In this document: one piece after another, positions 1 to 64,000 of the stretch | How the letters are laid out: each line of letters opens with the position of its first letter | How positions within the stretch are numbered: position 1 is the first letter of the stretch | DNA from: Aquimarina megaterium XH134 | GTDB taxonomy: Bacteria; Bacteroidota; Bacteroidia; Flavobacteriales; Flavobacteriaceae | DNA length: 64,000 nucleotides | Assembly (NCBI RefSeq): GCF_000520975.1 | Contig: NZ_JACB01000006.1 | Location: 186,001-250,000 of the forward strand | Direction: 5' to 3' | Notes under the pieces: generated by a model | The model's database searches: none | What the model was told of the DNA's origin: nothing | The model's input: only the letters and a program-made list of their open reading frames with translations | Position numbers and translations under genes: made by a program

Positions 1-2368
1 GCGGTTGAAAAATATCAAATCCCGAGGTTCCTGCTCCATAAGTATCATCGGTGGCTTCTCCTCTAAAAGTATATATAAAGTTATCAATTTTTTTATAAAA
101 CAACCCACCAGATACTATCCCAACAGATTTAAAATAGTGTTCTGCTAATAAGTCAAAATTCATAGAAGTGGTAGGATCAAGATCAGAATTCCCTACAAAA
201 ATTTCTTCATCACCTAATACGACATCCAAAGTAGGTACCAGATCTACATAATTAGGCCGGGCCAAAGTATTAGTCCAGGCAAATCTAAAAATTGTTTGTG
301 GAGATAGATCATATTTAAAATGAACACCCGGTAATACATTAGTGTATGATTTTTCTTCTGTAATTTTACCTATTACGTTCTCTTCGTCTTCAATTTGATT
401 TCCGGTAGCATTGATCATAGTATGTTCTACTCTAATACCAGCCAGAACACCAAATTTATCAGATAGTTTCTGATTCGTCATTACATATCCCGCCAATACA
501 TCTTCTTCTACATCAAAATTTGCTTTCAAAAACTCATCAGGAACAGATTCTCCATTCTCTAGATTTAATCCTCCCAACCAGTTTTCATCCGCATATGAAC
601 CCGCTTGATATTGACTTCCGGCCGAGAAACCTGGATCGGTATAATTTCGTACAGGTACATCTGCAAGTGTCGGGAAATTACCTTCTAAATCAAATTCAAA
701 AAAACTGTTATCTCTTAATTTTTTTTTCAATCGGCTTCTTACCCCAAATTTCAGAATTCCATTTCCTTTTCCAAAGAAATCAGAAGGGAGTTCTACATTG
801 GCAAAAAAGTTTATATCTTCTTCTTCGGTATATTGGTTTTCTTCTGTGATTTCTCCATATTCAAAACCCGAAAAATTATTGGCATCAGCACCATTTACAG
901 GAGTGAAAACCGGAAATTTGGGATTAGAGTTATCATTATTCACAATATATTCAGATTCATACTCTGCATATCGTTCATTGAGTCTTTCTTCTGATGCTTT
1001 TGCAAAAGAAGCCATCCAATCTACCTTAACATTACCAAATAAATGATCCCCTCCTAAGCTATAATTTTGCATTCGTTGATCTTCTAACCTTCTATTTTTA
1101 TTTCGGCTATTATCAATCCCACCTTTGGTTTGGCGCTTTACTTCTACCGGAAAACGAGTAAGATTTCTATTCACAACAGTGAAATCATCAATTTCGATAT
1201 CCTCACCATCCAAAATTTCATGTTCTAAACGAAATCTATTTTCTCTATCATCTCTCCAGTTATACATGGTTTTTAAGTACATGCTATGATTATCATCGAA
1301 CTGATAATCAAAATTGGCAGAAAAGCTCCTTCTTATACGTTGCACTAAATAGGTGCGTATTTGAAATTCTTTGGCATAAGGATTTACAGAAATCTCTTCG
1401 AGAATTGGTTCTCCATCTGCATCATCAACCCCAGTATAATACTCAAATTCATTGGTCCATTCTGCTTCTATATTATCAGAACCAAAATCATTATCGGTAA
1501 TAGAGGCCGATAGCATCCAGCCAAATTTTTTGTTTTTAGATCGATCTCCAATAAGAAATGATCCATTAAGTATTCTTTTATCCGTAATAAAACTGATCCC
1601 AGAACCTAAGGTGGCAGAAAGTCTAAACCCCTGCGGAGCAGTTCTGGTAATCAGGTTTACAGATCCTCCTAATGCATCGGCTTCCATATCGGGTGTTACT
1701 GCTTTATTAACCTCTATGGTCTGTATCATATCTGAAGGAATCAGATCCATCTGAATATTTCGATTATCCCCTTCTGCCGAAGGGATTCTACTACCATTAA
1801 GCGTTACAGAATTTAACTGTGGAGAAAGACCTCTAACAATTATATTACGAGCTTCTCCCTGATCAACTTGCATCGTTATACCAGGAATACGCTTTACTGC
1901 ATCGCCTATGTTTGCATCAGGAAACTTTCCTATCTGATCGGTAGACACTACATTGGTAATATTAATGTTATTCTTTTGAGTATTTAGCGCCTTGGCTTGC
2001 CCACTAATTGCTCTTCCTATAATTTGGACATCTTCAAGCTGAACACTCTCTGGTTTTAATACAACAGAAGCAGACACTGTTTTAGATGCAAGTACACTAA
2101 CTTCTTGTTCAATATCTGAAAATCCCAAATACTCTATTTTCAAAGTGTAAGTTCCTTCGGGAACATCTACAAGTGTAAATATCCCATTTTGATCAGAAAC
2201 AGTCGCTTTTTTTATTGAACTTATCAATATTGAGGCTCCGGGTATGTAAATCCCGTACTCGTCTGTAATAGTTCCTTTTATAGAACCGCTTTGTGCTGAC
2301 AATGTATTGAAACTTATAATCATTATTAGCGTTACAAAAATCAATTTTAAAAATCCGGATGGTATCAT
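1..2368 (-). CDS. TonB-dependent receptor, C-terminus beyond left edge
   Basis: Outer-membrane receptor that takes up a large substrate using TonB energy. About 789 residues are visible and the C-terminal barrel strands lie outside the window. The start at 2368 gives a clean signal peptide (MIPSGFLKLIFVTLIMIISF, cleavage after SAQ). A carboxypeptidase-regulatory-like (CarboxypepD_reg) domain follows at about residues 28-110, then the plug with FPDANIGDAVKRIPGI and VRGLSPQLNSVTLNGSRIP. These plug motifs are those of the TonB-Xanth-Caul type of receptor, often linked to glycan or polymer uptake; the substrate is not deducible here. A TPR/LuxR-type regulator lies 172 bases upstream on the same strand and may control it (inference). 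Confidence 0.93.
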   Translation of the reverse strand, partial: MIPSGFLKLIFVTLIMIISFNTLSAQSGSIKGTITDEYGIYIPGASILISSIKKATVSDQNGIFTLVDVPEGTYTLKIEYLGFSDIEQEVSVLASKTVSASVVLKPESVQLEDVQIIGRAISGQAKALNTQKNNINITNVVSTDQIGKFPDANIGDAVKRIPGITMQVDQGEARNIIVRGLSPQLNSVTLNGSRIPSAEGDNRNIQMDLIPSDMIQTIEVNKAVTPDMEADALGGSVNLITRTAPQGFRLSATLGSGISFITDKRILNGSFLIGDRSKNKKFGWMLSASITDNDFGSDNIEAEWTNEFEYYTGVDDADGEPILEEISVNPYAKEFQIRTYLVQRIRRSFSANFDYQFDDNHSMYLKTMYNWRDDRENRFRLEHEILDGEDIEIDDFTVVNRNLTRFPVEVKRQTKGGIDNSRNKNRRLEDQRMQNYSLGGDHLFGNVKVDWMASFAKASEERLNERYAEYESEYIVNNDNSNPKFPVFTPVNGADANNFSGFEYGEITEENQYTEEEDINFFANVELPSDFFGKGNGILKFGVRSRLKKKLRDNSFFEFDLEGNFPTLADVPVRNYTDPGFSAGSQYQAGSYADENWLGGLNLENGESVPDEFLKANFDVEEDVLAGYVMTNQKLSDKFGVLAGIRVEHTMINATGNQIEDEENVIGKITEEKSYTNVLPGVHFKYDLSPQTIFRFAWTNTLARPNYVDLVPTLDVVLGDEEIFVGNSDLDPTTSMNFDLLAEHYFKSVGIVSGGLFYKKIDNFIYTFRGEATDDTYGAGTSGFDIFQP

Positions 2369-2540
2369 TTTTATAAATTTAAAAGTCGAGACAAAGCTAT
2401 ATGTACAAAAGGATATAAGGATAAAACGTAAAGCAACAAAGGGTAAACATTTGGCTATATTAAGAGAAACAACAAGGCAACAATTAAGATTTATTTACAT
2501 TGCAATAACATTTACAAAAAAAGACAGATTTATAACTTTT

Positions 2541-4133
2541 TTACAAGGCTATCATAAAATTAACAAGCTCTTCTTTTTGATCTATTGGAAGTTTTTTTCT
2601 TAGACGATATCTGGCTACTCTCACACTATCGGGTGTAACTCTTAAAATTGATGCAATTTCTTTTGATGATAAATTAAGACGTAGCAACATACCAAGACGT
2701 AACTCTGCCGGTGATAAATTTTCTTCAGACAATGAAGATAATTTTTTAATGAAATTTGGATGAATTTCTGTAAAAAAGTTATTGAATTCATCCCATTCTC
2801 GTTCCTGTTTTAGGTCGAAATTAATCTCTTTTACTATTTTCTTGATATTAGCATTCACATCTATATTCTTTCGATTTGCAATATTGGTAAGCCTAAAAGA
2901 CAAATCAGATAATATTTTGTTTTTTTGCGATAAATGCAAGCTATATCTAGACAAAGCAGATGTTTTTACATCTACTTCATCTTGTAAATTCTTTTCTTCG
3001 AATGCTTTTTTTTCTAATTCTGCCTTTAGCATTCGTTGTTTATATTCTTGTATTTTCGAGTTTTCTTTTCTTTTTCTTCTGAAATATAAAAACGATATGA
3101 TTGCAATAAACACAGTTGCAACTAAGCTAACAAGCAAAAGATCCTGATTAACCTGGCTTATTTCTTTTTGCTGTAAAAGCAAATTGATTTGCGCCTCTTT
3201 TTGTTTCGTTTCATAAACTACCTGAAGCGTATTTAATTGATTTATATTTTGAGAAGAAATTAATGATTCATTAATTCGTTCAGATTCTAAAAGATGATCA
3301 AATGCATTTTTATGATCCCCCATGAACTCATATGTCTTTGATAAATCTTTATGAGCACTTTTTAACTGGTACATATCTTGGGCTTCGATTGCCAAATTAT
3401 AAGCTTTAAGTGTATATTCAAGAGCATCGGGATAATTACCTGTTTTTCGATTAATATCTCCCAAATTATTCAGAACATTTATTCGTTCGCTCCCGTTAAC
3501 ATTTTCAAAATATTCAGCTGCTTTTTTAAAATATTTATATGCCAGATCATACTGCTCAAGATCTTCATAAATACTTCCTATATTTTCATTTACAACCGCT
3601 ACGCCTTTCTTATCATTTAATTTTTCAAACAATTCAAGACTTTCCTTTTGGTACTTAAGCGCTTCTAAATACTCTCCTTCTTTTTCATAACAAGAACCTA
3701 ATAACTCTTTTGCTATAGCCTCTCCTTTTATATAACCAGACTCAGAAGATGTTGATCTACTTTGATCAAAATAAACCTTTGCCTTGCTTCTGTTTTTTAA
3801 GGATAGATATATTTTACCGATTTCATTTTTCAGAAGAATAGCCAAAGTATCATTCTCTTTAATCAATGCCAGTGCACTATTATAATGTTCTATGGCTTCA
3901 TTATACACTCTTGCTTTATGATAAAACTTACCAAGTTGGAGATGTTTTTCGGCAATGATATGTGGTGTTTTATTTTGCTGAGAAATTTCTAATTCTCTTC
4001 TCAAAGATAGAAATGTAGAATCTACCTGTTTCTTTTCTTCTTCTTGAACCTGATTGATTTGTGCAGATGAACTAAAAGAAATAGTTATCACTAACCAATA
4101 TAAAATGAAGATAGGTTCCTGTATACGTTTCAT
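2541..4133 (-). CDS. TPR membrane protein with C-terminal LuxR-type HTH
   Basis: Probable one-component regulator of a kind common in Bacteroidota. It has a signal peptide ending SSAQ near residue 24, about six TPR units (residues 55-320), a transmembrane helix near 335-355 (LLLVSLVATVFIAIISFLYF), a coiled coil (360-420) and a C-terminal GerE-like HTH (LSPAELRLGMLLRLNLSSKEIASILRV, then SVRVARYRLRKKL; described as two blocks). The periplasmic TPRs would sense a ligand or protein and the cytoplasmic HTH would bind DNA. It is just upstream of the TonB receptor gene on the same strand, a frequent arrangement. The full length and domain order suggest an intact protein. Confidence 0.88.
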   Translation of the reverse strand: MKRIQEPIFILYWLVITISFSSSAQINQVQEEEKKQVDSTFLSLRRELEISQQNKTPHIIAEKHLQLGKFYHKARVYNEAIEHYNSALALIKENDTLAILLKNEIGKIYLSLKNRSKAKVYFDQSRSTSSESGYIKGEAIAKELLGSCYEKEGEYLEALKYQKESLELFEKLNDKKGVAVVNENIGSIYEDLEQYDLAYKYFKKAAEYFENVNGSERINVLNNLGDINRKTGNYPDALEYTLKAYNLAIEAQDMYQLKSAHKDLSKTYEFMGDHKNAFDHLLESERINESLISSQNINQLNTLQVVYETKQKEAQINLLLQQKEISQVNQDLLLVSLVATVFIAIISFLYFRRKRKENSKIQEYKQRMLKAELEKKAFEEKNLQDEVDVKTSALSRYSLHLSQKNKILSDLSFRLTNIANRKNIDVNANIKKIVKEINFDLKQEREWDEFNNFFTEIHPNFIKKLSSLSEENLSPAELRLGMLLRLNLSSKEIASILRVTPDSVRVARYRLRKKLPIDQKEELVNFMIAL

Positions 4134-4265
4134 AAAACTTTGTGTGAAAAAAATAATTCCCCTAGATTTTGCAAAATCTCACAAATCTATGATGCACACA
4201 ATTTTTTGCTGTTACGTATTTATTATTTTTATGTTATGCTCTCTTTTTAAGAAAACAACATCATG

Positions 4266-4601
4266 TCACTTCTTTTTTCTAAAGATATAACTCATCCATA
4301 CAGGATCATTCTCTTCAGAAACAATAGATTGTCGATCTACAAACTCCCAATTAGCAGCATTCATGTAGTTTAATAAATCAGAGGTTTTCTCTAAATCTTC
4401 TAGCTGTTTAATGGTTATTTGCTTACCCACTAAAGATGTTTGTTCCTCTACCTTAATTCTTTTTACCTTACCTCTATTATTTGCTTTTTGAATTACAATA
4501 ACCTCGAGATAATCATATTTAGGAATATTTTGCGAAGTAGCAGTTAAGGTTATACATAAAAAGAAGATAAAAGACGCTGTTTTGATTAGTATAGTACTCA
4601 T
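4266..4601 (-). CDS. small secreted protein, DUF4177-like
   Basis: 111 residues with an N-terminal signal peptide (SFIFFLCITLTATSQ, about residues 11-25). The mature part (YDYLEVIVIQ near the start, then ANWEFVDRQS and SYIFRKK at the end) has the strand-helix-strand pattern with a 'W-E-x-V' segment seen in DUF4177-like small proteins, so it probably folds alike. The function is unknown. It lies between two other minus-strand genes; an 18-bp perfect inverted repeat sits just upstream of its start. Confidence 0.72.
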   Translation of the reverse strand: MSTILIKTASFIFFLCITLTATSQNIPKYDYLEVIVIQKANNRGKVKRIKVEEQTSLVGKQITIKQLEDLEKTSDLLNYMNAANWEFVDRQSIVSEENDPVWMSYIFRKKK

Positions 4602-4618
4602 AGTTTTTCTATGTATTT

Positions 4619-4658
4619 AGTACACTTTGTATTTTAACTATAAAATACAAAGTGTACT
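4619..4658. repeat. perfect 18-bp inverted repeat, 4-base loop
   Basis: AGTACACTTTGTATTTTA at 4619-4636 and its exact reverse complement at 4641-4658, separated by ACTA. A T-run (TTATTTTTTATT) follows on the plus strand but not on the minus strand, although both flanking genes are on the minus strand. It may act as a terminator for the 4724-5326 gene, an attenuator for the 4266-4601 gene, or an operator. Confidence 0.7.
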
Positions 4659-4723
4659 TATTTTTTATTCCCCATATCCATTCAATATCATTGTTTTTTG
4701 ATTATGAATGTATAGGTCAGAGA

Positions 4724-5326
4724 TTACTTTGCTTTTTTAAGGATATATTTTGCCATTTCCTTAGCTAGTTTAGCATAACTTTCGGCTATTCTGTATCCAG
4801 AATTATAATCGGCTCCATAAAAATTACTTCCTGGCACTTTAAAGTATTTTGTAGAGAATAATATTTTATCAGGATTACCAGTTTCATATACAATAATCGT
4901 TGCATTTACTTTAGAGGGTTGTTTCATAACACCCACATTATATCCCGGGTAAATCCATGTTGTTTTAACTTTCATAGTATGGGTAGCGCCTTCTAGATTT
5001 TTTTCAACTTTAACAGCTCCACCATCAAAACGCTTATTGAAAGATTCTATATATTTTGGTTCATATAAGTTTTCGCGATCAGCAAACCAGGATTTTTTAA
5101 ATCTTTCACCTCTACCAGCTTCTTTAGCTTCTCGCTTTTCCATTTTGTTTTTCAGAAACTCTTCTTCAGTATCAAATTTGTCAACTTTAAGATTTTCGTA
5201 ATCGAAAACTAAATTATACGCTGTGATACCTTTTAAATTTTTAATACTTCCTTCTTGGTCTTTTCTTTTTTGACTAAAAGAAAGGGTAACAGTCATTAAC
5301 AATGTTAATAATAATAACTTTTTCAT
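4724..5326 (-). CDS. secreted protein of unknown function
   Basis: 200 residues, not recognised as a named family. It starts with a clear signal peptide (KKLLLLTLLMTVTLSFSQ). The mature protein is very basic and charged in its first half (EEEFLKNKMEKREAKEAGRG), then has short strands (VKVKTTWIYPGYNVGVMKQP region, residues 115-140) and a C-terminal helix (YAKLAKEMAKYILKKAK). This layout resembles periplasmic or outer-membrane-associated proteins that respond to envelope state, but no catalytic motif is visible. It reads as complete, with start at 5326. Confidence 0.72.
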   Translation of the reverse strand: MKKLLLLTLLMTVTLSFSQKRKDQEGSIKNLKGITAYNLVFDYENLKVDKFDTEEEFLKNKMEKREAKEAGRGERFKKSWFADRENLYEPKYIESFNKRFDGGAVKVEKNLEGATHTMKVKTTWIYPGYNVGVMKQPSKVNATIIVYETGNPDKILFSTKYFKVPGSNFYGADYNSGYRIAESYAKLAKEMAKYILKKAK

Positions 5327-5470
5327 GATTAGGTTTTTAAATTTGATGTTAAATATATTTCTTTTTTTTTAAGAATAGGGAAAAAGTCTTTAACAGCTTG
5401 GTTCTTGGAGGTTAAAACAAGAAATTCCTTAAACTTAAAGTAGACATTAGAAAATTTATGAAAAACAAAA

Positions 5471-5498
5471 AACCCTTTTCTTAATACAGAAAAGGGTT
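5471..5498 (-). terminator. intrinsic terminator of rplU-rpmA
   Basis: Stem AACCCTTTTCT (5471-5481) with AGAAAAGGGTT (5488-5498), followed on the minus strand by a T-rich run. It lies 27 bases past the rpmA stop codon, as expected for the end of the ribosomal operon. The plus strand also has a T-run, so it could work in both directions. Confidence 0.8.
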
Positions 5499-5524
5499 TT
5501 TTTATATTACAAAGGAAAGATCCT

Positions 5525-5785
5525 TTATGCTTCAAATGGAACTATAGAAACATAGGATTTATTGTCTTTCTTTTTAGTAAATTTCACTAAACCATCTACT
5601 TTAGCATGTAGAGTATGATCTTTACCTGCATATACGTTTTCACCTGGCTTGTGGGCTGTACCTCTTTGTCTTACAATGATGTTACCAGCCACGGCAGCTT
5701 GTCCACCAAATATCTTCACACCTAAGCGTTTCGATTCTGATTCTCTACCGTTTTTCGAACTACCAACTCCTTTTTTATGAGCCAT
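5525..5785 (-). CDS. rpmA: 50S ribosomal protein L27
   Basis: 86 residues, normal length for bL27. It begins [20 protein letters not shown] and contains the conserved [21 protein letters not shown] segment and the [14 protein letters not shown] segment. It lacks the N-terminal extension that is cleaved in Firmicutes L27, so the protein starts at the functional MAHKKG. It binds 23S rRNA with its N-terminal tail reaching the peptidyl transferase centre. It is cotranscribed with rplU 50 bases upstream. Confidence 0.98.
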
Positions 5786-5835
5786 TTTCTTTCGGTTTTA
5801 TATTGTTAATACTTACAGGGATTACCTGCCGTTTT

Positions 5836-6399
5836 TTATTTTCCTTGTAAAGCTTCGATTAATTCTGCTTTCTTCATAGAAGAAATCCCAGAGATTCCCT
5901 GCGCTTTAGCCATATCTTTTAATTCAGCTACTGTTTTAGCGCTTAAATCTTCTTTATCAGCTTTCGGCTTTGCTGCTTCTTTCTTAGGAGCAGCTGCTTT
6001 AGTTTCAGTTTTTGGAGTAGAAGCTTTTACTTCTTTCTCTGCTTTAGCTTTTGGTTCAGCTTTTTTAGTTGCAGTTTTCTTAGCTCCAGAAGTTACTATA
6101 CTTTCGATAACAATTTCTGTAAGAGATTGGCGGTGACCATTTTTAACACGGTATCCTTTACGTCTCTTTTTCTTGAAAACAATAACTTTATCACCTTTAA
6201 GGTGTCTTGTGATTTTTGCTCCTACTTGAGCTCCATCTATAGCTGGGGCGCCTAAAGTAACTTTATCTCCATCTGCTGCAAGAAGAACTTTATCAAAAGA
6301 GACTTTATCTCCTTCTTCTCCTGCTAAACGATGTACAAACACTTTTTGGTCTTTTGCAACTTTAAATTGCTGCCCTGCTATCTCTACAATTGCGTACAT
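5836..6399 (-). CDS. rplU: 50S ribosomal protein L21 with C-terminal tail and Rho-N-like domain
   Basis: 187 residues against about 103 for typical bL21. Residues 1-100 are a normal L21 (MYAIVEIAGQQFKVAKDQKV; FKKKRRKGYRVKNGHRQ). A lysine/alanine/glutamate-rich linker follows (about 108-150), then a compact C-terminal domain (KTVAELKDMAKAQGISGISS..KAELIEAL) like the Rho N-terminal/SAP/HeH helix-extended-loop-helix folds that bind nucleic acid. The extension is familiar from Flavobacteriia and is not a frameshift artefact: one continuous frame. Its role is unknown; contact with RNA or DNA is an inference from the fold. First gene of the rplU-rpmA operon. Confidence 0.97.
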   Translation of the reverse strand: MYAIVEIAGQQFKVAKDQKVFVHRLAGEEGDKVSFDKVLLAADGDKVTLGAPAIDGAQVGAKITRHLKGDKVIVFKKKRRKGYRVKNGHRQSLTEIVIESIVTSGAKKTATKKAEPKAKAEKEVKASTPKTETKAAAPKKEAAKPKADKEDLSAKTVAELKDMAKAQGISGISSMKKAELIEALQGK

Positions 6400-6440
6400 A
6401 GCGTAACGTTTAATTAATTATTTTTATAAATAAAGAACTG

Positions 6441-6495
6441 CGCCTATTTCTAAATAGGCGGGTGCAAATATACTGCTAATTAATTAAATGGCAAA
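6441..6495 (-). promoter_or_regulatory. rplU promoter and leader hairpin
   Basis: On the minus strand, TTTG at 6495-6492, 19 bases, then TATATTTG at 6472-6465: a near-ideal Bacteroidota promoter. Immediately downstream, at the probable transcript start, lies a perfect hairpin CGCCTATTT (6441-6449)/AAATAGGCG (6452-6460) in the rplU leader. It is a plausible site for autoregulation by L21, which is inference. Confidence 0.7.
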
Positions 6496-6499
6496 TATT

Positions 6500-6973
6500 T
6501 TATGCCTCTACAGGCTTTGAATTGTGATTTTTTTTAGGATTCCAGCTTTCTTTAAATAATTGCATAAAAGATAACGTAAGCACAAAAGTAGTGGCAAACC
6601 CCATAATTGCTGCAACAAACACAACTATCCCTACTCCCACATGATAATGCGAACTCCAATTCGCCAGCATTTCTGGTAAGAAATTAGTATTGATATTAGT
6701 TACATATATTGCAAAGAAGATAATAAAAACGACTGTAGCATTAAACCCTGTAAAAAGTCCTGCCATAAATCCTTTCTGATATTCAAAATCACTTCCCTTT
6801 TCCAGCTTGTAGTTTTTCATGGCTTTGTACAAACCAAGAGCAACTATAATACCATTACCTAAACTAAAAACAGGTTTTGTTTGCACACCAACCAGAGAAA
6901 GGAGTAAAAAATATGCAATAAGTCCAACAGCAATAAGGAGTCCATATGTAACAGGAATAGTTGATTTCTTCAT
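6500..6973 (-). CDS. DUF4199 domain membrane protein
   Basis: 157 residues with four predicted transmembrane helices (about 8-28, 38-55, 70-92, 112-140) and charged cytoplasmic ends (KNYKLEKGSDFEYQKGF; NPKKNHNSKPVEA). The pattern, with an F-x-Y-x-K-G-F motif after helix two, matches the DUF4199 family widespread in Bacteroidota. No function is known for it. Its 3' end lies beside the rplU promoter. Confidence 0.85.
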   Translation of the reverse strand: MKKSTIPVTYGLLIAVGLIAYFLLLSLVGVQTKPVFSLGNGIIVALGLYKAMKNYKLEKGSDFEYQKGFMAGLFTGFNATVVFIIFFAIYVTNINTNFLPEMLANWSSHYHVGVGIVVFVAAIMGFATTFVLTLSFMQLFKESWNPKKNHNSKPVEA

Positions 6974-7071
6974 GGTTTCGCTCTTTAGGATTGTCTCTTA
7001 AAAGTAAGAAATTTAAGAGTTTTTTAACCTTAAAAGCTTGTTAATTTATTGTTTAGCAACAAGATATAAAG

Positions 7072-7947
7072 CTATCTATTCCTATTAGCCAAATATACTC
7101 CAAGAATAATAACTCCAGAAGCAAGCACTTGATACAATGTAAATTTCTCATTATCTAATATCCCCCATAGCATAGCTACAATAGGAATAGTATAGGTTAC
7201 CGAAGTCGCAAATACAGGTGTACTGATCTGCACCAGTTTATTAAACAATACTTTAGCAATACCTGTACCCACTATCGCAAGTATAGATATATATATCAAG
7301 CTCATATGCACTTTTGGACTAGTAACTACTTCGGCTTTAAAAAAACCCGAAAAACATAACACGACCAAAGCAGGGATCACTAATACAACAAAATTTCCGT
7401 TAGCAATTGCCATAGGCGGTATATGCTGCATATACCTTTTTATGATATTTACATTTATTGCATAACACACAGAAGCACAAAGCACTAATAATGCATACCA
7501 ATAGTTTTGATTGGGGTTTACCGAAGCTCCTTCTAATATCAGAGCAACACAACCTATTAGCCCCACAATCACACCAAAGAATTGATTTTTACTAAATCGA
7601 ATAGAGAAAATCAACATCCCCAGAATCAAAGTAACTAGCGGTGTAGTAGAATTAAGGATTGATGCTATACCACTATCAATTTCTGTCTCGGCAAAGGCAA
7701 ATAAAAAAGCAGGGATAAATGTTCCTGCAAAGGCAGATATGATCACCCATTTCCAGTCTGATGCTGCTATTTTTCTCATGCTCCTAAATCCGATCAAGAA
7801 CAAAAATGTTGCTGCAAACAATGTTCTTAAAGCACCTAATTGCAGTGGTGTAAGTCCGATCAATGATTTTTTGATAAGAATAAATGAACTACCCCATACC
7901 AGAGAAAGCACTGCCAGATATATCCATTTTAGTTTTATGTTTTGCAT
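7072..7947 (-). CDS. EamA/DMT-family transporter
   Basis: 291 residues, ten hydrophobic helices in two EamA repeats of five (about 1-140 and 150-288). Typical segments are SLVWGSSFILIKKSL at the start of repeat one and the TPVFATSVTYTIPIVAMLWG segment of repeat two. Members of this drug/metabolite transporter superfamily mostly export amino acids, nucleobases or other small metabolites; the substrate cannot be read from the sequence. Full length for the family. Not obviously in an operon with gldD, whose stop is upstream of its own separate region. Confidence 0.92.
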   Translation of the reverse strand: MQNIKLKWIYLAVLSLVWGSSFILIKKSLIGLTPLQLGALRTLFAATFLFLIGFRSMRKIAASDWKWVIISAFAGTFIPAFLFAFAETEIDSGIASILNSTTPLVTLILGMLIFSIRFSKNQFFGVIVGLIGCVALILEGASVNPNQNYWYALLVLCASVCYAINVNIIKRYMQHIPPMAIANGNFVVLVIPALVVLCFSGFFKAEVVTSPKVHMSLIYISILAIVGTGIAKVLFNKLVQISTPVFATSVTYTIPIVAMLWGILDNEKFTLYQVLASGVIILGVYLANRNR

Positions 7948-8041
7948 TTTTGCGAAGTAAGTTGCAAAAGTGATAAAATTATAAGTACACAGAATACCTT
8001 TTGGAAGAAAATTAACTATTAAAAAGTGTATTTGAAGTTTT

Positions 8042-8614
8042 TTACTCTTTCCAACGAAGCGTTTCCATAAAATACCTCATATCATTACGCAAATAATTCG
8101 CAGCAGGAAGTATCGAATCATAATTAGGTTTCACTTTAAAATACATAGAACCTACTATAAAATGCCGAATACTATCTGTGACATAAAACTGAGATGGAGA
8201 AGCTGCATCACCAGAAACCTCATAAAACATACCATATACTTTATTTTCTTCATTTGCATATGGTGTTTGTACGATCCCATCTGCTTTGATTACATGTTCC
8301 TGGGTAAGGTTTTGAGCATCTCTAAGTAACGAATCCAGATTATTGTTAATTTCATAATAAGAAATATACATCGTGGCTCTTAGTTTTTTATACTCCAGAT
8401 TGTACCAGCAATTTTTATTTCTTCTCGCTCTACGAAGTTCCGAAAATTCGTTTTTTTCAAAAGAATAAGGACAAGGTAATACCAGCTCTTTATACTTGGG
8501 AGCAGGGTAACTTAAACGCAGCATCCCTTCTGGCTTAGGCAGTACTTCGCCCCCGCAAGAAAATAGCATACACACGCTGGTCACTATAAAAAATCTAACT
8601 ATTTTCGTTTTCAT
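8042..8614 (-). CDS. gldD: gliding motility lipoprotein GldD
   Basis: 190 residues. The lipobox is MLFSC with the lipidated Cys at about residue 20, followed by GGEVLPKPEG. The conserved GldD body is present: LRLSYPAPKYK near 32, NCWYNLEYKKLRATMYISY, and the C-terminal YLRNDMRYFMETLRWKE. GldD is a lipoprotein required for gliding and for type IX secretion function in Flavobacterium johnsoniae. Its start overlaps the end of gldE by 20 bases, which supports coupled translation and is the standard order in the phylum. Confidence 0.95.
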   Translation of the reverse strand: MKTKIVRFFIVTSVCMLFSCGGEVLPKPEGMLRLSYPAPKYKELVLPCPYSFEKNEFSELRRARRNKNCWYNLEYKKLRATMYISYYEINNNLDSLLRDAQNLTQEHVIKADGIVQTPYANEENKVYGMFYEVSGDAASPSQFYVTDSIRHFIVGSMYFKVKPNYDSILPAANYLRNDMRYFMETLRWKE

Positions 8615-9926
8615 TAATGGTTAATTTCACTTGTTTTATTCGCTTGTTATCCAACGATTCTATTTTAAAAGCATACTGATCTACTACAATAATTTCTCCA
8701 CGTTTTGGGAAACTTCCAGAGATCTCCAGTAACAATCCTGCGATAGTTTCTGCATCCCCTTTCTTTTCTTCAAAAACCTCATTATCTTCCAGTTTCAGTA
8801 CTTTATAAAAATCTTTTAAAGCTGTTCTTCCTTCAAAAACATAGTTTTGATCATCTAATTTTGAAAATATCAAATCTTCATCGTCAAACTCATCACTAAT
8901 ATCTCCTACAATTTCTTCTATAATATCCTCGAGAGAAATCAAACCACTGGTTCCTCCATACTCATCTACAACTATAGCCAGGTGATTTTTTTTATTCTTA
9001 AAATCATTAAGTAAATCATCTAGTTTCTTATTCTCTGGCACAAAATAAGGAGCTCTTAACAGAGATATCCAATCAAAAGATGATGTATTAATATATGGCA
9101 ATAAGTCTTTGACATACAGAATCCCAATTACATTATCGATACTATCTTCATATACCGGAATCCTGGAGTATTCTTTTTCGATAATCTCAGGAAGAATTTC
9201 CTGATATTCAGCTTCACTATTTAATGCAAAAATATCCATCCGAGGGTGCATTACCTGCTTAGCATCTGTGTTTCCAAAAGACACAATACCCTCTAATATT
9301 TTCTTCTCTTCGTCTGTAGTATCCTTGTCTGAGGTTAATTCTAATGCCTGTGACAATTGATCTACACTTAAATTAGATTTCTGTTTTCCTAGTCGGTTAT
9401 GAATCCCAACAGTGATGCTACGCATTGGCATGCTAACCGGCGAAATGGCCCAATCCATAATTGCCAAAGGTCTTGCCATAAATTTGGCGAACTTCACCTT
9501 ATTTCTACTGGCATATAGTTTGGGTAAAATTTCACCAAACAATAAAATCAAGAATGCTGCGACTCCCACCTCTACTACAAATCTCACATTAATCCAACCT
9601 AACCAAACATAATCAAGATTACTAAAATATATCTTACCCAAAGTATCAAAGAGCAACACTATCGCTATATTGATAAAATTATTTGCCACTAATATGGTAG
9701 CCAATAACTTCTTAGGATTATCTAGTAGTTTGGACACAATCCTAAGATTCTTAGACGCATTCTCTTCATCCTTAAGATCTGTGGGGGTTAAAGAAAACAG
9801 AGCTACTTCGCTACCCGATATTAATGCAGAAAAAATGAGCAGCACTACCAGTACAACCACATTAATAGTTTGCATAAAATCAAAAACAAATAGTGAAATA
9901 AATAACGGTTCAGGATCAGGGTCCAA
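8595..9926 (-). CDS. gldE: gliding motility-associated protein GldE (CNNM/CBS)
   Basis: 443 residues. It has an N-terminal CNNM membrane domain with three to four helices (about 18-175), a pair of CBS domains (about 205-330, with HPRMDIFAL and YGGTSGLISLEDIIEEIVGDI), and a C-terminal CorC_HlyC domain (about 345-430). The fold is that of the MpfA/CorB-type ion transport proteins. GldE works with GldD in gliding and sits between ssb and gldD in this conserved cluster. A second possible start is at residue 18; the long start MDPDPEP fits the family. Confidence 0.94.
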   Translation of the reverse strand: MDPDPEPLFISLFVFDFMQTINVVVLVVLLIFSALISGSEVALFSLTPTDLKDEENASKNLRIVSKLLDNPKKLLATILVANNFINIAIVLLFDTLGKIYFSNLDYVWLGWINVRFVVEVGVAAFLILLFGEILPKLYASRNKVKFAKFMARPLAIMDWAISPVSMPMRSITVGIHNRLGKQKSNLSVDQLSQALELTSDKDTTDEEKKILEGIVSFGNTDAKQVMHPRMDIFALNSEAEYQEILPEIIEKEYSRIPVYEDSIDNVIGILYVKDLLPYINTSSFDWISLLRAPYFVPENKKLDDLLNDFKNKKNHLAIVVDEYGGTSGLISLEDIIEEIVGDISDEFDDEDLIFSKLDDQNYVFEGRTALKDFYKVLKLEDNEVFEEKKGDAETIAGLLLEISGSFPKRGEIIVVDQYAFKIESLDNKRIKQVKLTINENENS

Positions 9927-9950
9927 ATTATCTTTGTTTAGTTAGACATA

Positions 9951-10412
9951 TCAGAACGGAAGATCATCATCTTCTGTTGCTGGTGAATTAGATGAAACTT
10001 CCTGCGAATTGCTTGTAGCAGGTGTATTCGTTTGAGGCGTATTCTGAGGTTTATGCTCAGAAGGTTGGTTCTCATTCTTAGGTGTAAGAAAAGTAAAATC
10101 TGTACATTGTATTTCTGTACTATACCTGTCTTTTCCTTGCTCATCTTGCCACTTTCTGGTTTTAAGGCGGCCTTCAATATATACTTTATCTCCCTTATTA
10201 AGGTATTTCTCACAAATTTCTGCAGCTTTATTTCTAACCACGATATTGTGCCACTCTGTAGTGTTTACACGCTCTCCTGTGCTTTTATTAACATACGAAT
10301 CATTAGTAGCAAGAGGAAATCTGCCTATGCAACTACCTCCTTCAAAATAATGCATCTTTACCTCATCACCCGTATGCCCTATAAGCATTACTTTATTTAG
10401 TGTTCCAGACAT
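9951..10412 (-). CDS. ssb: single-stranded DNA-binding protein
   Basis: 153 residues. N-terminal OB fold (about 1-110: MSGTLNKVMLIGHTGDEVKM, YVNKSTGERVNTTEWHNIVV, YIEGRLKTRKWQD), a flexible Gln/Asn/Thr/Ser-rich linker, and the acidic tip DDDLPF that recruits repair and replication partners. It protects single-stranded DNA during replication and recombination. It lies between mutY and gldE on the same strand; the gap to gldE is only 24 bases. Confidence 0.97.
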   Translation of the reverse strand: MSGTLNKVMLIGHTGDEVKMHYFEGGSCIGRFPLATNDSYVNKSTGERVNTTEWHNIVVRNKAAEICEKYLNKGDKVYIEGRLKTRKWQDEQGKDRYSTEIQCTDFTFLTPKNENQPSEHKPQNTPQTNTPATSNSQEVSSNSPATEDDDLPF

Positions 10413-10629
10413 TTTAGTTTATGGTTTGTTGTTTTGGTTCATCATTGCAAAGAAATGACAAACTGTATTAAATAACGCTATCCTAATACTTCTTATTTTT
10501 CAAAGTAACTTCAAATAACTTTGTTTATAGTAAATGTAATAAAAAAATTAATATATAAATGATCTCCCGATGGTCTTAACTTAGGTTTTAGATCTTTTTA
10601 ACCTGTTATACTTTGGGGCTCTAAATTCA

Positions 10630-11688
10630 TCAGTTTTGCTGAAAAAAGGCATCTATAAAATTACCCAACAGAATAGGAACGGGATAAGTATGTATTTCTT
10701 CATAATCCACAATTTTTTGATCCTGGTTTATTTTTGAAGGCATATCTGATTTAACGATATAAAATCGGGTATATAAATGCTGGTGAGATAATTTATGCAC
10801 AATAGCCTCTTGTTGATGTGGTATGATCTCATACTCTTTATCTTTTATCATTTCTCTAAAAACAGCATGAGATGCAATAGCATCTGCATCTACAGTATCA
10901 CTTTCTATTAAAGGAAACTCATATAACCCTTTCCATATACCACTACCTACTCTTTGTTGGATGATCGTTTTCTTATCTTCTGTAAAAAACACCAAATAGT
11001 TAAAGTAGCGTTTTTTGATTTTTAGTTTTTTGATTTTGACTGGCAATATATCTACTTTTCCATTTTTCAAAGCTTCACAACTATCTTGTAGTGGACATAC
11101 AATACAATACGGGCTTTTGGGCTTACACTGTAATGCTCCAAACTCCATAATTGCCTGATTATATTCTGCCGGTTCTTCATGATCCATTAAGGTTATCGCA
11201 AGCTCTTTAAATTCTTTTACTCCTTTTGTACTATTAATAGGAGTATCGATTCCAAAATACCGTGACAATACCCGATATACATTTCCGTCTACTACAGGAA
11301 CCGCTTCGGCATAACATATAGAAGCTATAGCACTCGCTGTATAATCACCAACTCCTTTTAATTGTAAGAGACCTTTATATGTATCGGGAAAAACACCTTT
11401 TAAATCGTTTGCTACATATTTTGCAGTGGCATGCAGATTTCTGGCCCTGGAATAATACCCTAATCCCTGCCATAACTTTAACACTTCTTCTTCACTTGCA
11501 TTTGCAAGATCAAATACCGTTGGAAAAGTTTCTATAAACGATATATAATAAGGTAATCCTTGCGCCACTCTGGTCTGCTGAAGTATAATTTCACTGAGCC
11601 AAATATGATATGGATTTTTAGTTTCTCGCCATGGCATCGACCTTTTATTTTGTAAGTACCACGTAATGAGTTTTTTAGAAAATATCAT
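10630..11688 (-). CDS. mutY: A/G-specific adenine DNA glycosylase MutY
   Basis: 352 residues. It removes adenine mispaired with 8-oxoguanine. Visible features: WRETKNPYHIWLSEIILQQT with the catalytic Glu, the helix-hairpin-helix LKGVGDYTASAIAS, the catalytic Asp in PVVDGNVYRVLSR, and a 4Fe-4S cluster signature C-x6-C-x2-C-x5-C in CKPKSPYCIVCPLQDSC. The C-terminal NUDIX-like 8-oxoG recognition domain is at about 225-350. First gene of the mutY-ssb-gldE-gldD cluster and divergent from the HU gene. Confidence 0.96.
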   Translation of the reverse strand: MIFSKKLITWYLQNKRSMPWRETKNPYHIWLSEIILQQTRVAQGLPYYISFIETFPTVFDLANASEEEVLKLWQGLGYYSRARNLHATAKYVANDLKGVFPDTYKGLLQLKGVGDYTASAIASICYAEAVPVVDGNVYRVLSRYFGIDTPINSTKGVKEFKELAITLMDHEEPAEYNQAIMEFGALQCKPKSPYCIVCPLQDSCEALKNGKVDILPVKIKKLKIKKRYFNYLVFFTEDKKTIIQQRVGSGIWKGLYEFPLIESDTVDADAIASHAVFREMIKDKEYEIIPHQQEAIVHKLSHQHLYTRFYIVKSDMPSKINQDQKIVDYEEIHTYPVPILLGNFIDAFFQQN

Positions 11689-11747
11689 AGTAAAATTATA
11701 AGTTTTGCAAAATTAAACGTTTAAAGATGAAAATATCATCTTAAGTA

Positions 11748-11779
11748 TTGATATTTTGGATTTTAAATTCTTATATTTG
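11748..11779 (+). promoter_or_regulatory. promoter of the HU gene
   Basis: TTG at 11748-11750, 21 bases, then TATATTTG at 11772-11779, matching the Bacteroidota sigma-ABfr consensus. The transcript would begin about 35-40 bases before the HU start codon. Confidence 0.7.
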
Positions 11780-11818
11780 CCCCCTTGAAAATTTAAAAAC
11801 CCCTAAATAGGTAATATA

Positions 11819-12109
11819 ATGACTAAAGCAGATATTGTAGCAAAAATTTCAGAAAAATTAGGAATAGAAAAAGGTGATGTTCAGGCAACGGTTGAAACCT
11901 TTATGGAAGAGGTAAAAAGTTCACTAGAGAGTGGAGATAATGTATACCTTAGAGGATTTGGTAGTTTTATAATCAAAACCAGAGCAGAGAAAACAGGCCG
12001 TAATATTTCTAAAAATACTACGATCAAAATTCCTGCACACAATATACCTGCGTTTAAACCTGCAAAAGTATTTGTAGAAGGTGTAAAAACTAACGTAGAA
12101 GTAAAATAA
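11819..12109 (+). CDS. HU/IHF family DNA-binding protein
   Basis: 96 residues, normal for the family. It has the helical dimer part (MTKADIVAKISEKLGIEKGD), the conserved GSFIIKTRAEKTGRN segment and the DNA-wrapping beta arm ending NIPAFKPAKVF. It bends and compacts DNA as a nucleoid protein. It starts a short plus-strand run with the 29-residue basic peptide and rng, an order I believe is conserved in Bacteroidota. Whether it is HU or IHF-like cannot be settled. Confidence 0.95.
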   Translation: MTKADIVAKISEKLGIEKGDVQATVETFMEEVKSSLESGDNVYLRGFGSFIIKTRAEKTGRNISKNTTIKIPAHNIPAFKPAKVFVEGVKTNVEVK

Positions 12110-12139
12110 ATAATTTATAAATATAAAACAGTACACACT

Positions 12140-12229
12140 ATGCCAAGTGGTAAAAAACGTAAAAGACACAAGGTAGCTACGCACAAGCGTAAAAAAAGAA
12201 GAAGAGCCAACCGCCATAAGAAAAAGTAG
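12140..12229 (+). CDS. 29-residue very basic peptide, bS22/mS38 (AURKAIP1/COX24)-like
   Basis: The reading frame encodes MPSGKKRKRHKVATHKRKKR followed by RRANRHKKK and a stop. About two thirds of residues are Lys, Arg or His, as in small ribosomal proteins that thread into rRNA. The composition and KRKKRRRxNRHKK end match the AURKAIP1/COX24 (mS38/bS22-type) motif, so it probably belongs to the ribosome; that assignment is from memory of the family and not tested. It lies 30 bases after the HU gene and 166 before rng. Automated gene finders often miss it because of its size. Confidence 0.75.
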   Translation: MPSGKKRKRHKVATHKRKKRRRANRHKKK

Positions 12230-12395
12230 TTTCTAACTACTTTTTTCATTTAAAAAGTTAAGTTCTTTGAAATCGAAATAAGACATACTACCCCACTACC
12301 GGTATCTTTGTTTTATTTCAACGGAATTGTAAAAATTCCTGTGAAAAAATTGTTTAATCCATCTCGATAATTATCGGGATAAAAATCTAATCAGA

Positions 12396-13934
12396 GTGAA
12401 CAAAGAATTGATCATTAGGTCAGGTTCCTCTACGGATTTTGCCTTATTAAAGGATGGAAAACTAATTGAATTACATAAGGAAGAAGACGACAGTGATTTT
12501 TCGGTGGGTGATATTTTTATTGCCAAAATCCGTAAATCTGTCCCAGGTCTAAATGCCGCATTTGTTAATGTAGGCTATGAAAAAGATGCGTTTTTGCATT
12601 ACCACGACCTTGGCCCTCAAGTATCTTCTTTACTTAAATTCATAAAACGTGTAAGCACAGGTAAATTAAAAAATTATTCTCTTAAGGATTTTCCTTTCGA
12701 GAACGATATTGATAAACACGGTACTATTACCAATGTGTTAAAATCAAATCAATCACTATTAGTACAGATAGTAAAGGAACCGATATCTACCAAAGGCCCT
12801 CGAATTAGCTCAGAGCTTTCGATTGCTGGTAGATATATTGTTTTAGTTCCTTTTTCGAATCGAATTTCTATTTCTCAAAAAATAGAATCCTCAGAAGAAA
12901 AAGAACGTTTAAAAAGGCTTGTAAAAAGTATTAAGCCAAAAGGTTTCGGAATTATTGTACGTACAGTAGCAGAAGGCAAAAAAGTAGCAGAACTAGACAA
13001 AGATTTAGAAAATCTAATGGGACGATGGCAAAGCATGTGTAAAAAATTGCACAAAGCTCATCACCCTTCAAAAGTACTAGGTGAAATGAATAGAGCATCT
13101 TCTATATTAAGAGATGTATTTAATGACACTTTTACTTCTATTGTTGTAGATGATGAAGATCTCTGCAACCAAATCAAAGAGTATCTGCAAGAAATTGCTC
13201 CAAAAAAAGAATCAATTGTAAAACTTCATAATCCCAAAATACCAATTTTCGAAAAATATGGTATTGAACGGCAAATCAAAACAAGTTTTGGCAAGACGGT
13301 GTCTATGAGTAAGGGTGCTTATTTGGTTATAGAGCATACAGAAGCGATGCATGTAATCGATGTAAATAGCGGTAACCGATCTAATAAAGCCAAAAACCAA
13401 GAAGATACTGCACTAGAGGTAAACCTGATTAGTGCAGCTGAAGTAGCCCGCCAATTGCGTCTTAGAGATATGGGAGGTATTATTGTAGTCGATTTTATCG
13501 ATATGAATAATGCAGATAACCGTAGAACCCTCTTCAATCAATTACGAGAAGAGATGAAAGACGATAGGGCGAAGCATAAAATTTTACCGCCAAGTAAATT
13601 TGGCCTGATTCAAATCACGCGACAGCGTGTTCGACCAGAAATGAATATCAAAACCCGTGAGGATGATCCCAACGGAATAAATGGCGAAGTTGAGGCGCCT
13701 ATAGTATTGGTAGAAAAAATAAAAGTCGAATTAGAAAAATTAATTAAAAAAGAACATAAAAAGATAACGCTAAGTGCGCATCCTTTTATTGCAGCTTTTT
13801 TAACCAAAGGATTTCCATCCACCCGATCAAAATGGTATTTTAACCATAAACGATGGGTAAAGATTGTACCTAGAGACGCTTACACGTATTTAGAATATCA
13901 TTTTCACGATAAAAATGGTGAATTGATAAAATAA
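12396..13934 (+). CDS. rng: ribonuclease E/G
   Basis: 512 residues, starting at a GTG codon; the protein start MNKELIIRSGSSTDFALLKDG fits the family length. S1 RNA-binding region at about 30-130 (VGDIFIAKIRKSVPGLNAAF), then the RNase E/G catalytic domain with the metal-binding aspartates in VIDVNSGNRS and VVDFIDMNN. The protein lacks a long C-terminal scaffold tail, as in RNase G. It cleaves AU-rich single-stranded RNA in rRNA maturation and mRNA turnover. An intrinsic terminator follows directly. Confidence 0.96.
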   Translation: MNKELIIRSGSSTDFALLKDGKLIELHKEEDDSDFSVGDIFIAKIRKSVPGLNAAFVNVGYEKDAFLHYHDLGPQVSSLLKFIKRVSTGKLKNYSLKDFPFENDIDKHGTITNVLKSNQSLLVQIVKEPISTKGPRISSELSIAGRYIVLVPFSNRISISQKIESSEEKERLKRLVKSIKPKGFGIIVRTVAEGKKVAELDKDLENLMGRWQSMCKKLHKAHHPSKVLGEMNRASSILRDVFNDTFTSIVVDDEDLCNQIKEYLQEIAPKKESIVKLHNPKIPIFEKYGIERQIKTSFGKTVSMSKGAYLVIEHTEAMHVIDVNSGNRSNKAKNQEDTALEVNLISAAEVARQLRLRDMGGIIVVDFIDMNNADNRRTLFNQLREEMKDDRAKHKILPPSKFGLIQITRQRVRPEMNIKTREDDPNGINGEVEAPIVLVEKIKVELEKLIKKEHKKITLSAHPFIAAFLTKGFPSTRSKWYFNHKRWVKIVPRDAYTYLEYHFHDKNGELIK

Positions 13935-13939
13935 AATTA

Positions 13940-13972
13940 AACCCGGCCTGATAACAGTGCCGGGTTTTTTTG
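13940..13972 (+). terminator. intrinsic terminator of rng
   Basis: Stem AACCCGGC (13940-13947) with GCCGGGTT (13959-13966), followed by a run of T. It starts 5 bases after the rng stop codon. Confidence 0.9.
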
Positions 13973-14159
13973 TTTTTGATGGTTATGTAGTTATCATAGC
14001 AAGCTGCAATTGCTCATTCCTACCCTTCTACTATATTTTTCATCCATAAAATTATATGTAACAAAAACATTTTTCATAAAAAAATTCCCAGTCCCGAAAA
14101 ATGAAACTGGGATATCGTATTCTTGACCTATGAAATCAATCTCATATACCATCTGTATC

Positions 14160-17100
14160 ATGAAAAACACTATACTCTTCGTCTTATTAACCCTCACAGG
14201 GTGGCATCATCTTAGTGCCCAGGTAGTACTATCAGACAAGAACTATGTACATGCTACAGTTCCGCAAACAGCCTTGACGATTGCAGAAATAGAGAATGTA
14301 AACTGCTCTAATATCAATGATATCGATAGGGCTATAGAGAGTGTTACTTATTTTGATGGATTAGGTAGGCCTATCCAAGAAAGAGCAATTAAAGCCTCTC
14401 CAGGTGGTAACGATATTGTAACTCATATCACTTATGATACCTATGGAAGACAAAACAAGCAATACCTGCCTTTTGAGGCAACTAATACCATAGGAAGTTA
14501 TAAAGAGATCAATATCAATACCGATATCAATCAATATTACGCAGCTACCTATGCTAATGATTTCCCAGGGATTACAAATGCTAACCTGGGAGAGGTGAAT
14601 GCCTATTCAGAAAGTGTGTTTGAAGCTTCTCCTCTTAATCGGGTACTAGAACAGGGAGCCCCGGGTACGGCCTGGAAAGCAGATCGAGGTAGTGATACAA
14701 ATCATACTATTAAATTTGATTGGGATACCAATATAGCGAATGAAGTAGTCTATTTTAAAGTAACCTTTGCCAATCCAGACGATACCGAAGCTCCTACCTT
14801 AACAAAAGATGGTTTTTATGCTGCGAATCAGTTATACATCACCATTACCAAAGATGAGAATTGGATCCCGGCAGATGGTAACAATCATACTACTAGAGAA
14901 TATAAAGACAAACAAGGTAGAGTGGTGTTAAAAAGAACCTATGCTTCGACAAGCTCAGCAACCCCAGAAGCGCATGATACGCATTATGTATATGACCGAT
15001 TTGGGAATTTAACATACGTAATCCCACCAAAGGTGAATACTGGTGCTACAAGTATCTCTGCTACTGAGCTTGCAGAACTCTGTTATCAATACAAGTACGA
15101 TTACAGAAATCGCCTTATTGAAAAGAAAATCCCTGGTAAAGACAAAGAGTATATTGTCTATAACAAGCTAGATCAGCCGATCTTAACTCAGGATGCGAAT
15201 CTAAAAGCAAGCAATGCCTGGCTCTTTACCAAATATGATGCCTTTGGTCGGGTTACCTATACTGGTAAATTCACCGATAACCGAGAAAGAAAAGTCATAC
15301 AACAAGCTGTGAATACAGAGTCTACACTATGGGAAACACGGAATGTTGCAGCCCAGATCGATGGTACTACTATCTATTATAGCAATACAGCATTCCCAAA
15401 AACAAACCTGGAGTTACATACCATCAACTATTATGATGATTATGGGTTTGACATTGCAGGATTAACCAATCCTGGTACGGTATATGGTGAGACTATATCA
15501 GATCAAACCAAGACACTACCTACAGGAAGTAAGGTACGAGTACTAGATACCTATGATTGGATCACTACGGTTACCTATTATGATAAAAAATCAAGACCCA
15601 TCTATGTAGCTAATAAAAACGAATATCTTAACACTACCGATATCGTAGCAACCCAATTAGATTTTGTAGGTAAGGTAGAACAAACCAAAAGTACCCATAC
15701 CAAAGACAACAATACACCGATTATAACCATAGACACCTTTACCTATGATCATATGGGGAGAATGCTCACCCAACGGCAATGTATAGAAGATGCTTCTGGG
15801 GTAAATTGTACAGGTAATACTGGGGTTACACCAGCAGTAACCTTATCACAACCGATTACCCAAACCACAACTACTGTAGCAGGTAATACCATTACCTTAT
15901 CTAATGGATTTCATTTTGCAGCTACGACTAGTACTTCTTTCTTTGCTAAGATCCAGAACGAGGAATTCCCAGGAGAATTGATTGTATCTAATACCTATGA
16001 TAAGTTAGGGCAATTAATTTCTAAAGAAGTTGGAGGAGGATTACAAGATGTACATTATACCTACAATGTAAGGGGATGGTTAAAAAACATCAACCAGGAT
16101 AGTTATGATGATAATGATCTGTTTGATTTTACGATCAATTACAATACACCACAACATGGAGCTACTGCATTATTTAATGGTAATATCTCTGAAACAGCAT
16201 GGAAAACTCAAAGTGTAAACCCTAATCCTCCGAACAATCCGGTAAGTAGTTTCTATGTGTATAGTTATGATGCACTTAATAGGGTTGTAAGTGCAACAGA
16301 TAATACGGGTCATTATTCGATAAGCAATATCACCTATGACAAAACAGGTAATATCATGTCCTTAAACCGAAAAGGAAATCTTAATTCAGCTGCTACTTCT
16401 TTTGGAGATATGGATATCCTGGCATATACCTATGATAACGGTAACAAACTCTTAAGAGTAACTGATACCGGGAATACAACTTTTGGTTTTAAAGATGGTA
16501 GCAATACCAATGATGATTTTGCGTATGATGCCAATGGTAATATGACCCAGGATCAAAATAAAGGGGTTACAGGGATCACTTACAATCATTTAAACTTACC
16601 CAAAACAGTTACGATTCATAATGCAGATTATATAGGAAATATTACCTATATTTATGATGCTACTGGAGTGAAACTAAAAAAGATTGCAACAGAGGGAAGT
16701 TCATTAACAACAGAATATGCCGGTAATTATGTGTATAAAAATGGTACGCTAGAGTTCTTTAATCATGCAGAAGGTTATGTTAAACATGAAGCCGATGGAT
16801 ATAAGTATGTATATCAATACAAAGATCATTTAGATAACATACGATTATCTTATAAAGATGCTAATAAAGATGGTACAATCACTGCTTCTGAGATTATAGA
16901 GGAGAAGAATTATTATCCTTTTGGACTGCAACATGAAGGATACAATTTTGCTGTAAATGGAAGCAAACATAATTATGGTTTTGGAGGGAAAGAAGAACAG
17001 AATGAGCTTGGTTTAAATTTATATGATTATCATGCTCGAATGTATGAACCATCAATTGGAAGAATGATGAATATTGATCCTCATGCAGACAGTTATTATG

Positions 17101-17783
17101 GAATTAATCCTTATAACTATACTCTTAATAATCCTGTTTTGTTAATCGATCCTGATGGGAAAGACACTGTGATTTCAATAGAAGGTAATACCATAACTGT
17201 ATCTACACAAATTTATATTCATGGTAGCGGAGCTACTCAAGAAGAAGCTAATAAAATTCAAAAGAGCATTCAATCACTTTTTGGAAAACATAATGAGTTT
17301 AAATACACAGATGAAGATGGTAACGAGTTTGACGTAAACTTTGAAACATCAGTAGATGTATATGATGAAGAAAACACAGAATTAGCAGAAGGTGACAACC
17401 TTATTGAAGTTAAAAATGAAGAAGGAAGATCAGAAGTAAGTGAATTAACAGGAGATACAGGTACTTGGTATTCTAAAGAAAAAACAGCCGGAGAAAATTA
17501 TGGGATATATCCGCATGAATTTGGACATTTAGTCGGATTAAAAGATAGATATTCAATTTTATACTCCTTAGTTGGAATAAATAAACCTGACAAAAATTGG
17601 GAAGACAATTTTATGGCAGATGGGGCTACTATGAATGTCCAACAACGTAATATTGACGGAATTGTAAAAGGTGCAATAAAAAGTTATAACAGGTATAAAG
17701 AACAATATAGTGATCAAAAGAGTTCGGAAAAACCATACAAGTACATAAAAAATACATCTTTTAATAGAATTAGAGGAAATTGA
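14160..17783 (+). CDS. RHS-repeat protein with C-terminal metallopeptidase toxin-like domain
   Basis: The start at 14160 gives the signal peptide MKNTILFVLLTLTGWHHLSAQ (described in part); an in-frame ATG at 14130 would bury it. About 1207 residues: DUF6443-like N-terminus (DGLGRPIQE, YDTYGRQNKQYLPF), YD/RHS repeats along the middle (YDRFGNLTYV, YDKLGQLISKE, YDALNRVVSA), and the RHS-associated core near 955-1000 (YDYHARMYEPSIGRMMNIDP, ending DPDGKD). After this the sequence changes character: about 200 variable residues with an HEFGHLVGLKD motif at about 1119, an HExxHxxGxxD zinc-peptidase signature. RHS shells normally encapsulate such C-terminal toxins. The product would be exported; activity as an antibacterial peptidase is inference. 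Confidence 0.9.
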   Translation: MKNTILFVLLTLTGWHHLSAQVVLSDKNYVHATVPQTALTIAEIENVNCSNINDIDRAIESVTYFDGLGRPIQERAIKASPGGNDIVTHITYDTYGRQNKQYLPFEATNTIGSYKEININTDINQYYAATYANDFPGITNANLGEVNAYSESVFEASPLNRVLEQGAPGTAWKADRGSDTNHTIKFDWDTNIANEVVYFKVTFANPDDTEAPTLTKDGFYAANQLYITITKDENWIPADGNNHTTREYKDKQGRVVLKRTYASTSSATPEAHDTHYVYDRFGNLTYVIPPKVNTGATSISATELAELCYQYKYDYRNRLIEKKIPGKDKEYIVYNKLDQPILTQDANLKASNAWLFTKYDAFGRVTYTGKFTDNRERKVIQQAVNTESTLWETRNVAAQIDGTTIYYSNTAFPKTNLELHTINYYDDYGFDIAGLTNPGTVYGETISDQTKTLPTGSKVRVLDTYDWITTVTYYDKKSRPIYVANKNEYLNTTDIVATQLDFVGKVEQTKSTHTKDNNTPIITIDTFTYDHMGRMLTQRQCIEDASGVNCTGNTGVTPAVTLSQPITQTTTTVAGNTITLSNGFHFAATTSTSFFAKIQNEEFPGELIVSNTYDKLGQLISKEVGGGLQDVHYTYNVRGWLKNINQDSYDDNDLFDFTINYNTPQHGATALFNGNISETAWKTQSVNPNPPNNPVSSFYVYSYDALNRVVSATDNTGHYSISNITYDKTGNIMSLNRKGNLNSAATSFGDMDILAYTYDNGNKLLRVTDTGNTTFGFKDGSNTNDDFAYDANGNMTQDQNKGVTGITYNHLNLPKTVTIHNADYIGNITYIYDATGVKLKKIATEGSSLTTEYAGNYVYKNGTLEFFNHAEGYVKHEADGYKYVYQYKDHLDNIRLSYKDANKDGTITASEIIEEKNYYPFGLQHEGYNFAVNGSKHNYGFGGKEEQNELGLNLYDYHARMYEPSIGRMMNIDPHADSYYGINPYNYTLNNPVLLIDPDGKDTVISIEGNTITVSTQIYIHGSGATQEEANKIQKSIQSLFGKHNEFKYTDEDGNEFDVNFETSVDVYDEENTELAEGDNLIEVKNEEGRSEVSELTGDTGTWYSKEKTAGENYGIYPHEFGHLVGLKDRYSILYSLVGINKPDKNWEDNFMADGATMNVQQRNIDGIVKGAIKSYNRYKEQYSDQKSSEKPYKYIKNTSFNRIRGN

Positions 17784-17796
17784 TAAAATTTAGATT

Positions 17797-18012
17797 ATGA
17801 AAAGAATAATTATTTTTTTAGTAATAAATATAATAGGATTTTTTTTTCAACTCTATGTGTTGATGCCGCATTGTTACCCCTGTAGACCTGGAGAACCATG
17901 TTCTATATGCATGGGTAAAGAGCAAGGAATATTCCTCATTGCTTTACTCCTATTTGATATTTTTTATATATTAAAATATTTTATCAAACCCAGAATAAAG
18001 AAAAATGTATAA
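17797..18012 (+). CDS. small two-helix membrane protein, candidate immunity protein
   Basis: 71 residues with two transmembrane helices (about 4-22 and 46-63) and a short loop containing four cysteines (PHCYPCRPGEPCSICMG). It belongs to no family I can name. It starts 13 bases after the RHS gene stop on the same strand, the usual place for the immunity gene of a polymorphic toxin. A membrane protein with an external cysteine loop could neutralise a periplasmic metallopeptidase, but this is inference from position only. Confidence 0.7.
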   Translation: MKRIIIFLVINIIGFFFQLYVLMPHCYPCRPGEPCSICMGKEQGIFLIALLLFDIFYILKYFIKPRIKKNV

Positions 18013-18090
18013 TCTGTTAAAAGAAATATTTTCCTGCTAGCATAGATTAAAACAATAAGCAAGTATTTAATACATCCTAACTCACAATAA

Positions 18091-18134
18091 CTTCTCGATA
18101 CACTACGCCCAAAAGCGTGGCACTCGAAGGGACA
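18091..18134. repeat. hairpin repeat, family 2 (CTTCTCGATA...CACTCGAAG)
   Basis: Imperfect inverted repeat beginning CTTCTCGATA and ending CACTCGAAGGGACA. The same ends flank a different hairpin at 31196-31238. Intergenic, between the RHS locus and the lanthipeptide cluster. Confidence 0.6.
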
Positions 18135-18158
18135 TTACATTTTAATTAAAGTTATCGT

Positions 18159-18231
18159 GTCATTCCAGCGTAGGCTGGAATCCATAATCACGTACTACAC
18201 AATATAGATTCCGGATCAAGTCCGGAATGAC
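18159..18231. repeat. REP-like doublet, family 1 (GTCATTCC...GGAATGAC)
   Basis: Two palindromic modules facing each other. The first (18159-18183) reads GTCATTCC-AGCGTAGGCT-GGAATCC; the second (18207-18231) reads GATTCC-GGATCAAGTCC-GGAATGAC. The whole element is thus bounded by GTCATTCC and GGAATGAC, like a bacterial interspersed mosaic element. Related single modules surround the GIY-YIG gene at 23.2-23.6 kb. Confidence 0.75.
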
Positions 18232-18248
18232 AAGATCACTCCAAAATC

Positions 18249-19928
18249 TCACTCCTCCAGCTTTTTTATGAAATACGAGGGATATATCCCCGTTTTTTTG
18301 TAGAACGTTTTAGAAAACGCTTCTGCGGTATTAAAACCGACCTCTTGCGCAATAGCTTTAATCGTATATTTCCTGAATTTTGAATTCGACTGTAGTTTCT
18401 CTACTACAAAATCGATACGCAGGTCATTGATGTATTGGCTTAATGTCTTTTGCTTATAGGTATTAACCACCAATGACAAATAGCTGGAGTTAGACCCAAA
18501 GCTTTTGGCCAAGTCTTTAGAATTAATATTAGAAGCAAGGTATTTCTGGTTTTTCTCAAACTCTTCTAAATGCGCCAGCAGTTGCTCTAAGGTATCGGGG
18601 CTTATGGTAGTGATCCCGGTTTTATCTTTAGGTGAGGGTACTGGTATAGTTTCTTGTGGTGTATTGGTGTTGAGTAGTTGCAAAAATCGTTTTTTATAAC
18701 GGCGTTGGTTATAGTAATAATACCCCACTCCTCCAAGGCTTAGTATCAACAAAGAAGATACAACCAGAATTTGAGTAGCACTGCTACTCTTTTCTGCTTC
18801 TAAGGAGGCAATAATTTCTTCTTTATCCCGAAGCAGATTCGGGATATCATAATCTTTGGTGATTTTTTTATTTAAGCTTTTATATCTTTTATCTAAAAGA
18901 CTATCTACTTTAATTAGTTGATTGATATAATATAATTGCTCATTTTTATTATTTATTGATTTATAATAATCAATCAACATAGTATAGCTCTCTCTCATTT
19001 CTTTACAAGCAAAATTTGAACGTTTGTATGATTGATTGATTTTGAGTAAAAAATCCAAATATTTTTCTTTATTATCAAATTCTTTATACAGTTTAGCCAA
19101 ATGTAAATACGCAATGACTAATATTTCTTCATCTCTTGGTTTAAGCTCTTCAAAAAAAACCAATGCTTTATTGATACTATCTAATGAAGCCTGATACTGT
19201 TGTTTATAGAATAAGTTGACCCCTTCATTCAAAACAAAATAGTCATAAATGTCTATGCTATCTTTAAGGGATTCTTTTATACCTATTTTATTATAAAAAG
19301 TGGCAGAATCTTTATACTCTAATTTTCTATACGAATCGGCTAAATATAATATAGTTGCCAAATGCCCTATACCGCTTATATTATTTTTATCTTCATAATC
19401 TATGACCTCTTTAAACATTACTGCAGCCTCTTCAAGTTCTCCAGCTCTCTTTTTTAAACTAGCAATATTATGTTTAGTCAAATAATAAAAATTCATATTA
19501 TTTGCTTTTTTAGAATATTTTAGAGCTGCAATATAACAATCAAGAGATTTATCGAAATCTCCCATTTCTCTATACTTTCCTCCTTTAACAGAATAAGAAA
19601 TTGCAGGAAATCTTTTATGATTTAAGTATTTACTTACAGCAATAGAGCTATCCAAATATGCTAATGTTGTGGGGAAATCCTCACCACGATAATAAGATAC
19701 CAATTGATATCCTTTTGCCAATCCTAAAGAATCCTTTAATTCTTTTGCTTTAGCAAGTAATGTATTTGAATACATTTTGTATTTGAGCGTATCGGGATAA
19801 TACTTATAACTTAAATTTTCTAGTTCATCAATAGTTTTATCCTGCAACGAATCCGGGATTTGAAATTTTTGACCATACCCAAAAAATGAGAACAAGAAGA
19901 CAAACAGGGTAAGATAGGTGGCTCGCAT
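18249..19928 (-). CDS. TPR membrane regulator with AraC-type HTH (second copy)
   Basis: About 559 residues from the chosen start (19928), which gives the signal peptide MRATYLTLFVFLFSFFGYGQ; an upstream ATG at 19979 adds 17 unlikely residues. TPR-like helices run to about residue 360, a transmembrane helix follows at about 380-400 (ILVVSSLLILSLGGVGYYYY), and an AraC HTH ends the protein (IKAIAQEVGFNTAEAFSKTF, YKKTGIYPSYFIKKL). The close paralogue at 20567-22273 shares long stretches, for example EVIDYEDKNNISG. Such membrane AraC regulators sense periplasmic signals and control nearby genes; here the lanthipeptide precursor lies directly upstream. Confidence 0.88.
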   Translation of the reverse strand: MRATYLTLFVFLFSFFGYGQKFQIPDSLQDKTIDELENLSYKYYPDTLKYKMYSNTLLAKAKELKDSLGLAKGYQLVSYYRGEDFPTTLAYLDSSIAVSKYLNHKRFPAISYSVKGGKYREMGDFDKSLDCYIAALKYSKKANNMNFYYLTKHNIASLKKRAGELEEAAVMFKEVIDYEDKNNISGIGHLATILYLADSYRKLEYKDSATFYNKIGIKESLKDSIDIYDYFVLNEGVNLFYKQQYQASLDSINKALVFFEELKPRDEEILVIAYLHLAKLYKEFDNKEKYLDFLLKINQSYKRSNFACKEMRESYTMLIDYYKSINNKNEQLYYINQLIKVDSLLDKRYKSLNKKITKDYDIPNLLRDKEEIIASLEAEKSSSATQILVVSSLLILSLGGVGYYYYNQRRYKKRFLQLLNTNTPQETIPVPSPKDKTGITTISPDTLEQLLAHLEEFEKNQKYLASNINSKDLAKSFGSNSSYLSLVVNTYKQKTLSQYINDLRIDFVVEKLQSNSKFRKYTIKAIAQEVGFNTAEAFSKTFYKKTGIYPSYFIKKLEE

Positions 19929-20143
19929 AATCGATATTGGTTCGCTTACCAAAAGTATTGAAATAATAGATAATACCATTTATTATTTGGATTTACCGTA
20001 ATAAAATGGTCTTTTTTCACCTCAGTTTCAGAATAAAAATAAACCGTAGCCCTGCTATGCTTGATTTTTCTTCTTCACTGAAGCAAAAAAATACTAATTT
20101 TCTTTTCTAGCAAATTCAAACAATAAATGGTATAATCTCTAAA

Positions 20144-20185
20144 AAAATAATCGTCTTGGCTTAGATACGCCAGGACGATTATTTT
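20144..20185 (-). terminator. terminator after the lanthipeptide precursor gene
   Basis: Seventeen-base arms at 20144-20160 and 20169-20185 (core TCGTCTTGGC/GCCAGGACGA, one wobble pair), with a T-run on the minus strand. It lies 54 bases past the precursor stop. The remaining part of the 310-base gap 19929-20238 shows nothing else that I can support. Confidence 0.85.
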
Positions 20186-20238
20186 TTACTACTTCTTTTT
20201 GAGTACACAAGAAATATATTACAGATTATAATGTACTT

Positions 20239-20439
20239 TTATTCAAAAGCAATATCTTTCGTTTTATTTCCACAGTTGTAATCCTTGCTTCGGCAATTTC
20301 GAAATATAGAACCTTCACATAAATTAACTGCAGCACTTGGTACTTCTCCTGCTTTAACCTGTGATAATTTATGAGATGTTAATAAGGTAATGTTTAGCTT
20401 TTTTAATTCCAGCTTCTTTGTTTGATGTTGATTTTTCAT
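20239..20439 (-). CDS. class I lanthipeptide-type precursor peptide
   Basis: 66 residues. The leader (1-31) is KKLELKKLNITLLTSHKLSQ followed by VKAG, the form seen in Bacteroidota RiPP leaders cut by C39 peptidases; the -2/-1 pair is Ala-Gly rather than Gly-Gly. The core has three evenly built modules: Ser35-x5-Cys41, Ser44-x4-Cys49, Ser51-x4-Cys56, plus Thr60. That is the spacing expected for three (methyl)lanthionine rings after LanB dehydration. It lies between two TPR-AraC regulator genes, downstream of the split LanB genes on the same strand, and has its own terminator. No LanC is seen in the window. Confidence 0.82.
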   Translation of the reverse strand: MKNQHQTKKLELKKLNITLLTSHKLSQVKAGEVPSAAVNLCEGSIFRNCRSKDYNCGNKTKDIAFE

Positions 20440-20464
20440 GAGTTTTTATGTTATGAGTTCAAAA

Positions 20465-20496
20465 CAAATGTAGGGGATAACCTTAAAAAAATAAGG
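20465..20496 (-). promoter_or_regulatory. candidate promoter and operator of the precursor gene
   Basis: On the minus strand TACATTTG (20472-20465) fits the -7 consensus, about 25 bases before the start codon. Eight bases upstream lies a palindrome CCTTA-N6-TAAGG (20481-20496), placed where a -33 element would be. It is a candidate binding site for one of the flanking AraC-type regulators (inference). Confidence 0.5.
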
Positions 20497-20566
20497 CAAA
20501 AAAAGGAAGTACCAGTCTGTATTCCAAGAAATCAGACTTTTAACAAGCTCAAAAACAGATACTTAA

Positions 20567-22273
20567 TTATTTTTCCTTTTCAAGCTGTTTGATAAAGTAA
20601 GAAGGGTAAATTCCCGTCTTTTTGTAGAAGGATTTAGAAAAAGCTTCGGTAGTATTAAATCCGATTTCGCGAGAAATCGCTTTGATGGTGTACAATCTAA
20701 ATTTGGATTCGCGCTTTAGTTTTTCGATCACATACTCAATACGCAATTCATTTATATACACACTAAAGCTTTTTTTCTTATAGGTATTAATGATTTTAGA
20801 TAAATATTTAGAATTAGTCTGTAGTTTTTTAGCCAACTCCCCGGTAGTAATATTCGTCGATAAATACCCTTGTTTATCTTCAAACTTTTGCAAACCCTCT
20901 ATGACCGAGTTTACAATATCTTCAGAAATTCCTATCGCTTCGGGTGTGGCAGCGTGCTTATCCAATACTTCTTTCTGGATAGCTGCGTCAGGGATCGAAG
21001 CCTGCATCAATTCTTTAAAACGTTTTCTATAGCGTACATTTTTAATATAGATCAGAACAACAACAATGATCAACACCACAGCGAAAAAGACGACAATGAT
21101 AAACTTTATACTGGTCTTTTTCTCCTTTTGTTCTAGAGCATCAATTAGATTTTGCTTTTCTTTTAATAATTTAGGGGTATCATATTCTAATACGATCTTT
21201 TTACTCAGGCTTTTATAATTGGTATCCAGGATACTATCTACTGCAAATAGCTTATCAATATAATATAACTGCTTATTTTTATCGTCTATCGATTTATAAT
21301 AATCAATCAATAGTTCATATCCCTCTCTCATTTCCATAGAAACAAAACCTGAACGATCATAGGATTCATTAATTTTTAATAAATACTCCAGATACTTTTC
21401 ATCCTCATCAAATTCTTTATAGAGTTTTGCAAGGTAAACATACGCATCAACCAATGCTTCCTCCTCTCTTGGCCTAAATTCTTCAATAAATGGTAATGCT
21501 TTGTTAATACTATCTAACGAACTTTGATACTGTTGTTTATAGTATAAATTGATCCCTTCATGTAACACAAAAAAATGATAAATATCTAAACTATCTTTAA
21601 GGGATTCTTGTATTCCTTTCGTATTATAAAAAGTAGTCGAATCTTTATATTCCAGTTTTCTATACGTATCTGCTAAATGTAGCATAGTTACCAAATGTTC
21701 TGCACCACTTATATTATTTTTATCTTCATAATCTATGACTTCTTTATATATTATAGCTGCTTCTTCAAATTCTCCTATATCCTCTTTTAAGCTAGCAATG
21801 TTATGTTTGGTTAAATAATAAAAATCAATATTATTTGATGTGCTAGCATGCCTTAAAGCTGCCAGATAATTATCCAGAGCTTTACTATAATCCCCTATTC
21901 CTCTGTACTCTCCTCCTCTAATAGAATACGGTACTGCAGGATATAGCATATCATTTAAGTTTTCGCTTACAGCAATAGAACTATCTAGATACGCAATTTT
22001 TTCAGGGAATTTATTTTTATAAATAAACATTGTAGATTTATATGCCTTAGCTAGAGAAAGGGGATCATTTTTTTGTTTTGCTTTGGCAAGTAGTGTATTT
22101 GCATAAATTTCATATTTGAGAGTATCGCGATAGTATTGATAACTTAATTCTTCAACCTCATCAAACGTTTTATTCTTTAACGAATCCGGGATGGTAAACG
22201 CACTTGTATCCTGGGCAATCCCCGGGATCATATATAAAAAAAAGATACTAACGATGAGTGCTAGTTTTTTCAT
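20567..22273 (-). CDS. TPR membrane regulator with AraC-type HTH (first copy)
   Basis: 568 residues: signal peptide ending GIAQ near 20, TPR-like helices to about 375, a transmembrane helix at about 390-412 (IKFIIVVFFAVVLIIVVVLI), and a C-terminal AraC domain (TIKAISREIGFNTTEAFSKS, FYKKTGIYPSYFIKQLEKEK). It is a paralogue of the regulator at 18249-19928 along its entire length. Its start codon overlaps the stop of the LanB elimination-domain gene (4 bases, ATGA), so it is translated with the biosynthetic genes. Probable sensor-regulator of the precursor gene downstream. Confidence 0.9.
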   Translation of the reverse strand: MKKLALIVSIFFLYMIPGIAQDTSAFTIPDSLKNKTFDEVEELSYQYYRDTLKYEIYANTLLAKAKQKNDPLSLAKAYKSTMFIYKNKFPEKIAYLDSSIAVSENLNDMLYPAVPYSIRGGEYRGIGDYSKALDNYLAALRHASTSNNIDFYYLTKHNIASLKEDIGEFEEAAIIYKEVIDYEDKNNISGAEHLVTMLHLADTYRKLEYKDSTTFYNTKGIQESLKDSLDIYHFFVLHEGINLYYKQQYQSSLDSINKALPFIEEFRPREEEALVDAYVYLAKLYKEFDEDEKYLEYLLKINESYDRSGFVSMEMREGYELLIDYYKSIDDKNKQLYYIDKLFAVDSILDTNYKSLSKKIVLEYDTPKLLKEKQNLIDALEQKEKKTSIKFIIVVFFAVVLIIVVVLIYIKNVRYRKRFKELMQASIPDAAIQKEVLDKHAATPEAIGISEDIVNSVIEGLQKFEDKQGYLSTNITTGELAKKLQTNSKYLSKIINTYKKKSFSVYINELRIEYVIEKLKRESKFRLYTIKAISREIGFNTTEAFSKSFYKKTGIYPSYFIKQLEKEK

Positions 22274-23139
22274 GATACAGTATAGCTTACTTTTGTTTTT
22301 TGATATCGCACTAAAAAATCATAACACACCAACTCATAAAATCGTTGTTTGGATCTAAAGGCACGGTTTACCAGCATATGTATATAACTGCTTAGCAAAT
22401 CGTCTAATGGCATTTCTAACTGCTTATCTTGCTGTGCTTCCATAATCTTTTGTACAACTCCTAACGATTGTTTTGCTTTGTGATCCAGTAAATCATCCAG
22501 GATGTTATAGTCTTCCTGCATAGAAGTTGTCTCTAAAAAAGAAGAAAGCTTGCTTTTTAGTCCCCTATATTTTTTATCTAATTGTTTATTTAGTCCTTTA
22601 TCTGCATGAAATTCTCGTTTAAATCCCAGGCTGTTTCGGGTTACCAACTCTAATTTTTGTTGTTGCTCATAACCAAAACTGTTTAATAACCTATCGATCG
22701 CTTTTACTACAAATAAAAAGTACAATTCTTCATCTTCGATCAACGCTATGGCATCTAGCAGCATGGCACTATCATAAAAAAATAAGGTTTCAGAGGCATC
22801 TATAGTATTTGTACCATAACGTTCTAATTCTCGTATATAGGTATCGGTTTGTAGTTTATATACTACCCGCTGTTCTACATAATGTTGCATCGCAGCATTA
22901 ATCTGTAGGATCACGGTTCCTATTGCGCGTATATCGGGTAAACGAAATCGTATCCTGATATGAAAATCGGGGTCTCCGTACCGTATAAAAAACCAGGAAT
23001 CGATTAGTCCTTGTTCTAATAATTGCGCTGTGAGTGGTTTTATAGTTTCGGTAAGGATGACATCAGACGTACGGGCACCACAATATATTTTATAATATAG
23101 CCACTCATCCCCCAGTATATATGTTCTTTTTGTACTCAT
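22270..23139 (-). CDS. LanB elimination subunit (SpaB_C / thiopeptide-type bacteriocin biosynthesis)
   Basis: 289 residues beginning MSTKRTYILGDEWLYYKIYCG. The motif WLYYKIYCGxxTSDxIL and FIRYGDPDFHIRIRFRL are typical of the SpaB C-terminal domain, which removes glutamate from glutamylated Ser/Thr to give dehydroamino acids. It is encoded apart from the large LanB (23666-25951), as in split LanB systems such as those of pinensin-type clusters. Between the two genes lie a GIY-YIG gene and palindromic repeats. Confidence 0.9.
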   Translation of the reverse strand: MSTKRTYILGDEWLYYKIYCGARTSDVILTETIKPLTAQLLEQGLIDSWFFIRYGDPDFHIRIRFRLPDIRAIGTVILQINAAMQHYVEQRVVYKLQTDTYIRELERYGTNTIDASETLFFYDSAMLLDAIALIEDEELYFLFVVKAIDRLLNSFGYEQQQKLELVTRNSLGFKREFHADKGLNKQLDKKYRGLKSKLSSFLETTSMQEDYNILDDLLDHKAKQSLGVVQKIMEAQQDKQLEMPLDDLLSSYIHMLVNRAFRSKQRFYELVCYDFLVRYQKTKVSYTVS

Positions 23140-23174
23140 GTAGTATCCCCCTTGTTTTGTGTTTTTACTGCTTT

Positions 23175-23199
23175 GTCATTCCTGCGTAGGCAGGAATCC
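23175..23199. repeat. REP-like palindrome, family 1
   Basis: Single module GTCATTCC-TGCGTAGGCA-GGAATCC, 11 bases past the GIY-YIG stop codon. It has the same core as the module at 18159-18183. Confidence 0.75.
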
Positions 23200-23203
23200 A
23201 AAA

Positions 23204-23220
23204 ATGATCTTAATCATACC
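23204..23220. repeat. 17-bp direct repeat, left copy
   Basis: ATGATCTTAATCATACC; a copy with one difference (ATGATCTTAATCACACC) is at 23656-23672, 452 bases away. This copy contains the GIY-YIG stop codon and the other contains the lanB stop codon. The pair brackets the GIY-YIG gene and two palindromes. Confidence 0.7.
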
Positions 23221-23512
23221 AATCAGAAGCCAGGTCATTCCAATCTTTGTTATCTTCTTCAATTAGGTTTATTTTCCATTGTTGCTTCCATGCCTTTAAT
23301 CTTTTCTCTCTTTCTATTGCATCATTAACATACTGATATATCCCAAAATATATTAACTTATCCAAATCATATTTTTTAGTAAATCCATCAACATATTTGC
23401 TTCTATGCTCAAAAACCCTTCTTTCCAGATTATTTGTCATACCTATATATAATGTCCCATTCTTTTTATTGGTTAGAATATATACCGCATATTGATGTCT
23501 TGGTTTTAACAT
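23210..23512 (-). CDS. GIY-YIG nuclease family protein
   Basis: 100 residues. The GIY-YIG fold is shown by YAVYILTNKKNGTLYIGMTN (the two short strands), NNLERRVFEHRSK with the conserved Arg, and AIEREKRLKAW with the catalytic-type Glu. This is the single-domain form found as a stand-alone gene in many bacteria. It has no obvious role in lanthipeptide synthesis and is flanked on both sides by family 1 palindromes, which suggests an association with these repeats or an inserted element. It separates the genes for the two LanB halves. Confidence 0.88.
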   Translation of the reverse strand: MLKPRHQYAVYILTNKKNGTLYIGMTNNLERRVFEHRSKYVDGFTKKYDLDKLIYFGIYQYVNDAIEREKRLKAWKQQWKINLIEEDNKDWNDLASDWYD

Positions 23513-23526
23513 TTCAATTCAATTGT

Positions 23527-23551
23527 GGATCCCAGCCTGCGCTTGGATGAC
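23527..23551. repeat. REP-like palindrome, family 1, inverted
   Basis: GGATCCCAGCCTGCGCTTGG followed by ATGAC; reverse orientation of the family 1 module, with imperfect arms. Just upstream of the GIY-YIG start codon. Confidence 0.65.
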
Positions 23552-23610
23552 AAAGTCATTTGAATTATTGTTCTTTATACTTTTTCTTTTCAACATCCTT
23601 TCTCAATTAT

Positions 23611-23635
23611 GGATCCCAGCCTACGCTGGGATGAC
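23611..23635. repeat. REP-like palindrome, family 1, inverted
   Basis: GGATCCCAGCCTACGCTGGG followed by ATGAC, with better arms than the copy at 23527-23551. It lies between that copy and the end of lanB. Confidence 0.7.
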
Positions 23636-23655
23636 AAATTACTAGGATGACAACA

Positions 23656-23672
23656 ATGATCTTAATCACACC
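23656..23672. repeat. 17-bp direct repeat, right copy
   Basis: ATGATCTTAATCACACC, 16 of 17 bases identical to 23204-23220. It spans the lanB stop codon. Confidence 0.7.
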
Positions 23673-25951
23673 TCAACTGCTTTTAATGCTTCTGTGTTCT
23701 TTCTTGCCTCCTCTAGTTTTTCTTTATTATACAGCGAGATTACAAACTGGTTGGTATAACTCATACCTTCTTGCTGCACAATACCTTTTTGCTCACTAGA
23801 CTGTCCTTCTTCTGCAAATAAAAACTCTTCTAATACACATGTTTTTTTATTTTTTATGGTATCTAACCACATATTTATCGAGTTCGTATTCTCCATATGG
23901 ATCAGCAAAGTATTATCCCCATCGATCAATTGTACCATCTTGGGTATATTGTGTTTTGCCCTCCAGGCGGTTATCATTGCAATCCTATCGTTTTCACTAT
24001 TCTCTTTTAGAAAAGGCAAATCAGCCATAGTGATCTTCCATCGGGCTTTTGCCAATATAAACTCTTTATATACCACTCTAGGTAAAAAAGTATGCTTCTC
24101 TAACGCTTCACCCCAATAAAACCCAAGACCTGGTCGACCGCCTTGCTTTTGTACATCACATAAGAAATGATATACCGGCAATGCATTAGCACTATAATTA
24201 TGAGCATTAGTCAAACGAGGGATAATTTCTTTATTAAGTATTTTAGAGCGTAGTATAATACGACCATATTGCACCGATATCATTAGATCTGATATGGCAA
24301 CCTGCTGCTCTATAGGTACATTAGATTTTCCTAAATACGGGATTTCATACTCACGTATGGTTGCCCTGCGAATTACATTACCTGTCCTGGATTCTGGTAA
24401 ATGAACAACTTCGGCCAGGATCTGGTTTTGATACATTTCTTGTTCTACAGCTGCAATACCTTGTACATGTTTTAAAATATCCTCATTTCCGGTAGAAAAC
24501 CGTCCTAACAGATTCGCCGCAGAGGACCCTCCTACAGAAGAAAATATCATCTTTTCTTCACCATCAACCCTTGCAATTTGAGCAATCGTAGACATGGTAT
24601 CGGGCAAATCGTTCCAGTCTAATTCGAGATGTTCAACATCCTTATCTTCGAGCGATAGCGTATATTGGTTTTCTTTATGTATATGTTGTAATTTCTTATT
24701 TAGAATTTCCTGTACTGGGGTCCAGTGCATTTCTTGTTTGGAAGCTGGTTTGGAAGGGATATACAGATCGTCTAAAAAAGAAGTAGAGTCATTAGCACTC
24801 TGATGCTGAAGGTATCCAATACCTACCTCGGTATCTAAAGCAGTAGCCAGGGGAATTTCCTGAGTTTCGTATCGCTTTGTAAATGCATCTTTAAACCGTT
24901 GCAAGTGGGTTTCTGATGAAGCGCTATTCATTCTGTTTAACAGCTCTAGTGCTCGCGTTAGCTTATACCCCCATCGTATATTTAATTGATTAGACTGTGC
25001 CTGAGTATACATATCGGTCTGAAAAAGATATTTTAACTCAAAAGGCGTTTCTAGTTTCGCTACCCGCTCACTAAGTTTTAGGTATTCGCCAGATCCATTA
25101 CCCAGTTTCTGATCTATTTGTTCCAGAAATTTTTTATAGTAATCAATTTCTGTTAGTATAGCATCGGTACCTTCTATCTCACTCAAACAGGTTTCTAACT
25201 GTTCTAAAAAATCATCCCCGGTTACAGAGGGTTCTATTTCGCTCACCAGGATTTGATTGTCTATCAATTCGTCTATAAATTCTGAAGCTTCTTCGTGTGT
25301 AATTTCGTCATCAACCAGTAGAGAAGCTAATTCTTTTATTTTTTTACCAGTCCTGGCACTCTCGATTATAGCTTCGAGATACTCTGCATAGGCCACTGCC
25401 TCTATAGAATGTTCTCGTCGATTATATTGATTATACTTATATTCGATATATCGATATTGATCTCCGATTTTATACAGGCTATTATTAGTATACCACAATA
25501 GTTGTTTTTTGATGACTTCTTCTTTGGCCATCTTTTGTGAGAACGCTACCAAAAAGTTCATATCAAATCGCGTTTGTCTTTGATGAGTATCATAATTAGA
25601 CAATTCTATTGCTGTAGTCTTACCAAAGGTTCCTATACTACAACCAGCAAATAATCCAAAGGGAGTACAACGCGAACTCATCCTGGATAAATATTTTAAC
25701 AAAGATGATTCTAATCGTTTCTTCTTTTTAACATCTTCGAGTTGCCCCGACAACCATTTCTCGATTTCAGAAAATAACTCTGGTGATGCCAGAAAAATAG
25801 CTTCTCTAATACTGTCATTTTTCCAGACATCTTTAAACATTTCTACAGGGATGTCCTTCTCTTTGGTAAGGTTATGATAAAAATCTAATGGTAAAAGGGG
25901 AGTTCTTAGACAAAACTGATCAAAGAAGGTATATGGATTTTTTAGTTTCAA
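23666..25951 (-). CDS. lantibiotic dehydratase, large LanB subunit
   Basis: 761 residues, the tRNA-Glu-dependent glutamylation part of LanB. Hallmarks: RTPLLPLDFYHNL near 17, SSLLKYLSRMSSRCTPFGLF near 85, GCSIG, a central VGGSSAANLLGRFS segment and NAHNYSANALPVYHFLCDVQ near 580. It lacks the elimination domain, which is the separate 22270-23139 protein. The start codon appears to be TTG (25951): an in-frame stop lies four codons upstream of it and no ATG fits. It probably modifies the precursor at 20239-20439. The small gap to the GIY-YIG gene holds repeats rather than a promoter. Confidence 0.93.
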   Translation of the reverse strand: MKLKNPYTFFDQFCLRTPLLPLDFYHNLTKEKDIPVEMFKDVWKNDSIREAIFLASPELFSEIEKWLSGQLEDVKKKKRLESSLLKYLSRMSSRCTPFGLFAGCSIGTFGKTTAIELSNYDTHQRQTRFDMNFLVAFSQKMAKEEVIKKQLLWYTNNSLYKIGDQYRYIEYKYNQYNRREHSIEAVAYAEYLEAIIESARTGKKIKELASLLVDDEITHEEASEFIDELIDNQILVSEIEPSVTGDDFLEQLETCLSEIEGTDAILTEIDYYKKFLEQIDQKLGNGSGEYLKLSERVAKLETPFELKYLFQTDMYTQAQSNQLNIRWGYKLTRALELLNRMNSASSETHLQRFKDAFTKRYETQEIPLATALDTEVGIGYLQHQSANDSTSFLDDLYIPSKPASKQEMHWTPVQEILNKKLQHIHKENQYTLSLEDKDVEHLELDWNDLPDTMSTIAQIARVDGEEKMIFSSVGGSSAANLLGRFSTGNEDILKHVQGIAAVEQEMYQNQILAEVVHLPESRTGNVIRRATIREYEIPYLGKSNVPIEQQVAISDLMISVQYGRIILRSKILNKEIIPRLTNAHNYSANALPVYHFLCDVQKQGGRPGLGFYWGEALEKHTFLPRVVYKEFILAKARWKITMADLPFLKENSENDRIAMITAWRAKHNIPKMVQLIDGDNTLLIHMENTNSINMWLDTIKNKKTCVLEEFLFAEEGQSSEQKGIVQQEGMSYTNQFVISLYNKEKLEEARKNTEALKAVEV

Positions 25952-26035
25952 GAGGTGTTGGTATTATTCTATACTTATTTAACAGGATATAAATATACTA
26001 TTTTCTGTTTTAAGATTTCTTTTAGATAATTATAA

Positions 26036-26043
26036 CAAAACTA
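26036..26043 (-). promoter_or_regulatory. possible -7 element of lanB
   Basis: TAGTTTTG on the minus strand, 85 bases before the lanB start. No good -33 match is at the expected distance, so this is weak. It is in the 372-base divergent gap 25952-26323. Confidence 0.35.
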
Positions 26044-26131
26044 TATGATAATCAACCGATTACTATTTTAAACTAAAGGTCTGCATTCTGCGAATTCCGT
26101 GTTTGTTTTCAGGAATCACGACTTCTTTCCC

Positions 26132-26170
26132 TTGTTTTTGGGGCTTTATCAAGGGTATATTTGATCAAAT
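26132..26170 (+). promoter_or_regulatory. promoter of the exporter operon with overlapping palindrome
   Basis: TTG at 26132-26134, 21 bases, TATATTTG at 26156-26163. A perfect 12-bp palindrome ATTTGATCAAAT (26159-26170) overlaps the -7 element, a position suited to a repressor. It drives the HlyD gene 160 bases downstream. Nothing else recognisable was found in this gap. Confidence 0.6.
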
Positions 26171-26323
26171 CAAAAAACGTAGCAGTCGCTTTAGTTTCAC
26201 TCAAAAAAATCAAAACTTATGATACACGTACTGATCAATTTCATTTCACAATTCACCACTTTTCTGATGGATCATTTTATCATTATGTATCAATCCATTG
26301 TTAACGTTTAAAGAATATCCAGC

Positions 26324-27499
26324 ATGAAACAGTTATTTCCAAAAGAAATTATAGAAAACACCATAGAGGTACATCAGTTTGAGCATAGTAGCAGAAGTAA
26401 AATGATCTACACAACAATATTGGTTGCTTTTGTCATTGCATTAGCCCTTTTGCCATTTATCAAGATCGATATCTATACCACAGCAAGAGGAATGTTAAGA
26501 CCTAGTAAAGAACGTATTGCTATTACTCCGCTTCAATCGGGTAAAGTTGTTTTTGTAAATATGATTGATAATCAAAAAGTAAATAAAGGGGATACCTTGC
26601 TTATGACCAATACGTCGGTAGTAAAGGAACAAATTACCCGGTCCTCGACACAGATTAAAGAGACCGAGCAGTTTATTGCAGATTGCGAATATCTGATCAA
26701 TACGGCTAAGCCGAAATTTAATAACATACAATCGGCACGTTACCAAAAAGAGTATCTGTACTTCACTCAAAAAATACAAGAGCTAAGAACCCGATTTGAA
26801 AAAACAAAAATCGATTACCTGCGTAACCAAAAACTGTATGAAAAAGGGGTGGTCGCCAAAGTCGATTATGAGAATAGTGCTTTTGAGCATCAACTGGCAT
26901 CGAGTACACTGCAGCAATACCGAAAACAACAAAAAAATAACTGGCAGGCTACAGTAACAGAGTACCACAACACCATAAGAGAATTAAAAGGTGGATTAAC
27001 ACAACTAAAACAGAATCAAAAAGAACTGTTGATTACAGCACCAATTGACGGAATTCTTAAAAATGTTTTAGGTATCGAGCCAGGTAGTCTAATCGCAGGA
27101 GGACTAACTATTGCCGAAATATCTCCCGATACGGGACTGGTTGCAGAATGTTACCTCTCGCCATCGGATATAGGATTAGTGAGTCGAAATAAATCGGTGA
27201 ATTTTCAGATCGATGCTTTTAACTATAACCAATGGGGACTGGCTACCGGAAAAATTCTGGAGATCAGTAAAGATGTAGACATCATTAATGAACGACCTGT
27301 TTTTAAAGTACGCTGTGCTATCGACCAGGGCCATCTCGAACTTAAAAATGGTTTTAAAGGAAGTTTCAACAAAGGGATGACGCTAAGCGCACGATTTCAA
27401 CTTACGCAACGTACCCTGTATGAATTACTTTATGACAAAGTAGATGATTGGCTTAACCCATCGAGTCCCACTATAGCAGAAGCAGTATATGCTAAATAA
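26324..27499 (+). CDS. HlyD-family periplasmic adaptor
   Basis: 391 residues. A single N-terminal transmembrane helix (about 28-48), a biotinyl/lipoyl-like half-domain (LQSGKVVFVNMIDNQKVNKG), a long coiled-coil hairpin (about 100-240), the returning half (ITAPIDGILKNVLGIEPGSL) and a beta-barrel C-terminus. It joins the inner-membrane ABC exporter to the outer membrane. It is 143 bases upstream of the C39-ABC exporter, on the opposite strand from lanB, so the two halves of the cluster are divergent. Confidence 0.93.
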   Translation: MKQLFPKEIIENTIEVHQFEHSSRSKMIYTTILVAFVIALALLPFIKIDIYTTARGMLRPSKERIAITPLQSGKVVFVNMIDNQKVNKGDTLLMTNTSVVKEQITRSSTQIKETEQFIADCEYLINTAKPKFNNIQSARYQKEYLYFTQKIQELRTRFEKTKIDYLRNQKLYEKGVVAKVDYENSAFEHQLASSTLQQYRKQQKNNWQATVTEYHNTIRELKGGLTQLKQNQKELLITAPIDGILKNVLGIEPGSLIAGGLTIAEISPDTGLVAECYLSPSDIGLVSRNKSVNFQIDAFNYNQWGLATGKILEISKDVDIINERPVFKVRCAIDQGHLELKNGFKGSFNKGMTLSARFQLTQRTLYELLYDKVDDWLNPSSPTIAEAVYAK

Positions 27500-27642
27500 T
27501 GATTACTGAATATTGAAAAAATGAATATGGAAATGATAAGTAAAAAAACCTGTTACACTCTTTAAAAACAAAGTTTTGTAAGTGAGACAGAAGATATATA
27601 AGTCTCAACACTCACTACTCTTATCTCAATACTAAATAAATT

Positions 27643-29826
27643 ATGGCTAAAACAAAAATAAAACAACACGATATCACTGATTGCGGTGCGGCTTGCCTGG
27701 CATCAATTTCGGCACATTATAAATTGCAACTGCCAATCGCACGTATTCGACAGTTTGCAAGTACCGATAAAAAAGGAACCAATGTATTGGGATTAATCGA
27801 AGCTGCCGATAAACTCGGGTTTGAAGCCAAAGGAGTACGTGGGGACCTGGACAGTTTGTTTAAAATCCCTAAACCTGCCATCGCTCATGTAATCGTGAAT
27901 GAGAAATTACATCATTATGTAGTGATCTACGAAGTGACTAAAGAGCACATCAAAATAATGGATCCGGGAGATGGTAGGTTTCACAAAAAAACCCATGAAG
28001 AGTTTAACAAAGAATGGACAGGCGTATTGGTATTACTACTACCAAAAGAAGATTTTACAACAGGTAACGAAAAAGTATCAGTTTATAAACGATTCTGGTT
28101 TTTATTAAGACCTCATAAAGGAGTATTGATACAGGCATTTGTTGGAGCGATCATCTTTACATTATTAGGGTTCTCTACCTCGATATACATCCAAAAACTT
28201 ACCGATCATGTTTTTATGGGTACCAGTACCAAACTACTTAATCTGTTAGGAATCGTTATGGTCACATTATTACTTCTAAAACTAATAGTAGGAGCATACA
28301 AAGATGTTTTCCTGATCAAAACCGGGCAACAGATCGATTCGCGACTGATTCTTGGGTACTATAAACACCTGTTAAAACTACCTCAACAATTTTTTGATAC
28401 CATGCGGGTGGGAGAGATCATCTCCCGAATCAATGATGCCGTAAAAATCAGAAACTTTATCAATGGGGTAGCTTTAAACTTAACGGTTAATATCCTAATC
28501 CTGGTGTTCTCTTTTGGATTGATGTTTACCTACTATTGGAAACTAGCACTGATCATGCTGGCAATTATCCCAATTTATGCAATCATATATATAATCACCA
28601 ATAAGCTGAATAAGCGCACAGAACGAGGGATTATGGAAAAATCTGCAGATCTTGAAAGTCAGTTGGTAGAATCTCTAAATGCTGTAGGAACTATCAAAAG
28701 ATTTGGTCTTGAAGGCTTTGCCAATATTAAAACAGAAACCCGCTTTATTGGGTTATTAAAAACAGGATACAAATCTGCATTAAACAGTGTATTTTCTAAC
28801 TCCAGTACCGGTACTATTGCACAATTATTTACCATCATCCTATTATGGAGCGGCTCTTTTTTTGTGATTCAAAAAGAAATTACTGCCGGAGAACTTATGG
28901 CCTTTTATGCCATTATAGGATATTTTACCAGCCCTGTTGCCAGTTTAATTAGTGCCAATAAGCAAATCCAAAATGCATTGATTGCTGCAGACCGTTTGTT
29001 TGAGATCATGGACCTGGAACGCGAAGAAGGTGAGCAGAAAATAAAACTCACAAAAGATAGCATTGGTGATATCAATTTCTCTAATGTAGGGTTTAGATAT
29101 GGATCCAGAGTAGAAGTTTTTAAGGATTTTAATCTTGAGATTCAGACAGGAAAAATCACAGCCATTATCGGGGAGAGTGGTTCGGGAAAATCTACTCTGA
29201 TGTCTCTACTACAAAATATTTATCCTATCCAGAAAGGGCAAATATCTATAGGAAATCAGGATCTGAAACACATCGAGAATGGTAGCCTTAGAGACCTGGT
29301 AAGTGTAGTGCCACAAAAAATAGATCTGTTCGCAGGTAATGTGATAGACAATATTGCAGTAGGAGAATTTGCTCCCGATGTAGAGCGTATTATGGAGGTA
29401 TGTAAAGCCATAGGTATTCTTGAATTTATAGAAAATCTGCCCAATAGCTTTGCTACGTATCTGGGAGAAAACGGGGCTACCTTATCTGGAGGACAAAAAC
29501 AACGTATTGCCATTGCCAGAGCATTGTATAAAAATCCTGAAGTATTGGTCCTGGACGAAGCTACCTCTTCACTAGATAGTACTTCAGAAAATTATATACA
29601 GAGAGCAGTACAAAGTTTGCGTGATCAGGATAAAACCATCATCATTATTGCCCACCGGTTAAGTACAGTGATTAATGCCGATAAAATTGTAGTACTCGAA
29701 AAAGGGAAAGTAGTAGAAGAAGGAAATCATGAAGTATTATATGCCCGACAGGAAAAATACTATGAACTATGGCAAAAACAAATGCCAGTAGTAGATCATA
29801 TCCCTAAAATAAATGCTGTTGCATAA
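27643..29826 (+). CDS. C39-peptidase ABC exporter for leader peptides
   Basis: 727 residues. N-terminal C39 peptidase with catalytic Cys14 (QHDITDCGAACLASI), His91 (EKLHHYVVIY) and Asp107 (IMDPGDG), so it should be active. Six transmembrane helices at about 165-430. ATPase with Walker A GESGSGKST near 510, signature LSGGQKQRIAIARAL near 614 and Walker B VLVLDEATSSLDS. It cuts leader peptides after a double-glycine-type site while exporting the core. Likely clients are the lanthipeptide and the nine double-glycine peptides downstream (inference from proximity). Confidence 0.95.
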   Translation: MAKTKIKQHDITDCGAACLASISAHYKLQLPIARIRQFASTDKKGTNVLGLIEAADKLGFEAKGVRGDLDSLFKIPKPAIAHVIVNEKLHHYVVIYEVTKEHIKIMDPGDGRFHKKTHEEFNKEWTGVLVLLLPKEDFTTGNEKVSVYKRFWFLLRPHKGVLIQAFVGAIIFTLLGFSTSIYIQKLTDHVFMGTSTKLLNLLGIVMVTLLLLKLIVGAYKDVFLIKTGQQIDSRLILGYYKHLLKLPQQFFDTMRVGEIISRINDAVKIRNFINGVALNLTVNILILVFSFGLMFTYYWKLALIMLAIIPIYAIIYIITNKLNKRTERGIMEKSADLESQLVESLNAVGTIKRFGLEGFANIKTETRFIGLLKTGYKSALNSVFSNSSTGTIAQLFTIILLWSGSFFVIQKEITAGELMAFYAIIGYFTSPVASLISANKQIQNALIAADRLFEIMDLEREEGEQKIKLTKDSIGDINFSNVGFRYGSRVEVFKDFNLEIQTGKITAIIGESGSGKSTLMSLLQNIYPIQKGQISIGNQDLKHIENGSLRDLVSVVPQKIDLFAGNVIDNIAVGEFAPDVERIMEVCKAIGILEFIENLPNSFATYLGENGATLSGGQKQRIAIARALYKNPEVLVLDEATSSLDSTSENYIQRAVQSLRDQDKTIIIIAHRLSTVINADKIVVLEKGKVVEEGNHEVLYARQEKYYELWQKQMPVVDHIPKINAVA

Positions 29827-29906
29827 CTAGAAGATGGTTCGGTAAAATTTAATTGATAATTATGTTTTTAAAATGCTAAAAAACTTTTTAATCTAAATAT
29901 TTGGTT

Positions 29907-30239
29907 ATGAAAAAAATAGAGCGTCAAATTGAAGTCATAGAACGATTAAATCGGTTGATACGATTAGGAAAAACGGGAACTCCTGATCAATTATCCGAAA
30001 AATTGGAAATCTCAAAAGCATCTTTGTTTCAGATTCTTGGAGTAATGAAACAACTTAATGCTCCTATTGTATTTGATATCACACTACAGAGTTATGTCTA
30101 TGAAGAATCTGTAAACTTTACTTATGGTTTTTACACCCGTAAACTTTATGGAGAAGAAGTACTAGAGGTATCTTCTTATAATGCTCAAAGTATTATGATG
30201 CAAGTAGATTTTAAATACCCAAGCTTAAGAATAGTATAA
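29907..30239 (+). CDS. small HTH protein, copy 1
   Basis: 110 residues from the ATG at 29907. N-terminal winged-helix-type HTH (RLNRLIRLGKTGTPDQLSEK, LEISKASLFQILGVMKQLNA; two blocks) like the HTH_11/DeoR group, followed by a short strand segment (PIVFDITLQSYVYEE) and a hydrophilic tail. No ligand or effector domain is present. A paralogue is 280 bases downstream at 30520. Candidate regulator of the peptide operons that follow; the target site is not known. Confidence 0.85.
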   Translation: MKKIERQIEVIERLNRLIRLGKTGTPDQLSEKLEISKASLFQILGVMKQLNAPIVFDITLQSYVYEESVNFTYGFYTRKLYGEEVLEVSSYNAQSIMMQVDFKYPSLRIV

Positions 30240-30260
30240 TAACATTTAAAGAATAAACTT

Positions 30261-30443
30261 ATGAAAAATTATGATCCACAAAAAAACGAAAGCAACCTAA
30301 CAGAACGTAAATTAGAAAACGATTTTTTACAACAAGAAATCAATGATCCAGAACTAAAACATGTGATATCTGATGTTATTTCCTACTCTGAAGAGTACGA
30401 AATCTATATAGATCATGATGATATGAACGATTGGATGTTGTAA
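30261..30443 (+). CDS. small acidic protein of unknown function
   Basis: 60 residues, strongly acidic (YSEEYEIYIDHDDMNDWML at the end), with no signal peptide or membrane helix. It lies between the two HTH genes, 21 bases after the first. Not recognised. It could be an anti-activator or a chaperone-like partner, but nothing supports a choice. Confidence 0.6.
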   Translation: MKNYDPQKNESNLTERKLENDFLQQEINDPELKHVISDVISYSEEYEIYIDHDDMNDWML

Positions 30444-30519
30444 AAGGATTACGCATCGATTTACAACATGCAATCACACCAATCATTAAACTGCTTTATT
30501 AATCAAAAAACAAACAATT

Positions 30520-30834
30520 ATGAATATTATCATCAAGCAAATCGAAATGATCGAGAGAATTGACCGACTCATACGCCTACAAGCCACGGGAACTCCTGTA
30601 GAGCTAGCATCAAGACTAGGAATCTCTAGAGCGCAAACCTATAGGATTATTGATATTATGAAAGAGCTAAATGCTCCTATCACTTATGATTTTACAATAC
30701 AGAGTTTTGTATATGAAGAAACTGTAGGTTTTAAATTTGGGTTTTATACAAAAGAACTCGACGCCACAGAGATTAGATCTGTTAGTGGAGGAAATTCTTT
30801 TGAAAGATTACAATACCTGGCTGCCAGCATATAA
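30520..30834 (+). CDS. small HTH protein, copy 2
   Basis: 104 residues, a clear paralogue of the protein at 29907-30239: both have QIE-IERL/IDRLIRL-TGTP, an HTH, then the LNAPI-x-(F/Y)D-(I/F)T-(L/I)-QS-(Y/F)VYEE segment. The copies differ in their tails (SVSGGNSFERLQYLAASI here). The pair suggests a duplicated regulator, perhaps acting as homo- or heterodimer on the palindromic promoters of the peptide genes. Confidence 0.85.
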   Translation: MNIIIKQIEMIERIDRLIRLQATGTPVELASRLGISRAQTYRIIDIMKELNAPITYDFTIQSFVYEETVGFKFGFYTKELDATEIRSVSGGNSFERLQYLAASI

Positions 30835-31043
30835 AATGAAATCTCGCAAGTACAACCATAGACAAAAGGATTTATATCATTTATTTATAATACTTCCTAT
30901 AATTATAAATTGTTCAATATAGGTAAACAGAAAAATCATGAAATCAATTCTATTACTAATTGTATATCATACTTATGTTTAACGCAACTATATAAATACA
31001 CGAACCTAAATTTGGAGAGTAAAATGAAAAAATCTTTTGAATA

Positions 31044-31078
31044 AAAATCCTGGAAAATCAATTTTCCGGGATTTTTTA
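31044..31078 (+). terminator. intrinsic terminator after the HTH gene pair
   Basis: Stem AAAATCCTGGAAAAT with ATTTTCCGGGATTTT, two-base loop, followed by TTATTT. It may end transcription from the HTH genes. The 561-base gap 30835-31395 also holds two hairpin repeats and the first peptide-operon promoter. Confidence 0.75.
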
Positions 31079-31122
31079 TTTCCCCAATCGACTTTATCAT
31101 TTTAACGTGAATAATGGGTAAG

Positions 31123-31182
31123 AAATTTTCGTCGGTTTGAGTGCCAAATCTCTGATTTGGTATATCGAAAACAAGAAAATTT
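31123..31182. repeat. 60-bp imperfect hairpin element
   Basis: Outer arms AAATTTTC (31123-31130) and GAAAATTT (31175-31182) and inner arms CCAAATC (31144-31150) and GATTTGG (31154-31160). It is intergenic, not tied to a gene start. Confidence 0.6.
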
Positions 31183-31195
31183 ATAGCTAAAAAGT

Positions 31196-31238
31196 ACTTC
31201 TCGATACTAAATTCTTATAGAATTTCACTCGAAGTGAC
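31196..31238. repeat. hairpin repeat, family 2
   Basis: Outer arms ACTTCTCGA and TCGAAGT around a perfect inner hairpin AAATTCT-TAT-AGAATTT. Same terminal sequences as the element at 18091-18134. Confidence 0.65.
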
Positions 31239-31288
31239 GTATCTGCTCTTATCCATTATTCACATCATTTAATAAACTTTATAAGAGC

Positions 31289-31325
31289 ATCTCATAAAAT
31301 GAGATCATCGCATACTATCATTGTA
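31289..31325 (+). promoter_or_regulatory. peptide-regulon promoter, site 1
   Basis: Palindrome ATCTCAT-AAA-ATGAGAT (31289-31305), 10 bases, then TATCATTGTA (31316-31325), in which TATCATTG is close to the -7 element TAnnTTTG. Same layout and spacing as sites at 32096, 35205 and 39064. The palindrome takes the place of a -33 box, so an activator bound there is likely. Confidence 0.75.
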
Positions 31326-31395
31326 GTATAAAAGAGATAGCGTAGCTGTATTTACAGCTGTAACAACAAAATCATTAATCATTAAATCGTAAAAA

Positions 31396-31542
31396 ATGAA
31401 AAATTTAAGTAACAAAGAGGCATTAGAAACCAATGGAGGGTCAGCATTTCCTATTCCTAGTTGGTTACAGCCTTTAGCAGATTATTTTTTTGGTGTACCA
31501 AAAGAAGAAAAGGAAAACCATACAAATTCAAATAATCACTAA
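31396..31542 (+). CDS. double-glycine leader peptide 1
   Basis: 48 residues; too short for many gene callers. Short leader MKNLSNKEALETNGG (cleavage after Gly15) and a core SAFPIPSWLQPLADYFFGVP followed by a polar tail. No cysteine. The leader is shorter than usual but keeps the MKNL start and NGG end shared by its neighbours. It is first in a two-gene unit under promoter site 1, 71 bases from the -7 element. The function of the core is unknown. Confidence 0.75.
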   Translation: MKNLSNKEALETNGGSAFPIPSWLQPLADYFFGVPKEEKENHTNSNNH

Positions 31543-31560
31543 TTACAAAAACATAAAAAA

Positions 31561-31722
31561 ATGAAAAACTTAAACAACTACAACGTTCAGGAGCTGCAAT
31601 CAAACGAACTTTTTAACAACAACGGAGGTACTTTATTAATATCTGCTACTACACGTAAAATCATTTGCGAAGTTACCACCGGTTTTTTCAATATTCCGAC
31701 TACTTCATTTACACTATCATAA
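31561..31722 (+). CDS. double-glycine leader peptide 2
   Basis: 53 residues. Leader MKNLNNYNVQELQSNELFNN then NGG (cleavage after Gly23), and a core TLLISATTRKIICEVTTGFF ending in FTLS. One cysteine; rich in Thr/Ser and hydrophobic residues. It follows peptide 1 after 18 bases, so both are one transcript, which ends at the hairpin 31812-31848. Export by the C39 transporter is expected from the NGG site. Confidence 0.78.
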   Translation: MKNLNNYNVQELQSNELFNNNGGTLLISATTRKIICEVTTGFFNIPTTSFTLS

Positions 31723-31811
31723 TTATTGATAGTAAAAAAGAAAAGATCAAAAGAATTAGATTGTAAAAAAACGAACCATTTGAATTGATAACACATCAGT
31801 GTTTGCATTGT

Positions 31812-31848
31812 AAAAAAAGAGTCTTGTAGTAACAAGACTCTTTTTTTT
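31812..31848 (+). terminator. terminator of peptide unit 1
   Basis: Long stem AAAAAAAGAGTCTTGT with ACAAGACTCTTTTTTT around a four-base loop, and a run of T. The rest of the 538-base gap to the next peptide holds only the promoter at 32096-32132 and a leader. Confidence 0.9.
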
Positions 31849-32095
31849 GCTTTATGCTAAATAGCACTCTTCTTTCCTGAAAAAGTATTAAGGAAGTTAC
31901 AGCAATTCTATTTCTGAAAAAAACTTAACAACTATAGTATACTATCCCGAAATAAATACTAGGGCAGACTAGACTCTAAGAACCATGAATAGTGAAGCGC
32001 TTAATAGATGTTGAAATGGTATTGATGCTTTGTTATTGCCCTACATATCATGTCTTACTTAAAAATAATCATGAAAAAATGAAAAAAAAATATCA

Positions 32096-32132
32096 GTCTC
32101 ACAAGATGAGACAGCCCCACCGTATCATTGTA
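32096..32132 (+). promoter_or_regulatory. peptide-regulon promoter, site 2
   Basis: Palindrome GTCTCA-CAAGA-TGAGAC (32096-32112), 10 bases, TATCATTGTA (32123-32132). The bases after it (CTGTGAAAG) are also like sites 1 and 3. Confidence 0.78.
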
Positions 32133-32260
32133 CTGTGAAAGGGAAACAACAAAGCTTTTCACGATTGTTGCAACAACAAAAAAGAGTTTACATATCGATT
32201 TGACGGAATGGATAGTGTAAGCATAAATTAAAAAAATCATTAATCATTAAATCGTAAAAA

Positions 32261-32443
32261 ATGAAAAATTTGAACAACTTAGAATTTCAAGAATTATCAA
32301 AACAAGAAGCAACAGAAATTAACGGAGGTATCGTTTGTGGTGGATTCTGTGTAGGAGCTCTTATCGTAATTGGAGTTGGTGCTTTAGGTCTAGGTATATA
32401 CAACGGATACCAGGATGAAAAAGACAAGCACGAAAAGAAATAA
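32261..32443 (+). CDS. double-glycine leader peptide 3, glycine-rich with Cys pair
   Basis: 60 residues. Leader MKNLNNLEFQELSKQEATEI then NGG (cut after Gly23). The core IVCGGFCVGALIVIGVGALG is a hydrophobic, glycine-rich helix with Cys26 and Cys30, ending in a charged tail (DEKDKHEKK). It has the look of a pore-forming bacteriocin with one disulphide. The 39 bases up to and around its start codon are identical to those before peptide 1. The VKOR-Trx gene 1.2 kb downstream could form the disulphide (inference). Confidence 0.85.
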   Translation: MKNLNNLEFQELSKQEATEINGGIVCGGFCVGALIVIGVGALGLGIYNGYQDEKDKHEKK

Positions 32444-32489
32444 GAAAAAATTTAAAACAAAACATTAATTAATTAAAAAAACAAATAAC

Positions 32490-32672
32490 ATGAATACTTT
32501 AGAATTAAACGTAACAGAATTATCAAGCAAAGAATTAAGAACTTTAGAAGGTGGTGTTATCGATCCTATCACTGTAACAGCAGCTGGAGCAGCAGTAGTA
32601 CTTGCAGCTATCGGTGGACTTTATAAAGCTGGAGAAGCTATAGGAAAAGGACTTTACCACCTTTTTAACTAA
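32490..32672 (+). CDS. double-glycine leader peptide 4, GxxxG helix
   Basis: 60 residues. Leader MNTLELNVTELSSKELRTLE then GG (cut after Gly22). Core VIDPITVTAAGAAVVLAAIG followed by GLYKAGEAIGKGLYHLFN: alanine/glycine-rich with small-xxx-small motifs, no cysteine. Its C-terminus resembles the next peptide (AG-x-AIGK-xx-YH). This is like the partners of two-peptide bacteriocins, an analogy rather than a family match. Third unit member after peptide 3 by 46 bases. Confidence 0.83.
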   Translation: MNTLELNVTELSSKELRTLEGGVIDPITVTAAGAAVVLAAIGGLYKAGEAIGKGLYHLFN

Positions 32673-32682
32673 TATAACTATC

Positions 32683-32820
32683 ATGGGTATATTTCAAAAA
32701 GGTAGTGGTGTTGATATTACTCCTTATTTAGAATATGTTGTACTTGCAATCGTTGCAGTAATCTTTTTCTATAACGCTGGAGTTGCGATAGGTAAATTTA
32801 TCTATCATATTAAACACTAG
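32683..32820 (+). CDS. leaderless bacteriocin-like paralogue
   Basis: 45 residues, starting 10 bases after peptide 4. MGIFQKGSGVDITPYLEYVV has no double-glycine leader. The C-terminal half (VAVIFFYNAGVAIGKFIYHI) shares AG-x-AIGK-xx-YH with peptide 4, so the two probably derive from a duplication. It may be a membrane-located immunity peptide that mimics peptide 4, or a leaderless bacteriocin. One transmembrane helix is predicted. A terminator follows 9 bases on. Confidence 0.75.
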   Translation: MGIFQKGSGVDITPYLEYVVLAIVAVIFFYNAGVAIGKFIYHIKH

Positions 32821-32829
32821 ACCACTAAA

Positions 32830-32861
32830 ATAACCCTCTGGTATATTGCCAAGAGGGTTAT
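32830..32861 (+). terminator. terminator of peptide unit 2
   Basis: Stem ATAACCCTCT (32830-32839) with AGAGGGTTAT (32852-32861), then a T-rich stretch. Confidence 0.9.
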
Positions 32862-32926
32862 TTATTTTATTAAAAAAACACCACAATTCGTGCTGAACTT
32901 GTTTCAGTCTCAAAAAATCTAATATC

Positions 32927-33490
32927 ATGGAATCAAAAGTTTTAATACATATTATAAAAGAAATAGAAACAACAGAAAATACAATACAGGTAGAAGAATT
33001 TATTACCGATTTATTTGTGTATACCAAGCAAAAAGATAATGATGTTTTCTATAGAAAAGATGAAGATAAAATGTATGCTGTAAACAAAATAGCAAAAAAC
33101 ATAACACCTATTTCATTAGATCAAAGGCAACAACAAGCTGATCAATTTAAAAAACTATTTTCTCAAATAGACGTTGAGCATAAAGCAGAAGAAAATAGCC
33201 GAAGCATAAGTATTGATGGTAAAGGCAATATCGTAACCATATCGGGAGAAGTAAAAATATCTAAATTTCCTGACCTTGAACATACAGCTAATCTTGGAGC
33301 GTATAAATTATTAAGCAAATCATCTTTGGTAGATATCGATATGGAAAATAACGAAATCACCAATTATGCAGATATTAATATTAATGTACAGGGGAAAAGA
33401 ATTAAAAATAAAACCGTGATAAAAAACATTGAGGTTTTAACCACCGATATTAATCGATATGATTATTTACTCAATTATTCGGTAAACTAA
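32927..33490 (+). CDS. protein of unknown function in the peptide cluster
   Basis: 187 residues, soluble, no signal peptide. The first half is helical and charged (ETTENTIQVEEFITDLFVYT); the second half is made of strands (GKGNIVTISGEVKISKFPDL). Not recognised. It is 66 bases past the terminator of peptide unit 2 and 114 before the VKOR gene, on the same strand. A single GTCTCA half-site precedes it (32908-32913) without its partner. Immunity or regulation are possible roles, neither supported. Confidence 0.7.
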   Translation: MESKVLIHIIKEIETTENTIQVEEFITDLFVYTKQKDNDVFYRKDEDKMYAVNKIAKNITPISLDQRQQQADQFKKLFSQIDVEHKAEENSRSISIDGKGNIVTISGEVKISKFPDLEHTANLGAYKLLSKSSLVDIDMENNEITNYADININVQGKRIKNKTVIKNIEVLTTDINRYDYLLNYSVN

Positions 33491-33538
33491 CCTCTCTGAT
33501 CTTCTATGCATATAGAAATCTATATATAAAAAGAATTG

Positions 33539-33587
33539 ATTTTCAGATGATCTTTTGAATTCTATGATCGTTCGGCTATCTGAAAAT
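33539..33587 (+). repeat. stem-loop before the VKOR gene
   Basis: ATTTTCAGAT (33539-33548) and ATCTGAAAAT (33578-33587), perfect 10-base arms with an internal GATC...GATC pair. It ends 18 bases before the likely start codon and may control its translation. Confidence 0.6.
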
Positions 33588-33604
33588 GTATTGCATTCAC
33601 TCTA

Positions 33605-35167
33605 TTGTATAACCGAAAAAAACATTTTATTTTGGATCAAACGGTATTAAAAATTCTTCTGCAACTTAAAAGAGAACTCTCATTAGAAATTCCTAATGAG
33701 AAATTAGAATCACTTTTGCTTAGTCATCAGGATTATCCCAGTATCTTTTCTTTTTCTGATACATTAAAAAAAATAGGTGTCGAAAATAAGGCAGGCAGAA
33801 TCTCATCGGATCAATTACTGAAATTATCTCCTATTTTTCTAGCGTATTCTATAGAAGAAGGCCTGGTAATCGTTACTAACATTTCGGGTGCCGAAATACG
33901 CTATTATAGTGGTAATAGTAATACCCTTATTGTAGAAAGTTTTGAGGACTTCTTACAGAAATGGAATGGTATTGTTCTTTTGATTGATACCGATGCTATT
34001 GTTGAAATGTCTAAAGAAGATCTGGCTCGCGAAAAACTAAAAAGAACGAAGCATTTTGGAGCTTTGTCTTTATTAGCTATTCTTATCACCTTATCGATAA
34101 AAAGTTATCATGGAGTATTTAATCTGTTCTTACTTACAAAATTAGCAGGAACTCTTATTAGTTTACTAATAGTATATACCGAGGTTAGCATCATACATAA
34201 ATCTAAATTCTGTAAATCTAATGATCATATAAGCTGCGAAGGTGTCTTAAACTCTGGGGCTTCTAAAATTTTTTCCTGGCTTTCTATGTCAGATTTAGGG
34301 TTATTATACTTTTCAGGAAGTTTTATATCGATTTGCATTGCTTCGATGGCCTCCAATTTTAAAAGTGTTGCTTTTTTGATAAGTATACTCTCCTTTTTTA
34401 CATTTCCATATATATTTTTTTCTATTTACTATCAATATAAAATAGTAAAGAAATGGTGCATGTTGTGCCTGGTAATCCAGGGGATATTTTTTATAGAAAC
34501 CTTACTTTCTTCATATTTTCTTTTTAACAACAATTTCGAATCATCTATAAATGGATTTCTCATACCTGGTATTTCTTTTTCATTAATCATCATTATATGG
34601 TCTTATCTAAAAAACCCTGTATATAAATATTTTCAATTTAAAGAAAGTATGTACAAATACGTAAGGCTAAAAAACAATCCCGAAGTTTTTACACTACTAC
34701 AAGAGAAAGAGAACCTTATTAATACTGCTTTTACTGAAAATCATATTGTATTCGAAAATTCTAAGGACATCGATAAAAGAGCAGCTTTGGTCATAAATCC
34801 TTATTGTCACCTCTGTGCAAAGGAGTTTCAAAAAATCCTTGAAATCAATAAAACTTCTGAGGGGATCAATTTCTCATTGATTTTTTCTGATACCGACAGC
34901 AATGAAATCTCACAATTTCTTATTGAGCTGTATTATAAAAAGACAAAATCAGAATTCCTATCCGTATTAAGTAAGTGGTTTGAACACAAAAATTTAAATA
35001 CACTAAAGGAAAAGTATGCCATAGAAATATCTGAAAAATCGAGAACAACTTATGCCCAACACAAAAAATGGTGTACCCAGAATAATATTTTGCAAACTCC
35101 GCTTACTATTTTTAATAATAGAAAATTATCAAATCACTATACCATAGAAGATCTTATCACATTCTAA
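33605..35167 (+). CDS. VKOR-thioredoxin fusion with degenerate C39-like N-terminus
   Basis: About 520 residues. The N-terminus (to about 135) resembles a C39 peptidase but shows no catalytic Cys. Residues 145-325 are a five-helix vitamin K epoxide reductase domain with loop cysteines Cys203 and Cys211 and active site Cys285-x-x-Cys288 (KKWCMLCLVIQ). The C-terminus is thioredoxin-like with Cys401-x-x-Cys404 (NPYCHLCAKEF). Such fusions oxidise cysteines outside the cytoplasm. The start is a TTG at 33605; an in-frame stop lies 24 bases upstream (TGA at 33581) and no ATG is available. It probably forms disulphides in the exported peptides with Cys pairs. Confidence 0.9.
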   Translation: MYNRKKHFILDQTVLKILLQLKRELSLEIPNEKLESLLLSHQDYPSIFSFSDTLKKIGVENKAGRISSDQLLKLSPIFLAYSIEEGLVIVTNISGAEIRYYSGNSNTLIVESFEDFLQKWNGIVLLIDTDAIVEMSKEDLAREKLKRTKHFGALSLLAILITLSIKSYHGVFNLFLLTKLAGTLISLLIVYTEVSIIHKSKFCKSNDHISCEGVLNSGASKIFSWLSMSDLGLLYFSGSFISICIASMASNFKSVAFLISILSFFTFPYIFFSIYYQYKIVKKWCMLCLVIQGIFFIETLLSSYFLFNNNFESSINGFLIPGISFSLIIIIWSYLKNPVYKYFQFKESMYKYVRLKNNPEVFTLLQEKENLINTAFTENHIVFENSKDIDKRAALVINPYCHLCAKEFQKILEINKTSEGINFSLIFSDTDSNEISQFLIELYYKKTKSEFLSVLSKWFEHKNLNTLKEKYAIEISEKSRTTYAQHKKWCTQNNILQTPLTIFNNRKLSNHYTIEDLITF

Positions 35168-35204
35168 TAGTGTTTTCCATACTTTTTTTCAAAAAAAATA
35201 TAGC

Positions 35205-35241
35205 GTCTCATAAGATGAGACATTCAACTCTTATCATTGTA
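35205..35241 (+). promoter_or_regulatory. peptide-regulon promoter, site 3
   Basis: Palindrome GTCTCAT-AAG-ATGAGAC (35205-35221), 10 bases, TATCATTGTA (35232-35241). It is the best palindrome of the four. It drives the four-peptide unit that starts at 35306. Confidence 0.8.
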
Positions 35242-35305
35242 CTATCAAAAGGAATTGAAAAGATTTATTACCATAAAATAACTATTAATCATAAAAACGT
35301 AAAAA

Positions 35306-35461
35306 ATGAAAAATTTAGAAAAACTTGGAGTTCAATCGTTAAGTACTACTGAAACCAGAGAAACACAGGGAGGTATAATTTTCCCGGGACTTTACACAAG
35401 CTTAGTAACCGAGGCTATCATCTTTGTACACAATGTAAAAAAAGTAATCAAACAATTATAA
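35306..35461 (+). CDS. double-glycine leader peptide 5
   Basis: 51 residues. Leader MKNLEKLGVQSLSTTETRET then QGG (cut after Gly23), and a hydrophobic core IIFPGLYTSLVTEAIIFVHN with a basic end (VKKVIKQL). No cysteine. It is a cationic amphipathic peptide in shape. First gene of unit 3, 65 bases past the -7 element, with the A-rich pre-start sequence shared by peptides 1 and 3. Confidence 0.8.
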   Translation: MKNLEKLGVQSLSTTETRETQGGIIFPGLYTSLVTEAIIFVHNVKKVIKQL

Positions 35462-35483
35462 CAAATTGCAAAAATTAAGTGTC

Positions 35484-35639
35484 ATGAAAAATCAAGTTAT
35501 AAGCCAGTACACATTATTATCATCAAAAGAAATCACAACCATTAATGGTGGTTGCGGAGGAGAGGACATTGAGTGTCCAGAATTAGAGTTATTACAAGAA
35601 GTATTAGACAATTTAAAACATCTACTAGCAGTGCTCTAA
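35484..35639 (+). CDS. double-glycine leader peptide 6, acidic with Cys pair
   Basis: 51 residues. Leader ending TTINGG (cut after Gly23), core starting CGGEDIECPELELLQEVLDN with Cys24 and Cys31, then a hydrophobic end. It is acidic, unlike peptide 5, so the two could be complementary partners. The Cys pair could form a small disulphide loop right after the cleavage site. Starts 22 bases after peptide 5. Confidence 0.78.
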   Translation: MKNQVISQYTLLSSKEITTINGGCGGEDIECPELELLQEVLDNLKHLLAVL

Positions 35640-35683
35640 GCACTTTAGCATTATTAATAATCATCAATCTTAAAACGAAAATC

Positions 35684-35854
35684 ATGAAAAATTTAAAATC
35701 ATTCGAAGCATTAAACAACGATCAATTAAATACCATTAATGGTGGTTTGGTTATTCCAAATCTGGGAGATCTGGATACATTTCCAATTGTACCATTTGGT
35801 GATCCTAGAGAATGGGATAACTATTTTCCTAAAAAAGAAACTTCTAGTTTCTAA
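35684..35854 (+). CDS. double-glycine leader peptide 7
   Basis: 56 residues from the ATG at 35684; a longer frame upstream has no sensible start. Leader MKNLKSFEALNNDQLNTI then NGG, core LVIPNLGDLDTFPIVPFGDP followed by WDNYFPKKETSSF. Proline-rich with aromatic residues, no cysteine. This composition recalls unmodified, extended bacteriocin-type peptides rather than lanthipeptides. Confidence 0.8.
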   Translation: MKNLKSFEALNNDQLNTINGGLVIPNLGDLDTFPIVPFGDPREWDNYFPKKETSSF

Positions 35855-35908
35855 ACTACTTTAATTTCATCAATCATCATTATATCATCAATCTTAAAAC
35901 GAAATCGC

Positions 35909-36097
35909 ATGAAAAGTTATAAAACTGCATCCTTTCAGGAATTAAATGCATCAGAACTAATCACAATAGAAGGTGGTGCTTTTTTTCCTGCAATTTCTAC
36001 CTCTGATACACCAGGATTGCCTGGACTTGACCACCAATTTAATAAAGATTGGGGATGGGTCGGGAGCGGTCCCGGAGGTCAAAATACTAGCTTGTAA
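35909..36097 (+). CDS. double-glycine leader peptide 8
   Basis: 62 residues. Leader MKSYKTASFQELNASELITI then EGG (cut after Gly23); core AFFPAISTSDTPGLPGLDHQ followed by FNKDWGWVGSGPGGQNTSL. Gly/Pro/Trp-rich, no cysteine. Last peptide of unit 3; 54 bases after peptide 7. Confidence 0.82.
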   Translation: MKSYKTASFQELNASELITIEGGAFFPAISTSDTPGLPGLDHQFNKDWGWVGSGPGGQNTSL

Positions 36098-36125
36098 ACT
36101 AATGAGTAAAGTTAGTGAGTTCATT

Positions 36126-36156
36126 TTCTCCTATAATCTATTTGGTTATAGGAGAA
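36126..36156 (+). terminator. stem-loop after peptide unit 3
   Basis: Stem TTCTCCTATAA (36126-36136) with TTATAGGAGAA (36146-36156). The following T-run is weak, so it may be a terminator or only an RNA end-stabilising structure. Confidence 0.55.
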
Positions 36157-36220
36157 TTATGCTTCTAAGCTTTTCTTTATAAAAGAATATTCAATTCTAT
36201 ATATCTCAAAAACATACACC

Positions 36221-36697
36221 ATGACAAACGAAAAAGAACTACTCTATAAAATCCTTGAAAACTTTAATGGAATGGGGAAAATCGAAGCTTATGATCTAAC
36301 CCATAAGCTAGAAACTCTTTTGTTTTATGCATCTAATCCAGTTAATGCCAAGGAACTTAAACAACTCATAGTTTCTGATATGGATCATGATCATGAAATT
36401 GATCCTTTTCATTTTACTATTCTGCCAAATGGTAATTTTTGTGAGTTTGTAGGTTGTAATAATTGGATGCATGTTTACAAAGAAAACAAGAGGATATTAC
36501 CTGATTGGCCTGTTTTTGAAACTTATTATTTTAAAACAAGATATGCTCCTTTAGAACTTAAAAAACTAACCAAAAAAAATCTGTTACAAGATGTAAAAGA
36601 AAAAAATGAAGACGAAAAAGTAAGAGCCTTTTTAAAGCAATATAATGTTTGTAAAAAGGATGTAGTGACCAACAGATTATTAATTTTAGAAGCATAA
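36221..36697 (+). CDS. protein of unknown function
   Basis: 158 residues, cytoplasmic by composition, no signal peptide or membrane helix. It is acidic in the centre (DMDHDHEIDPFHF) and basic towards the end (LELKKLTKKNLLQDVKEK). Not recognised. It lies between the peptide unit and recX on the same strand. It could belong with the peptide cluster as an immunity protein or with neither. Confidence 0.7.
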   Translation: MTNEKELLYKILENFNGMGKIEAYDLTHKLETLLFYASNPVNAKELKQLIVSDMDHDHEIDPFHFTILPNGNFCEFVGCNNWMHVYKENKRILPDWPVFETYYFKTRYAPLELKKLTKKNLLQDVKEKNEDEKVRAFLKQYNVCKKDVVTNRLLILEA

Positions 36698-36737
36698 CTT
36701 TTGGGGTAATTATAAAAGTCACTGTACATTTGTGGTC

Positions 36738-37217
36738 ATGTATAGAAATCCCATTACATCTATAACCGTAGCCGAGGCATTACGAAAAATGGAACGCTAT
36801 TGTGCCTACCAGGAACGTTGTCATAAAGATGTAGAGGATAAATTAAGGACTATGAAACTTATTCCAGAGGCTAAAGAAAAAATTATTCTACATCTTCTGG
36901 ATCAAAATTTCCTTAATGAAGAACGTTTTGCCAAAGCGTTTGCCCGAGGGAAATTTAATATCAAAAAATGGGGTAAACAACGAATAGTACGTGAACTCAA
37001 ATTTCGTAATATCTCACCTTACAATATAAAAACGGCACTTAAAGAAATACCCGAAAAAGATTATTTTGAAACTTTTCATAAGCTTGCCGAAAAAAAATAC
37101 TACAGTATTACTGAGCAGGACAAAAACAAAAAACGTAAAAAACTTATAGACTATCTTTTGTATCGGGGATGGGAAACCACTCTTGTTTATGAAAAAGTGA
37201 ATGAGTTAATTCTATGA
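36738..37217 (+). CDS. recX: RecX family regulatory protein
   Basis: 159 residues from the ATG at 36738 (a GTG two codons upstream is also possible). Three tandem three-helix RecX repeats are visible, with YCAYQERCHKDVEDKLRTM near 20, LNEERFAKAFARGKFNIKKW near 70 and LIDYLLYRGWETTLVYEKV at the end. RecX modulates RecA filaments. It marks the return to conserved genome outside the peptide cluster. Confidence 0.92.
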   Translation: MYRNPITSITVAEALRKMERYCAYQERCHKDVEDKLRTMKLIPEAKEKIILHLLDQNFLNEERFAKAFARGKFNIKKWGKQRIVRELKFRNISPYNIKTALKEIPEKDYFETFHKLAEKKYYSITEQDKNKKRKKLIDYLLYRGWETTLVYEKVNELIL

Positions 37218-37271
37218 CGTAAAAAGGAGCAATATATCAATTTAGAAACACTGCCCCCTTTCATAAAATTT

Positions 37272-38675
37272 CTATTTATTTAACAGAGTGATTGCTCTTT
37301 CTATTCCGCTATCTTTTTCATTAACAAAATCGTCGTTAGAAAATAGTGGAACTCTATTTCCTTCACTTGGCCCAACCCCAATTGCTTCATAAACCTTTCC
37401 ATTAACATCACTATACACCTCATTAGACAATGCTATTGAAGCTCCGTTTGGTAAAGTGTGTGCTAAAATATCAGAAAAAACTCCATTGGTATTATCACCA
37501 ACTAATGTTACATAAGGTAAATCTTTCATACAAAGTGTAAAAACCTCTGCCGCACTTGCTGTTAAAGGGCTTGTTAATACTACTATGTCCTCCTTAAATT
37601 GAAAATCACCTTTGGGAGTCATAGATACCGATGTGCTTTTGGTAAAACCGCTTCCTAATTTTGCTTTTTTAGAAAATGCAAGTCGTTCATGATCCAAAAA
37701 TCGCGAAGCTATATTCACTGAAGCCATGTCGTATCCCCCACCATTAAAACGAACATCGATTATTAATTTAGAAACTGCAGCACCTTTAAGGTCATTCATT
37801 ATTTTGTCTAATACCGAATTTAATATTTCCATCTCATTTTTTGTGGTATCACTATACCCTTCCATTCCCAAAATATTAATATATGCGATATCATTGCCAA
37901 TCATCCCCCACACGATTTTTCCTTTTTCATCAGCCTTAAATTCGTTATCTAAATACTTTACTGCTATGGTTTGTAATTTCTGGTTATATAGTGTATTGTA
38001 ATCTTCTCCAGATTGGATAAGTAAGTTTCCTCTTAAACTTGAATTTAATCTAGAAATCAGATCAGGAGAACCTGCATCGATCGCAATATTATTAGCTTCA
38101 TCATCAATACCTACATGCCCATCCTTTAAAAGAAAAACTAACTCCTGTAGAATATCATAAAAATTATCTGAAGTTACTTGTTCTCTTAGGTTTTTGTATT
38201 GCGACCAGTTTACATTTCTTGTTTCAAAAAAAGCATAATAATCATTAAAAATGTTCCAAAAATGATCAAAATTAATCTTTGGATCTTTAGTATTGGCAAT
38301 CTGATTAGGGAGGCAAAACTCATTTTGATTTAATAACCTCTTAAACTCAATACTAGATGCACTAAGCTCTGGAGCCCCTACCAATTTGTCTGGGCCAATT
38401 AGATCTAGCGGTACACCCCAAGATTCTTCTGGCACAAAATTATTTTCTATAATTGTACATCCAATAGAATTTATGCCATACAGCACTTTTGTTGTGTCGG
38501 TAATCTTTACGACATATCCTTTATCTTCGGCTAACCAAAAGCCATTTATAGTTTTTTCTGGTTCGGGCTCAGGTTGATCATCATCAGACTTACAAGCTGT
38601 AAATAAAATCACGGATAAGATTAAAAAACATCTTTTTAAATTTATAATACCGTTGTGTAAATTCATACTAATCAA
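37272..38675 (-). CDS. S41 family peptidase lipoprotein
   Basis: 467 residues. Signal peptide with lipobox LFTAC (about residues 24-28) then KSDDDQPEPEPE, a spacer of outer-membrane lipoproteins. The C-terminal S41 (C-terminal-processing-peptidase-like) domain has VSKLIIDVRFNGGGYDMASV and the catalytic Ser in TSPLTASAAEVFTL. No PDZ domain is obvious. It degrades peptides in the periplasm or at the surface. It stands alone on the minus strand and converges with recX. Confidence 0.9.
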   Translation of the reverse strand: MISMNLHNGIINLKRCFLILSVILFTACKSDDDQPEPEPEKTINGFWLAEDKGYVVKITDTTKVLYGINSIGCTIIENNFVPEESWGVPLDLIGPDKLVGAPELSASSIEFKRLLNQNEFCLPNQIANTKDPKINFDHFWNIFNDYYAFFETRNVNWSQYKNLREQVTSDNFYDILQELVFLLKDGHVGIDDEANNIAIDAGSPDLISRLNSSLRGNLLIQSGEDYNTLYNQKLQTIAVKYLDNEFKADEKGKIVWGMIGNDIAYINILGMEGYSDTTKNEMEILNSVLDKIMNDLKGAAVSKLIIDVRFNGGGYDMASVNIASRFLDHERLAFSKKAKLGSGFTKSTSVSMTPKGDFQFKEDIVVLTSPLTASAAEVFTLCMKDLPYVTLVGDNTNGVFSDILAHTLPNGASIALSNEVYSDVNGKVYEAIGVGPSEGNRVPLFSNDDFVNEKDSGIERAITLLNK

Positions 38676-38842
38676 ATTTTTAAAAGTTACATTTCATTGA
38701 CAAATAAAAAACCTATCGGTCGCATTAAAAATGATCACAGTGCAGTACTCGCAAACATCAATTTATAAATAGACCGATATGTAATTAATTATAGCCAAAA
38801 CTAGGTAGGGCTTATAAAATCGATGTCCGATATTATTAAAAT

Positions 38843-39070
38843 TTAAGAATTCGAAACCTTTTTATTTTTAGATTTAAGTTGACAGGGGGTTAATCCAGTT
38901 TTTTTGAACGAAGTATAAAAAGTAAATCCTGATTTTTGTCCTATGGCAAATAAACCATACTTATGAAATTCTAATGAATTGTATAGAATTAATCCTGAAT
39001 ATTTTTCAAAATCCAAATCGCATAAATCATTATAAATGATAAGCAGATACAAAATTTTAGTATGTCTCAA
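38843..39070 (-). pseudogene. AraC-type HTH remnant
   Basis: 75-residue frame whose end, GQKSGFTFYTSFKKTGLTP followed by CQLKSKNKK, matches the second HTH of an AraC-family domain (GFxSxSxFYxxFKKxTGxTPxxYR) with several residues missing. Its first 40 residues do not fit. This looks like a decayed 3' part of a regulator such as those at 18-22 kb; it may still be a short unrelated gene. Its 5' end overlaps promoter site 4. Confidence 0.5.
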
Positions 39071-39098
39071 AATATGAGACTCTTGCGGCTTAAGTTTG
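39064..39098 (+). promoter_or_regulatory. peptide-regulon promoter, site 4
   Basis: Palindrome GTCTCA-AAATA-TGAGAC (39064-39080), 10 bases, TAAGTTTG (39091-39098), a full match to TAnnTTTG. It precedes the orphan peptide at 39203 by about 105 bases, like the other three sites. The remainder of the 527-base gap 38676-39202 holds the AraC remnant and nothing else I can support. Confidence 0.68.
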
Positions 39099-39202
39099 AA
39101 CCAGAAAACGATAAAAAGCTAAAGAAACTTATGAAAGAAGCTTTTGAGCAAACTAATCACTAGAATACTAATTAGAATCATAAATCTGTAAATTATTTAA
39201 CT

Positions 39203-39367
39203 ATGAAAAATTTAAATGAATTGAAAGTAAGCGAACTAAGCTTTGAAGAAACTACTCAAATAGAAGGAGGAGGTCCTATCGGAGACTTAATCGATGATAT
39301 AGTAGAAGTTGTAGAAACTGCTATTGAAGTGATTAAGAATTTGAAAAAATTCACCCCAACCTTGTAA
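39203..39367 (+). CDS. double-glycine leader peptide 9, orphan
   Basis: 54 residues. Leader MKNLNELKVSELSFEETTQI then EGG (cut after Gly23); core GPIGDLIDDIVEVVETAIEV and IKNLKKFTPTL: an acidic amphipathic helix with a basic tail, no cysteine. It lies 3.1 kb from the last peptide, beyond recX and the S41 gene, under its own copy of the regulon promoter. It could be a dispersed member of the same system. Confidence 0.8.
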   Translation: MKNLNELKVSELSFEETTQIEGGGPIGDLIDDIVEVVETAIEVIKNLKKFTPTL

Positions 39368-39419
39368 ACATGCTAAGAGATTTTTAATCAGATTCTTCTC
39401 TGTTATTAAACATCCTTAG

Positions 39420-39470
39420 AAAACAAAACCTTGGCAATGAGTAAAAACTCGGTAGTCGAGGTTTTGTTTT
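39420..39470 (+). terminator. terminator of the orphan peptide gene
   Basis: Outer stem AAAACAAAACCT (39420-39431) with AGGTTTTGTTTT (39459-39470) and a T-rich tail. Also lies before the convergent cupin gene. Confidence 0.7.
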
Positions 39471-39489
39471 TTATATAATCCTAAGGTTA

Positions 39490-40374
39490 CTATATCTCTT
39501 CTTTAGTGTATCCGTTTCTTTTATTCGTTCGCAGAACTGCTTTATTATTTTTATAGTCGATCCACTTCTCTCCTCTGGTTTTTCGCATAAAATTATCCAG
39601 ATATCGCATAAAAAAAACATTGTAACAAGCTTTTGAAAACTGAACAACTCCCTGGGGTGCAGAACGGATACTCATAGAAAATCCCGGAGTTAAATACGTC
39701 ATCTGATGCCAATATCCTTCTGGCATATACAATGTTTCGCCATGTTTTAAATTTGCAATATACCCCCTGGCATGTTGTAACGCAGGCCATTTTTTAAAAT
39801 CCGGATTTGCATAATCTATTCCTTGATGAGATAGTAATGAATGTGGTAATTTGTATAAATATTTTGTTTCTGAAGGTGGAAATAATATACATTGTTTTTC
39901 TCCATGAAAGTGAAAATGAAGAATATTAGCTAAATCTATATCATAATGCATAAAAACTTTAGAACCACTACCTCCGAAAAACAAAAACGGTAGTTTTTTC
40001 ATAAATTTTAATCCTATTTCCTCTGGATATCTAAAATCCTGTTGAAGCCGAGGTACTTCTTTCAGTAAATTATATAAAAAAATACGATAATTGGTAGGTT
40101 CTTGTTCAAGTAGAGTAAGATATGCTCCCATTCTCATACTAGTGTGAGCTTCATTAAATTTACGCTCAGACGAAATAGGTCGATCATCATACAAAGGAAC
40201 GGTCTTATCACCTGCTATATCATTGATATAAGAAAGATTCCATTTGGTATACGCAGGCCAATCTACAATTAACCGTTCGATTACAACCGGCTTTTGTAGT
40301 GTTACATATTTCTTAAGAAATTCCTCTTTGGTAATTGATTTTACCCTTGGTATTTGTTCTAAATTTAATTTCAC
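39490..40374 (-). CDS. cupin-8/JmjC-like protein
   Basis: 294 residues with the jelly-roll of the Fe(II)/2-oxoglutarate cupin_8 group. The metal ligands are in FMHYDIDLANILHFHFHGEK (H-x-D) and in YMPEGYWHQM (distal His). N-terminus: RVKSITKEEFLKKYVTLQKP. Such proteins hydroxylate protein or peptide side chains; the target is unknown. It is next to the orphan peptide gene but convergent with it, so a link to the peptides is only a possibility. Confidence 0.9.
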   Translation of the reverse strand: MKLNLEQIPRVKSITKEEFLKKYVTLQKPVVIERLIVDWPAYTKWNLSYINDIAGDKTVPLYDDRPISSERKFNEAHTSMRMGAYLTLLEQEPTNYRIFLYNLLKEVPRLQQDFRYPEEIGLKFMKKLPFLFFGGSGSKVFMHYDIDLANILHFHFHGEKQCILFPPSETKYLYKLPHSLLSHQGIDYANPDFKKWPALQHARGYIANLKHGETLYMPEGYWHQMTYLTPGFSMSIRSAPQGVVQFSKACYNVFFMRYLDNFMRKTRGEKWIDYKNNKAVLRTNKRNGYTKEEI

Positions 40375-40530
40375 TTACTAAAAATAAGCCCTAAAAATTA
40401 AGGCGATATCTGCCAAAAGTAGGTGATGGCAATATTATACTGATCTACATAAGTGTAGTCTGATGATAAAAAAATGCAGTTAAAAATATGTAAATGTTTA
40501 TTAACCCTCAATAAGGGTTTTATCACATTT

Positions 40531-41634
40531 TTATTTATCTGCTATCACTCCTTTAGCTTTTTCTTTTGCTGCTTGGTTTCTTTCGATAGTATGATCTGGT
40601 CGGGACCATTTAGGTTTTTCTCCCAAAGGTTCAAATACAGAATCTTCTGCTTCGACTGTTTCAGGTTGAGCCTTTTTAACAAATGGTTTTTGCGGATTAA
40701 GTCCTAATGTTTTAAACATCTCCATATCCTTATTCACATCTGGATTAGGAGTCGTTAGTAGCTTATCTCCTGCAAATATAGAATTTGCCCCGGCAAAAAA
40801 GCACATGGCTTGTCCTTCTCTACTCATTTCGGTCCTTCCTGCAGATAATCTTACTTGTGTTTTTGGCATTACGATTCTGGTAGTAGCAACCATTCTAATC
40901 ATATCCCATATTGCTACAGGTTTTTCTTCTTCCATTGGAGTTCCTTCTACAGCAACCAATGCATTTATAGGTACTGATTCGGGTTGTGGGCTTAATTTTG
41001 ACAATGCTGCCAGCATTCCTGCTCTATCACTCACTTCTTCTCCCATACCGATAATACCACCACTACAGACAGTTACATTCGTTTTACGAACATTATCAAT
41101 TGTTTTTAATCGATCTTCATAACCTCTTGTAGAGATTACTTCTTTATAATATTCTTCTGAAGTATCTAAATTATGGTTATAGGCATACAATCCTGCCTCT
41201 GCCAATCGCTGAGCCTGATTTTCGGTAATCATACCTAATGTACAGCATACCTCCATATCAAGTTTATTGATTGTACGAACCATTTCAAGTACATTTTCAA
41301 ATTCTGGCCCATCTTTAACATTACGCCAGGCAGCTCCCATACATACTCTAGAACTTCCCGAAGATTTTGCACGAAGTGCTTGTGCTTTTACTTGTTGTAC
41401 GCTCATCAGGTCATTACCCTCGATATCAGTATGATATCTGGCTGCCTGTGGGCAATACCCACAATCTTCAGGACATCCTCCTGTTTTAATAGATAACAGG
41501 GTAGATACCTGTACGACATTAGGATCATGATATTCGCGATGAATAGTTGCTGCTTTATACAGTAAATCCATCATAGGTGTATTGTAAATATCAAGAATCT
41601 CTTGCTTGGTCCAATCGTGTCTAATAACGCTCAT
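40531..41634 (-). CDS. bioB: biotin synthase
   Basis: 367 residues, radical-SAM enzyme inserting sulphur into dethiobiotin. Motif C-x3-C-x2-C is in SIKTGGCPEDCGYCPQAARY, and other BioB blocks are present (RVCMGAAWRNVKDGPEFENV, YNHNLDTSEEYYKEVISTRG, RLSAGRTEMSREGQAMCFFA). A C-terminal Lys/Glu-rich extension of about 25 residues is longer than in E. coli. Last gene of the biotin group on the minus strand, 83 bases after the ketoacyl synthase. Confidence 0.97.
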   Translation of the reverse strand: MSVIRHDWTKQEILDIYNTPMMDLLYKAATIHREYHDPNVVQVSTLLSIKTGGCPEDCGYCPQAARYHTDIEGNDLMSVQQVKAQALRAKSSGSSRVCMGAAWRNVKDGPEFENVLEMVRTINKLDMEVCCTLGMITENQAQRLAEAGLYAYNHNLDTSEEYYKEVISTRGYEDRLKTIDNVRKTNVTVCSGGIIGMGEEVSDRAGMLAALSKLSPQPESVPINALVAVEGTPMEEEKPVAIWDMIRMVATTRIVMPKTQVRLSAGRTEMSREGQAMCFFAGANSIFAGDKLLTTPNPDVNKDMEMFKTLGLNPQKPFVKKAQPETVEAEDSVFEPLGEKPKWSRPDHTIERNQAAKEKAKGVIADK

Positions 41635-41717
41635 AAATCATCTAAATCTAAAAGTCAAATGTAAGAAAATCTGGTGTATTTGTATCAATTAATATAATAA
41701 AGTCATATCTCAAAAAA

Positions 41718-42878
41718 TTAAAGACGCTCGAGCAAAATACTAACGGCATTACCCCCAAAACCAACAGCATTTACTATTATTTTATTTAACTGCTTGGGAA
41801 ACTTATCATATGTTACATAAGGTACTGGTATAAATTCCTGATGTTTTAACATCAGTACTGCAAGCTCCAGGCTCAAGATCCCGCTAGCCCCAAAGGTATG
41901 CCCAATTTTCCATTTATTTGTTGTTAAAGCAGGCAGTGCATCTTTAAAAACAGTTTTAATCGCATTATATTCTGCCAGATCTCCTTTTACCGTACCAGGT
42001 GCATGTAACACGATCGCATCTATCTCATTTACAGAAGTTTCTCCTAAAGCCATTTTTATAGATTTTTGAAAACAATCTGCTTCTGTAGATATCGATATAT
42101 TATGCTTTAATGGTTCTGTAGCATAGCCAATACCTCCAATTAAAGCTAAAGCATTTTCTTTTATTCCTTTTTCTATACATGCAATAGCAGCACCTTCACC
42201 AAGAAACATAGAATTTCTTTTTTTATTCCAATTCATTGCCTGGCATGGATATGCTGCCTTATCATTAGATGCATATATCTTAAGGGCTTTCATTTGTGCA
42301 ATCGTAAATGGTGTTAATGGGGCTTCGCTTCCGCCTACCAAAAATTGGTCTGCCAAGCCCGATTGTAACCAGGCAATACCATTAAGCATAGCATGTAGCG
42401 CTGTCGAACAGGTAATTGAGTGACTTATTTCTGGCCCGCTGGTTTGTAAATCATGAGCAATCCATGATGAAATATTTCCTAGTGTAGTTGTGGGTGAACT
42501 TAATGTAGACGATTTACCACTTTTTAGAAATTCCTGGTGGTATTTTTCAAAAAGTCCTGTTGCCCCACGAGAAGAACCTATATTAATCCCAAAATTGCGA
42601 TCGTCATTCCATCCAGCATTTTTAACTGCTTGTCTGGCTGCAAAAACACCAAAAAGAACCGAGTCATCCAATGCCTCATAATGAGAACTCTCTGCTCTTA
42701 GTTCTTTTATTTTCTGTTTTACGTTTTGAGAAAGTAATGCAATTGGGGCTTGTTCTCCTTCAAAATCTTTAAAAGAGATACGATGTGATGGATCTTTATA
42801 TGCTTTCCATATATCGTCAGAAGAAACTCCTAATGGAGATATAGAAGAAATTCCTGTTATTGATATTTTCTGTTGCAA
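41718..42878 (-). CDS. 3-oxoacyl-ACP synthase (KAS I/II-like) in the biotin group
   Basis: 386 residues. Catalytic triad Cys-His-His visible: Cys in SHSITCSTALHAMLNGI, His in AIVLHAPGTVKGD and His in WKIGHTFGASGILSLE. It makes C-C bonds on acyl-ACP. Its location between bioA/bioD/bioF and bioB suggests a role in pimelate-type precursor synthesis for biotin, though ordinary fatty-acid elongation is also possible. No bioC or bioH is seen in the window. Confidence 0.88.
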   Translation of the reverse strand: MQQKISITGISSISPLGVSSDDIWKAYKDPSHRISFKDFEGEQAPIALLSQNVKQKIKELRAESSHYEALDDSVLFGVFAARQAVKNAGWNDDRNFGINIGSSRGATGLFEKYHQEFLKSGKSSTLSSPTTTLGNISSWIAHDLQTSGPEISHSITCSTALHAMLNGIAWLQSGLADQFLVGGSEAPLTPFTIAQMKALKIYASNDKAAYPCQAMNWNKKRNSMFLGEGAAIACIEKGIKENALALIGGIGYATEPLKHNISISTEADCFQKSIKMALGETSVNEIDAIVLHAPGTVKGDLAEYNAIKTVFKDALPALTTNKWKIGHTFGASGILSLELAVLMLKHQEFIPVPYVTYDKFPKQLNKIIVNAVGFGGNAVSILLERL

Positions 42879-42994
42879 TTTTCAATTTTTGGCAAATGTA
42901 CAGGTTTGTTCGATCTTGTTCAATAGTTATATCATTTATCATAAGATTTTAGTAACAAAAAACACATTTTAGATACTTATCTTTATAGGATATA

Positions 42995-43456
42995 ATGATA
43001 AAAATTATGGAGGATCATATACAACAAAAAAGCTGGTTTGCCAGAAATTGGGGCTGGGCAGTTCCTGTGGGAGGCTGTCTTACTCTAATTGTTTTGTTTT
43101 TTATTTTTTTAGGCTCTCTGATATTTGGTGTAAGCGAATTAATCACTGAATCTGCTCCTTATCAGGATGCTCTTTTTAAAGTAAATGAAGATGAATATGT
43201 AGTAAGTATCCTGGGAGAACCTATAGAGACTAATGGTATAATGAATGGTAGCCTTTCTTATAAAAATAACACAGGATCTGCAGATATATCAATTCCTATA
43301 AAAGGGCCAAAAGGTGAAGCACAATTATATGTTGTGGGTACTAAACAAAATGACCAATGGACATACAAAGAAATGTATGTAATCATTGATGAAACCGATG
43401 AACAAATTGATTTATTAGGATATCAACAAAATGAATATGACAACGAAAATCCATAG
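42995..43456 (+). CDS. Coa1-like membrane protein
   Basis: 153 residues. One N-terminal membrane helix (about 24-47, GCLTLIVLFFIFLGSLIFGV) and a periplasmic domain with VVSILGEPIETNGIMNGSLS, which matches the cytochrome-c-oxidase-assembly-factor-1 (Coa1) domain family of bacteria. Its bacterial role is not established. It lies opposite to the biotin genes and overlaps the next gene by 26 bases. Confidence 0.8.
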   Translation: MIKIMEDHIQQKSWFARNWGWAVPVGGCLTLIVLFFIFLGSLIFGVSELITESAPYQDALFKVNEDEYVVSILGEPIETNGIMNGSLSYKNNTGSADISIPIKGPKGEAQLYVVGTKQNDQWTYKEMYVIIDETDEQIDLLGYQQNEYDNENP

Positions 43457-44447
43457 TAATTTAGTAGTATTCGGAGTACCAGTACTCCTTATTTTGTTAG
43501 TGGTTTTGATCACCAAATCACAAATTTTTGCTTCAAATACCGATGCATTATCAATTGGTATCACTCTTGATCTACTTTTTACGATACCCATTGTTTATTT
43601 TATATTAATCAAAAAGAAAAATATTCCTAAAACCACTATCGTTCCTTTTTTTATTCTAGGAATGGTTATCGCTTCTTATATTATTCCACAAGAACATCAG
43701 TCTACACTAAATTGGGTAAAAAACTGGATTTTTCCTTTTGTAGAGCTGGGTGTAGGTGTTTTTGTATTTTATAAAGTTCGCCAAACCATAAAACGATATA
43801 AGGTAAATGCAAAACAAGAACTAGATTATTTCTCTGCATTAAAGGAAACTTGTGGTGAAATTGCGCCTGGTAAAATTGCAATATTTCTTGCTATGGAGCT
43901 TGCAGTATTCTATTATGGATTCGTATCCTGGAAAAAGAGAATCCTAGCAGAAAATGAATTTACTTATCATAAAAATAGCGGAACCATTTCTTTATTAGCT
44001 GCACTTATCGTAATCATTGGTGTTGAAACCTATGTACTACATGTTCTTTTATTAAAATGGAGTGTAATTGCAGCCTGGATTGCAAGTGTATTAAGTGTAT
44101 ACTCTAGTATCCAGATCTTTGGTTTTCTAAAATCTATTATTAAAAGGCCCGTCACCATAGAAGGTAATATTTTACATCTACGTTATGGTATCCTTAGTGA
44201 AACTACAATAAACATTAACGACATTGCATCTATCGAAATTACAAACAAAGAAATCGAATTCGATACTAAGACTATAAAATTATCTCCACTTGGTGAATTA
44301 GAAAGTCATAATATGCTAATCACCTTGAAAAAAGAAAATATGTTTTCTGGACTTTATGGAATGAAAAAAATGTATAAAACGATAGCATTTTTTATTGATG
44401 ATAAAGAGAGGTTTATATCTTCTATAGAAGACAGGTTAAAGGATTAA
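43431..44447 (+). CDS. polytopic membrane protein of unknown function
   Basis: 338 residues. About seven hydrophobic helices in residues 10-240, then a soluble end of about 95 residues with PH-like strand pattern (LRYGILSETTININDIASIE). Not recognised beyond that. It overlaps the Coa1-like gene by 26 bases (start at 43431 or 43437), so they form one operon. Converges with bioA (3' ends overlap by 4 bases). Confidence 0.75.
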   Translation: MNMTTKIHSNLVVFGVPVLLILLVVLITKSQIFASNTDALSIGITLDLLFTIPIVYFILIKKKNIPKTTIVPFFILGMVIASYIIPQEHQSTLNWVKNWIFPFVELGVGVFVFYKVRQTIKRYKVNAKQELDYFSALKETCGEIAPGKIAIFLAMELAVFYYGFVSWKKRILAENEFTYHKNSGTISLLAALIVIIGVETYVLHVLLLKWSVIAAWIASVLSVYSSIQIFGFLKSIIKRPVTIEGNILHLRYGILSETTININDIASIEITNKEIEFDTKTIKLSPLGELESHNMLITLKKENMFSGLYGMKKMYKTIAFFIDDKERFISSIEDRLKD

Positions 44448-45709
44448 ACATTTTCTAATAACTCGACAATAGTATCATACACTTTCTGTAACTGTTCCTG
44501 AGTAATTACATACGGAGGGAGAACATAAACTGTGCTTCCCAGTGGTCTTAATGCTACACCATTTTTCATGAAATGGTCAAATATTTCATAGCGTTTTTTA
44601 CCATAACGGTCCATTTCGATATCCAAATCCAGGGCATAAATTACTCCTGTTTGCCTGGTTCTTTTAATTTTAGGATGGTTTTTGATTTTAGCATCAAAAT
44701 CCTTATGAGACATTGTTATTCTGTTTATACTATTTTGGATTTCTTCACTTTGTAAAAGCTCTATTGCCGCAAGGGCTACTGAGCAGGCTATAGGATTGGC
44801 AGAATAGGTATGCGCATGAAAAAAGGCTTTACCAATCGAATCATCGAGAAAAGCATCATAGATTTCCTGAGTACAGCTTGTTACTGCCATAGGAACGAAA
44901 CCTGCTGTTAAAGATTTAGACATTGAAATAATATCTGGTTTGGTTTCTATATGATCAGAAGCAAATGTTTTTCCGGTTTTTCCGAAACCTGTCATTACCT
45001 CATCTGCAATGGTAATAATAGTATTGTCTTTACAGATAGCAAGAATTTGATCCAGATATCTCGCTTCGAACATATGCATTGCATTGGCTCCCTGTACCAG
45101 TGGCTCATATATAAAAGCAGCTACTTCATGAGTTGCAATACATTCTTGTAATTCTTTTATAACACTATCAATATTTTCAAAATTTGGAGTAGGAATACGT
45201 TTAACATTTATAAAAAAATCTTCAAAAGGACCATTATAAACCGATAATCCCGAGGCAGACATTGCCCCAAAAGTATCCCCATGAAAACCATCTTCAAAAG
45301 CGATAATTGTATTTCTTTTTTCACCTCTATTAAAATGGTATTGTAGTGCCATTTTAATTCCTACTTCATTGGCTGTAGAACCATTATCAGAAAAGAATAT
45401 CTTTTCTTGATTATCTGGTAATATTTTGATTAATTCTTCAGATAATTTTATAGCGGGCTCATGTGTAAAACCAGCAAATACAATCTGATCCAGCTGCTGC
45501 ATCTGATATTGTACTTTTTCTAAAATATAATCATTACAATGACCATACATAGCAGTATACCAGGATGCAATCCCATCAATATATATATTCTCATCTTCAT
45601 CATAAAGCAAAGCTCCTTTTGCTTTTATAATTGGTAATGCTTCGGGATGTATTTTATGCTGGGTGAGCGGATGCCAAAGATGTTTTTTATCTCTTTCTTT
45701 TAAAGTCAT
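44444..45709 (-). CDS. bioA: adenosylmethionine--8-amino-7-oxononanoate aminotransferase
   Basis: 421 residues, class III PLP aminotransferase. It starts with LKERDKKHLWHPLTQHK; the PLP lysine is in ISMSKSLTAGFVPM; IADEVMTGFGKTG and ANPIACSVALAAI are further family blocks. It converts KAPA to DAPA with SAM as amino donor. Stop overlaps the convergent 43431-44447 gene by four bases. Confidence 0.96.
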   Translation of the reverse strand: MTLKERDKKHLWHPLTQHKIHPEALPIIKAKGALLYDEDENIYIDGIASWYTAMYGHCNDYILEKVQYQMQQLDQIVFAGFTHEPAIKLSEELIKILPDNQEKIFFSDNGSTANEVGIKMALQYHFNRGEKRNTIIAFEDGFHGDTFGAMSASGLSVYNGPFEDFFINVKRIPTPNFENIDSVIKELQECIATHEVAAFIYEPLVQGANAMHMFEARYLDQILAICKDNTIITIADEVMTGFGKTGKTFASDHIETKPDIISMSKSLTAGFVPMAVTSCTQEIYDAFLDDSIGKAFFHAHTYSANPIACSVALAAIELLQSEEIQNSINRITMSHKDFDAKIKNHPKIKRTRQTGVIYALDLDIEMDRYGKKRYEIFDHFMKNGVALRPLGSTVYVLPPYVITQEQLQKVYDTIVELLENV

Positions 45710-45716
45710 ACAAGTG

Positions 45717-45734
45717 TCGCTTCCGCGAAAGCGA
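45717..45734. repeat. near-perfect 18-bp palindrome in the biotin operon
   Basis: TCGCTTCCGCGAAAGCGA, one mismatch from a perfect palindrome, between the bioD stop and the bioA start. It probably forms an RNA hairpin in the transcript; similar TCGCTTTCGCGAAAGCGA sequences are common dispersed repeats in flavobacteria (from memory). Confidence 0.5.
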
Positions 45735-45751
45735 AGATTTTTTAGTGAATA

Positions 45752-46372
45752 TTAAAGTGATTTTAATTGATCTCTAAACAGTTCTGCATATTCTGAAACT
45801 ACCATTTTATCAAAATAAGGTTCATTGTCAATTCTTCCTATAACTGGGACTCCTGTCATTTTTTTTATGATACTTTCAGTAGTTTTATGTGCTGCCCCAT
45901 TAAAAATAATAGATACGTTATATCCTTTTTCTTTTAAAATCTGGATGGTCATTAAGGTATGATTAATACTCCCCAAATAATGCCTTGAAACTACGATAAC
46001 ATGGTAATCAGACTGTATTAGATCCAGGATCGTATTGTTATTATTTAATGGCACCAATAATCCTCCGGCACCTTCAATAATCAAATCATTATTGGTTTTG
46101 GGAAGTGTTATTTTATCGATTTCAATAGAAATCTGATCAATTTCTGCTGCAGCATGCGGACTCATCGGCGTTTTTAAGGCATAGCTATTGCTATGAAACT
46201 TAGATTTCGAATTAGACACCAATTCTTGTACTTTATCGGTATCCGAATATTCTAAATCTCCTGCCTGTATTGGTTTAAAGTAATCTGCCTGCAACGACTC
46301 GACCACAATTGCAGAAGCTATCGTTTTACCTACTTCTGTGCCTATTCCTGTAACGAATATTTTTTTATTCAT
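45752..46372 (-). CDS. bioD: dethiobiotin synthetase
   Basis: 206 residues. P-loop FVTGIGTEVGKTIASAIVVE, IEGAGGLLVPLNNN (lid region) and NTLDLIQ-like segments. It forms the ureido ring of dethiobiotin from DAPA and CO2 with ATP. It lies between the DUF2007 gene (2 bases away) and bioA. Confidence 0.95.
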   Translation of the reverse strand: MNKKIFVTGIGTEVGKTIASAIVVESLQADYFKPIQAGDLEYSDTDKVQELVSNSKSKFHSNSYALKTPMSPHAAAEIDQISIEIDKITLPKTNNDLIIEGAGGLLVPLNNNNTILDLIQSDYHVIVVSRHYLGSINHTLMTIQILKEKGYNVSIIFNGAAHKTTESIIKKMTGVPVIGRIDNEPYFDKMVVSEYAELFRDQLKSL

Positions 46373-46374
46373 TT

Positions 46375-46770
46375 TTAGTCAAATTTGTGATTACATTCTT
46401 CACATCTATATTTCGTTTTTTGATTAATTGGTAATAGAAGCAAAAGAAAAAGAACCAAACTTTTAAAACTGTCAATCGTCGAATCCAGAACTATTTTTTC
46501 TCCATTACATTTTGGGCAAGAAATAGATTCTCCTTGATCATCTATAGCATATTTTTGTATACTTTCTATAATCTGAAGTGCTTTCTGTTCGTCTTCTGCT
46601 TTTACTCTCAATTTAACACCTCCAATAGCATTACTAACCAAAGGATCGGTATCGATCGTATGCATATCCATAGTAAAAACCTGGATTCCTTCTGATTCTA
46701 TTCTCCCTTTGATGATCAAAGCTTCTGCCGAATATTGAAAAACAGCAACCGTTTTAAATGTTTCGCTCAT
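46375..46770 (-). CDS. DUF2007 protein with C-terminal zinc ribbon and membrane helix
   Basis: 131 residues. The N-terminal DUF2007 domain (about 6-66: FQYSAEALIIKGRIESEGIQ and GGVKLRVKAED) is followed by one Cys pair (SCPKCNGEK, CxxC), a membrane stretch (SLVLFLLLLLPINQ) and a second CxxC (YRCEECNHKF), together a zinc ribbon split around the helix. Function unknown. It overlaps bioF by four bases and is in the biotin operon, but need not take part in biotin synthesis. Confidence 0.8.
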   Translation of the reverse strand: MSETFKTVAVFQYSAEALIIKGRIESEGIQVFTMDMHTIDTDPLVSNAIGGVKLRVKAEDEQKALQIIESIQKYAIDDQGESISCPKCNGEKIVLDSTIDSFKSLVLFLLLLLPINQKTKYRCEECNHKFD

Positions 46771-47912
46771 ATGCGTACAAAAGTAGCAAGTAGTTCCAAG
46801 ACTTCCGAGATTTCTTCTTTAGAATTATAAGAATGTAAACAAAAGCGCAATCGTTCTTTACCTTGTGGCACAGTAGGTGACAAAATTGGCTTGACATCAA
46901 ATCCTTTTTCCTGGATTTGGTTTGCAATTTTTTTTACATTTTCATTACCCGAAATAATACAGCAATGTATTGCAGAATTACTTTTAATAAATCTTGATGT
47001 TAGATGTTTGGATTCAAGCTCTTGGGTAAAAAAAGTAATATTTTCAATAAGTTTTTCAATTTCAGGTGTACATTTAAGTTCTTCATACGCCATTTTGATG
47101 GTTGCAATAGAGTGTGGTGGTAATCCGGTAGTATATATAAAACTTCTACAAAAATTTACTAAGTATGTCTTTAGATCCTTTGACCCTAAAATCACTGCGC
47201 CATGACAACCTAAAGCCTTACCAAAGGTATTGATCCTTGCAAAAACCCGGTCTTCTAGCCCTAATTTCTGAAGTAGCCCTACGCCATAATCACCAAACGC
47301 ACCAGTTGCATGTGCCTCATCTACAATAAGGTGGCAATTGTATTTCTGACAAAATGCTATTAAAGATTTTAAGTCTGCACAATCTCCATCCATTGAAAAA
47401 ACCGACTCTGTAACGATATATATTTCCTGATCACTGCTCGCATTTCGATTTCGTTCAACCTGAAACTTTAGATTTTCTATATCATTATGCTTAAATTTAT
47501 AAGACTTGGCATTACTCATATGCATCCCGTCTCTAATGGAGGCGTGAATTAGTTCATCATAAAAAATAACATCTCCTCGTTGCGGTACTGCAGAAAAAAA
47601 ACCAAGATTAGCGTCATACCCAGAGTTAAAAATTAAAGCCTCTTGAGCATTATGAAAATCTGCAAGCATTTTTTCTGTTTCTACGTATAATTTATGATTT
47701 CCGGAAAGTAAACGAGAACCCGTCGCTCCATTTTTTTGCCTTATTTTTTTAACCAGTAATCGATGTGCTCCTTCAAAAATAGTTTTTGAAGACGCAAATC
47801 CCAGGTAATCATTAGACGAGAAATCGATCAACCCATTAGAATCGGTTAATAGCCGAAGAGAGTTGTTTTTGATACGATTATCTAGTTTTTGCTTTAGTTT
47901 TCTGGAAATCAT
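46767..47912 (-). CDS. bioF: 8-amino-7-oxononanoate synthase
   Basis: 381 residues, alpha-oxoamine synthase family. FSSNDYLGFASSK, GATGSRLLSGNH, LIVDEAHATGAFGDYGVG and the PLP lysine in INTFGKALGCHGAVILG are visible. It condenses a pimeloyl thioester with alanine. First gene of the biotin operon bioF-DUF2007-bioD-bioA; it diverges from the DUF2975 operon. Confidence 0.95.
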   Translation of the reverse strand: MISRKLKQKLDNRIKNNSLRLLTDSNGLIDFSSNDYLGFASSKTIFEGAHRLLVKKIRQKNGATGSRLLSGNHKLYVETEKMLADFHNAQEALIFNSGYDANLGFFSAVPQRGDVIFYDELIHASIRDGMHMSNAKSYKFKHNDIENLKFQVERNRNASSDQEIYIVTESVFSMDGDCADLKSLIAFCQKYNCHLIVDEAHATGAFGDYGVGLLQKLGLEDRVFARINTFGKALGCHGAVILGSKDLKTYLVNFCRSFIYTTGLPPHSIATIKMAYEELKCTPEIEKLIENITFFTQELESKHLTSRFIKSNSAIHCCIISGNENVKKIANQIQEKGFDVKPILSPTVPQGKERLRFCLHSYNSKEEISEVLELLATFVRI

Positions 47913-47976
47913 GTTTCAAAGATACCACGAGGTTTTAGAAACCAAAAATTAAAAAATAGGTTTTTTTAATAAAAAA

Positions 47977-48024
47977 TTATCGTTTATCAATAATTTCAAT
48001 ATATTTGTTATCGTTTAACGATAA
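47977..48024 (+). promoter_or_regulatory. tandem operators and promoter of the DUF2975-HTH operon
   Basis: TTATCGTTTATCAATAA (47977-47993) and the perfect palindrome TTATCGTTTAACGATAA (48008-48024) are 31 bp apart, three helical turns. The -7 element TATATTTG (48000-48007) lies between them. Autorepression by the HTH product of the operon is a natural reading. Confidence 0.7.
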
Positions 48025-48029
48025 TAAAA

Positions 48030-48551
48030 ATGGAAACAAAACAAGTTTTAAATGCAATGAAAATAATATCCTGGGTTATATTCATTGGTTTATGTATTAA
48101 GTTGGGAGCAATACTTATTTCGAGTACAATAAGTCTTTTTGTAAATGAAGAAGCTGCAGAAAATTTATATTTAGGTTTAGATTTATCAAACCTTTATAGC
48201 TTTTCTATTCAGTATTATATCATGCTTCTATCACTAATTATTTCTATACTGGCCTTTAAGGTTTATATGTTTTATTTAGTAATTAAAATTTTTTCAAAGA
48301 TTGATTTTGATAAACCATTTACTCCTGCTGTAGCACATCTAATTTCCAGTATTAGTTACGTTTCATTGTGGATAGGTTTATTAGCCTATTTTGCAACCAG
48401 ATATAGTAAAAGGTTATTAAAAAAAGGGGTGGTTTTTGAATACGATTTTGGAAGCTCAGAATTCCTTTTTATGGCAGGAATTATATTCATCATTGCATTG
48501 ATTTTCAAACGAGGAATTGAAATTCAGTCAGAAAACGAATTAACAATATAA
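48030..48551 (+). CDS. DUF2975 membrane protein, first
   Basis: 173 residues with four transmembrane helices (about 9-31, 55-88, 108-128, 146-163). The short C-terminal signature RGIEIQSENELTI matches the ending of the next protein and is typical for DUF2975. Function unknown; the family is usually beside a small YozG-type HTH gene, as here. Promoter with two operators just upstream. Confidence 0.87.
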   Translation: METKQVLNAMKIISWVIFIGLCIKLGAILISSTISLFVNEEAAENLYLGLDLSNLYSFSIQYYIMLLSLIISILAFKVYMFYLVIKIFSKIDFDKPFTPAVAHLISSISYVSLWIGLLAYFATRYSKRLLKKGVVFEYDFGSSEFLFMAGIIFIIALIFKRGIEIQSENELTI

Positions 48552-48553
48552 TT

Positions 48554-49066
48554 ATGAAAATGTTCGGAAAAAAATCAGTATCAACCCTATTATTTTATAT
48601 CGCCAAAGCGACTGCCATCGGATACGGGATTTTTCTATTATTTATCGTATTTGCTATAGTAACTAATTCTTTTCTAAGTATCTCTGATCATAATTTTCAG
48701 ATTAAAATTCCTTTTACCAACTCGGTAATAAAGGGAGCATACGAAATCAATACATTTTTGTCGATTATTATGTTTTTCTTGTTTTATGTATCATTTTTCT
48801 ATGTCTTATCACTTGTTTTTAAAACTTTTAAAGCAGAAATCCTATTTTCAAAAAATGCAATACAGCATTTGACTTATTTTACAATTATAAATTTATTCTT
48901 TCCCATATTATATGGTAGTATTCGGTTACTTATTTTTCAAGGTGGAAATTTTAATGACTTTTATGCAGTCTTTTTACACATCATATTAGGTATTTTTGCT
49001 CTTTTTATTGCAACTATATTTAAACAAGGGGTTCAATTGCAGGAAGAAAACGAACTAACAATATAA
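48554..49066 (+). CDS. DUF2975 membrane protein, second
   Basis: 170 residues, four transmembrane helices and the C-terminal motif QGVQLQEENELTI, paralogous to its neighbour. The gap to the first gene is two bases, and two bases to the HTH gene, so the three are one operon. Function unknown. Confidence 0.87.
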   Translation: MKMFGKKSVSTLLFYIAKATAIGYGIFLLFIVFAIVTNSFLSISDHNFQIKIPFTNSVIKGAYEINTFLSIIMFFLFYVSFFYVLSLVFKTFKAEILFSKNAIQHLTYFTIINLFFPILYGSIRLLIFQGGNFNDFYAVFLHIILGIFALFIATIFKQGVQLQEENELTI

Positions 49067-49068
49067 CT

Positions 49069-49275
49069 ATGCCAATACTTGTAAATCTTGATGTGATGCT
49101 TGTTAAGCGAAAAATGAAGAGTAAAGAATTGGCAGAAAAAATTGGCATTACCACTGCTAATCTCTCGATACTTAAATCCGGAAAAGCGAAAGCTATACGT
49201 TTTTCGACACTAGAAGCCATTTGTAAGGTTTTGGATTGTCAGCCATCTGATATTTTAGAATACACAGAAGAATAA
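49069..49275 (+). CDS. small Cro/C1-type HTH regulator (YozG-like)
   Basis: 68 residues, a single HTH domain: MLVKRKMKSKELAEKIGITT then ANLSILKSGKAKAIRFSTLE, ending DILEYTEE. The positions of the recognition helix match the Cro/CI family. It probably represses its own operon through the palindromes at 47977-48024 (inference). It may report on the two membrane partners. Confidence 0.92.
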   Translation: MPILVNLDVMLVKRKMKSKELAEKIGITTANLSILKSGKAKAIRFSTLEAICKVLDCQPSDILEYTEE

Positions 49276-49384
49276 ATTTATATCTAGAATTAAGTAATCT
49301 CAATTTTCTAAACCACTCATTATAGACAATGATCATATGTCATTGCCTAAGAAAACTATTGTCTAATCTTAACTCGAAACAAAA

Positions 49385-50698
49385 ATGAAAAAGATTAAAA
49401 AATGGAAATTATTCCTACTTTATCCACTACTAGGAATACTTACTTTAATTCTCATAATTATAGTTTACAAACTAGATCAGAGTACAGTTATATTAACCAA
49501 GAATGGCATTTATAAAACACTTCAGGTACCAGTAAAGTCAAAATTCATCGAGTTTAATGCTAATTTGGCTGGTGCTGCAGACGGCCCAACATTTGATAAT
49601 GATTTTATTGAAGGCCCAATTGTTACCTATCAAAAAGACAATACCATATCTGTAGATTGGTACCAAAACGATGAAACACATCACAAAACATATGATTCTT
49701 CTATTAAAAATTTCACTATTGACACTAAAAATCAAATTCTAAATTTCTCTCTACCAGAAATTAAAATACCCGTTACAGAAATTACCACTACTCCTGATAA
49801 GGTTGTCTTTATTAGTGACATTCATGGAGATTATGAATATATGGATACTCTTTTAAAAAACCTTAAGGTTATTGATTCTCTTGGTAATTGGTGTTTTGGA
49901 GAAAACTATTTGGTTATTGCAGGCGATATGGTTGATCGTGGAACTAAAGTAAGTACAGTACTCTGGAAAACAGTTCGGCTTTCGGAACAGGCAGAATTAG
50001 CTGGAGGAATGGTTCATTATCTACTCGGAAATCATGAACAGTATATTCTAAGAGGTAATTTCAGTCGAGTAAACCCTGCTAATTTGTTTGCCATTCAGCA
50101 GATGATGTCTTTTAAAGATGCTTTTTCTAATAAAACATATTTAGGACAATGGTTAAGAACACGACCTATACTACTAAAAATCGGAACCACTCTAATTACT
50201 CATGGAGGAATTAGTCCCGAAACTGCAGCAAAAAAATATACTATAAAACAAATAAATCAAGCTATTTGGGATTATTGGGATAACAAACCTATTGATGAAA
50301 ATCTTAAGGAAATTATATTAGGAAAAACAGGAGTAACTCAATATAGAGGCTACATAAGACAAAATGATAAAATTAAAAAATCTTCAAAAAAAGAAGTAGA
50401 GGAGATCCTTAAAACTTATAATGTATCTCATATCATTGTCGGGCATACTAATGTACCTACTATTAAACCTCTTTATGATGAGACTATATACGACATTAAT
50501 GCCATTGAAACATCTCCGCAGGCATTAGTATTTGAAAACGGAATCCCGAAAATCGTGAATACCCGAATTATAAAAGAAGAAAAAGCACCACAAGTATATT
50601 CAAGGGATTTTTCTTTTTTCAAAGCAAATGATTTGAAGATGGTAGCATTAACAATCAGAAATATTGTTAAACTTTCTAGTATAAGCCATCCTTATTAA
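49385..50698 (+). CDS. calcineurin-like metallophosphatase
   Basis: 437 residues, membrane-anchored by an N-terminal helix (about 8-27). All metal-binding motifs of the metallophosphoesterase fold are present: VFISDIHGDYEYMD, VIAGDMVDRGT, LLGNHEQYIL, LITHGGISPE and IIVGHTNVPTI. The arrangement is that of Shewanella-like (SLP) protein phosphatases. Periplasmic phosphatase activity is likely; substrate unknown. No operon partner seen. Confidence 0.9.
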   Translation: MKKIKKWKLFLLYPLLGILTLILIIIVYKLDQSTVILTKNGIYKTLQVPVKSKFIEFNANLAGAADGPTFDNDFIEGPIVTYQKDNTISVDWYQNDETHHKTYDSSIKNFTIDTKNQILNFSLPEIKIPVTEITTTPDKVVFISDIHGDYEYMDTLLKNLKVIDSLGNWCFGENYLVIAGDMVDRGTKVSTVLWKTVRLSEQAELAGGMVHYLLGNHEQYILRGNFSRVNPANLFAIQQMMSFKDAFSNKTYLGQWLRTRPILLKIGTTLITHGGISPETAAKKYTIKQINQAIWDYWDNKPIDENLKEIILGKTGVTQYRGYIRQNDKIKKSSKKEVEEILKTYNVSHIIVGHTNVPTIKPLYDETIYDINAIETSPQALVFENGIPKIVNTRIIKEEKAPQVYSRDFSFFKANDLKMVALTIRNIVKLSSISHPY

Positions 50699-50730
50699 AA
50701 AGTTATCTGAAAAGAATTATAATTAATACC

Positions 50731-50738
50731 TATATTTG
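50731..50738 (+). promoter_or_regulatory. -7 element of the M61 peptidase gene
   Basis: TATATTTG, 43 bases before the start codon. No -33 match stands at the right distance. A TTG start within this motif would be an artefact. Confidence 0.55.
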
Positions 50739-50780
50739 AGTTTCATCATCATTTCACACATAAATCATAAGCCAATCATA

Positions 50781-52583
50781 ATGAAACTAGTACAGTTATT
50801 AATTGTAATACTATGTGTTCAATTCAACTTCTCTCAATCAAAAAACCAATATCGCATATCTTTTGAAAATGCTGTTCATCATGAAGCTAAAATACAAGCT
50901 ACATTTTCTGATCTAAAAACAGCCACTATTTCTTTGCGAATGAGCAGAACATCACCTGGGAGATATGCCCTACATGAATTTGCCAAGAATGTTTATGATG
51001 TAACGATTACAGACAGTCAAGGTAAAAAAGTTATGGTTACCCGCCCTAATCCTCATCAATGGGATGTTTCTGGTCATGACGGTACAATTAAAGTATCTTA
51101 TACGCTATTTGCAGATCGTGGAGACGGGACGTATTCTCAAATTGATGAAACCCATGCACATCTTAATATTCCTGCTACTTTTATGTTTGCTCCAACGCTA
51201 AAAGACAGAGCTGTAGAAGTAACTTTTAATACTAGAAAAGATCTAAACTGGAAGATTGCCACGCAGCTTTTCCCTGTTGGAAATCATAAATATACAGCTC
51301 CTAATCTACAGTATTTTATGGATAGCCCTGTAGAAATTAGTAATCACTCACTAAAAGCATTTACTGTTAAATCCGAAGATTCAGAATACACCATACAATT
51401 TGCATTACACCACTTGGGAACCGAAGAAGAAGCTAATACTTATTTTGAAAAAGTTAAAAAAATAGTACTACAAGAGAAAGAAGTGTTTGGAGAATATCCA
51501 AAATTTGACAACGGAACCTATACTTTTTTGGCTTGTTATATGCCCAATGTGTCTGGCGATGGAATGGAACATAGAAACTCTACTATCCTAACCAGTACTC
51601 GCAGTCTTGCCAAAGAGGGAATGGATAGAAATATAGGAACTGTTTCTCATGAATTTTTTCATGCGTGGAATGTAGAACGTATACGTCCAAAAACATTAGA
51701 GCCTTTCGATTTTGAAGCCGCTAATATGTCTGGAGAATTATGGTTTGCAGAAGGATTTACCAGTTATTATACTGGATTAATTTTATGCAGAGCAGGTATC
51801 ATAAGCCAGGAAAAATATATTGAAGGACTAGCCAGATCGTATAATTATGTATGGAATTCTCCTGCCAGAGCCTATTTTAATCCTACAGAGATGAGTTACC
51901 AAGCTCCTTTTGTAGATGCTGCAACATCCGTAGATCCTGTAAATAGAGGAAATACATTTATCTCTTACTATTCCTATGGCAGTATGCTAGGGTTAGCCCT
52001 GGATTTATCTCTAAGAAACTATAAAGACCATCTTACTCTAGATGACTATATGAAGCTTGTTTGGCAAAAATATGGAAAGACTGAAGTCCCATACACAGAA
52101 GAACATCTGTTAACTACACTACAGGAATATGCAGGAGAGTCGTTTGCTAATGAGTTCTTTACTAAATATATCAATAATAGCCAGGTTCCCGATTATAAAA
52201 CTCTATTTGCTAGTTTTGGAATTTCAGTGGTTAACAATCCTAAAAAGGTCTACTTTGCAGGAGTACCCATAAAGTATGAAAATAACAATGCTTTTATCTC
52301 TGATTATCCCAAAAAGGAGTCTCCTGCTTATATAACGGGATTAGATAAAGATGATGTTATTCTAACGATAGATAAAGATGCTATTACAGATGAAAAACAA
52401 TTAGCTGAGATACTAAAAAAGTATACCCCTGGCGAAAAAGTAACGATAACCTACAAAAGGTTAGGTAAGGAAGTAAAAACTGAAATGACTTTTACTGCAC
52501 ATCCAGATGTTGAAACCAAATTACTACAAAACGCTAGTAAAGAAGCTATAAATAAACGTGAAAACTGGTTAAAAGCTAAATAA
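50781..52583 (+). CDS. M61 family glycyl aminopeptidase with PDZ domain
   Basis: About 600 residues from the ATG at 50781, which gives a clean signal peptide (MKLVQLLIVILCVQFNFSQ). The zinc motif HEFFHAWNVERIRP is near residue 290, with the distal Glu in GELWFAEGFTSYYTG. A C-terminal PDZ domain is at about 505-580 (ITGLDKDDVILTIDKDAITD). M61 enzymes take N-terminal Gly or Ala from peptides in the periplasm. The GNAT gene is 6 bases downstream. Confidence 0.93.
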   Translation: MKLVQLLIVILCVQFNFSQSKNQYRISFENAVHHEAKIQATFSDLKTATISLRMSRTSPGRYALHEFAKNVYDVTITDSQGKKVMVTRPNPHQWDVSGHDGTIKVSYTLFADRGDGTYSQIDETHAHLNIPATFMFAPTLKDRAVEVTFNTRKDLNWKIATQLFPVGNHKYTAPNLQYFMDSPVEISNHSLKAFTVKSEDSEYTIQFALHHLGTEEEANTYFEKVKKIVLQEKEVFGEYPKFDNGTYTFLACYMPNVSGDGMEHRNSTILTSTRSLAKEGMDRNIGTVSHEFFHAWNVERIRPKTLEPFDFEAANMSGELWFAEGFTSYYTGLILCRAGIISQEKYIEGLARSYNYVWNSPARAYFNPTEMSYQAPFVDAATSVDPVNRGNTFISYYSYGSMLGLALDLSLRNYKDHLTLDDYMKLVWQKYGKTEVPYTEEHLLTTLQEYAGESFANEFFTKYINNSQVPDYKTLFASFGISVVNNPKKVYFAGVPIKYENNNAFISDYPKKESPAYITGLDKDDVILTIDKDAITDEKQLAEILKKYTPGEKVTITYKRLGKEVKTEMTFTAHPDVETKLLQNASKEAINKRENWLKAK

Positions 52584-52589
52584 TATACA

Positions 52590-53129
52590 ATGAATATAAC
52601 GTACACTGTTATTAGTTCTGAAGTAGAATTGCAACAGATTTTAGTGCTTCAGCGTGATAATCTACCGATTTCAATTTCTCAAACAGAAAAAGAAGCAGAG
52701 GGTTTTGTTTCTGTGCAACATGATCTTGATATTCTAAGAAAAATGAATAGCAAACAACCTCATATCATTGCTAAGGACGGTGATAAAGTAGTTGGGTATG
52801 CATTGTGTATGTTAAAAGATTTTAAGGATGATATAGAACTCCTAAAACCTATGTTTTCTATCATCGAAAACCACTTAGATTCTTCGATATCCTATGTAAT
52901 AATGGGACAAGTATGTATTGATAAAGCCTATCGTAAACAAGGGATTTTTAGAGGTTTGTATCAAACCATGAAAACTGAATTACAAGACAAATACAATCTC
53001 TTAATCACCGAAGTAGCCTCAAATAATTCACGTTCTTTACAAGCACATTATGCCATTGGTTTTAAAACATTAATCACTCATGAATCAAATGGTATAGAAT
53101 GGCACCTTATTCATTGGAACTGGGCGTGA
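52590..53129 (+). CDS. GNAT family N-acetyltransferase
   Basis: 179 residues. The acetyl-CoA site is shown by VCIDKAYRKQGIFRGLYQTM (V-x-x-x-(R/Q)-x-x-G-x-(G/A)-like) and the terminal EVASNNSRSLQAHYAIGFKT. Substrate unknown. It shares a transcript with the M61 gene (gap 6 bases). Its last 23 bases overlap the 3' end of the convergent S9 peptidase gene. Confidence 0.88.
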   Translation: MNITYTVISSEVELQQILVLQRDNLPISISQTEKEAEGFVSVQHDLDILRKMNSKQPHIIAKDGDKVVGYALCMLKDFKDDIELLKPMFSIIENHLDSSISYVIMGQVCIDKAYRKQGIFRGLYQTMKTELQDKYNLLITEVASNNSRSLQAHYAIGFKTLITHESNGIEWHLIHWNWA

Positions 53130-55953
53130 TACTAGACGCTCTTCTATTCTCTAAACCATATCCTAAGTCTTTTCCTTTTTGTACTCTGGGAATACCCTTG
53201 GTCATCCATTTAGGAGCAGGCTCACCTTTTAAATAATAATCAAAAAACTGCATCATTCTGATAGAAAGGTCCTGCTTGTTTTTTACTTTTTTCAGATTAT
53301 GGGCTTCCTCATTATACACCAGTAGCCATACCGGTTTTTGTAATCTGCGCATTCCCATAAACATTTCTATACCTTGATAATAAGGTACTGCCCCATCGTT
53401 GTCATTATGCATCATTAGTAATGGAGTTTCTATTTTAGGGATACCAAAAAGTGGTGAGTTTTCAATATAAAGATCAAATCCATCCCATAGATTTTTACCT
53501 AGTCTACTTTGTGTTCTTTCGTATTGAAATGCTCTACTCAATCCCGATTTCCATCTGATTCCTCCATAAGCAGAAGTCATATTACTTACTGGAGCACCAG
53601 CCATTGCTGCCTTAAACTTATTAGTAACGGTTACCAGATATGCCACCTGATATCCGCCCCAGCTTTGCCCTTGTATTCCTATATTATCTCTATCTATATA
53701 TCCCAATTCTTCTAATGCTTCTACTCCCGAAACTATACAATTATATGCACTGGCTCCTGGTTTACCTTCGTCATATACGATATCAGGAACAAACATGATA
53801 TAATCATTACTTACCAAATAGGATGGGTTTACAATAGAAGCACTGGGTCTGGGCATATGATAACTACGATAGCTATCGGATCGTTTTTCATAAAAATAAG
53901 TGATCAAAGGGTATTGTCTTGAAGGGTCAAAATCTTCGGGTTTATAAATAATACCCTCTAGTTTTTTACCATCGTATGTTTTCCATGAAAATAACTCTGC
54001 AGTTCCCCATTTAAAATCTTTTTGATGTGGATTTACTACTGTTATTCTCTCAGAATTTTGAAAAGTATTTGTAGTTATATAAAGATCAGAAAATGTAGTG
54101 AAGTTTTGTTTTCTATAGCTATACACTTCGGCATTCTTTGCTTTTTTATAAGAGCTAATACGAAATTCTGAAGGCCTGATTTTTTCAATCAATTTTCCTT
54201 TTCGCAAAGTATACAACCCAGAAGCTTTTGTTACTTTATCAAAACTCGTAATGAGTAATTCTTTATTACAATATGTTGCTTTGTTTTTTTGTTCAGGGTC
54301 CAACATTTCTGTTCTATACTCAACATTGTTTTTCCTTCCGTTTTGCGTAAGATTTATTGGTTTTTCTTTTCCAGAAAGAGAAACTTGCCAAATATCAAAT
54401 TTATCATAAATCAATGCGTTTCCTCTTGAATCAAATCCCCCAAAACCATAAGGAGAGGGTAGAGAAGGATGATCATCATCTTCATCATAAAATGCTACAT
54501 CCAACTCGTTGGTAAGGTTTGTTTTTTTCAATGCAGATAAATCAATCGAAAACCAATGTTTTTCTTTCATGTCATAATGCAAAGCATATTGTCCATCTGG
54601 AGAAAGAATAGGCTGTCTCCCTTTGTTTTTAAGAATCAAATGTTTATTTCCTGTATTGGTATTAATCACATAATAATCTTTTGTCCATGGATAATCCCAC
54701 GACCGCATTATATCATATGGAGATGTTGTTGCCCCTATTATATATTGTTGTTCCTTATTTTTATCAAAATTTAGCGTTTCGATAGTGTGATCCTGAATAT
54801 GAACATATTGGTTAGATTTGGTATCATAGTATGATAAAAATGCTTTTTTATTAAGTTGTTCAAACTTTGATTTCTGTTCTGGCTGAATCAATTTATCCTG
54901 CCAGTTCCAAACATCTACCTGTGGTATTTCATCTTTTAATAATGTAGTATCTTTTGAGTATACTACTTTTGGCTTTGAATAAAAATATAACCTATCTCCA
55001 TTATCAGAGAAAAAAGGCGTTTGATCTTTACTCAATTCCCAGTTCTCTCTAAGGTTTTTATCCGGAGTATTTACAAGCTCTTGCAGTTTACTATTTTTAT
55101 AATAATACAACTCAAACCTTAAGGAGTCTATTGCCGTAGAATCAACTGCAGATAGATAGACAAATTGATTTCCATCTTTATATACTGCCAGTTTATCATA
55201 AATATATTTTGTAGTATCAATAGCTATTTTTGCTCCAGACGTTAAGTTATACTCATAAACTCCAATATCTTTTTGTTTATCCTTTTTATTTTTTAACGTA
55301 TAATAAAATGTTTTTCCTTTCTCGGGTAGAATAAAATCTTTTATTTGATGAATCGTATCTTTTTGTTTTGTTTTTAGATTGTAAACCAAGGCATAATTCT
55401 GTTTAAATGCCATTGGAGCATTGTTGTCTATACTATCGTTTTTTTGTTCGGATAGGTTTTTTTTCTTTCCTATTCTCTTTTTTACTTTTTTAAAATTTTC
55501 AACGACCAACCAACCTTCTTGTTTTTTAGGCATTTTATATTTCTTCACCCTTAAGATAGAATCATAAATAGTATTATTTTTTACATCATAGATAAACAAT
55601 CCATCTTTAGTTCTATCCTCTTTTTTTATTTCTTTCTTTTTCTCTGTTCTGGTGAGTTGATATTTAGGTCTTTTCTTAAAAACTACATAGTTTTCATCTG
55701 AGGATATTGAAGTATCATATCCATTAGGGTACTTAAATTTAGTTTTATTTTGAGTATTATATATCTCTATATAGCCGTCTCCTCTTTTGGTATTGGTTTC
55801 AATAGTAGATACAATTAATTTCCCTTTATCTGATACTTTAACATCAGTAATATTTTTCCATAAATCGTAGTCAGCATGAGTCAACGTTTTTTTCTGAGCA
55901 GAAATCAATGAGGTGCTTAGTATAACTACAAAGGTGATTAGTCTTTGAATCAT
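53107..55953 (-). CDS. S9 family prolyl oligopeptidase-type peptidase
   Basis: About 948 residues from the ATG at 55953, which gives the signal peptide MIQRLITFVVILSTSLISAQ; an upstream ATG at 56016 only adds 21 unlikely residues. A long beta-propeller (about 40-690) is followed by the alpha/beta hydrolase domain with catalytic Ser in NIGIQGQSWGGYQVAY, Asp in MHNDNDGAVPYYQG and His in NEEAHNLKKVKN. It degrades peptides in the periplasm. Convergent with the GNAT gene. Confidence 0.92.
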   Translation of the reverse strand: MIQRLITFVVILSTSLISAQKKTLTHADYDLWKNITDVKVSDKGKLIVSTIETNTKRGDGYIEIYNTQNKTKFKYPNGYDTSISSDENYVVFKKRPKYQLTRTEKKKEIKKEDRTKDGLFIYDVKNNTIYDSILRVKKYKMPKKQEGWLVVENFKKVKKRIGKKKNLSEQKNDSIDNNAPMAFKQNYALVYNLKTKQKDTIHQIKDFILPEKGKTFYYTLKNKKDKQKDIGVYEYNLTSGAKIAIDTTKYIYDKLAVYKDGNQFVYLSAVDSTAIDSLRFELYYYKNSKLQELVNTPDKNLRENWELSKDQTPFFSDNGDRLYFYSKPKVVYSKDTTLLKDEIPQVDVWNWQDKLIQPEQKSKFEQLNKKAFLSYYDTKSNQYVHIQDHTIETLNFDKNKEQQYIIGATTSPYDIMRSWDYPWTKDYYVINTNTGNKHLILKNKGRQPILSPDGQYALHYDMKEKHWFSIDLSALKKTNLTNELDVAFYDEDDDHPSLPSPYGFGGFDSRGNALIYDKFDIWQVSLSGKEKPINLTQNGRKNNVEYRTEMLDPEQKNKATYCNKELLITSFDKVTKASGLYTLRKGKLIEKIRPSEFRISSYKKAKNAEVYSYRKQNFTTFSDLYITTNTFQNSERITVVNPHQKDFKWGTAELFSWKTYDGKKLEGIIYKPEDFDPSRQYPLITYFYEKRSDSYRSYHMPRPSASIVNPSYLVSNDYIMFVPDIVYDEGKPGASAYNCIVSGVEALEELGYIDRDNIGIQGQSWGGYQVAYLVTVTNKFKAAMAGAPVSNMTSAYGGIRWKSGLSRAFQYERTQSRLGKNLWDGFDLYIENSPLFGIPKIETPLLMMHNDNDGAVPYYQGIEMFMGMRRLQKPVWLLVYNEEAHNLKKVKNKQDLSIRMMQFFDYYLKGEPAPKWMTKGIPRVQKGKDLGYGLENRRASSITPSSNE

Positions 55954-56072
55954 ATGTAAGGTTTTAACATTAGAGTGATTAATATGCTCTCGAAAAGTAT
56001 AAAACCTTTTTACCAAAAAAGGCTGTTTAACATAATTTTATCTAAAAATCAATGATTTAGATTAACTATCAC

Positions 56073-56936
56073 TCAATTATTAATCATTTCCAAAAATTTA
56101 CCTATATATTCTTTTTCGTAATCAAATAGTGCTTTAATATGCTTGCCCTTTACTTTCCAAAATTCGGTATTATCTTTATTTGAAGATTCGTATAGTTTTT
56201 CACCCAATTTATATGGAACTTGTTTGTCATTATGACTGTGTATTACCAATACAGGTTTTTTGATTTTTTTGATTTCTTTTTCTGCAGGAAAATCATTATT
56301 CATTAACAAAGGTACAAGTGCTTTAAAGTTTTCCATATGTAATGCATTTGCATATACTTTTCCGATATCAGGAAAGGAACTAAACGTACCTTCTACAATA
56401 AGACCATCTATTTTCTCTTGTCTTTCTGCGGCATTCATGATTGCAAAAGCACCTCCTAATGATTGTCCCCAAATAATGATAGGAGTGTCTACAACATCTT
56501 CATGCTTTATTATTTCATCAAAAACATAAAGAGCATCTTTTTTTAGTTGTACAGAATTATCTGCTGTTCCTGTAGATTTACCAAAATTTCTTCGCTCAAA
56601 ATTAAATACCTGAAACCCCTTATTTAATATTGATTTATAATATTTCTGAGATGACATTAAATGCATTCCTTTTCCCGAATAATGTATAATTGTTCCTATA
56701 GGAGGAATAGAGGAATCTGGCTTAAAAAGCACTGCATGAATCTTTACATTTTTATCTATCTCATAATAATATTCTTGATGAGCATACTCGGTTTGAAAAC
56801 TATCATATGCAAGCCCATTAGTTTTATATATCATTGTATCAGTAAATCTCGAAAATCGAATCCACAAAACAGTTATAATGAGAATAGAAATAATGGTTAC
56901 CGCCAACCATTTTATTGTTTTTACTATTTTTTTCAT
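56073..56936 (-). CDS. alpha/beta hydrolase
   Basis: 287 residues with an N-terminal membrane helix (about 10-28, LAVTIISILIITVLWIRFS). Catalytic Ser in IIWGQSLGGAFAIMNA, Asp in VIHSHNDKQVPYKLG and His in KVKGKHIKALF. This is the family of membrane-anchored hydrolases that includes serine aminopeptidase S33-like proteins; substrate unknown. Confidence 0.86.
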   Translation of the reverse strand: MKKIVKTIKWLAVTIISILIITVLWIRFSRFTDTMIYKTNGLAYDSFQTEYAHQEYYYEIDKNVKIHAVLFKPDSSIPPIGTIIHYSGKGMHLMSSQKYYKSILNKGFQVFNFERRNFGKSTGTADNSVQLKKDALYVFDEIIKHEDVVDTPIIIWGQSLGGAFAIMNAAERQEKIDGLIVEGTFSSFPDIGKVYANALHMENFKALVPLLMNNDFPAEKEIKKIKKPVLVIHSHNDKQVPYKLGEKLYESSNKDNTEFWKVKGKHIKALFDYEKEYIGKFLEMINN

Positions 56937-57062
56937 AAGTGTAATTTTTAATTAATGACACAAATGAAAAGAACTCGGTATTCTGAAAAAAAATAAAGTT
57001 ATCGCTACTTACTTTTTGTGGTAAACAAATACATTTTGGGGTGAAATACTATTAACTCTTGG

Positions 57063-57881
57063 CTAATTAATAGTGTTTTTTACAGATGTAAAGTATGTTT
57101 TTGATACAGGAATATAGTCTTCAATATTTTTTAACTGAAGTTTTGCATTTTGAGCATTTCCTTTTAATAAAATAATAAAATCTGGATTAATTAAATATGA
57201 CCTATGTGCTTTGATTAAGGATGAAAGCTGTTTTTCTATATTTGTTAAGGTATTTCTAAGCATTTTCTCTTTCAATAATTCTTCTTCTACATAATATATA
57301 TACACATAATTATCTTCAGATCTAACATAGACGATAGATGTTTCTTCTACAGAAAACAACTCCTTTTTTAATGTACCTTTCAACTTAATTTTTGATTGTT
57401 CGACAGGAGGTTTTCTCTTTTCTGACATCACATTATTCATCGATTTGTAATAGCTTCTCAATAAAACCGTGACTACAAACATAATGACACCAAATCCGAG
57501 AAACACCATTTTAAACCAGTTTAAAAACAAAATTAAAGTAAGTCGTTCTGGTGTTTTATTGATAATCACTTCTGTGTAGAAAAAAGCAATTATAATGGCG
57601 ATAATTATAAAAAATAAGCAAAAAATCAGTTCTTCTATCCATTTCCAGATTTTGAAACGTAAGTAATATCCATTAGAAAAAATTACAGCAATCAAATAGG
57701 TGAAAAATATAATAACTCCATATCCTGTAAAGTAGAGGGTTTTAAAAGGACTTGTAAAATTATTAGATCCTAATGGGTGTAGAAAAACAATAATAAACAC
57801 TACTATTATGCCTAGAATGGCAGCAATCAAAAAGTGGTATCTAAACGATATTGAATATGGACATGATTTATTTAAAAGCAT
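57063..57881 (-). CDS. LytTR-type transcriptional regulator with membrane domain
   Basis: 272 residues. Four transmembrane helices (about 15-35, 48-68, 82-102, 118-142) precede a C-terminal LytTR DNA-binding domain (about 170-270) with VYVRSEDNYVYIYYVEEELL and AHRSYLINPDFII. It lacks the histidine-kinase partner and the receiver domain, so sensing probably takes place through the membrane part. Target genes unknown. Its start is at the foot of the atpDC terminator. Confidence 0.9.
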   Translation of the reverse strand: MLLNKSCPYSISFRYHFLIAAILGIIVVFIIVFLHPLGSNNFTSPFKTLYFTGYGVIIFFTYLIAVIFSNGYYLRFKIWKWIEELIFCLFFIIIAIIIAFFYTEVIINKTPERLTLILFLNWFKMVFLGFGVIMFVVTVLLRSYYKSMNNVMSEKRKPPVEQSKIKLKGTLKKELFSVEETSIVYVRSEDNYVYIYYVEEELLKEKMLRNTLTNIEKQLSSLIKAHRSYLINPDFIILLKGNAQNAKLQLKNIEDYIPVSKTYFTSVKNTIN

Positions 57882-57885
57882 AAAA

Positions 57886-57913
57886 AATCCCTATTAAATT
57901 ATTAATAGGGATT
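57886..57913 (-). terminator. terminator of atpD-atpC
   Basis: Stem AATCCCTATT (57886-57895) with AATAGGGATT (57904-57913), minus-strand T-run of six. It lies 37 bases after the atpC stop and touches the start of the LytTR gene. Confidence 0.85.
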
Positions 57914-57949
57914 AAATATATAATAAAAAAACCTTAATTAAGTACTGTG

Positions 57950-58228
57950 CTAATCTGCAAGTACAATAACCTTATTATCTTTCATTTCGATAGTTCCCGA
58001 GGTAATAGAAAGTAGTGTTGCTCCATTTCCACCTTTGGTGAATTTATCAGCAACTTCTTCTTCTAGATTCATCTCACCATACACTTTTACATCTCCTTTT
58101 CCTAGTAAAGAAACAATAGGTGCGTGATTATCTAACATCTGAAACTCTCCATTTATTCCTGGCACCGCAACCGAAGTTACTTCACCGCTAAATAATATTG
58201 CTTCTGGAGTTACTATTTCTAAATACAT
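57950..58228 (-). CDS. atpC: ATP synthase F1 epsilon subunit
   Basis: 92 residues, short because it holds only the beta-sandwich domain (MYLEIVTPEAILFSGEVTSV, GEFQMLDNHAPIVSLLGKG) and lacks the C-terminal helical hairpin of E. coli epsilon; this short form is usual in Bacteroidota. It links F1 with the rotor. Follows atpD in a two-gene unit. Confidence 0.95.
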   Translation of the reverse strand: MYLEIVTPEAILFSGEVTSVAVPGINGEFQMLDNHAPIVSLLGKGDVKVYGEMNLEEEVADKFTKGGNGATLLSITSGTIEMKDNKVIVLAD

Positions 58229-58322
58229 ATTTTTAAGTATTGAGTATTGAGCAATTAGTATTTAGACAATAATGAGAAAGAAATTAATCTCACTACTCAA
58301 TTACTAACTCCTCACTACTGTT

Positions 58323-59849
<1,527 letters not shown>

Positions 59850-59916
59850 TTAGTATTTAACTATGTTAAAAAAATCAAGTACTCAACCATACTGAATACT
59901 AGCTTTTTTCAGGCTG

Positions 59917-59924
59917 CAAATATA
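59917..59924 (-). promoter_or_regulatory. -7 element of atpD
   Basis: TATATTTG on the minus strand, 86 bases before the atpD start. The nearest TTG upstream is 25 bases away, a bit too far. Confidence 0.5.
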
Positions 59925-60103
59925 GTCTTTTAAAATGAAAAAAATAACTCAATTTCTTTAGTTTTTTTTAAGTAGTACTTTACTTCTTTTTTCTACTCCC
60001 ATAACATCTCTTTTTTTATGGTTATATGGCAGGTTTGAATTGTTTGAATGAATTAGTTTTTCGAAATAAATATTTATCCTTATTTTTAGATAAAACTCAT
60101 TAA

Positions 60104-61378
60104 ATGGAAACTTATGCAACAGCATTAAGCTATGCAATACCTGGCTTTATTGTACTTATACTTATCGAATATTTAATTAGTAGATGGAAAAAAATACCAG
60201 TTAATGAAGGTATGGATACAATTTCGAGTATTAGTTCTGGTATCACAAACACGCTCAAAAGCCTGATAGGCCTTACTGTTATTATTCTAAGCTACGAATG
60301 GATGGTTGAACATCTGGCTTTAATAGAAATTAAATCTACAATTTTGATATATATCTTAACCTTTATCGGGTTGGATTTTGTTGGCTATTGGTCTCACCGT
60401 TTTAATCATACTATTAATGTATTCTGGAACCGACATATTATACATCACAGTAGTGAAGAATTTAATTTAGCATGTGCTTTACGTCAAAATGTATCGGCAA
60501 TAGTTGCTATTTATTTTTTTCTATATATCCCATTAGCATTAGTTGGAATCCCTGCGCATATAGTTGCATTTGTTGCTCCTATTCATTTCTTTGCTCAATT
60601 TTGGTATCATACCCGACTAATTAACAAAATGGGGTTTTTAGAGCATATTATTGTTACTCCTTCTCATCACAGGGTTCATCATGCTATTAACGATGAATAT
60701 CTGGATAAAAACTATTCTGAAATATTCATTTTCTGGGATAAACTTTTTGGAACTTTTCAAGAAGAATTACCAGACAAACCACCGATTTATGGTGTGAAAA
60801 AGCCAGTAAATACCTGGAATCCTTTTTTTATCAATTTTATGCACATTTGGGGAATATTAAAAGATGCTTGGAGAACCCGAAATTGGCTTGATAAAATTAA
60901 GATATGGTTTATGCCAACAGGATGGCGACCAGAGGATGTAAAAGAAAAATATCCTATACAAATTATTACTAATCCTTATTCCCGACAAAAATATAAAACA
61001 GAAAGTTCATTGGTACTAAAATTGTGGTCATGGGTGCAGCTTGTAATTACAGTAGCACTTATGTATTACTTGTTGATTAGTGTTGGAGATCTGGAGTTTA
61101 TCCAAATTGTAAACTACTCTATCTTTCTAGGGGTATCAATATTTGCTTATACATCTCTAATGGATCGACATATAATTTCTTTGTTTGCAGAATGTATTAA
61201 GCTTGCAATGGGATTGTATTTTATACTTTACTATGGTAGTTGGTTTGATATTGATATCATTTTTCAGGGAGCTACATTTGTAGTTTTAGGATATATACTT
61301 ATATCTTTTTTACTTTCTATATATTTTCAATTAATAGAAAGAAATTATAATTCTCATTCTATTCGGCAAACAGCATAA
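60104..61378 (+). CDS. sterol desaturase/fatty acid hydroxylase family enzyme
   Basis: 424 residues, membrane-bound di-iron oxygenase. The eight-histidine set is visible in SHRFNHTINVFWNRHIIHHS (HxxxH and HxxHH) and SHHRVHHAI. It has about seven transmembrane helices, including four after the catalytic part (about 305-415). It resembles alkylglycerol monooxygenase and C-5 sterol desaturase-like bacterial proteins; the lipid substrate is unknown. Confidence 0.9.
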   Translation: METYATALSYAIPGFIVLILIEYLISRWKKIPVNEGMDTISSISSGITNTLKSLIGLTVIILSYEWMVEHLALIEIKSTILIYILTFIGLDFVGYWSHRFNHTINVFWNRHIIHHSSEEFNLACALRQNVSAIVAIYFFLYIPLALVGIPAHIVAFVAPIHFFAQFWYHTRLINKMGFLEHIIVTPSHHRVHHAINDEYLDKNYSEIFIFWDKLFGTFQEELPDKPPIYGVKKPVNTWNPFFINFMHIWGILKDAWRTRNWLDKIKIWFMPTGWRPEDVKEKYPIQIITNPYSRQKYKTESSLVLKLWSWVQLVITVALMYYLLISVGDLEFIQIVNYSIFLGVSIFAYTSLMDRHIISLFAECIKLAMGLYFILYYGSWFDIDIIFQGATFVVLGYILISFLLSIYFQLIERNYNSHSIRQTA

Positions 61379-61383
61379 AAAAA

Positions 61384-61410
61384 ACCCACTTTAGAGTATC
61401 TATAGTGGGT
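61384..61410. terminator. bidirectional terminator between convergent genes
   Basis: Stem ACCCACTTTAGA (61384-61395) with TCTATAGTGGGT (61399-61410), one mismatch, flanked by A/T-runs. It lies between the stop codons of the desaturase-like and SGNH genes. Confidence 0.8.
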
Positions 61411-61433
61411 CTTATTATTTTAGATTACACGTT

Positions 61434-62918
61434 CTATTTTAACAAAGCCGAATAAAAAGTTGGGTAATCTACTGCTTTTACCATTGGCAGATTAGAACCG
61501 TATGTAGCATTTATAGACTCTATTGCTTTATTTACTAAAAAAGCATAGCCTCTAGCTGTAGGGTGTACTCCATCTAAAGAAAAAGCACCACCAAAAACCA
61601 AATCATCCTGTAGTAAAAAATCATCAAACATAACTCCGTTTTCTGAAGCTTCTTTAAGAATTGTATTTGCATCTACAAATGCTAAACCAGCTTGCTGTAT
61701 TGCTGTACTTATTATGGTATTAAACGTAGTAGTTGCTGCAGATATTTCCTGTTGTTCTGCAGGTATTAACACCCATTTATCTTCTAAAGGAACTGAAACT
61801 CCGTTTATTAATAATGGATTTCCTCCAACGGTAGTACCGATAAAAGAAGAACTTGGTAATATTAATAAATCCTCTGCGGTAGCATGCCTGTAATTTGGCA
61901 AACCAGACCCGGTTAGATTTGTCAGACTTTCATCTTCGATTACAACTGCATTTTGCCCTGCTGCAAATTCGATTGTTCTGGCTTTTCTTTCTGCCTCATC
62001 AATTCCTCCAAGGCCTTCTATTTGCAACAAACCTGCATTATAGGCTGCATATCCCTGATTAACAGCTCCTGCTGTTGCAGCATCTAGAGGAACGGGGTTA
62101 TAAGGTACAGTTGTAAAATGCGGTATAGATGTTACATCAGGAATATTAAACGCTACTCCTTTTGCTTGACCAGAAGTTAACGTGGTAACTATCGCATTAT
62201 AAGCCTGTGTAAATATAGTTTCATCTGTAATCGGATCTGTACCATCTCCTCCCGACAAAGCATATCCCAGGACATCGTTATTACCGATCCACAATGAGAA
62301 AAATGTTGGATTCTGAGCCATAGCATCTCCGAGTACAGATGCTGTAGGGCCAGAAGCAATTCTCACAAAATAAGGATTAGCCATACTTGGTAACCCTGCC
62401 ACGTTACCATATCCTGCTGCTGGCAAATGAAAACTTTTAGCTCCAGGAATTCCCATATTATTAAAAGGTCCTGATATTATATTTGTTATTTCTGTGGTAG
62501 GTATTTCTGGAGTATCATCCCCCGGAGTGGTTCCTAATAATCGTGGTCCCGATTCATTAGGCGGATCAGGATTTGGATCGCTATAAAAATAAAACCTCGG
62601 GTTTAAAGTAGGGGTTCCTGCTACCAGGGCTCCTCCTATATTATCATTCATTAAAGGCTGTGTAAATTCTCCTCCTCCTGCCAGAGCAAATTGCTTTGCC
62701 AAAATATTAGGCATCGAATTTTCCTGTCCAGCAATAAACAAGGCTCCATCGGTAAATCCGGCAGCCAAAGAATTTCCTAAGGAAACATATTTTGAAAAAT
62801 CTGCATTCCCAGAGGTAATTACCACTTCTCCTCCTGTAGTAGAGGCATCATCATCTGATTCGCAAGAAATACATCCAAAAATTAACAGGAGTATTAACCA
62901 TTTATATTGAGTATTCAT
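61434..62918 (-). CDS. SGNH/GDSL-family hydrolase lipoprotein
   Basis: 494 residues. Lipobox GCISC (Cys at about 19) followed by ESDDDASTTGG. Block I SLGNSLAAGFTDGAL (nucleophile Ser), block III WIGNNDVLGYALSGGDG, and block V FSLDGVHPTARGYAFLVN with the Asp-x-x-His. It is long for an SGNH enzyme, with an insert of repeats rich in Gly, Ala and Thr at about 250-400. Lies 32 bases after the TonB-receptor stop codon and may process a lipid or glycan ester taken up by that receptor. Confidence 0.9.
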   Translation of the reverse strand: MNTQYKWLILLLIFGCISCESDDDASTTGGEVVITSGNADFSKYVSLGNSLAAGFTDGALFIAGQENSMPNILAKQFALAGGGEFTQPLMNDNIGGALVAGTPTLNPRFYFYSDPNPDPPNESGPRLLGTTPGDDTPEIPTTEITNIISGPFNNMGIPGAKSFHLPAAGYGNVAGLPSMANPYFVRIASGPTASVLGDAMAQNPTFFSLWIGNNDVLGYALSGGDGTDPITDETIFTQAYNAIVTTLTSGQAKGVAFNIPDVTSIPHFTTVPYNPVPLDAATAGAVNQGYAAYNAGLLQIEGLGGIDEAERKARTIEFAAGQNAVVIEDESLTNLTGSGLPNYRHATAEDLLILPSSSFIGTTVGGNPLLINGVSVPLEDKWVLIPAEQQEISAATTTFNTIISTAIQQAGLAFVDANTILKEASENGVMFDDFLLQDDLVFGGAFSLDGVHPTARGYAFLVNKAIESINATYGSNLPMVKAVDYPTFYSALLK

Positions 62919-62950
62919 TTGTTCTTTTTTTATTGTTTTTTAATCGTTGC

Positions 62951-64000
62951 CTACAAATTGTTTATTGACAAGCCTATGTAATACTGGGATCCAATAAATC
63001 CAGTTCCAAATGCCGTAAAATATTCATCTCCTCCAATATTAGTCGCGCCAACTTTAAGAGTAGTTTTCAGTTTTGGAATTTTATAATTTATCTGAGCGTC
63101 GATTACCGAGAAAGATGGTACATTACCATCCCCAAATGAAGCTTCCCACAAGTAGTTATCAGTCCAACGGTAACTAGTGTTAAACCCAAAATTTTCAAAC
63201 AAATTTGTATGTCCAAACGTAGCTTTTACTTTATGCTTTGGTGTATTAAAATTAGTTCTGAAATCAGGGTCTTTATCTTTATCAAAATCCTGTTCGGCGT
63301 AAGTATAGTTAACACCTAAATCAAAATTTCCCGGAATCCTAGTATTTACACCAATTGTAGCTCCAAAAGATTTTATGTCTACATCTGAGTTTGTATATGC
63401 TTGATACACTTTAAAATCATCATTCTGTAATGCAAGAAGTGATAATGTTCCGTCTCCTACCTGACCGTAATATGGCACTAACACATTTTCGGTTGATATA
63501 AAATCTGTATACTGGTTATAATACCCACTTAAATCAATAACAAATTTCTTTATTTTACCACGATACCCTATTTCGAAAGCAGTAATTTTTTCTGGCTCTA
63601 CAAGGGTTGCACCAGAAGCTTCTGGTGCTCCATTTGTCACAGAACTTGCCGAAAACGAATTTTCATAAGCTGCTCTACCTGTTATTGTAACAGCATCAGA
63701 CCCTACAATAGTTTCACCTGCTCCGCTTAAATCATCAAATGATCTTACATCCCTATCTAAATTATCTCTTGCTGATCCAACCAATATTGCGCGTCCTACA
63801 TCTAGACCAATATATAAATCCTGTGTAGTTGGGTTTCTAAACCCTGTTTGTACAGAGGCACGGATATTATGATTTCGCTCATTACCCAAGGTATATCCTA
63901 TTGATAATCTAGGTGATAAATTACCATCAAATAATTCAGATTTATCATACCGTATAGATCCTGTTACTTTTACTCTTTCATCTGCAAATTTTTTCTGAAT
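62951..64000 (-). CDS. TonB-dependent receptor, C-terminal part (N-terminus beyond right edge)
   Basis: About 350 residues of barrel are visible; the frame is open to the right edge. The visible start IQKKFADERVKVTGSIRYDK precedes FRNPTTQDLYIGLDVGRAIL, and the chain ends YYIGLSINNL, an aromatic-rich end of an outer-membrane beta-barrel. No plug or TonB box is in view, so family assignment beyond TonB-dependent receptor is not possible. Operon with the SGNH lipoprotein gene downstream. Confidence 0.9.
   Translation of the reverse strand: MQKKFADERVKVTGSIRYDKSELFDGNLSPRLSIGYTLGNERNHNIRASVQTGFRNPTTQDLYIGLDVGRAILVGSARDNLDRDVRSFDDLSGAGETIVGSDAVTITGRAAYENSFSASSVTNGAPEASGATLVEPEKITAFEIGYRGKIKKFVIDLSGYYNQYTDFISTENVLVPYYGQVGDGTLSLLALQNDDFKVYQAYTNSDVDIKSFGATIGVNTRIPGNFDLGVNYTYAEQDFDKDKDPDFRTNFNTPKHKVKATFGHTNLFENFGFNTSYRWTDNYLWEASFGDGNVPSFSVIDAQINYKIPKLKTTLKVGATNIGGDEYFTAFGTGFIGSQYYIGLSINNL

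Follow-up and report, generated by a model that had tools for sequence, protein, structure and literature searches.

The window, i.e. the whole stretch of 64,000 nucleotides analysed here, carries a peptide export locus (table 1) in which genes for an adaptor and a peptidase-containing transporter precede two small HTH proteins and four units encoding double-glycine (GG) peptides. The peptides have the features of GG leaders, namely L-12, E-8, hydrophobic residues at -7 and -4 and the GG itself, with two invariant glycines in an alignment of 12 peptides, and the presence of a C39 ABC exporter at the same locus meets a further criterion for such leaders; the make-up of the leader columns is that of 132 leaders that were themselves selected by the GG pattern. 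Matches to NCBIfam models are weak, one of the eight scanned peptides passing a cut-off, that of a general bacteriocin leader model (16.0 vs 15.7 bits).

The first-pass annotation had described four sites in which a palindrome, exactly 10 bases and a -7 element follow each other, 65-130 bases 5' of a GG peptide gene. All four are confirmed, the -7 element being TATCATTG in three of them and TAAGTTTG in the fourth, and the distances from its end to the ATG of the GG peptide gene are 72, 130, 66 and 104 bases, respectively. A pattern search of the window with three mismatches allowed gives no enrichment (13 matches vs a shuffle mean of 17), and it is the counts in the whole genome and in the genus, given below, that are decisive.

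Table 1. Position of the genes and sequence elements considered in the text.
Feature	Coordinates	Strand	Description
Related promoter	14091..14125	+	Other half-site class: GTCCCG-AAAAA-TGAAAC, 10 bases, TATTCTTG; immediately 5' of RHS-like ORF (14130)
TPR-AraC proteins	18249-22273		
HlyD-type adaptor	26324..27499	+	
Peptidase-containing ABC transporter	27643..29826	+	C39 domain + ABC; Peptidase_C39 3.4e-37
HTH1	29907..30239	+	Small HTH protein (recognition helix SKASLF); no GG in tail
HTH2	30520..30834	+	Proposed regulator; small winged-helix protein with recognition helix SRAQTY
GG-leader-like tail	30748..30792	+	Inside HTH2; TKELDATEIRSVSGG
Putative operator 1	31289..31305	+	ATCTCA-TAAAA-TGAGAT (ATCTCA-N5-TGAGAT); direct reading of sequence
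-7 element 1	31316..31323	+	TATCATTG
Unit 1	31396..31722	+	Two GG peptides (31396, 31561)
Putative operator 2	32096..32112	+	GTCTCA-CAAGA-TGAGAC; direct reading of sequence
-7 element 2	32123..32130	+	TATCATTG
Unit 2	32261..32820	+	Two GG peptides (32261, 32490) and a 45-aa ORF without GG (32683)
Putative operator 3	35205..35221	+	GTCTCA-TAAGA-TGAGAC; direct reading of sequence
-7 element 3	35232..35239	+	TATCATTG
Unit 3	35306..36097	+	Four GG peptides (35306, 35484, 35684, 35909)
Putative operator 4	39064..39080	+	GTCTCA-AAATA-TGAGAC; direct reading of sequence
-7 element 4	39091..39098	+	TAAGTTTG
Unit 4	39203..39367	+	One GG peptide

Occurrence of the layout in the genome, the genus and the family

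The 6.2 Mb genome contains the exact 17-mer four times, including three copies inside the window, and the pattern read backwards not at all. A genome-wide scan, which had been proposed as a check on the original reading, returned six matches to TCTCA-N5-TGAGA-N11-TANNNTT, all on the same strand and all 5' of GG peptide genes, with no match in the control; two of the six fall outside the window, at unlinked loci (contigs C29 and C33), each again 5' of GG peptides. Bare TCTCA-N5-TGAGA cores that lack the TA at the proper gap occur at least twice more in the genome (C15:157907 and C29:181372), and no GG gene was seen around the one at C15:157907. Looser scans of the genome, with one or three mismatches, gave control matches as numerous as the real ones, and only the best-matching members were followed.

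Across 66 genomes of the genus, the layout gives 93 matches vs 8 for the control, and 25 genomes carry matches. In all 18 genomes with at least two matches, a homolog of HTH1 and HTH2 lies at no more than 1 kb from a match, the distances being derived from printed coordinates, and the 29 genomes without such a homolog have four single matches between them (Fisher 3e-6, relatedness being ignored). The layout recurs beside HTH homologs across the Flavobacteriaceae, genera other than the source genus using a different half-site: TGCAAG-N5-TGCAGTG, with a TA 10 bases past the palindrome, is present in 8 of 35 family genomes with an HTH homolog vs none of 214 without. The exact GTCTCA form with the TA at a gap of 10 is near background in the family sample, with nine matches in 8 of 248 other genomes and five in the control.

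The regulon that had been inferred from the window is thus supported, and is wider than first described, as it extends to two further, unlinked loci of the source genome, to many genomes of the genus and, with another half-site, to other genera. It would have been refuted by a wide occurrence of the motif, at the same spacing, before unrelated genes, and for the TCTCA half-site this refutation fails: all 36 distinct sites with a 10-base gap precede a short GG-like ORF, a count that is limited to the fetched genus loci and to a loose GG pattern, three cases being doubtful by eye. Related half-sites found with other HTH paralogs precede other kinds of genes.

Half-site classes and the candidate regulators

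The half-site varies with the recognition helix in HTH-adjacent sites of the Flavobacteriaceae, SRA/SKA helices going with TCTCA, SKT with TYYCR and SER/SQR with TGCAA. Within the genus, half-site and helix types match in 33 of the 36 HTH proteins that have a site nearby (Fisher 5e-7, which ignores both relatedness and shared sites). Of the proteins with a helix of the A/G/K type, 15 go with TCTCA and one with TYYCR, the 15 occupying 12 loci where pairs have sites in common; of those with a T-type helix, 18 go with TYYCR and two with TCTCA, the latter two from a cluster where an A-type HTH protein is encoded as well. The link of the layout to the HTH genes and to their helix types, like its conservation, is established by sequence comparison, and this covariation of half-site and helix makes the HTH family the likely binder of the palindromes, in the absence of binding or expression data. 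The two small HTH proteins of the window, which the first-pass annotation had put forward as leading candidates, remain the best ones on account of this tracking and of the homologs that lie near the matches in the 18 genomes mentioned above.

The spacing between palindrome and -7 element was compared 5' of 79 GG-like ORFs from 40 named loci. With at least five of the six pairs required to match, a loop of 5 with a gap of 10 is found 31 times, and every other combination at most 11 times, except where the same centre is counted in a shifted position (26 and 13). When all six pairs are demanded, the family peak is at a loop of 7 and a gap of 9 (11 sites, vs one for loop 5 and gap 10), which has the same centre, the exact symmetry of the TGCAA class being CTGCA-N7-TGCAG. 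For 58 of 94 HTH copies in the genus and for 19 of 42 in the named set, the stretch from -0.4 to +7 kb is without a site of any of the three classes tested; the 58 include three HTH proteins of GG loci (L258, L289 and L297) that have a GG tail and a helix SRTKV or SRTNV. Among the eight other HTH paralogs of the source genome, just two have an in-register site of the tested classes.

The predicted model is a winged helix (three helices and a two-strand wing) with a pLDDT of about 90 over residues 11-60, and its nearest folds in the PDB are those of NiaR, BirA, CggR and also DtxR (best E 0.018); a PDB search by sequence gave nothing useful. HTH2 matches Pfam HTH_11 with 17.2 bits, under the gathering cut-off of 25, and 18 of 25 family members match it at E 0.01 (scores relative to the cut-off not being given). 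The proteins are like HTH_11-type and BirA-NiaR-CggR-like DNA-binding domains in predicted fold, with a weak match in sequence, but unlike those proteins HTH2 has no effector domain after the predicted DNA-binding one, and carries a GG-leader-like tail.

Proposed mode of action at the promoter

Taken as a whole, the explanation that we consider probable is that the HTH family binds the operators and activates the GG peptide promoters, and that its tail provides a link to the exporter, the last part with less confidence. The palindromes would be operators for small winged-helix proteins (about 80-125 aa) encoded beside the peptide exporter, such as HTH1 and HTH2, a dimer of which would contact two 6-base half-sites with centres 11 bp apart. 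The dimer would sit at a fixed place 10 bp 5' of the -7 element, where sigma otherwise reads the -33 element, and would most likely activate promoters that lack the latter, with the outcome that a cell would produce its GG peptides, whether linked or unlinked, along with the exporter responsible for their cleavage and export. Dimer binding, like activation itself, is inferred.

The -33 TTG of Bacteroidetes sigma-A promoters lies 17-23 bases upstream of the TA. None of 147 distinct sites has a TTG at this spacing, a result that the operator sequence itself dictates to a large extent; the TTG of the TTGCAA form is 24 bases before the TA, i.e. just beyond the counted range. The -7 element is mostly off-consensus, TAnnTTTG being found in at most 13 of the 147 sites (the TA itself is built into the search pattern), that is in 9 of 44 of the TGCAA class, 0 of 36 of the TYYCR class and at most 4 of 67 of the TCTCA class, site 4 of the window included; TAnnATTG is the commonest form in the TYYCR and TCTCA classes. 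The two features together favour activation without excluding repression; both the replacement of -33 recognition and activation as opposed to repression are inferences.

The same regulator and operator could indeed serve for repression, with the operator, at about -39 to -23, closing the promoter to polymerase as long as the HTH protein stays bound; the exporter might, for example, dislodge the protein by a pull on its tail. A position near -31 is a usual place for a repressor, and CggR, NiaR, DtxR and BirA, whose folds are among the nearest, are known repressors. The centre of the operator does fall near -31 if the -7 box is taken as -12 to -5, on the available part of PMC9723704. However, promoters without a properly spaced TTG (even if this is partly forced) and with a mostly off-consensus -7 would be poor when bare, and occlusion would not require a single fixed spacing to be kept across three half-site classes, which makes repression unlikely in our judgement. 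That another regulator binds the palindrome, e.g. the TPR-AraC proteins, and that the HTH protein is merely accessory, appears very improbable: TPR-AraC homologs do accompany 9 of 17 genus loci and 6 of 21 named cluster loci, but were not found in the other 8 and 15, whereas the HTH gene is present in 16 of the 17 genus loci, the exception being a contig-end piece (the named loci were fetched by the HTH gene), and the half-site type tracks its recognition helix. The latter covariation also argues against the winged-helix proteins being RiPP recognition elements, which have a winged-helix fold, and would here bind leaders instead of DNA, leaving the palindrome to something unseen. The location of many HTH genes among GG peptides would suit such a role, which is nevertheless hardly credible, given that in-register palindromes are also found at paralogs beside RHS-like genes without GG peptides, and that several DNA-binding HTH families match the proteins, albeit weakly, in Pfam.

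The leader-like tail and known systems

The C-terminal tail of HTH proteins from GG clusters often matches the GG-leader consensus, as comparison establishes: 27 of 35 distinct GG tails score above all 823 background GGs, and the leader register (-15, -12, -8, -7, -4 and GG) is preserved between distant homologs. The 13 GG tails of the genus are without exception found in GG clusters, and none of 73 HTH proteins elsewhere has one, a test that is limited since orthologs share ancestry; in the named set, the GG tail is kept in 4 of 19 HTH proteins without a detected cluster and absent from 4 of 23 with one (two cases having been corrected by eye), and DG, EG or QG occupies the GG position in many named loci without exporter. 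The tail is modelled with low confidence, so that no folding reason for its conservation is evident. In HTH2, 13 residues follow the GG. A role of the tail as a conserved pheromone is weakened by the residues past the GG, which vary and number from none to 38.

As many exporter-adjacent HTH proteins carry such a C-terminal leader mimic, the regulator may be bound or clipped by the C39 domain, and peptide synthesis would in this way be tied to export. That the HTH protein is a substrate or ligand of the exporter, wiring peptide transcription to the exporter state, is a tentative inference to which we give somewhat less than an even chance; in that case, the residues past the GG may even leave the cell as a signal. 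The tail might well be, instead, a mere inherited stretch that makes no contact with the exporter, a possibility that we also place a little below even. A phylogenetic test of tail vs exporter rests on few independent contrasts, three being supported, with a mean of 2.1 going the same way and 0.1 the opposite one, and is not significant; furthermore, some GG tails have no exporter nearby and some exporter loci have no GG tail. HTH1 in the window has no GG. Inheritance alone, however, does not readily fit the register and scores given above, the altered GG in exporter-less loci or the lack of a folding reason.

With respect to known systems, FlgM exemplifies export-coupled regulation, in which the export system counts its own regulator among its substrates; the idea proposed here is alike, on the strength of a leader-like tail only, with a DNA-binding protein and a C39 ABC exporter as the players. 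The Pln, Blp and Com regulons make use of direct repeats and of a kinase and a response regulator, whereas the repeats are inverted here and neither a kinase nor a response regulator was recognised on reading the cluster ORFs. These Gram-positive bacteriocin regulons resemble the present one in having a common promoter motif before many GG-peptide genes; PlnC/PlnD are the subject of PMC2714321. Bacteroidetocin loci, which combine a GG peptide, a thiol oxidoreductase and a C39 transporter in Bacteroidetes, are also alike (PMC6671954); in the main text of that paper the word 'regulator' is absent and 'promoter' appears twice, about vectors. No regulator of this kind was found described in a search of open-licence papers, including PMC8939145, PMC9723704 and PMC6671954, as far as their text was accessible.

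Should the exporter read the tail, peptide export would act directly on transcription, through a circuit of a kind that did not surface in the accessible part of this literature. Judging from sequence, a small DNA-binding family in flavobacteria probably switches on secreted-peptide genes via a fixed promoter layout, and flavobacterial GG-peptide clusters gain a predicted regulator, an operator code and a promoter layout. The putative operator enables peptide genes to be found, and perhaps to be switched on, and the three half-site classes paired with three helix types form a naturally occurring set on which protein-DNA specificity can be tested.

Promoter layout of the double-glycine peptide units

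In the 26-40 kb part of the window, genes for an HlyD adaptor and a C39-ABC exporter lie with two small HTH genes (HTH1 and HTH2) and nine peptides with double-glycine (GG) leaders. The peptides form four units, and upstream of each unit a 6-N5-6 palindrome is followed by 10 bases and a -7 element (table). HTH1 and HTH2 are homologous, with 53% identity across 93 residues, and neither passes the Pfam or NCBIfam cut-offs. A Flavobacterium psychrophilum transcriptome study (PMC9723704) sets the sigma-A -7 box TAnnTTTG at -12 to -5, which would place the palindrome at about -39 to -23.

Features of the window and observations on them
Feature	Position	Strand	Observation
GTYCCG-AAAAA-YGAAAC-class promoter and RHS-like ORF	14091-17783		Core at 14091, directly upstream of ORF
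Two TPR-AraC-type proteins	18249-22273	-	HTH_18 in the one scanned; homologs in 9/17 genus and 6/21 named GG-cluster loci; may act above the HTH proteins as a sensory layer
Two ORFs resembling a split lantibiotic dehydratase (by eye)	22270-25951	-	Divergent from exporter operon; homologs of the larger in 3/17 genus cluster loci (window counted)
HTH1	29907-30239	+	Small HTH protein
60-aa ORF	30261-30443		Lies between HTH1 and HTH2; BrnT match weak and under cut-off; homologs in 3/17 genus cluster loci (window counted)
HTH2	30520-30834	+	Small winged-helix protein
GG-peptide operators	31289, 32096, 35205, 39064		One per unit
VKOR-domain protein	33605-35167		In 2/17 genus cluster loci (window counted); possible disulfide factor for GG peptides

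Within the 6.2 Mb genome the exact 17-mer is found four times, three of them inside the window, and its reversed control is absent. The two sites elsewhere in the genome, C29:194358 and C33:101430 (one end base differs in C33:101430), likewise lie upstream of GG peptides, 10 bases again separating the palindrome from TAGTTTTA. At least two bare TCTCA-N5-TGAGA cores, on C15 and at C29:181372, have no TA at gap 10; no GG gene was seen near the former. Across 66 genomes of the genus the pattern gave 93 matches, spread over 25 genomes, versus 8 for the control. With every palindrome taken on both strands, the window and the fetched genus loci hold 74 distinct oriented TCTCA-N5-TGAGA sites, of which 36 have TA at gap 10; none of the other gaps between 6 and 16 reaches more than four. 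A short ORF fitting a loose GG pattern follows within 260 bases at 36/36 of the gap-10 sites (three ORFs, one each in loci L319, L323 and L324, being doubtful by eye), and such an ORF lies downstream of 3/38 sites without TA at gap 10. The gap count is biased, since the genus loci were partly picked by a pattern with the identical gap; the family data, namely the palindrome scan of loci from named genera and the core search of family genomes, are free of this selection.

HTH relatives and half-site classes

Relatives of the window proteins were found in Flavobacteriaceae: a search with HTH2 gave 10 matches in its own genome, including HTH1 and HTH2 itself, and homologs in 37/66 genus genomes and 32/249 sampled family genomes (35 when a profile was used). 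HTH homologs are present in all 18 genus genomes with at least two sites, and each of these genomes has some site less than 1 kb from an HTH gene (distances derived from listed coordinates); the 29 without a homolog show four single matches in total, and three with homologs also show single matches. In G255, G293, G294 and G296, where TCTCA sites are still present, the sole homolog found is HTH1-like, with helix SKASLF, and therefore HTH1-type proteins seem sufficient on their own in these genomes.

A site of a tested class lies from -0.4 to +7 kb of 36 of the 94 genus HTH copies, leaving 58 without. Where A, G or K follows S[KR] in the recognition helix, the half-site is TCTCA for 15 HTHs (12 loci) and TYYCR once (L333); for helices with T it is TYYCR 18 times and TCTCA twice, both exceptions lying in clusters that also hold an A-type HTH (Fisher 5e-7, relatedness ignored). 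No tested-class site occurs at the genus GG loci L258, L289 and L297, with helices SRTKV or SRTNV. Among 42 HTHs of the named genera, 23 have an in-register site, always of TGCA type, and the remaining 19 lack a site of any tested class.

Other paralogs in the own genome precede RHS-like or other genes, two of them with GTCCCG-AAAAA-CGAAAC, 10 bases and TAATATTG before the next gene. The core search for GTYCCG-AAAAA-YGAAAC gave 22 cores in this genome versus 1 control; in 19 of the 22 a 10-base gap leads to TAnn[AC]TTG, and the genes behind the cores are RHS-like and various others. A further paralog, at the locus C4:132000-149000, stands directly upstream of two 48-aa peptides with GGG and an ORF resembling, by eye, an ATP-grasp maturase; no site of the tested classes was found there. 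Homologs away from GG peptides occur in several genera (L057, L068, L071, L075, L076, L080, L083), close to an XRE-like gene, a response-regulator gene resembling porX, or both (by eye).

In distant genera, HTH homologs adjoin GG peptides with CTGCAA-N5-NTGCAG, 10 bases and TAnnTT upstream. At 40 named loci (Aureicoccus, Flagellimonas, Robiginitalea, Sinomicrobium, Tenacibaculum, Polaribacter and others), any palindrome of at least 5/6 pairs, loop 3-8 and gap 4-15, was scanned for upstream of 79 GG-like ORFs: loop 5/gap 10 reached 31 and other cells at most 11, barring shifted images of the identical centre (26, 13). With 6/6 pairs required, the peak is at loop 7/gap 9 (11, with 1 at loop 5/gap 10); both combinations have the identical centre, exact symmetry in the TGCAA class being CTGCA-N7-TGCAG. 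The core search for this class in 249 family genomes, which took no account of TA or HTH, gave 32 matches versus 4 control. The motif is present in 13/35 genomes with HTH homologs versus 12/214 without, and the motif with TA at gap 10 in 8/35 versus 0/214; a GG-like peptide lies downstream in six of these eight, being absent in G037 and G160.

Mode of regulation and the C-terminal tail

TTG is found 17-23 bases upstream of TA at 0/147 distinct sites, an absence largely forced by the operator sequence itself, and TAnnTTTG at no more than 13/147. Being so poor, such promoters probably need help, and the fixed gap fits a protein touching the polymerase. Activation by the HTH family is likely; the opposite mode, in which these proteins would repress the promoters, is much less probable but remains possible.

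The AlphaFold2 model of HTH2 is confident for the winged helix and of low confidence for the tail (residues 76-91 below 50 pLDDT). This tail, TKELDATEIRSVSGG, shows the leader register of the GG peptides (e.g. VQELNATEMNETNGG), as do tails of distant homologs such as VNVLTNNEVTQIFGG. On a profile built from 132 peptide leaders, 27/35 distinct GG-containing HTH tails score above the best of 823 background GGs in large ORFs. All 13 genus HTHs with a leader-like GG tail are at loci that have a C39 exporter, two or more GG peptides, or both; such loci also hold eight HTHs without it, four being the HTH1 partner of a GG-tailed HTH2, and elsewhere the tail occurs in 0/73. In the named set, the script counted 17 HTHs with and 6 without the tail in clusters, and 4 and 15 outside; correction of two cases by eye gives 19 and 4 in clusters. 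In named homologs distant from exporters, DG or EG often replaces GG. Only three supported independent contrasts are available on a tree built without the tail columns (on average 2.1 in favour, 0.1 against), so shared descent cannot be excluded.

A literature search, limited to listings and the starts of abstracts, yielded no account of a system like this. The first-pass annotation had inferred a dedicated activator from the constant spacing, with the two HTH proteins as leading candidates; sequence comparison now gives good support to both the promoter architecture and the regulator family, and the link between HTH tail and exporter is a bold but testable reading.
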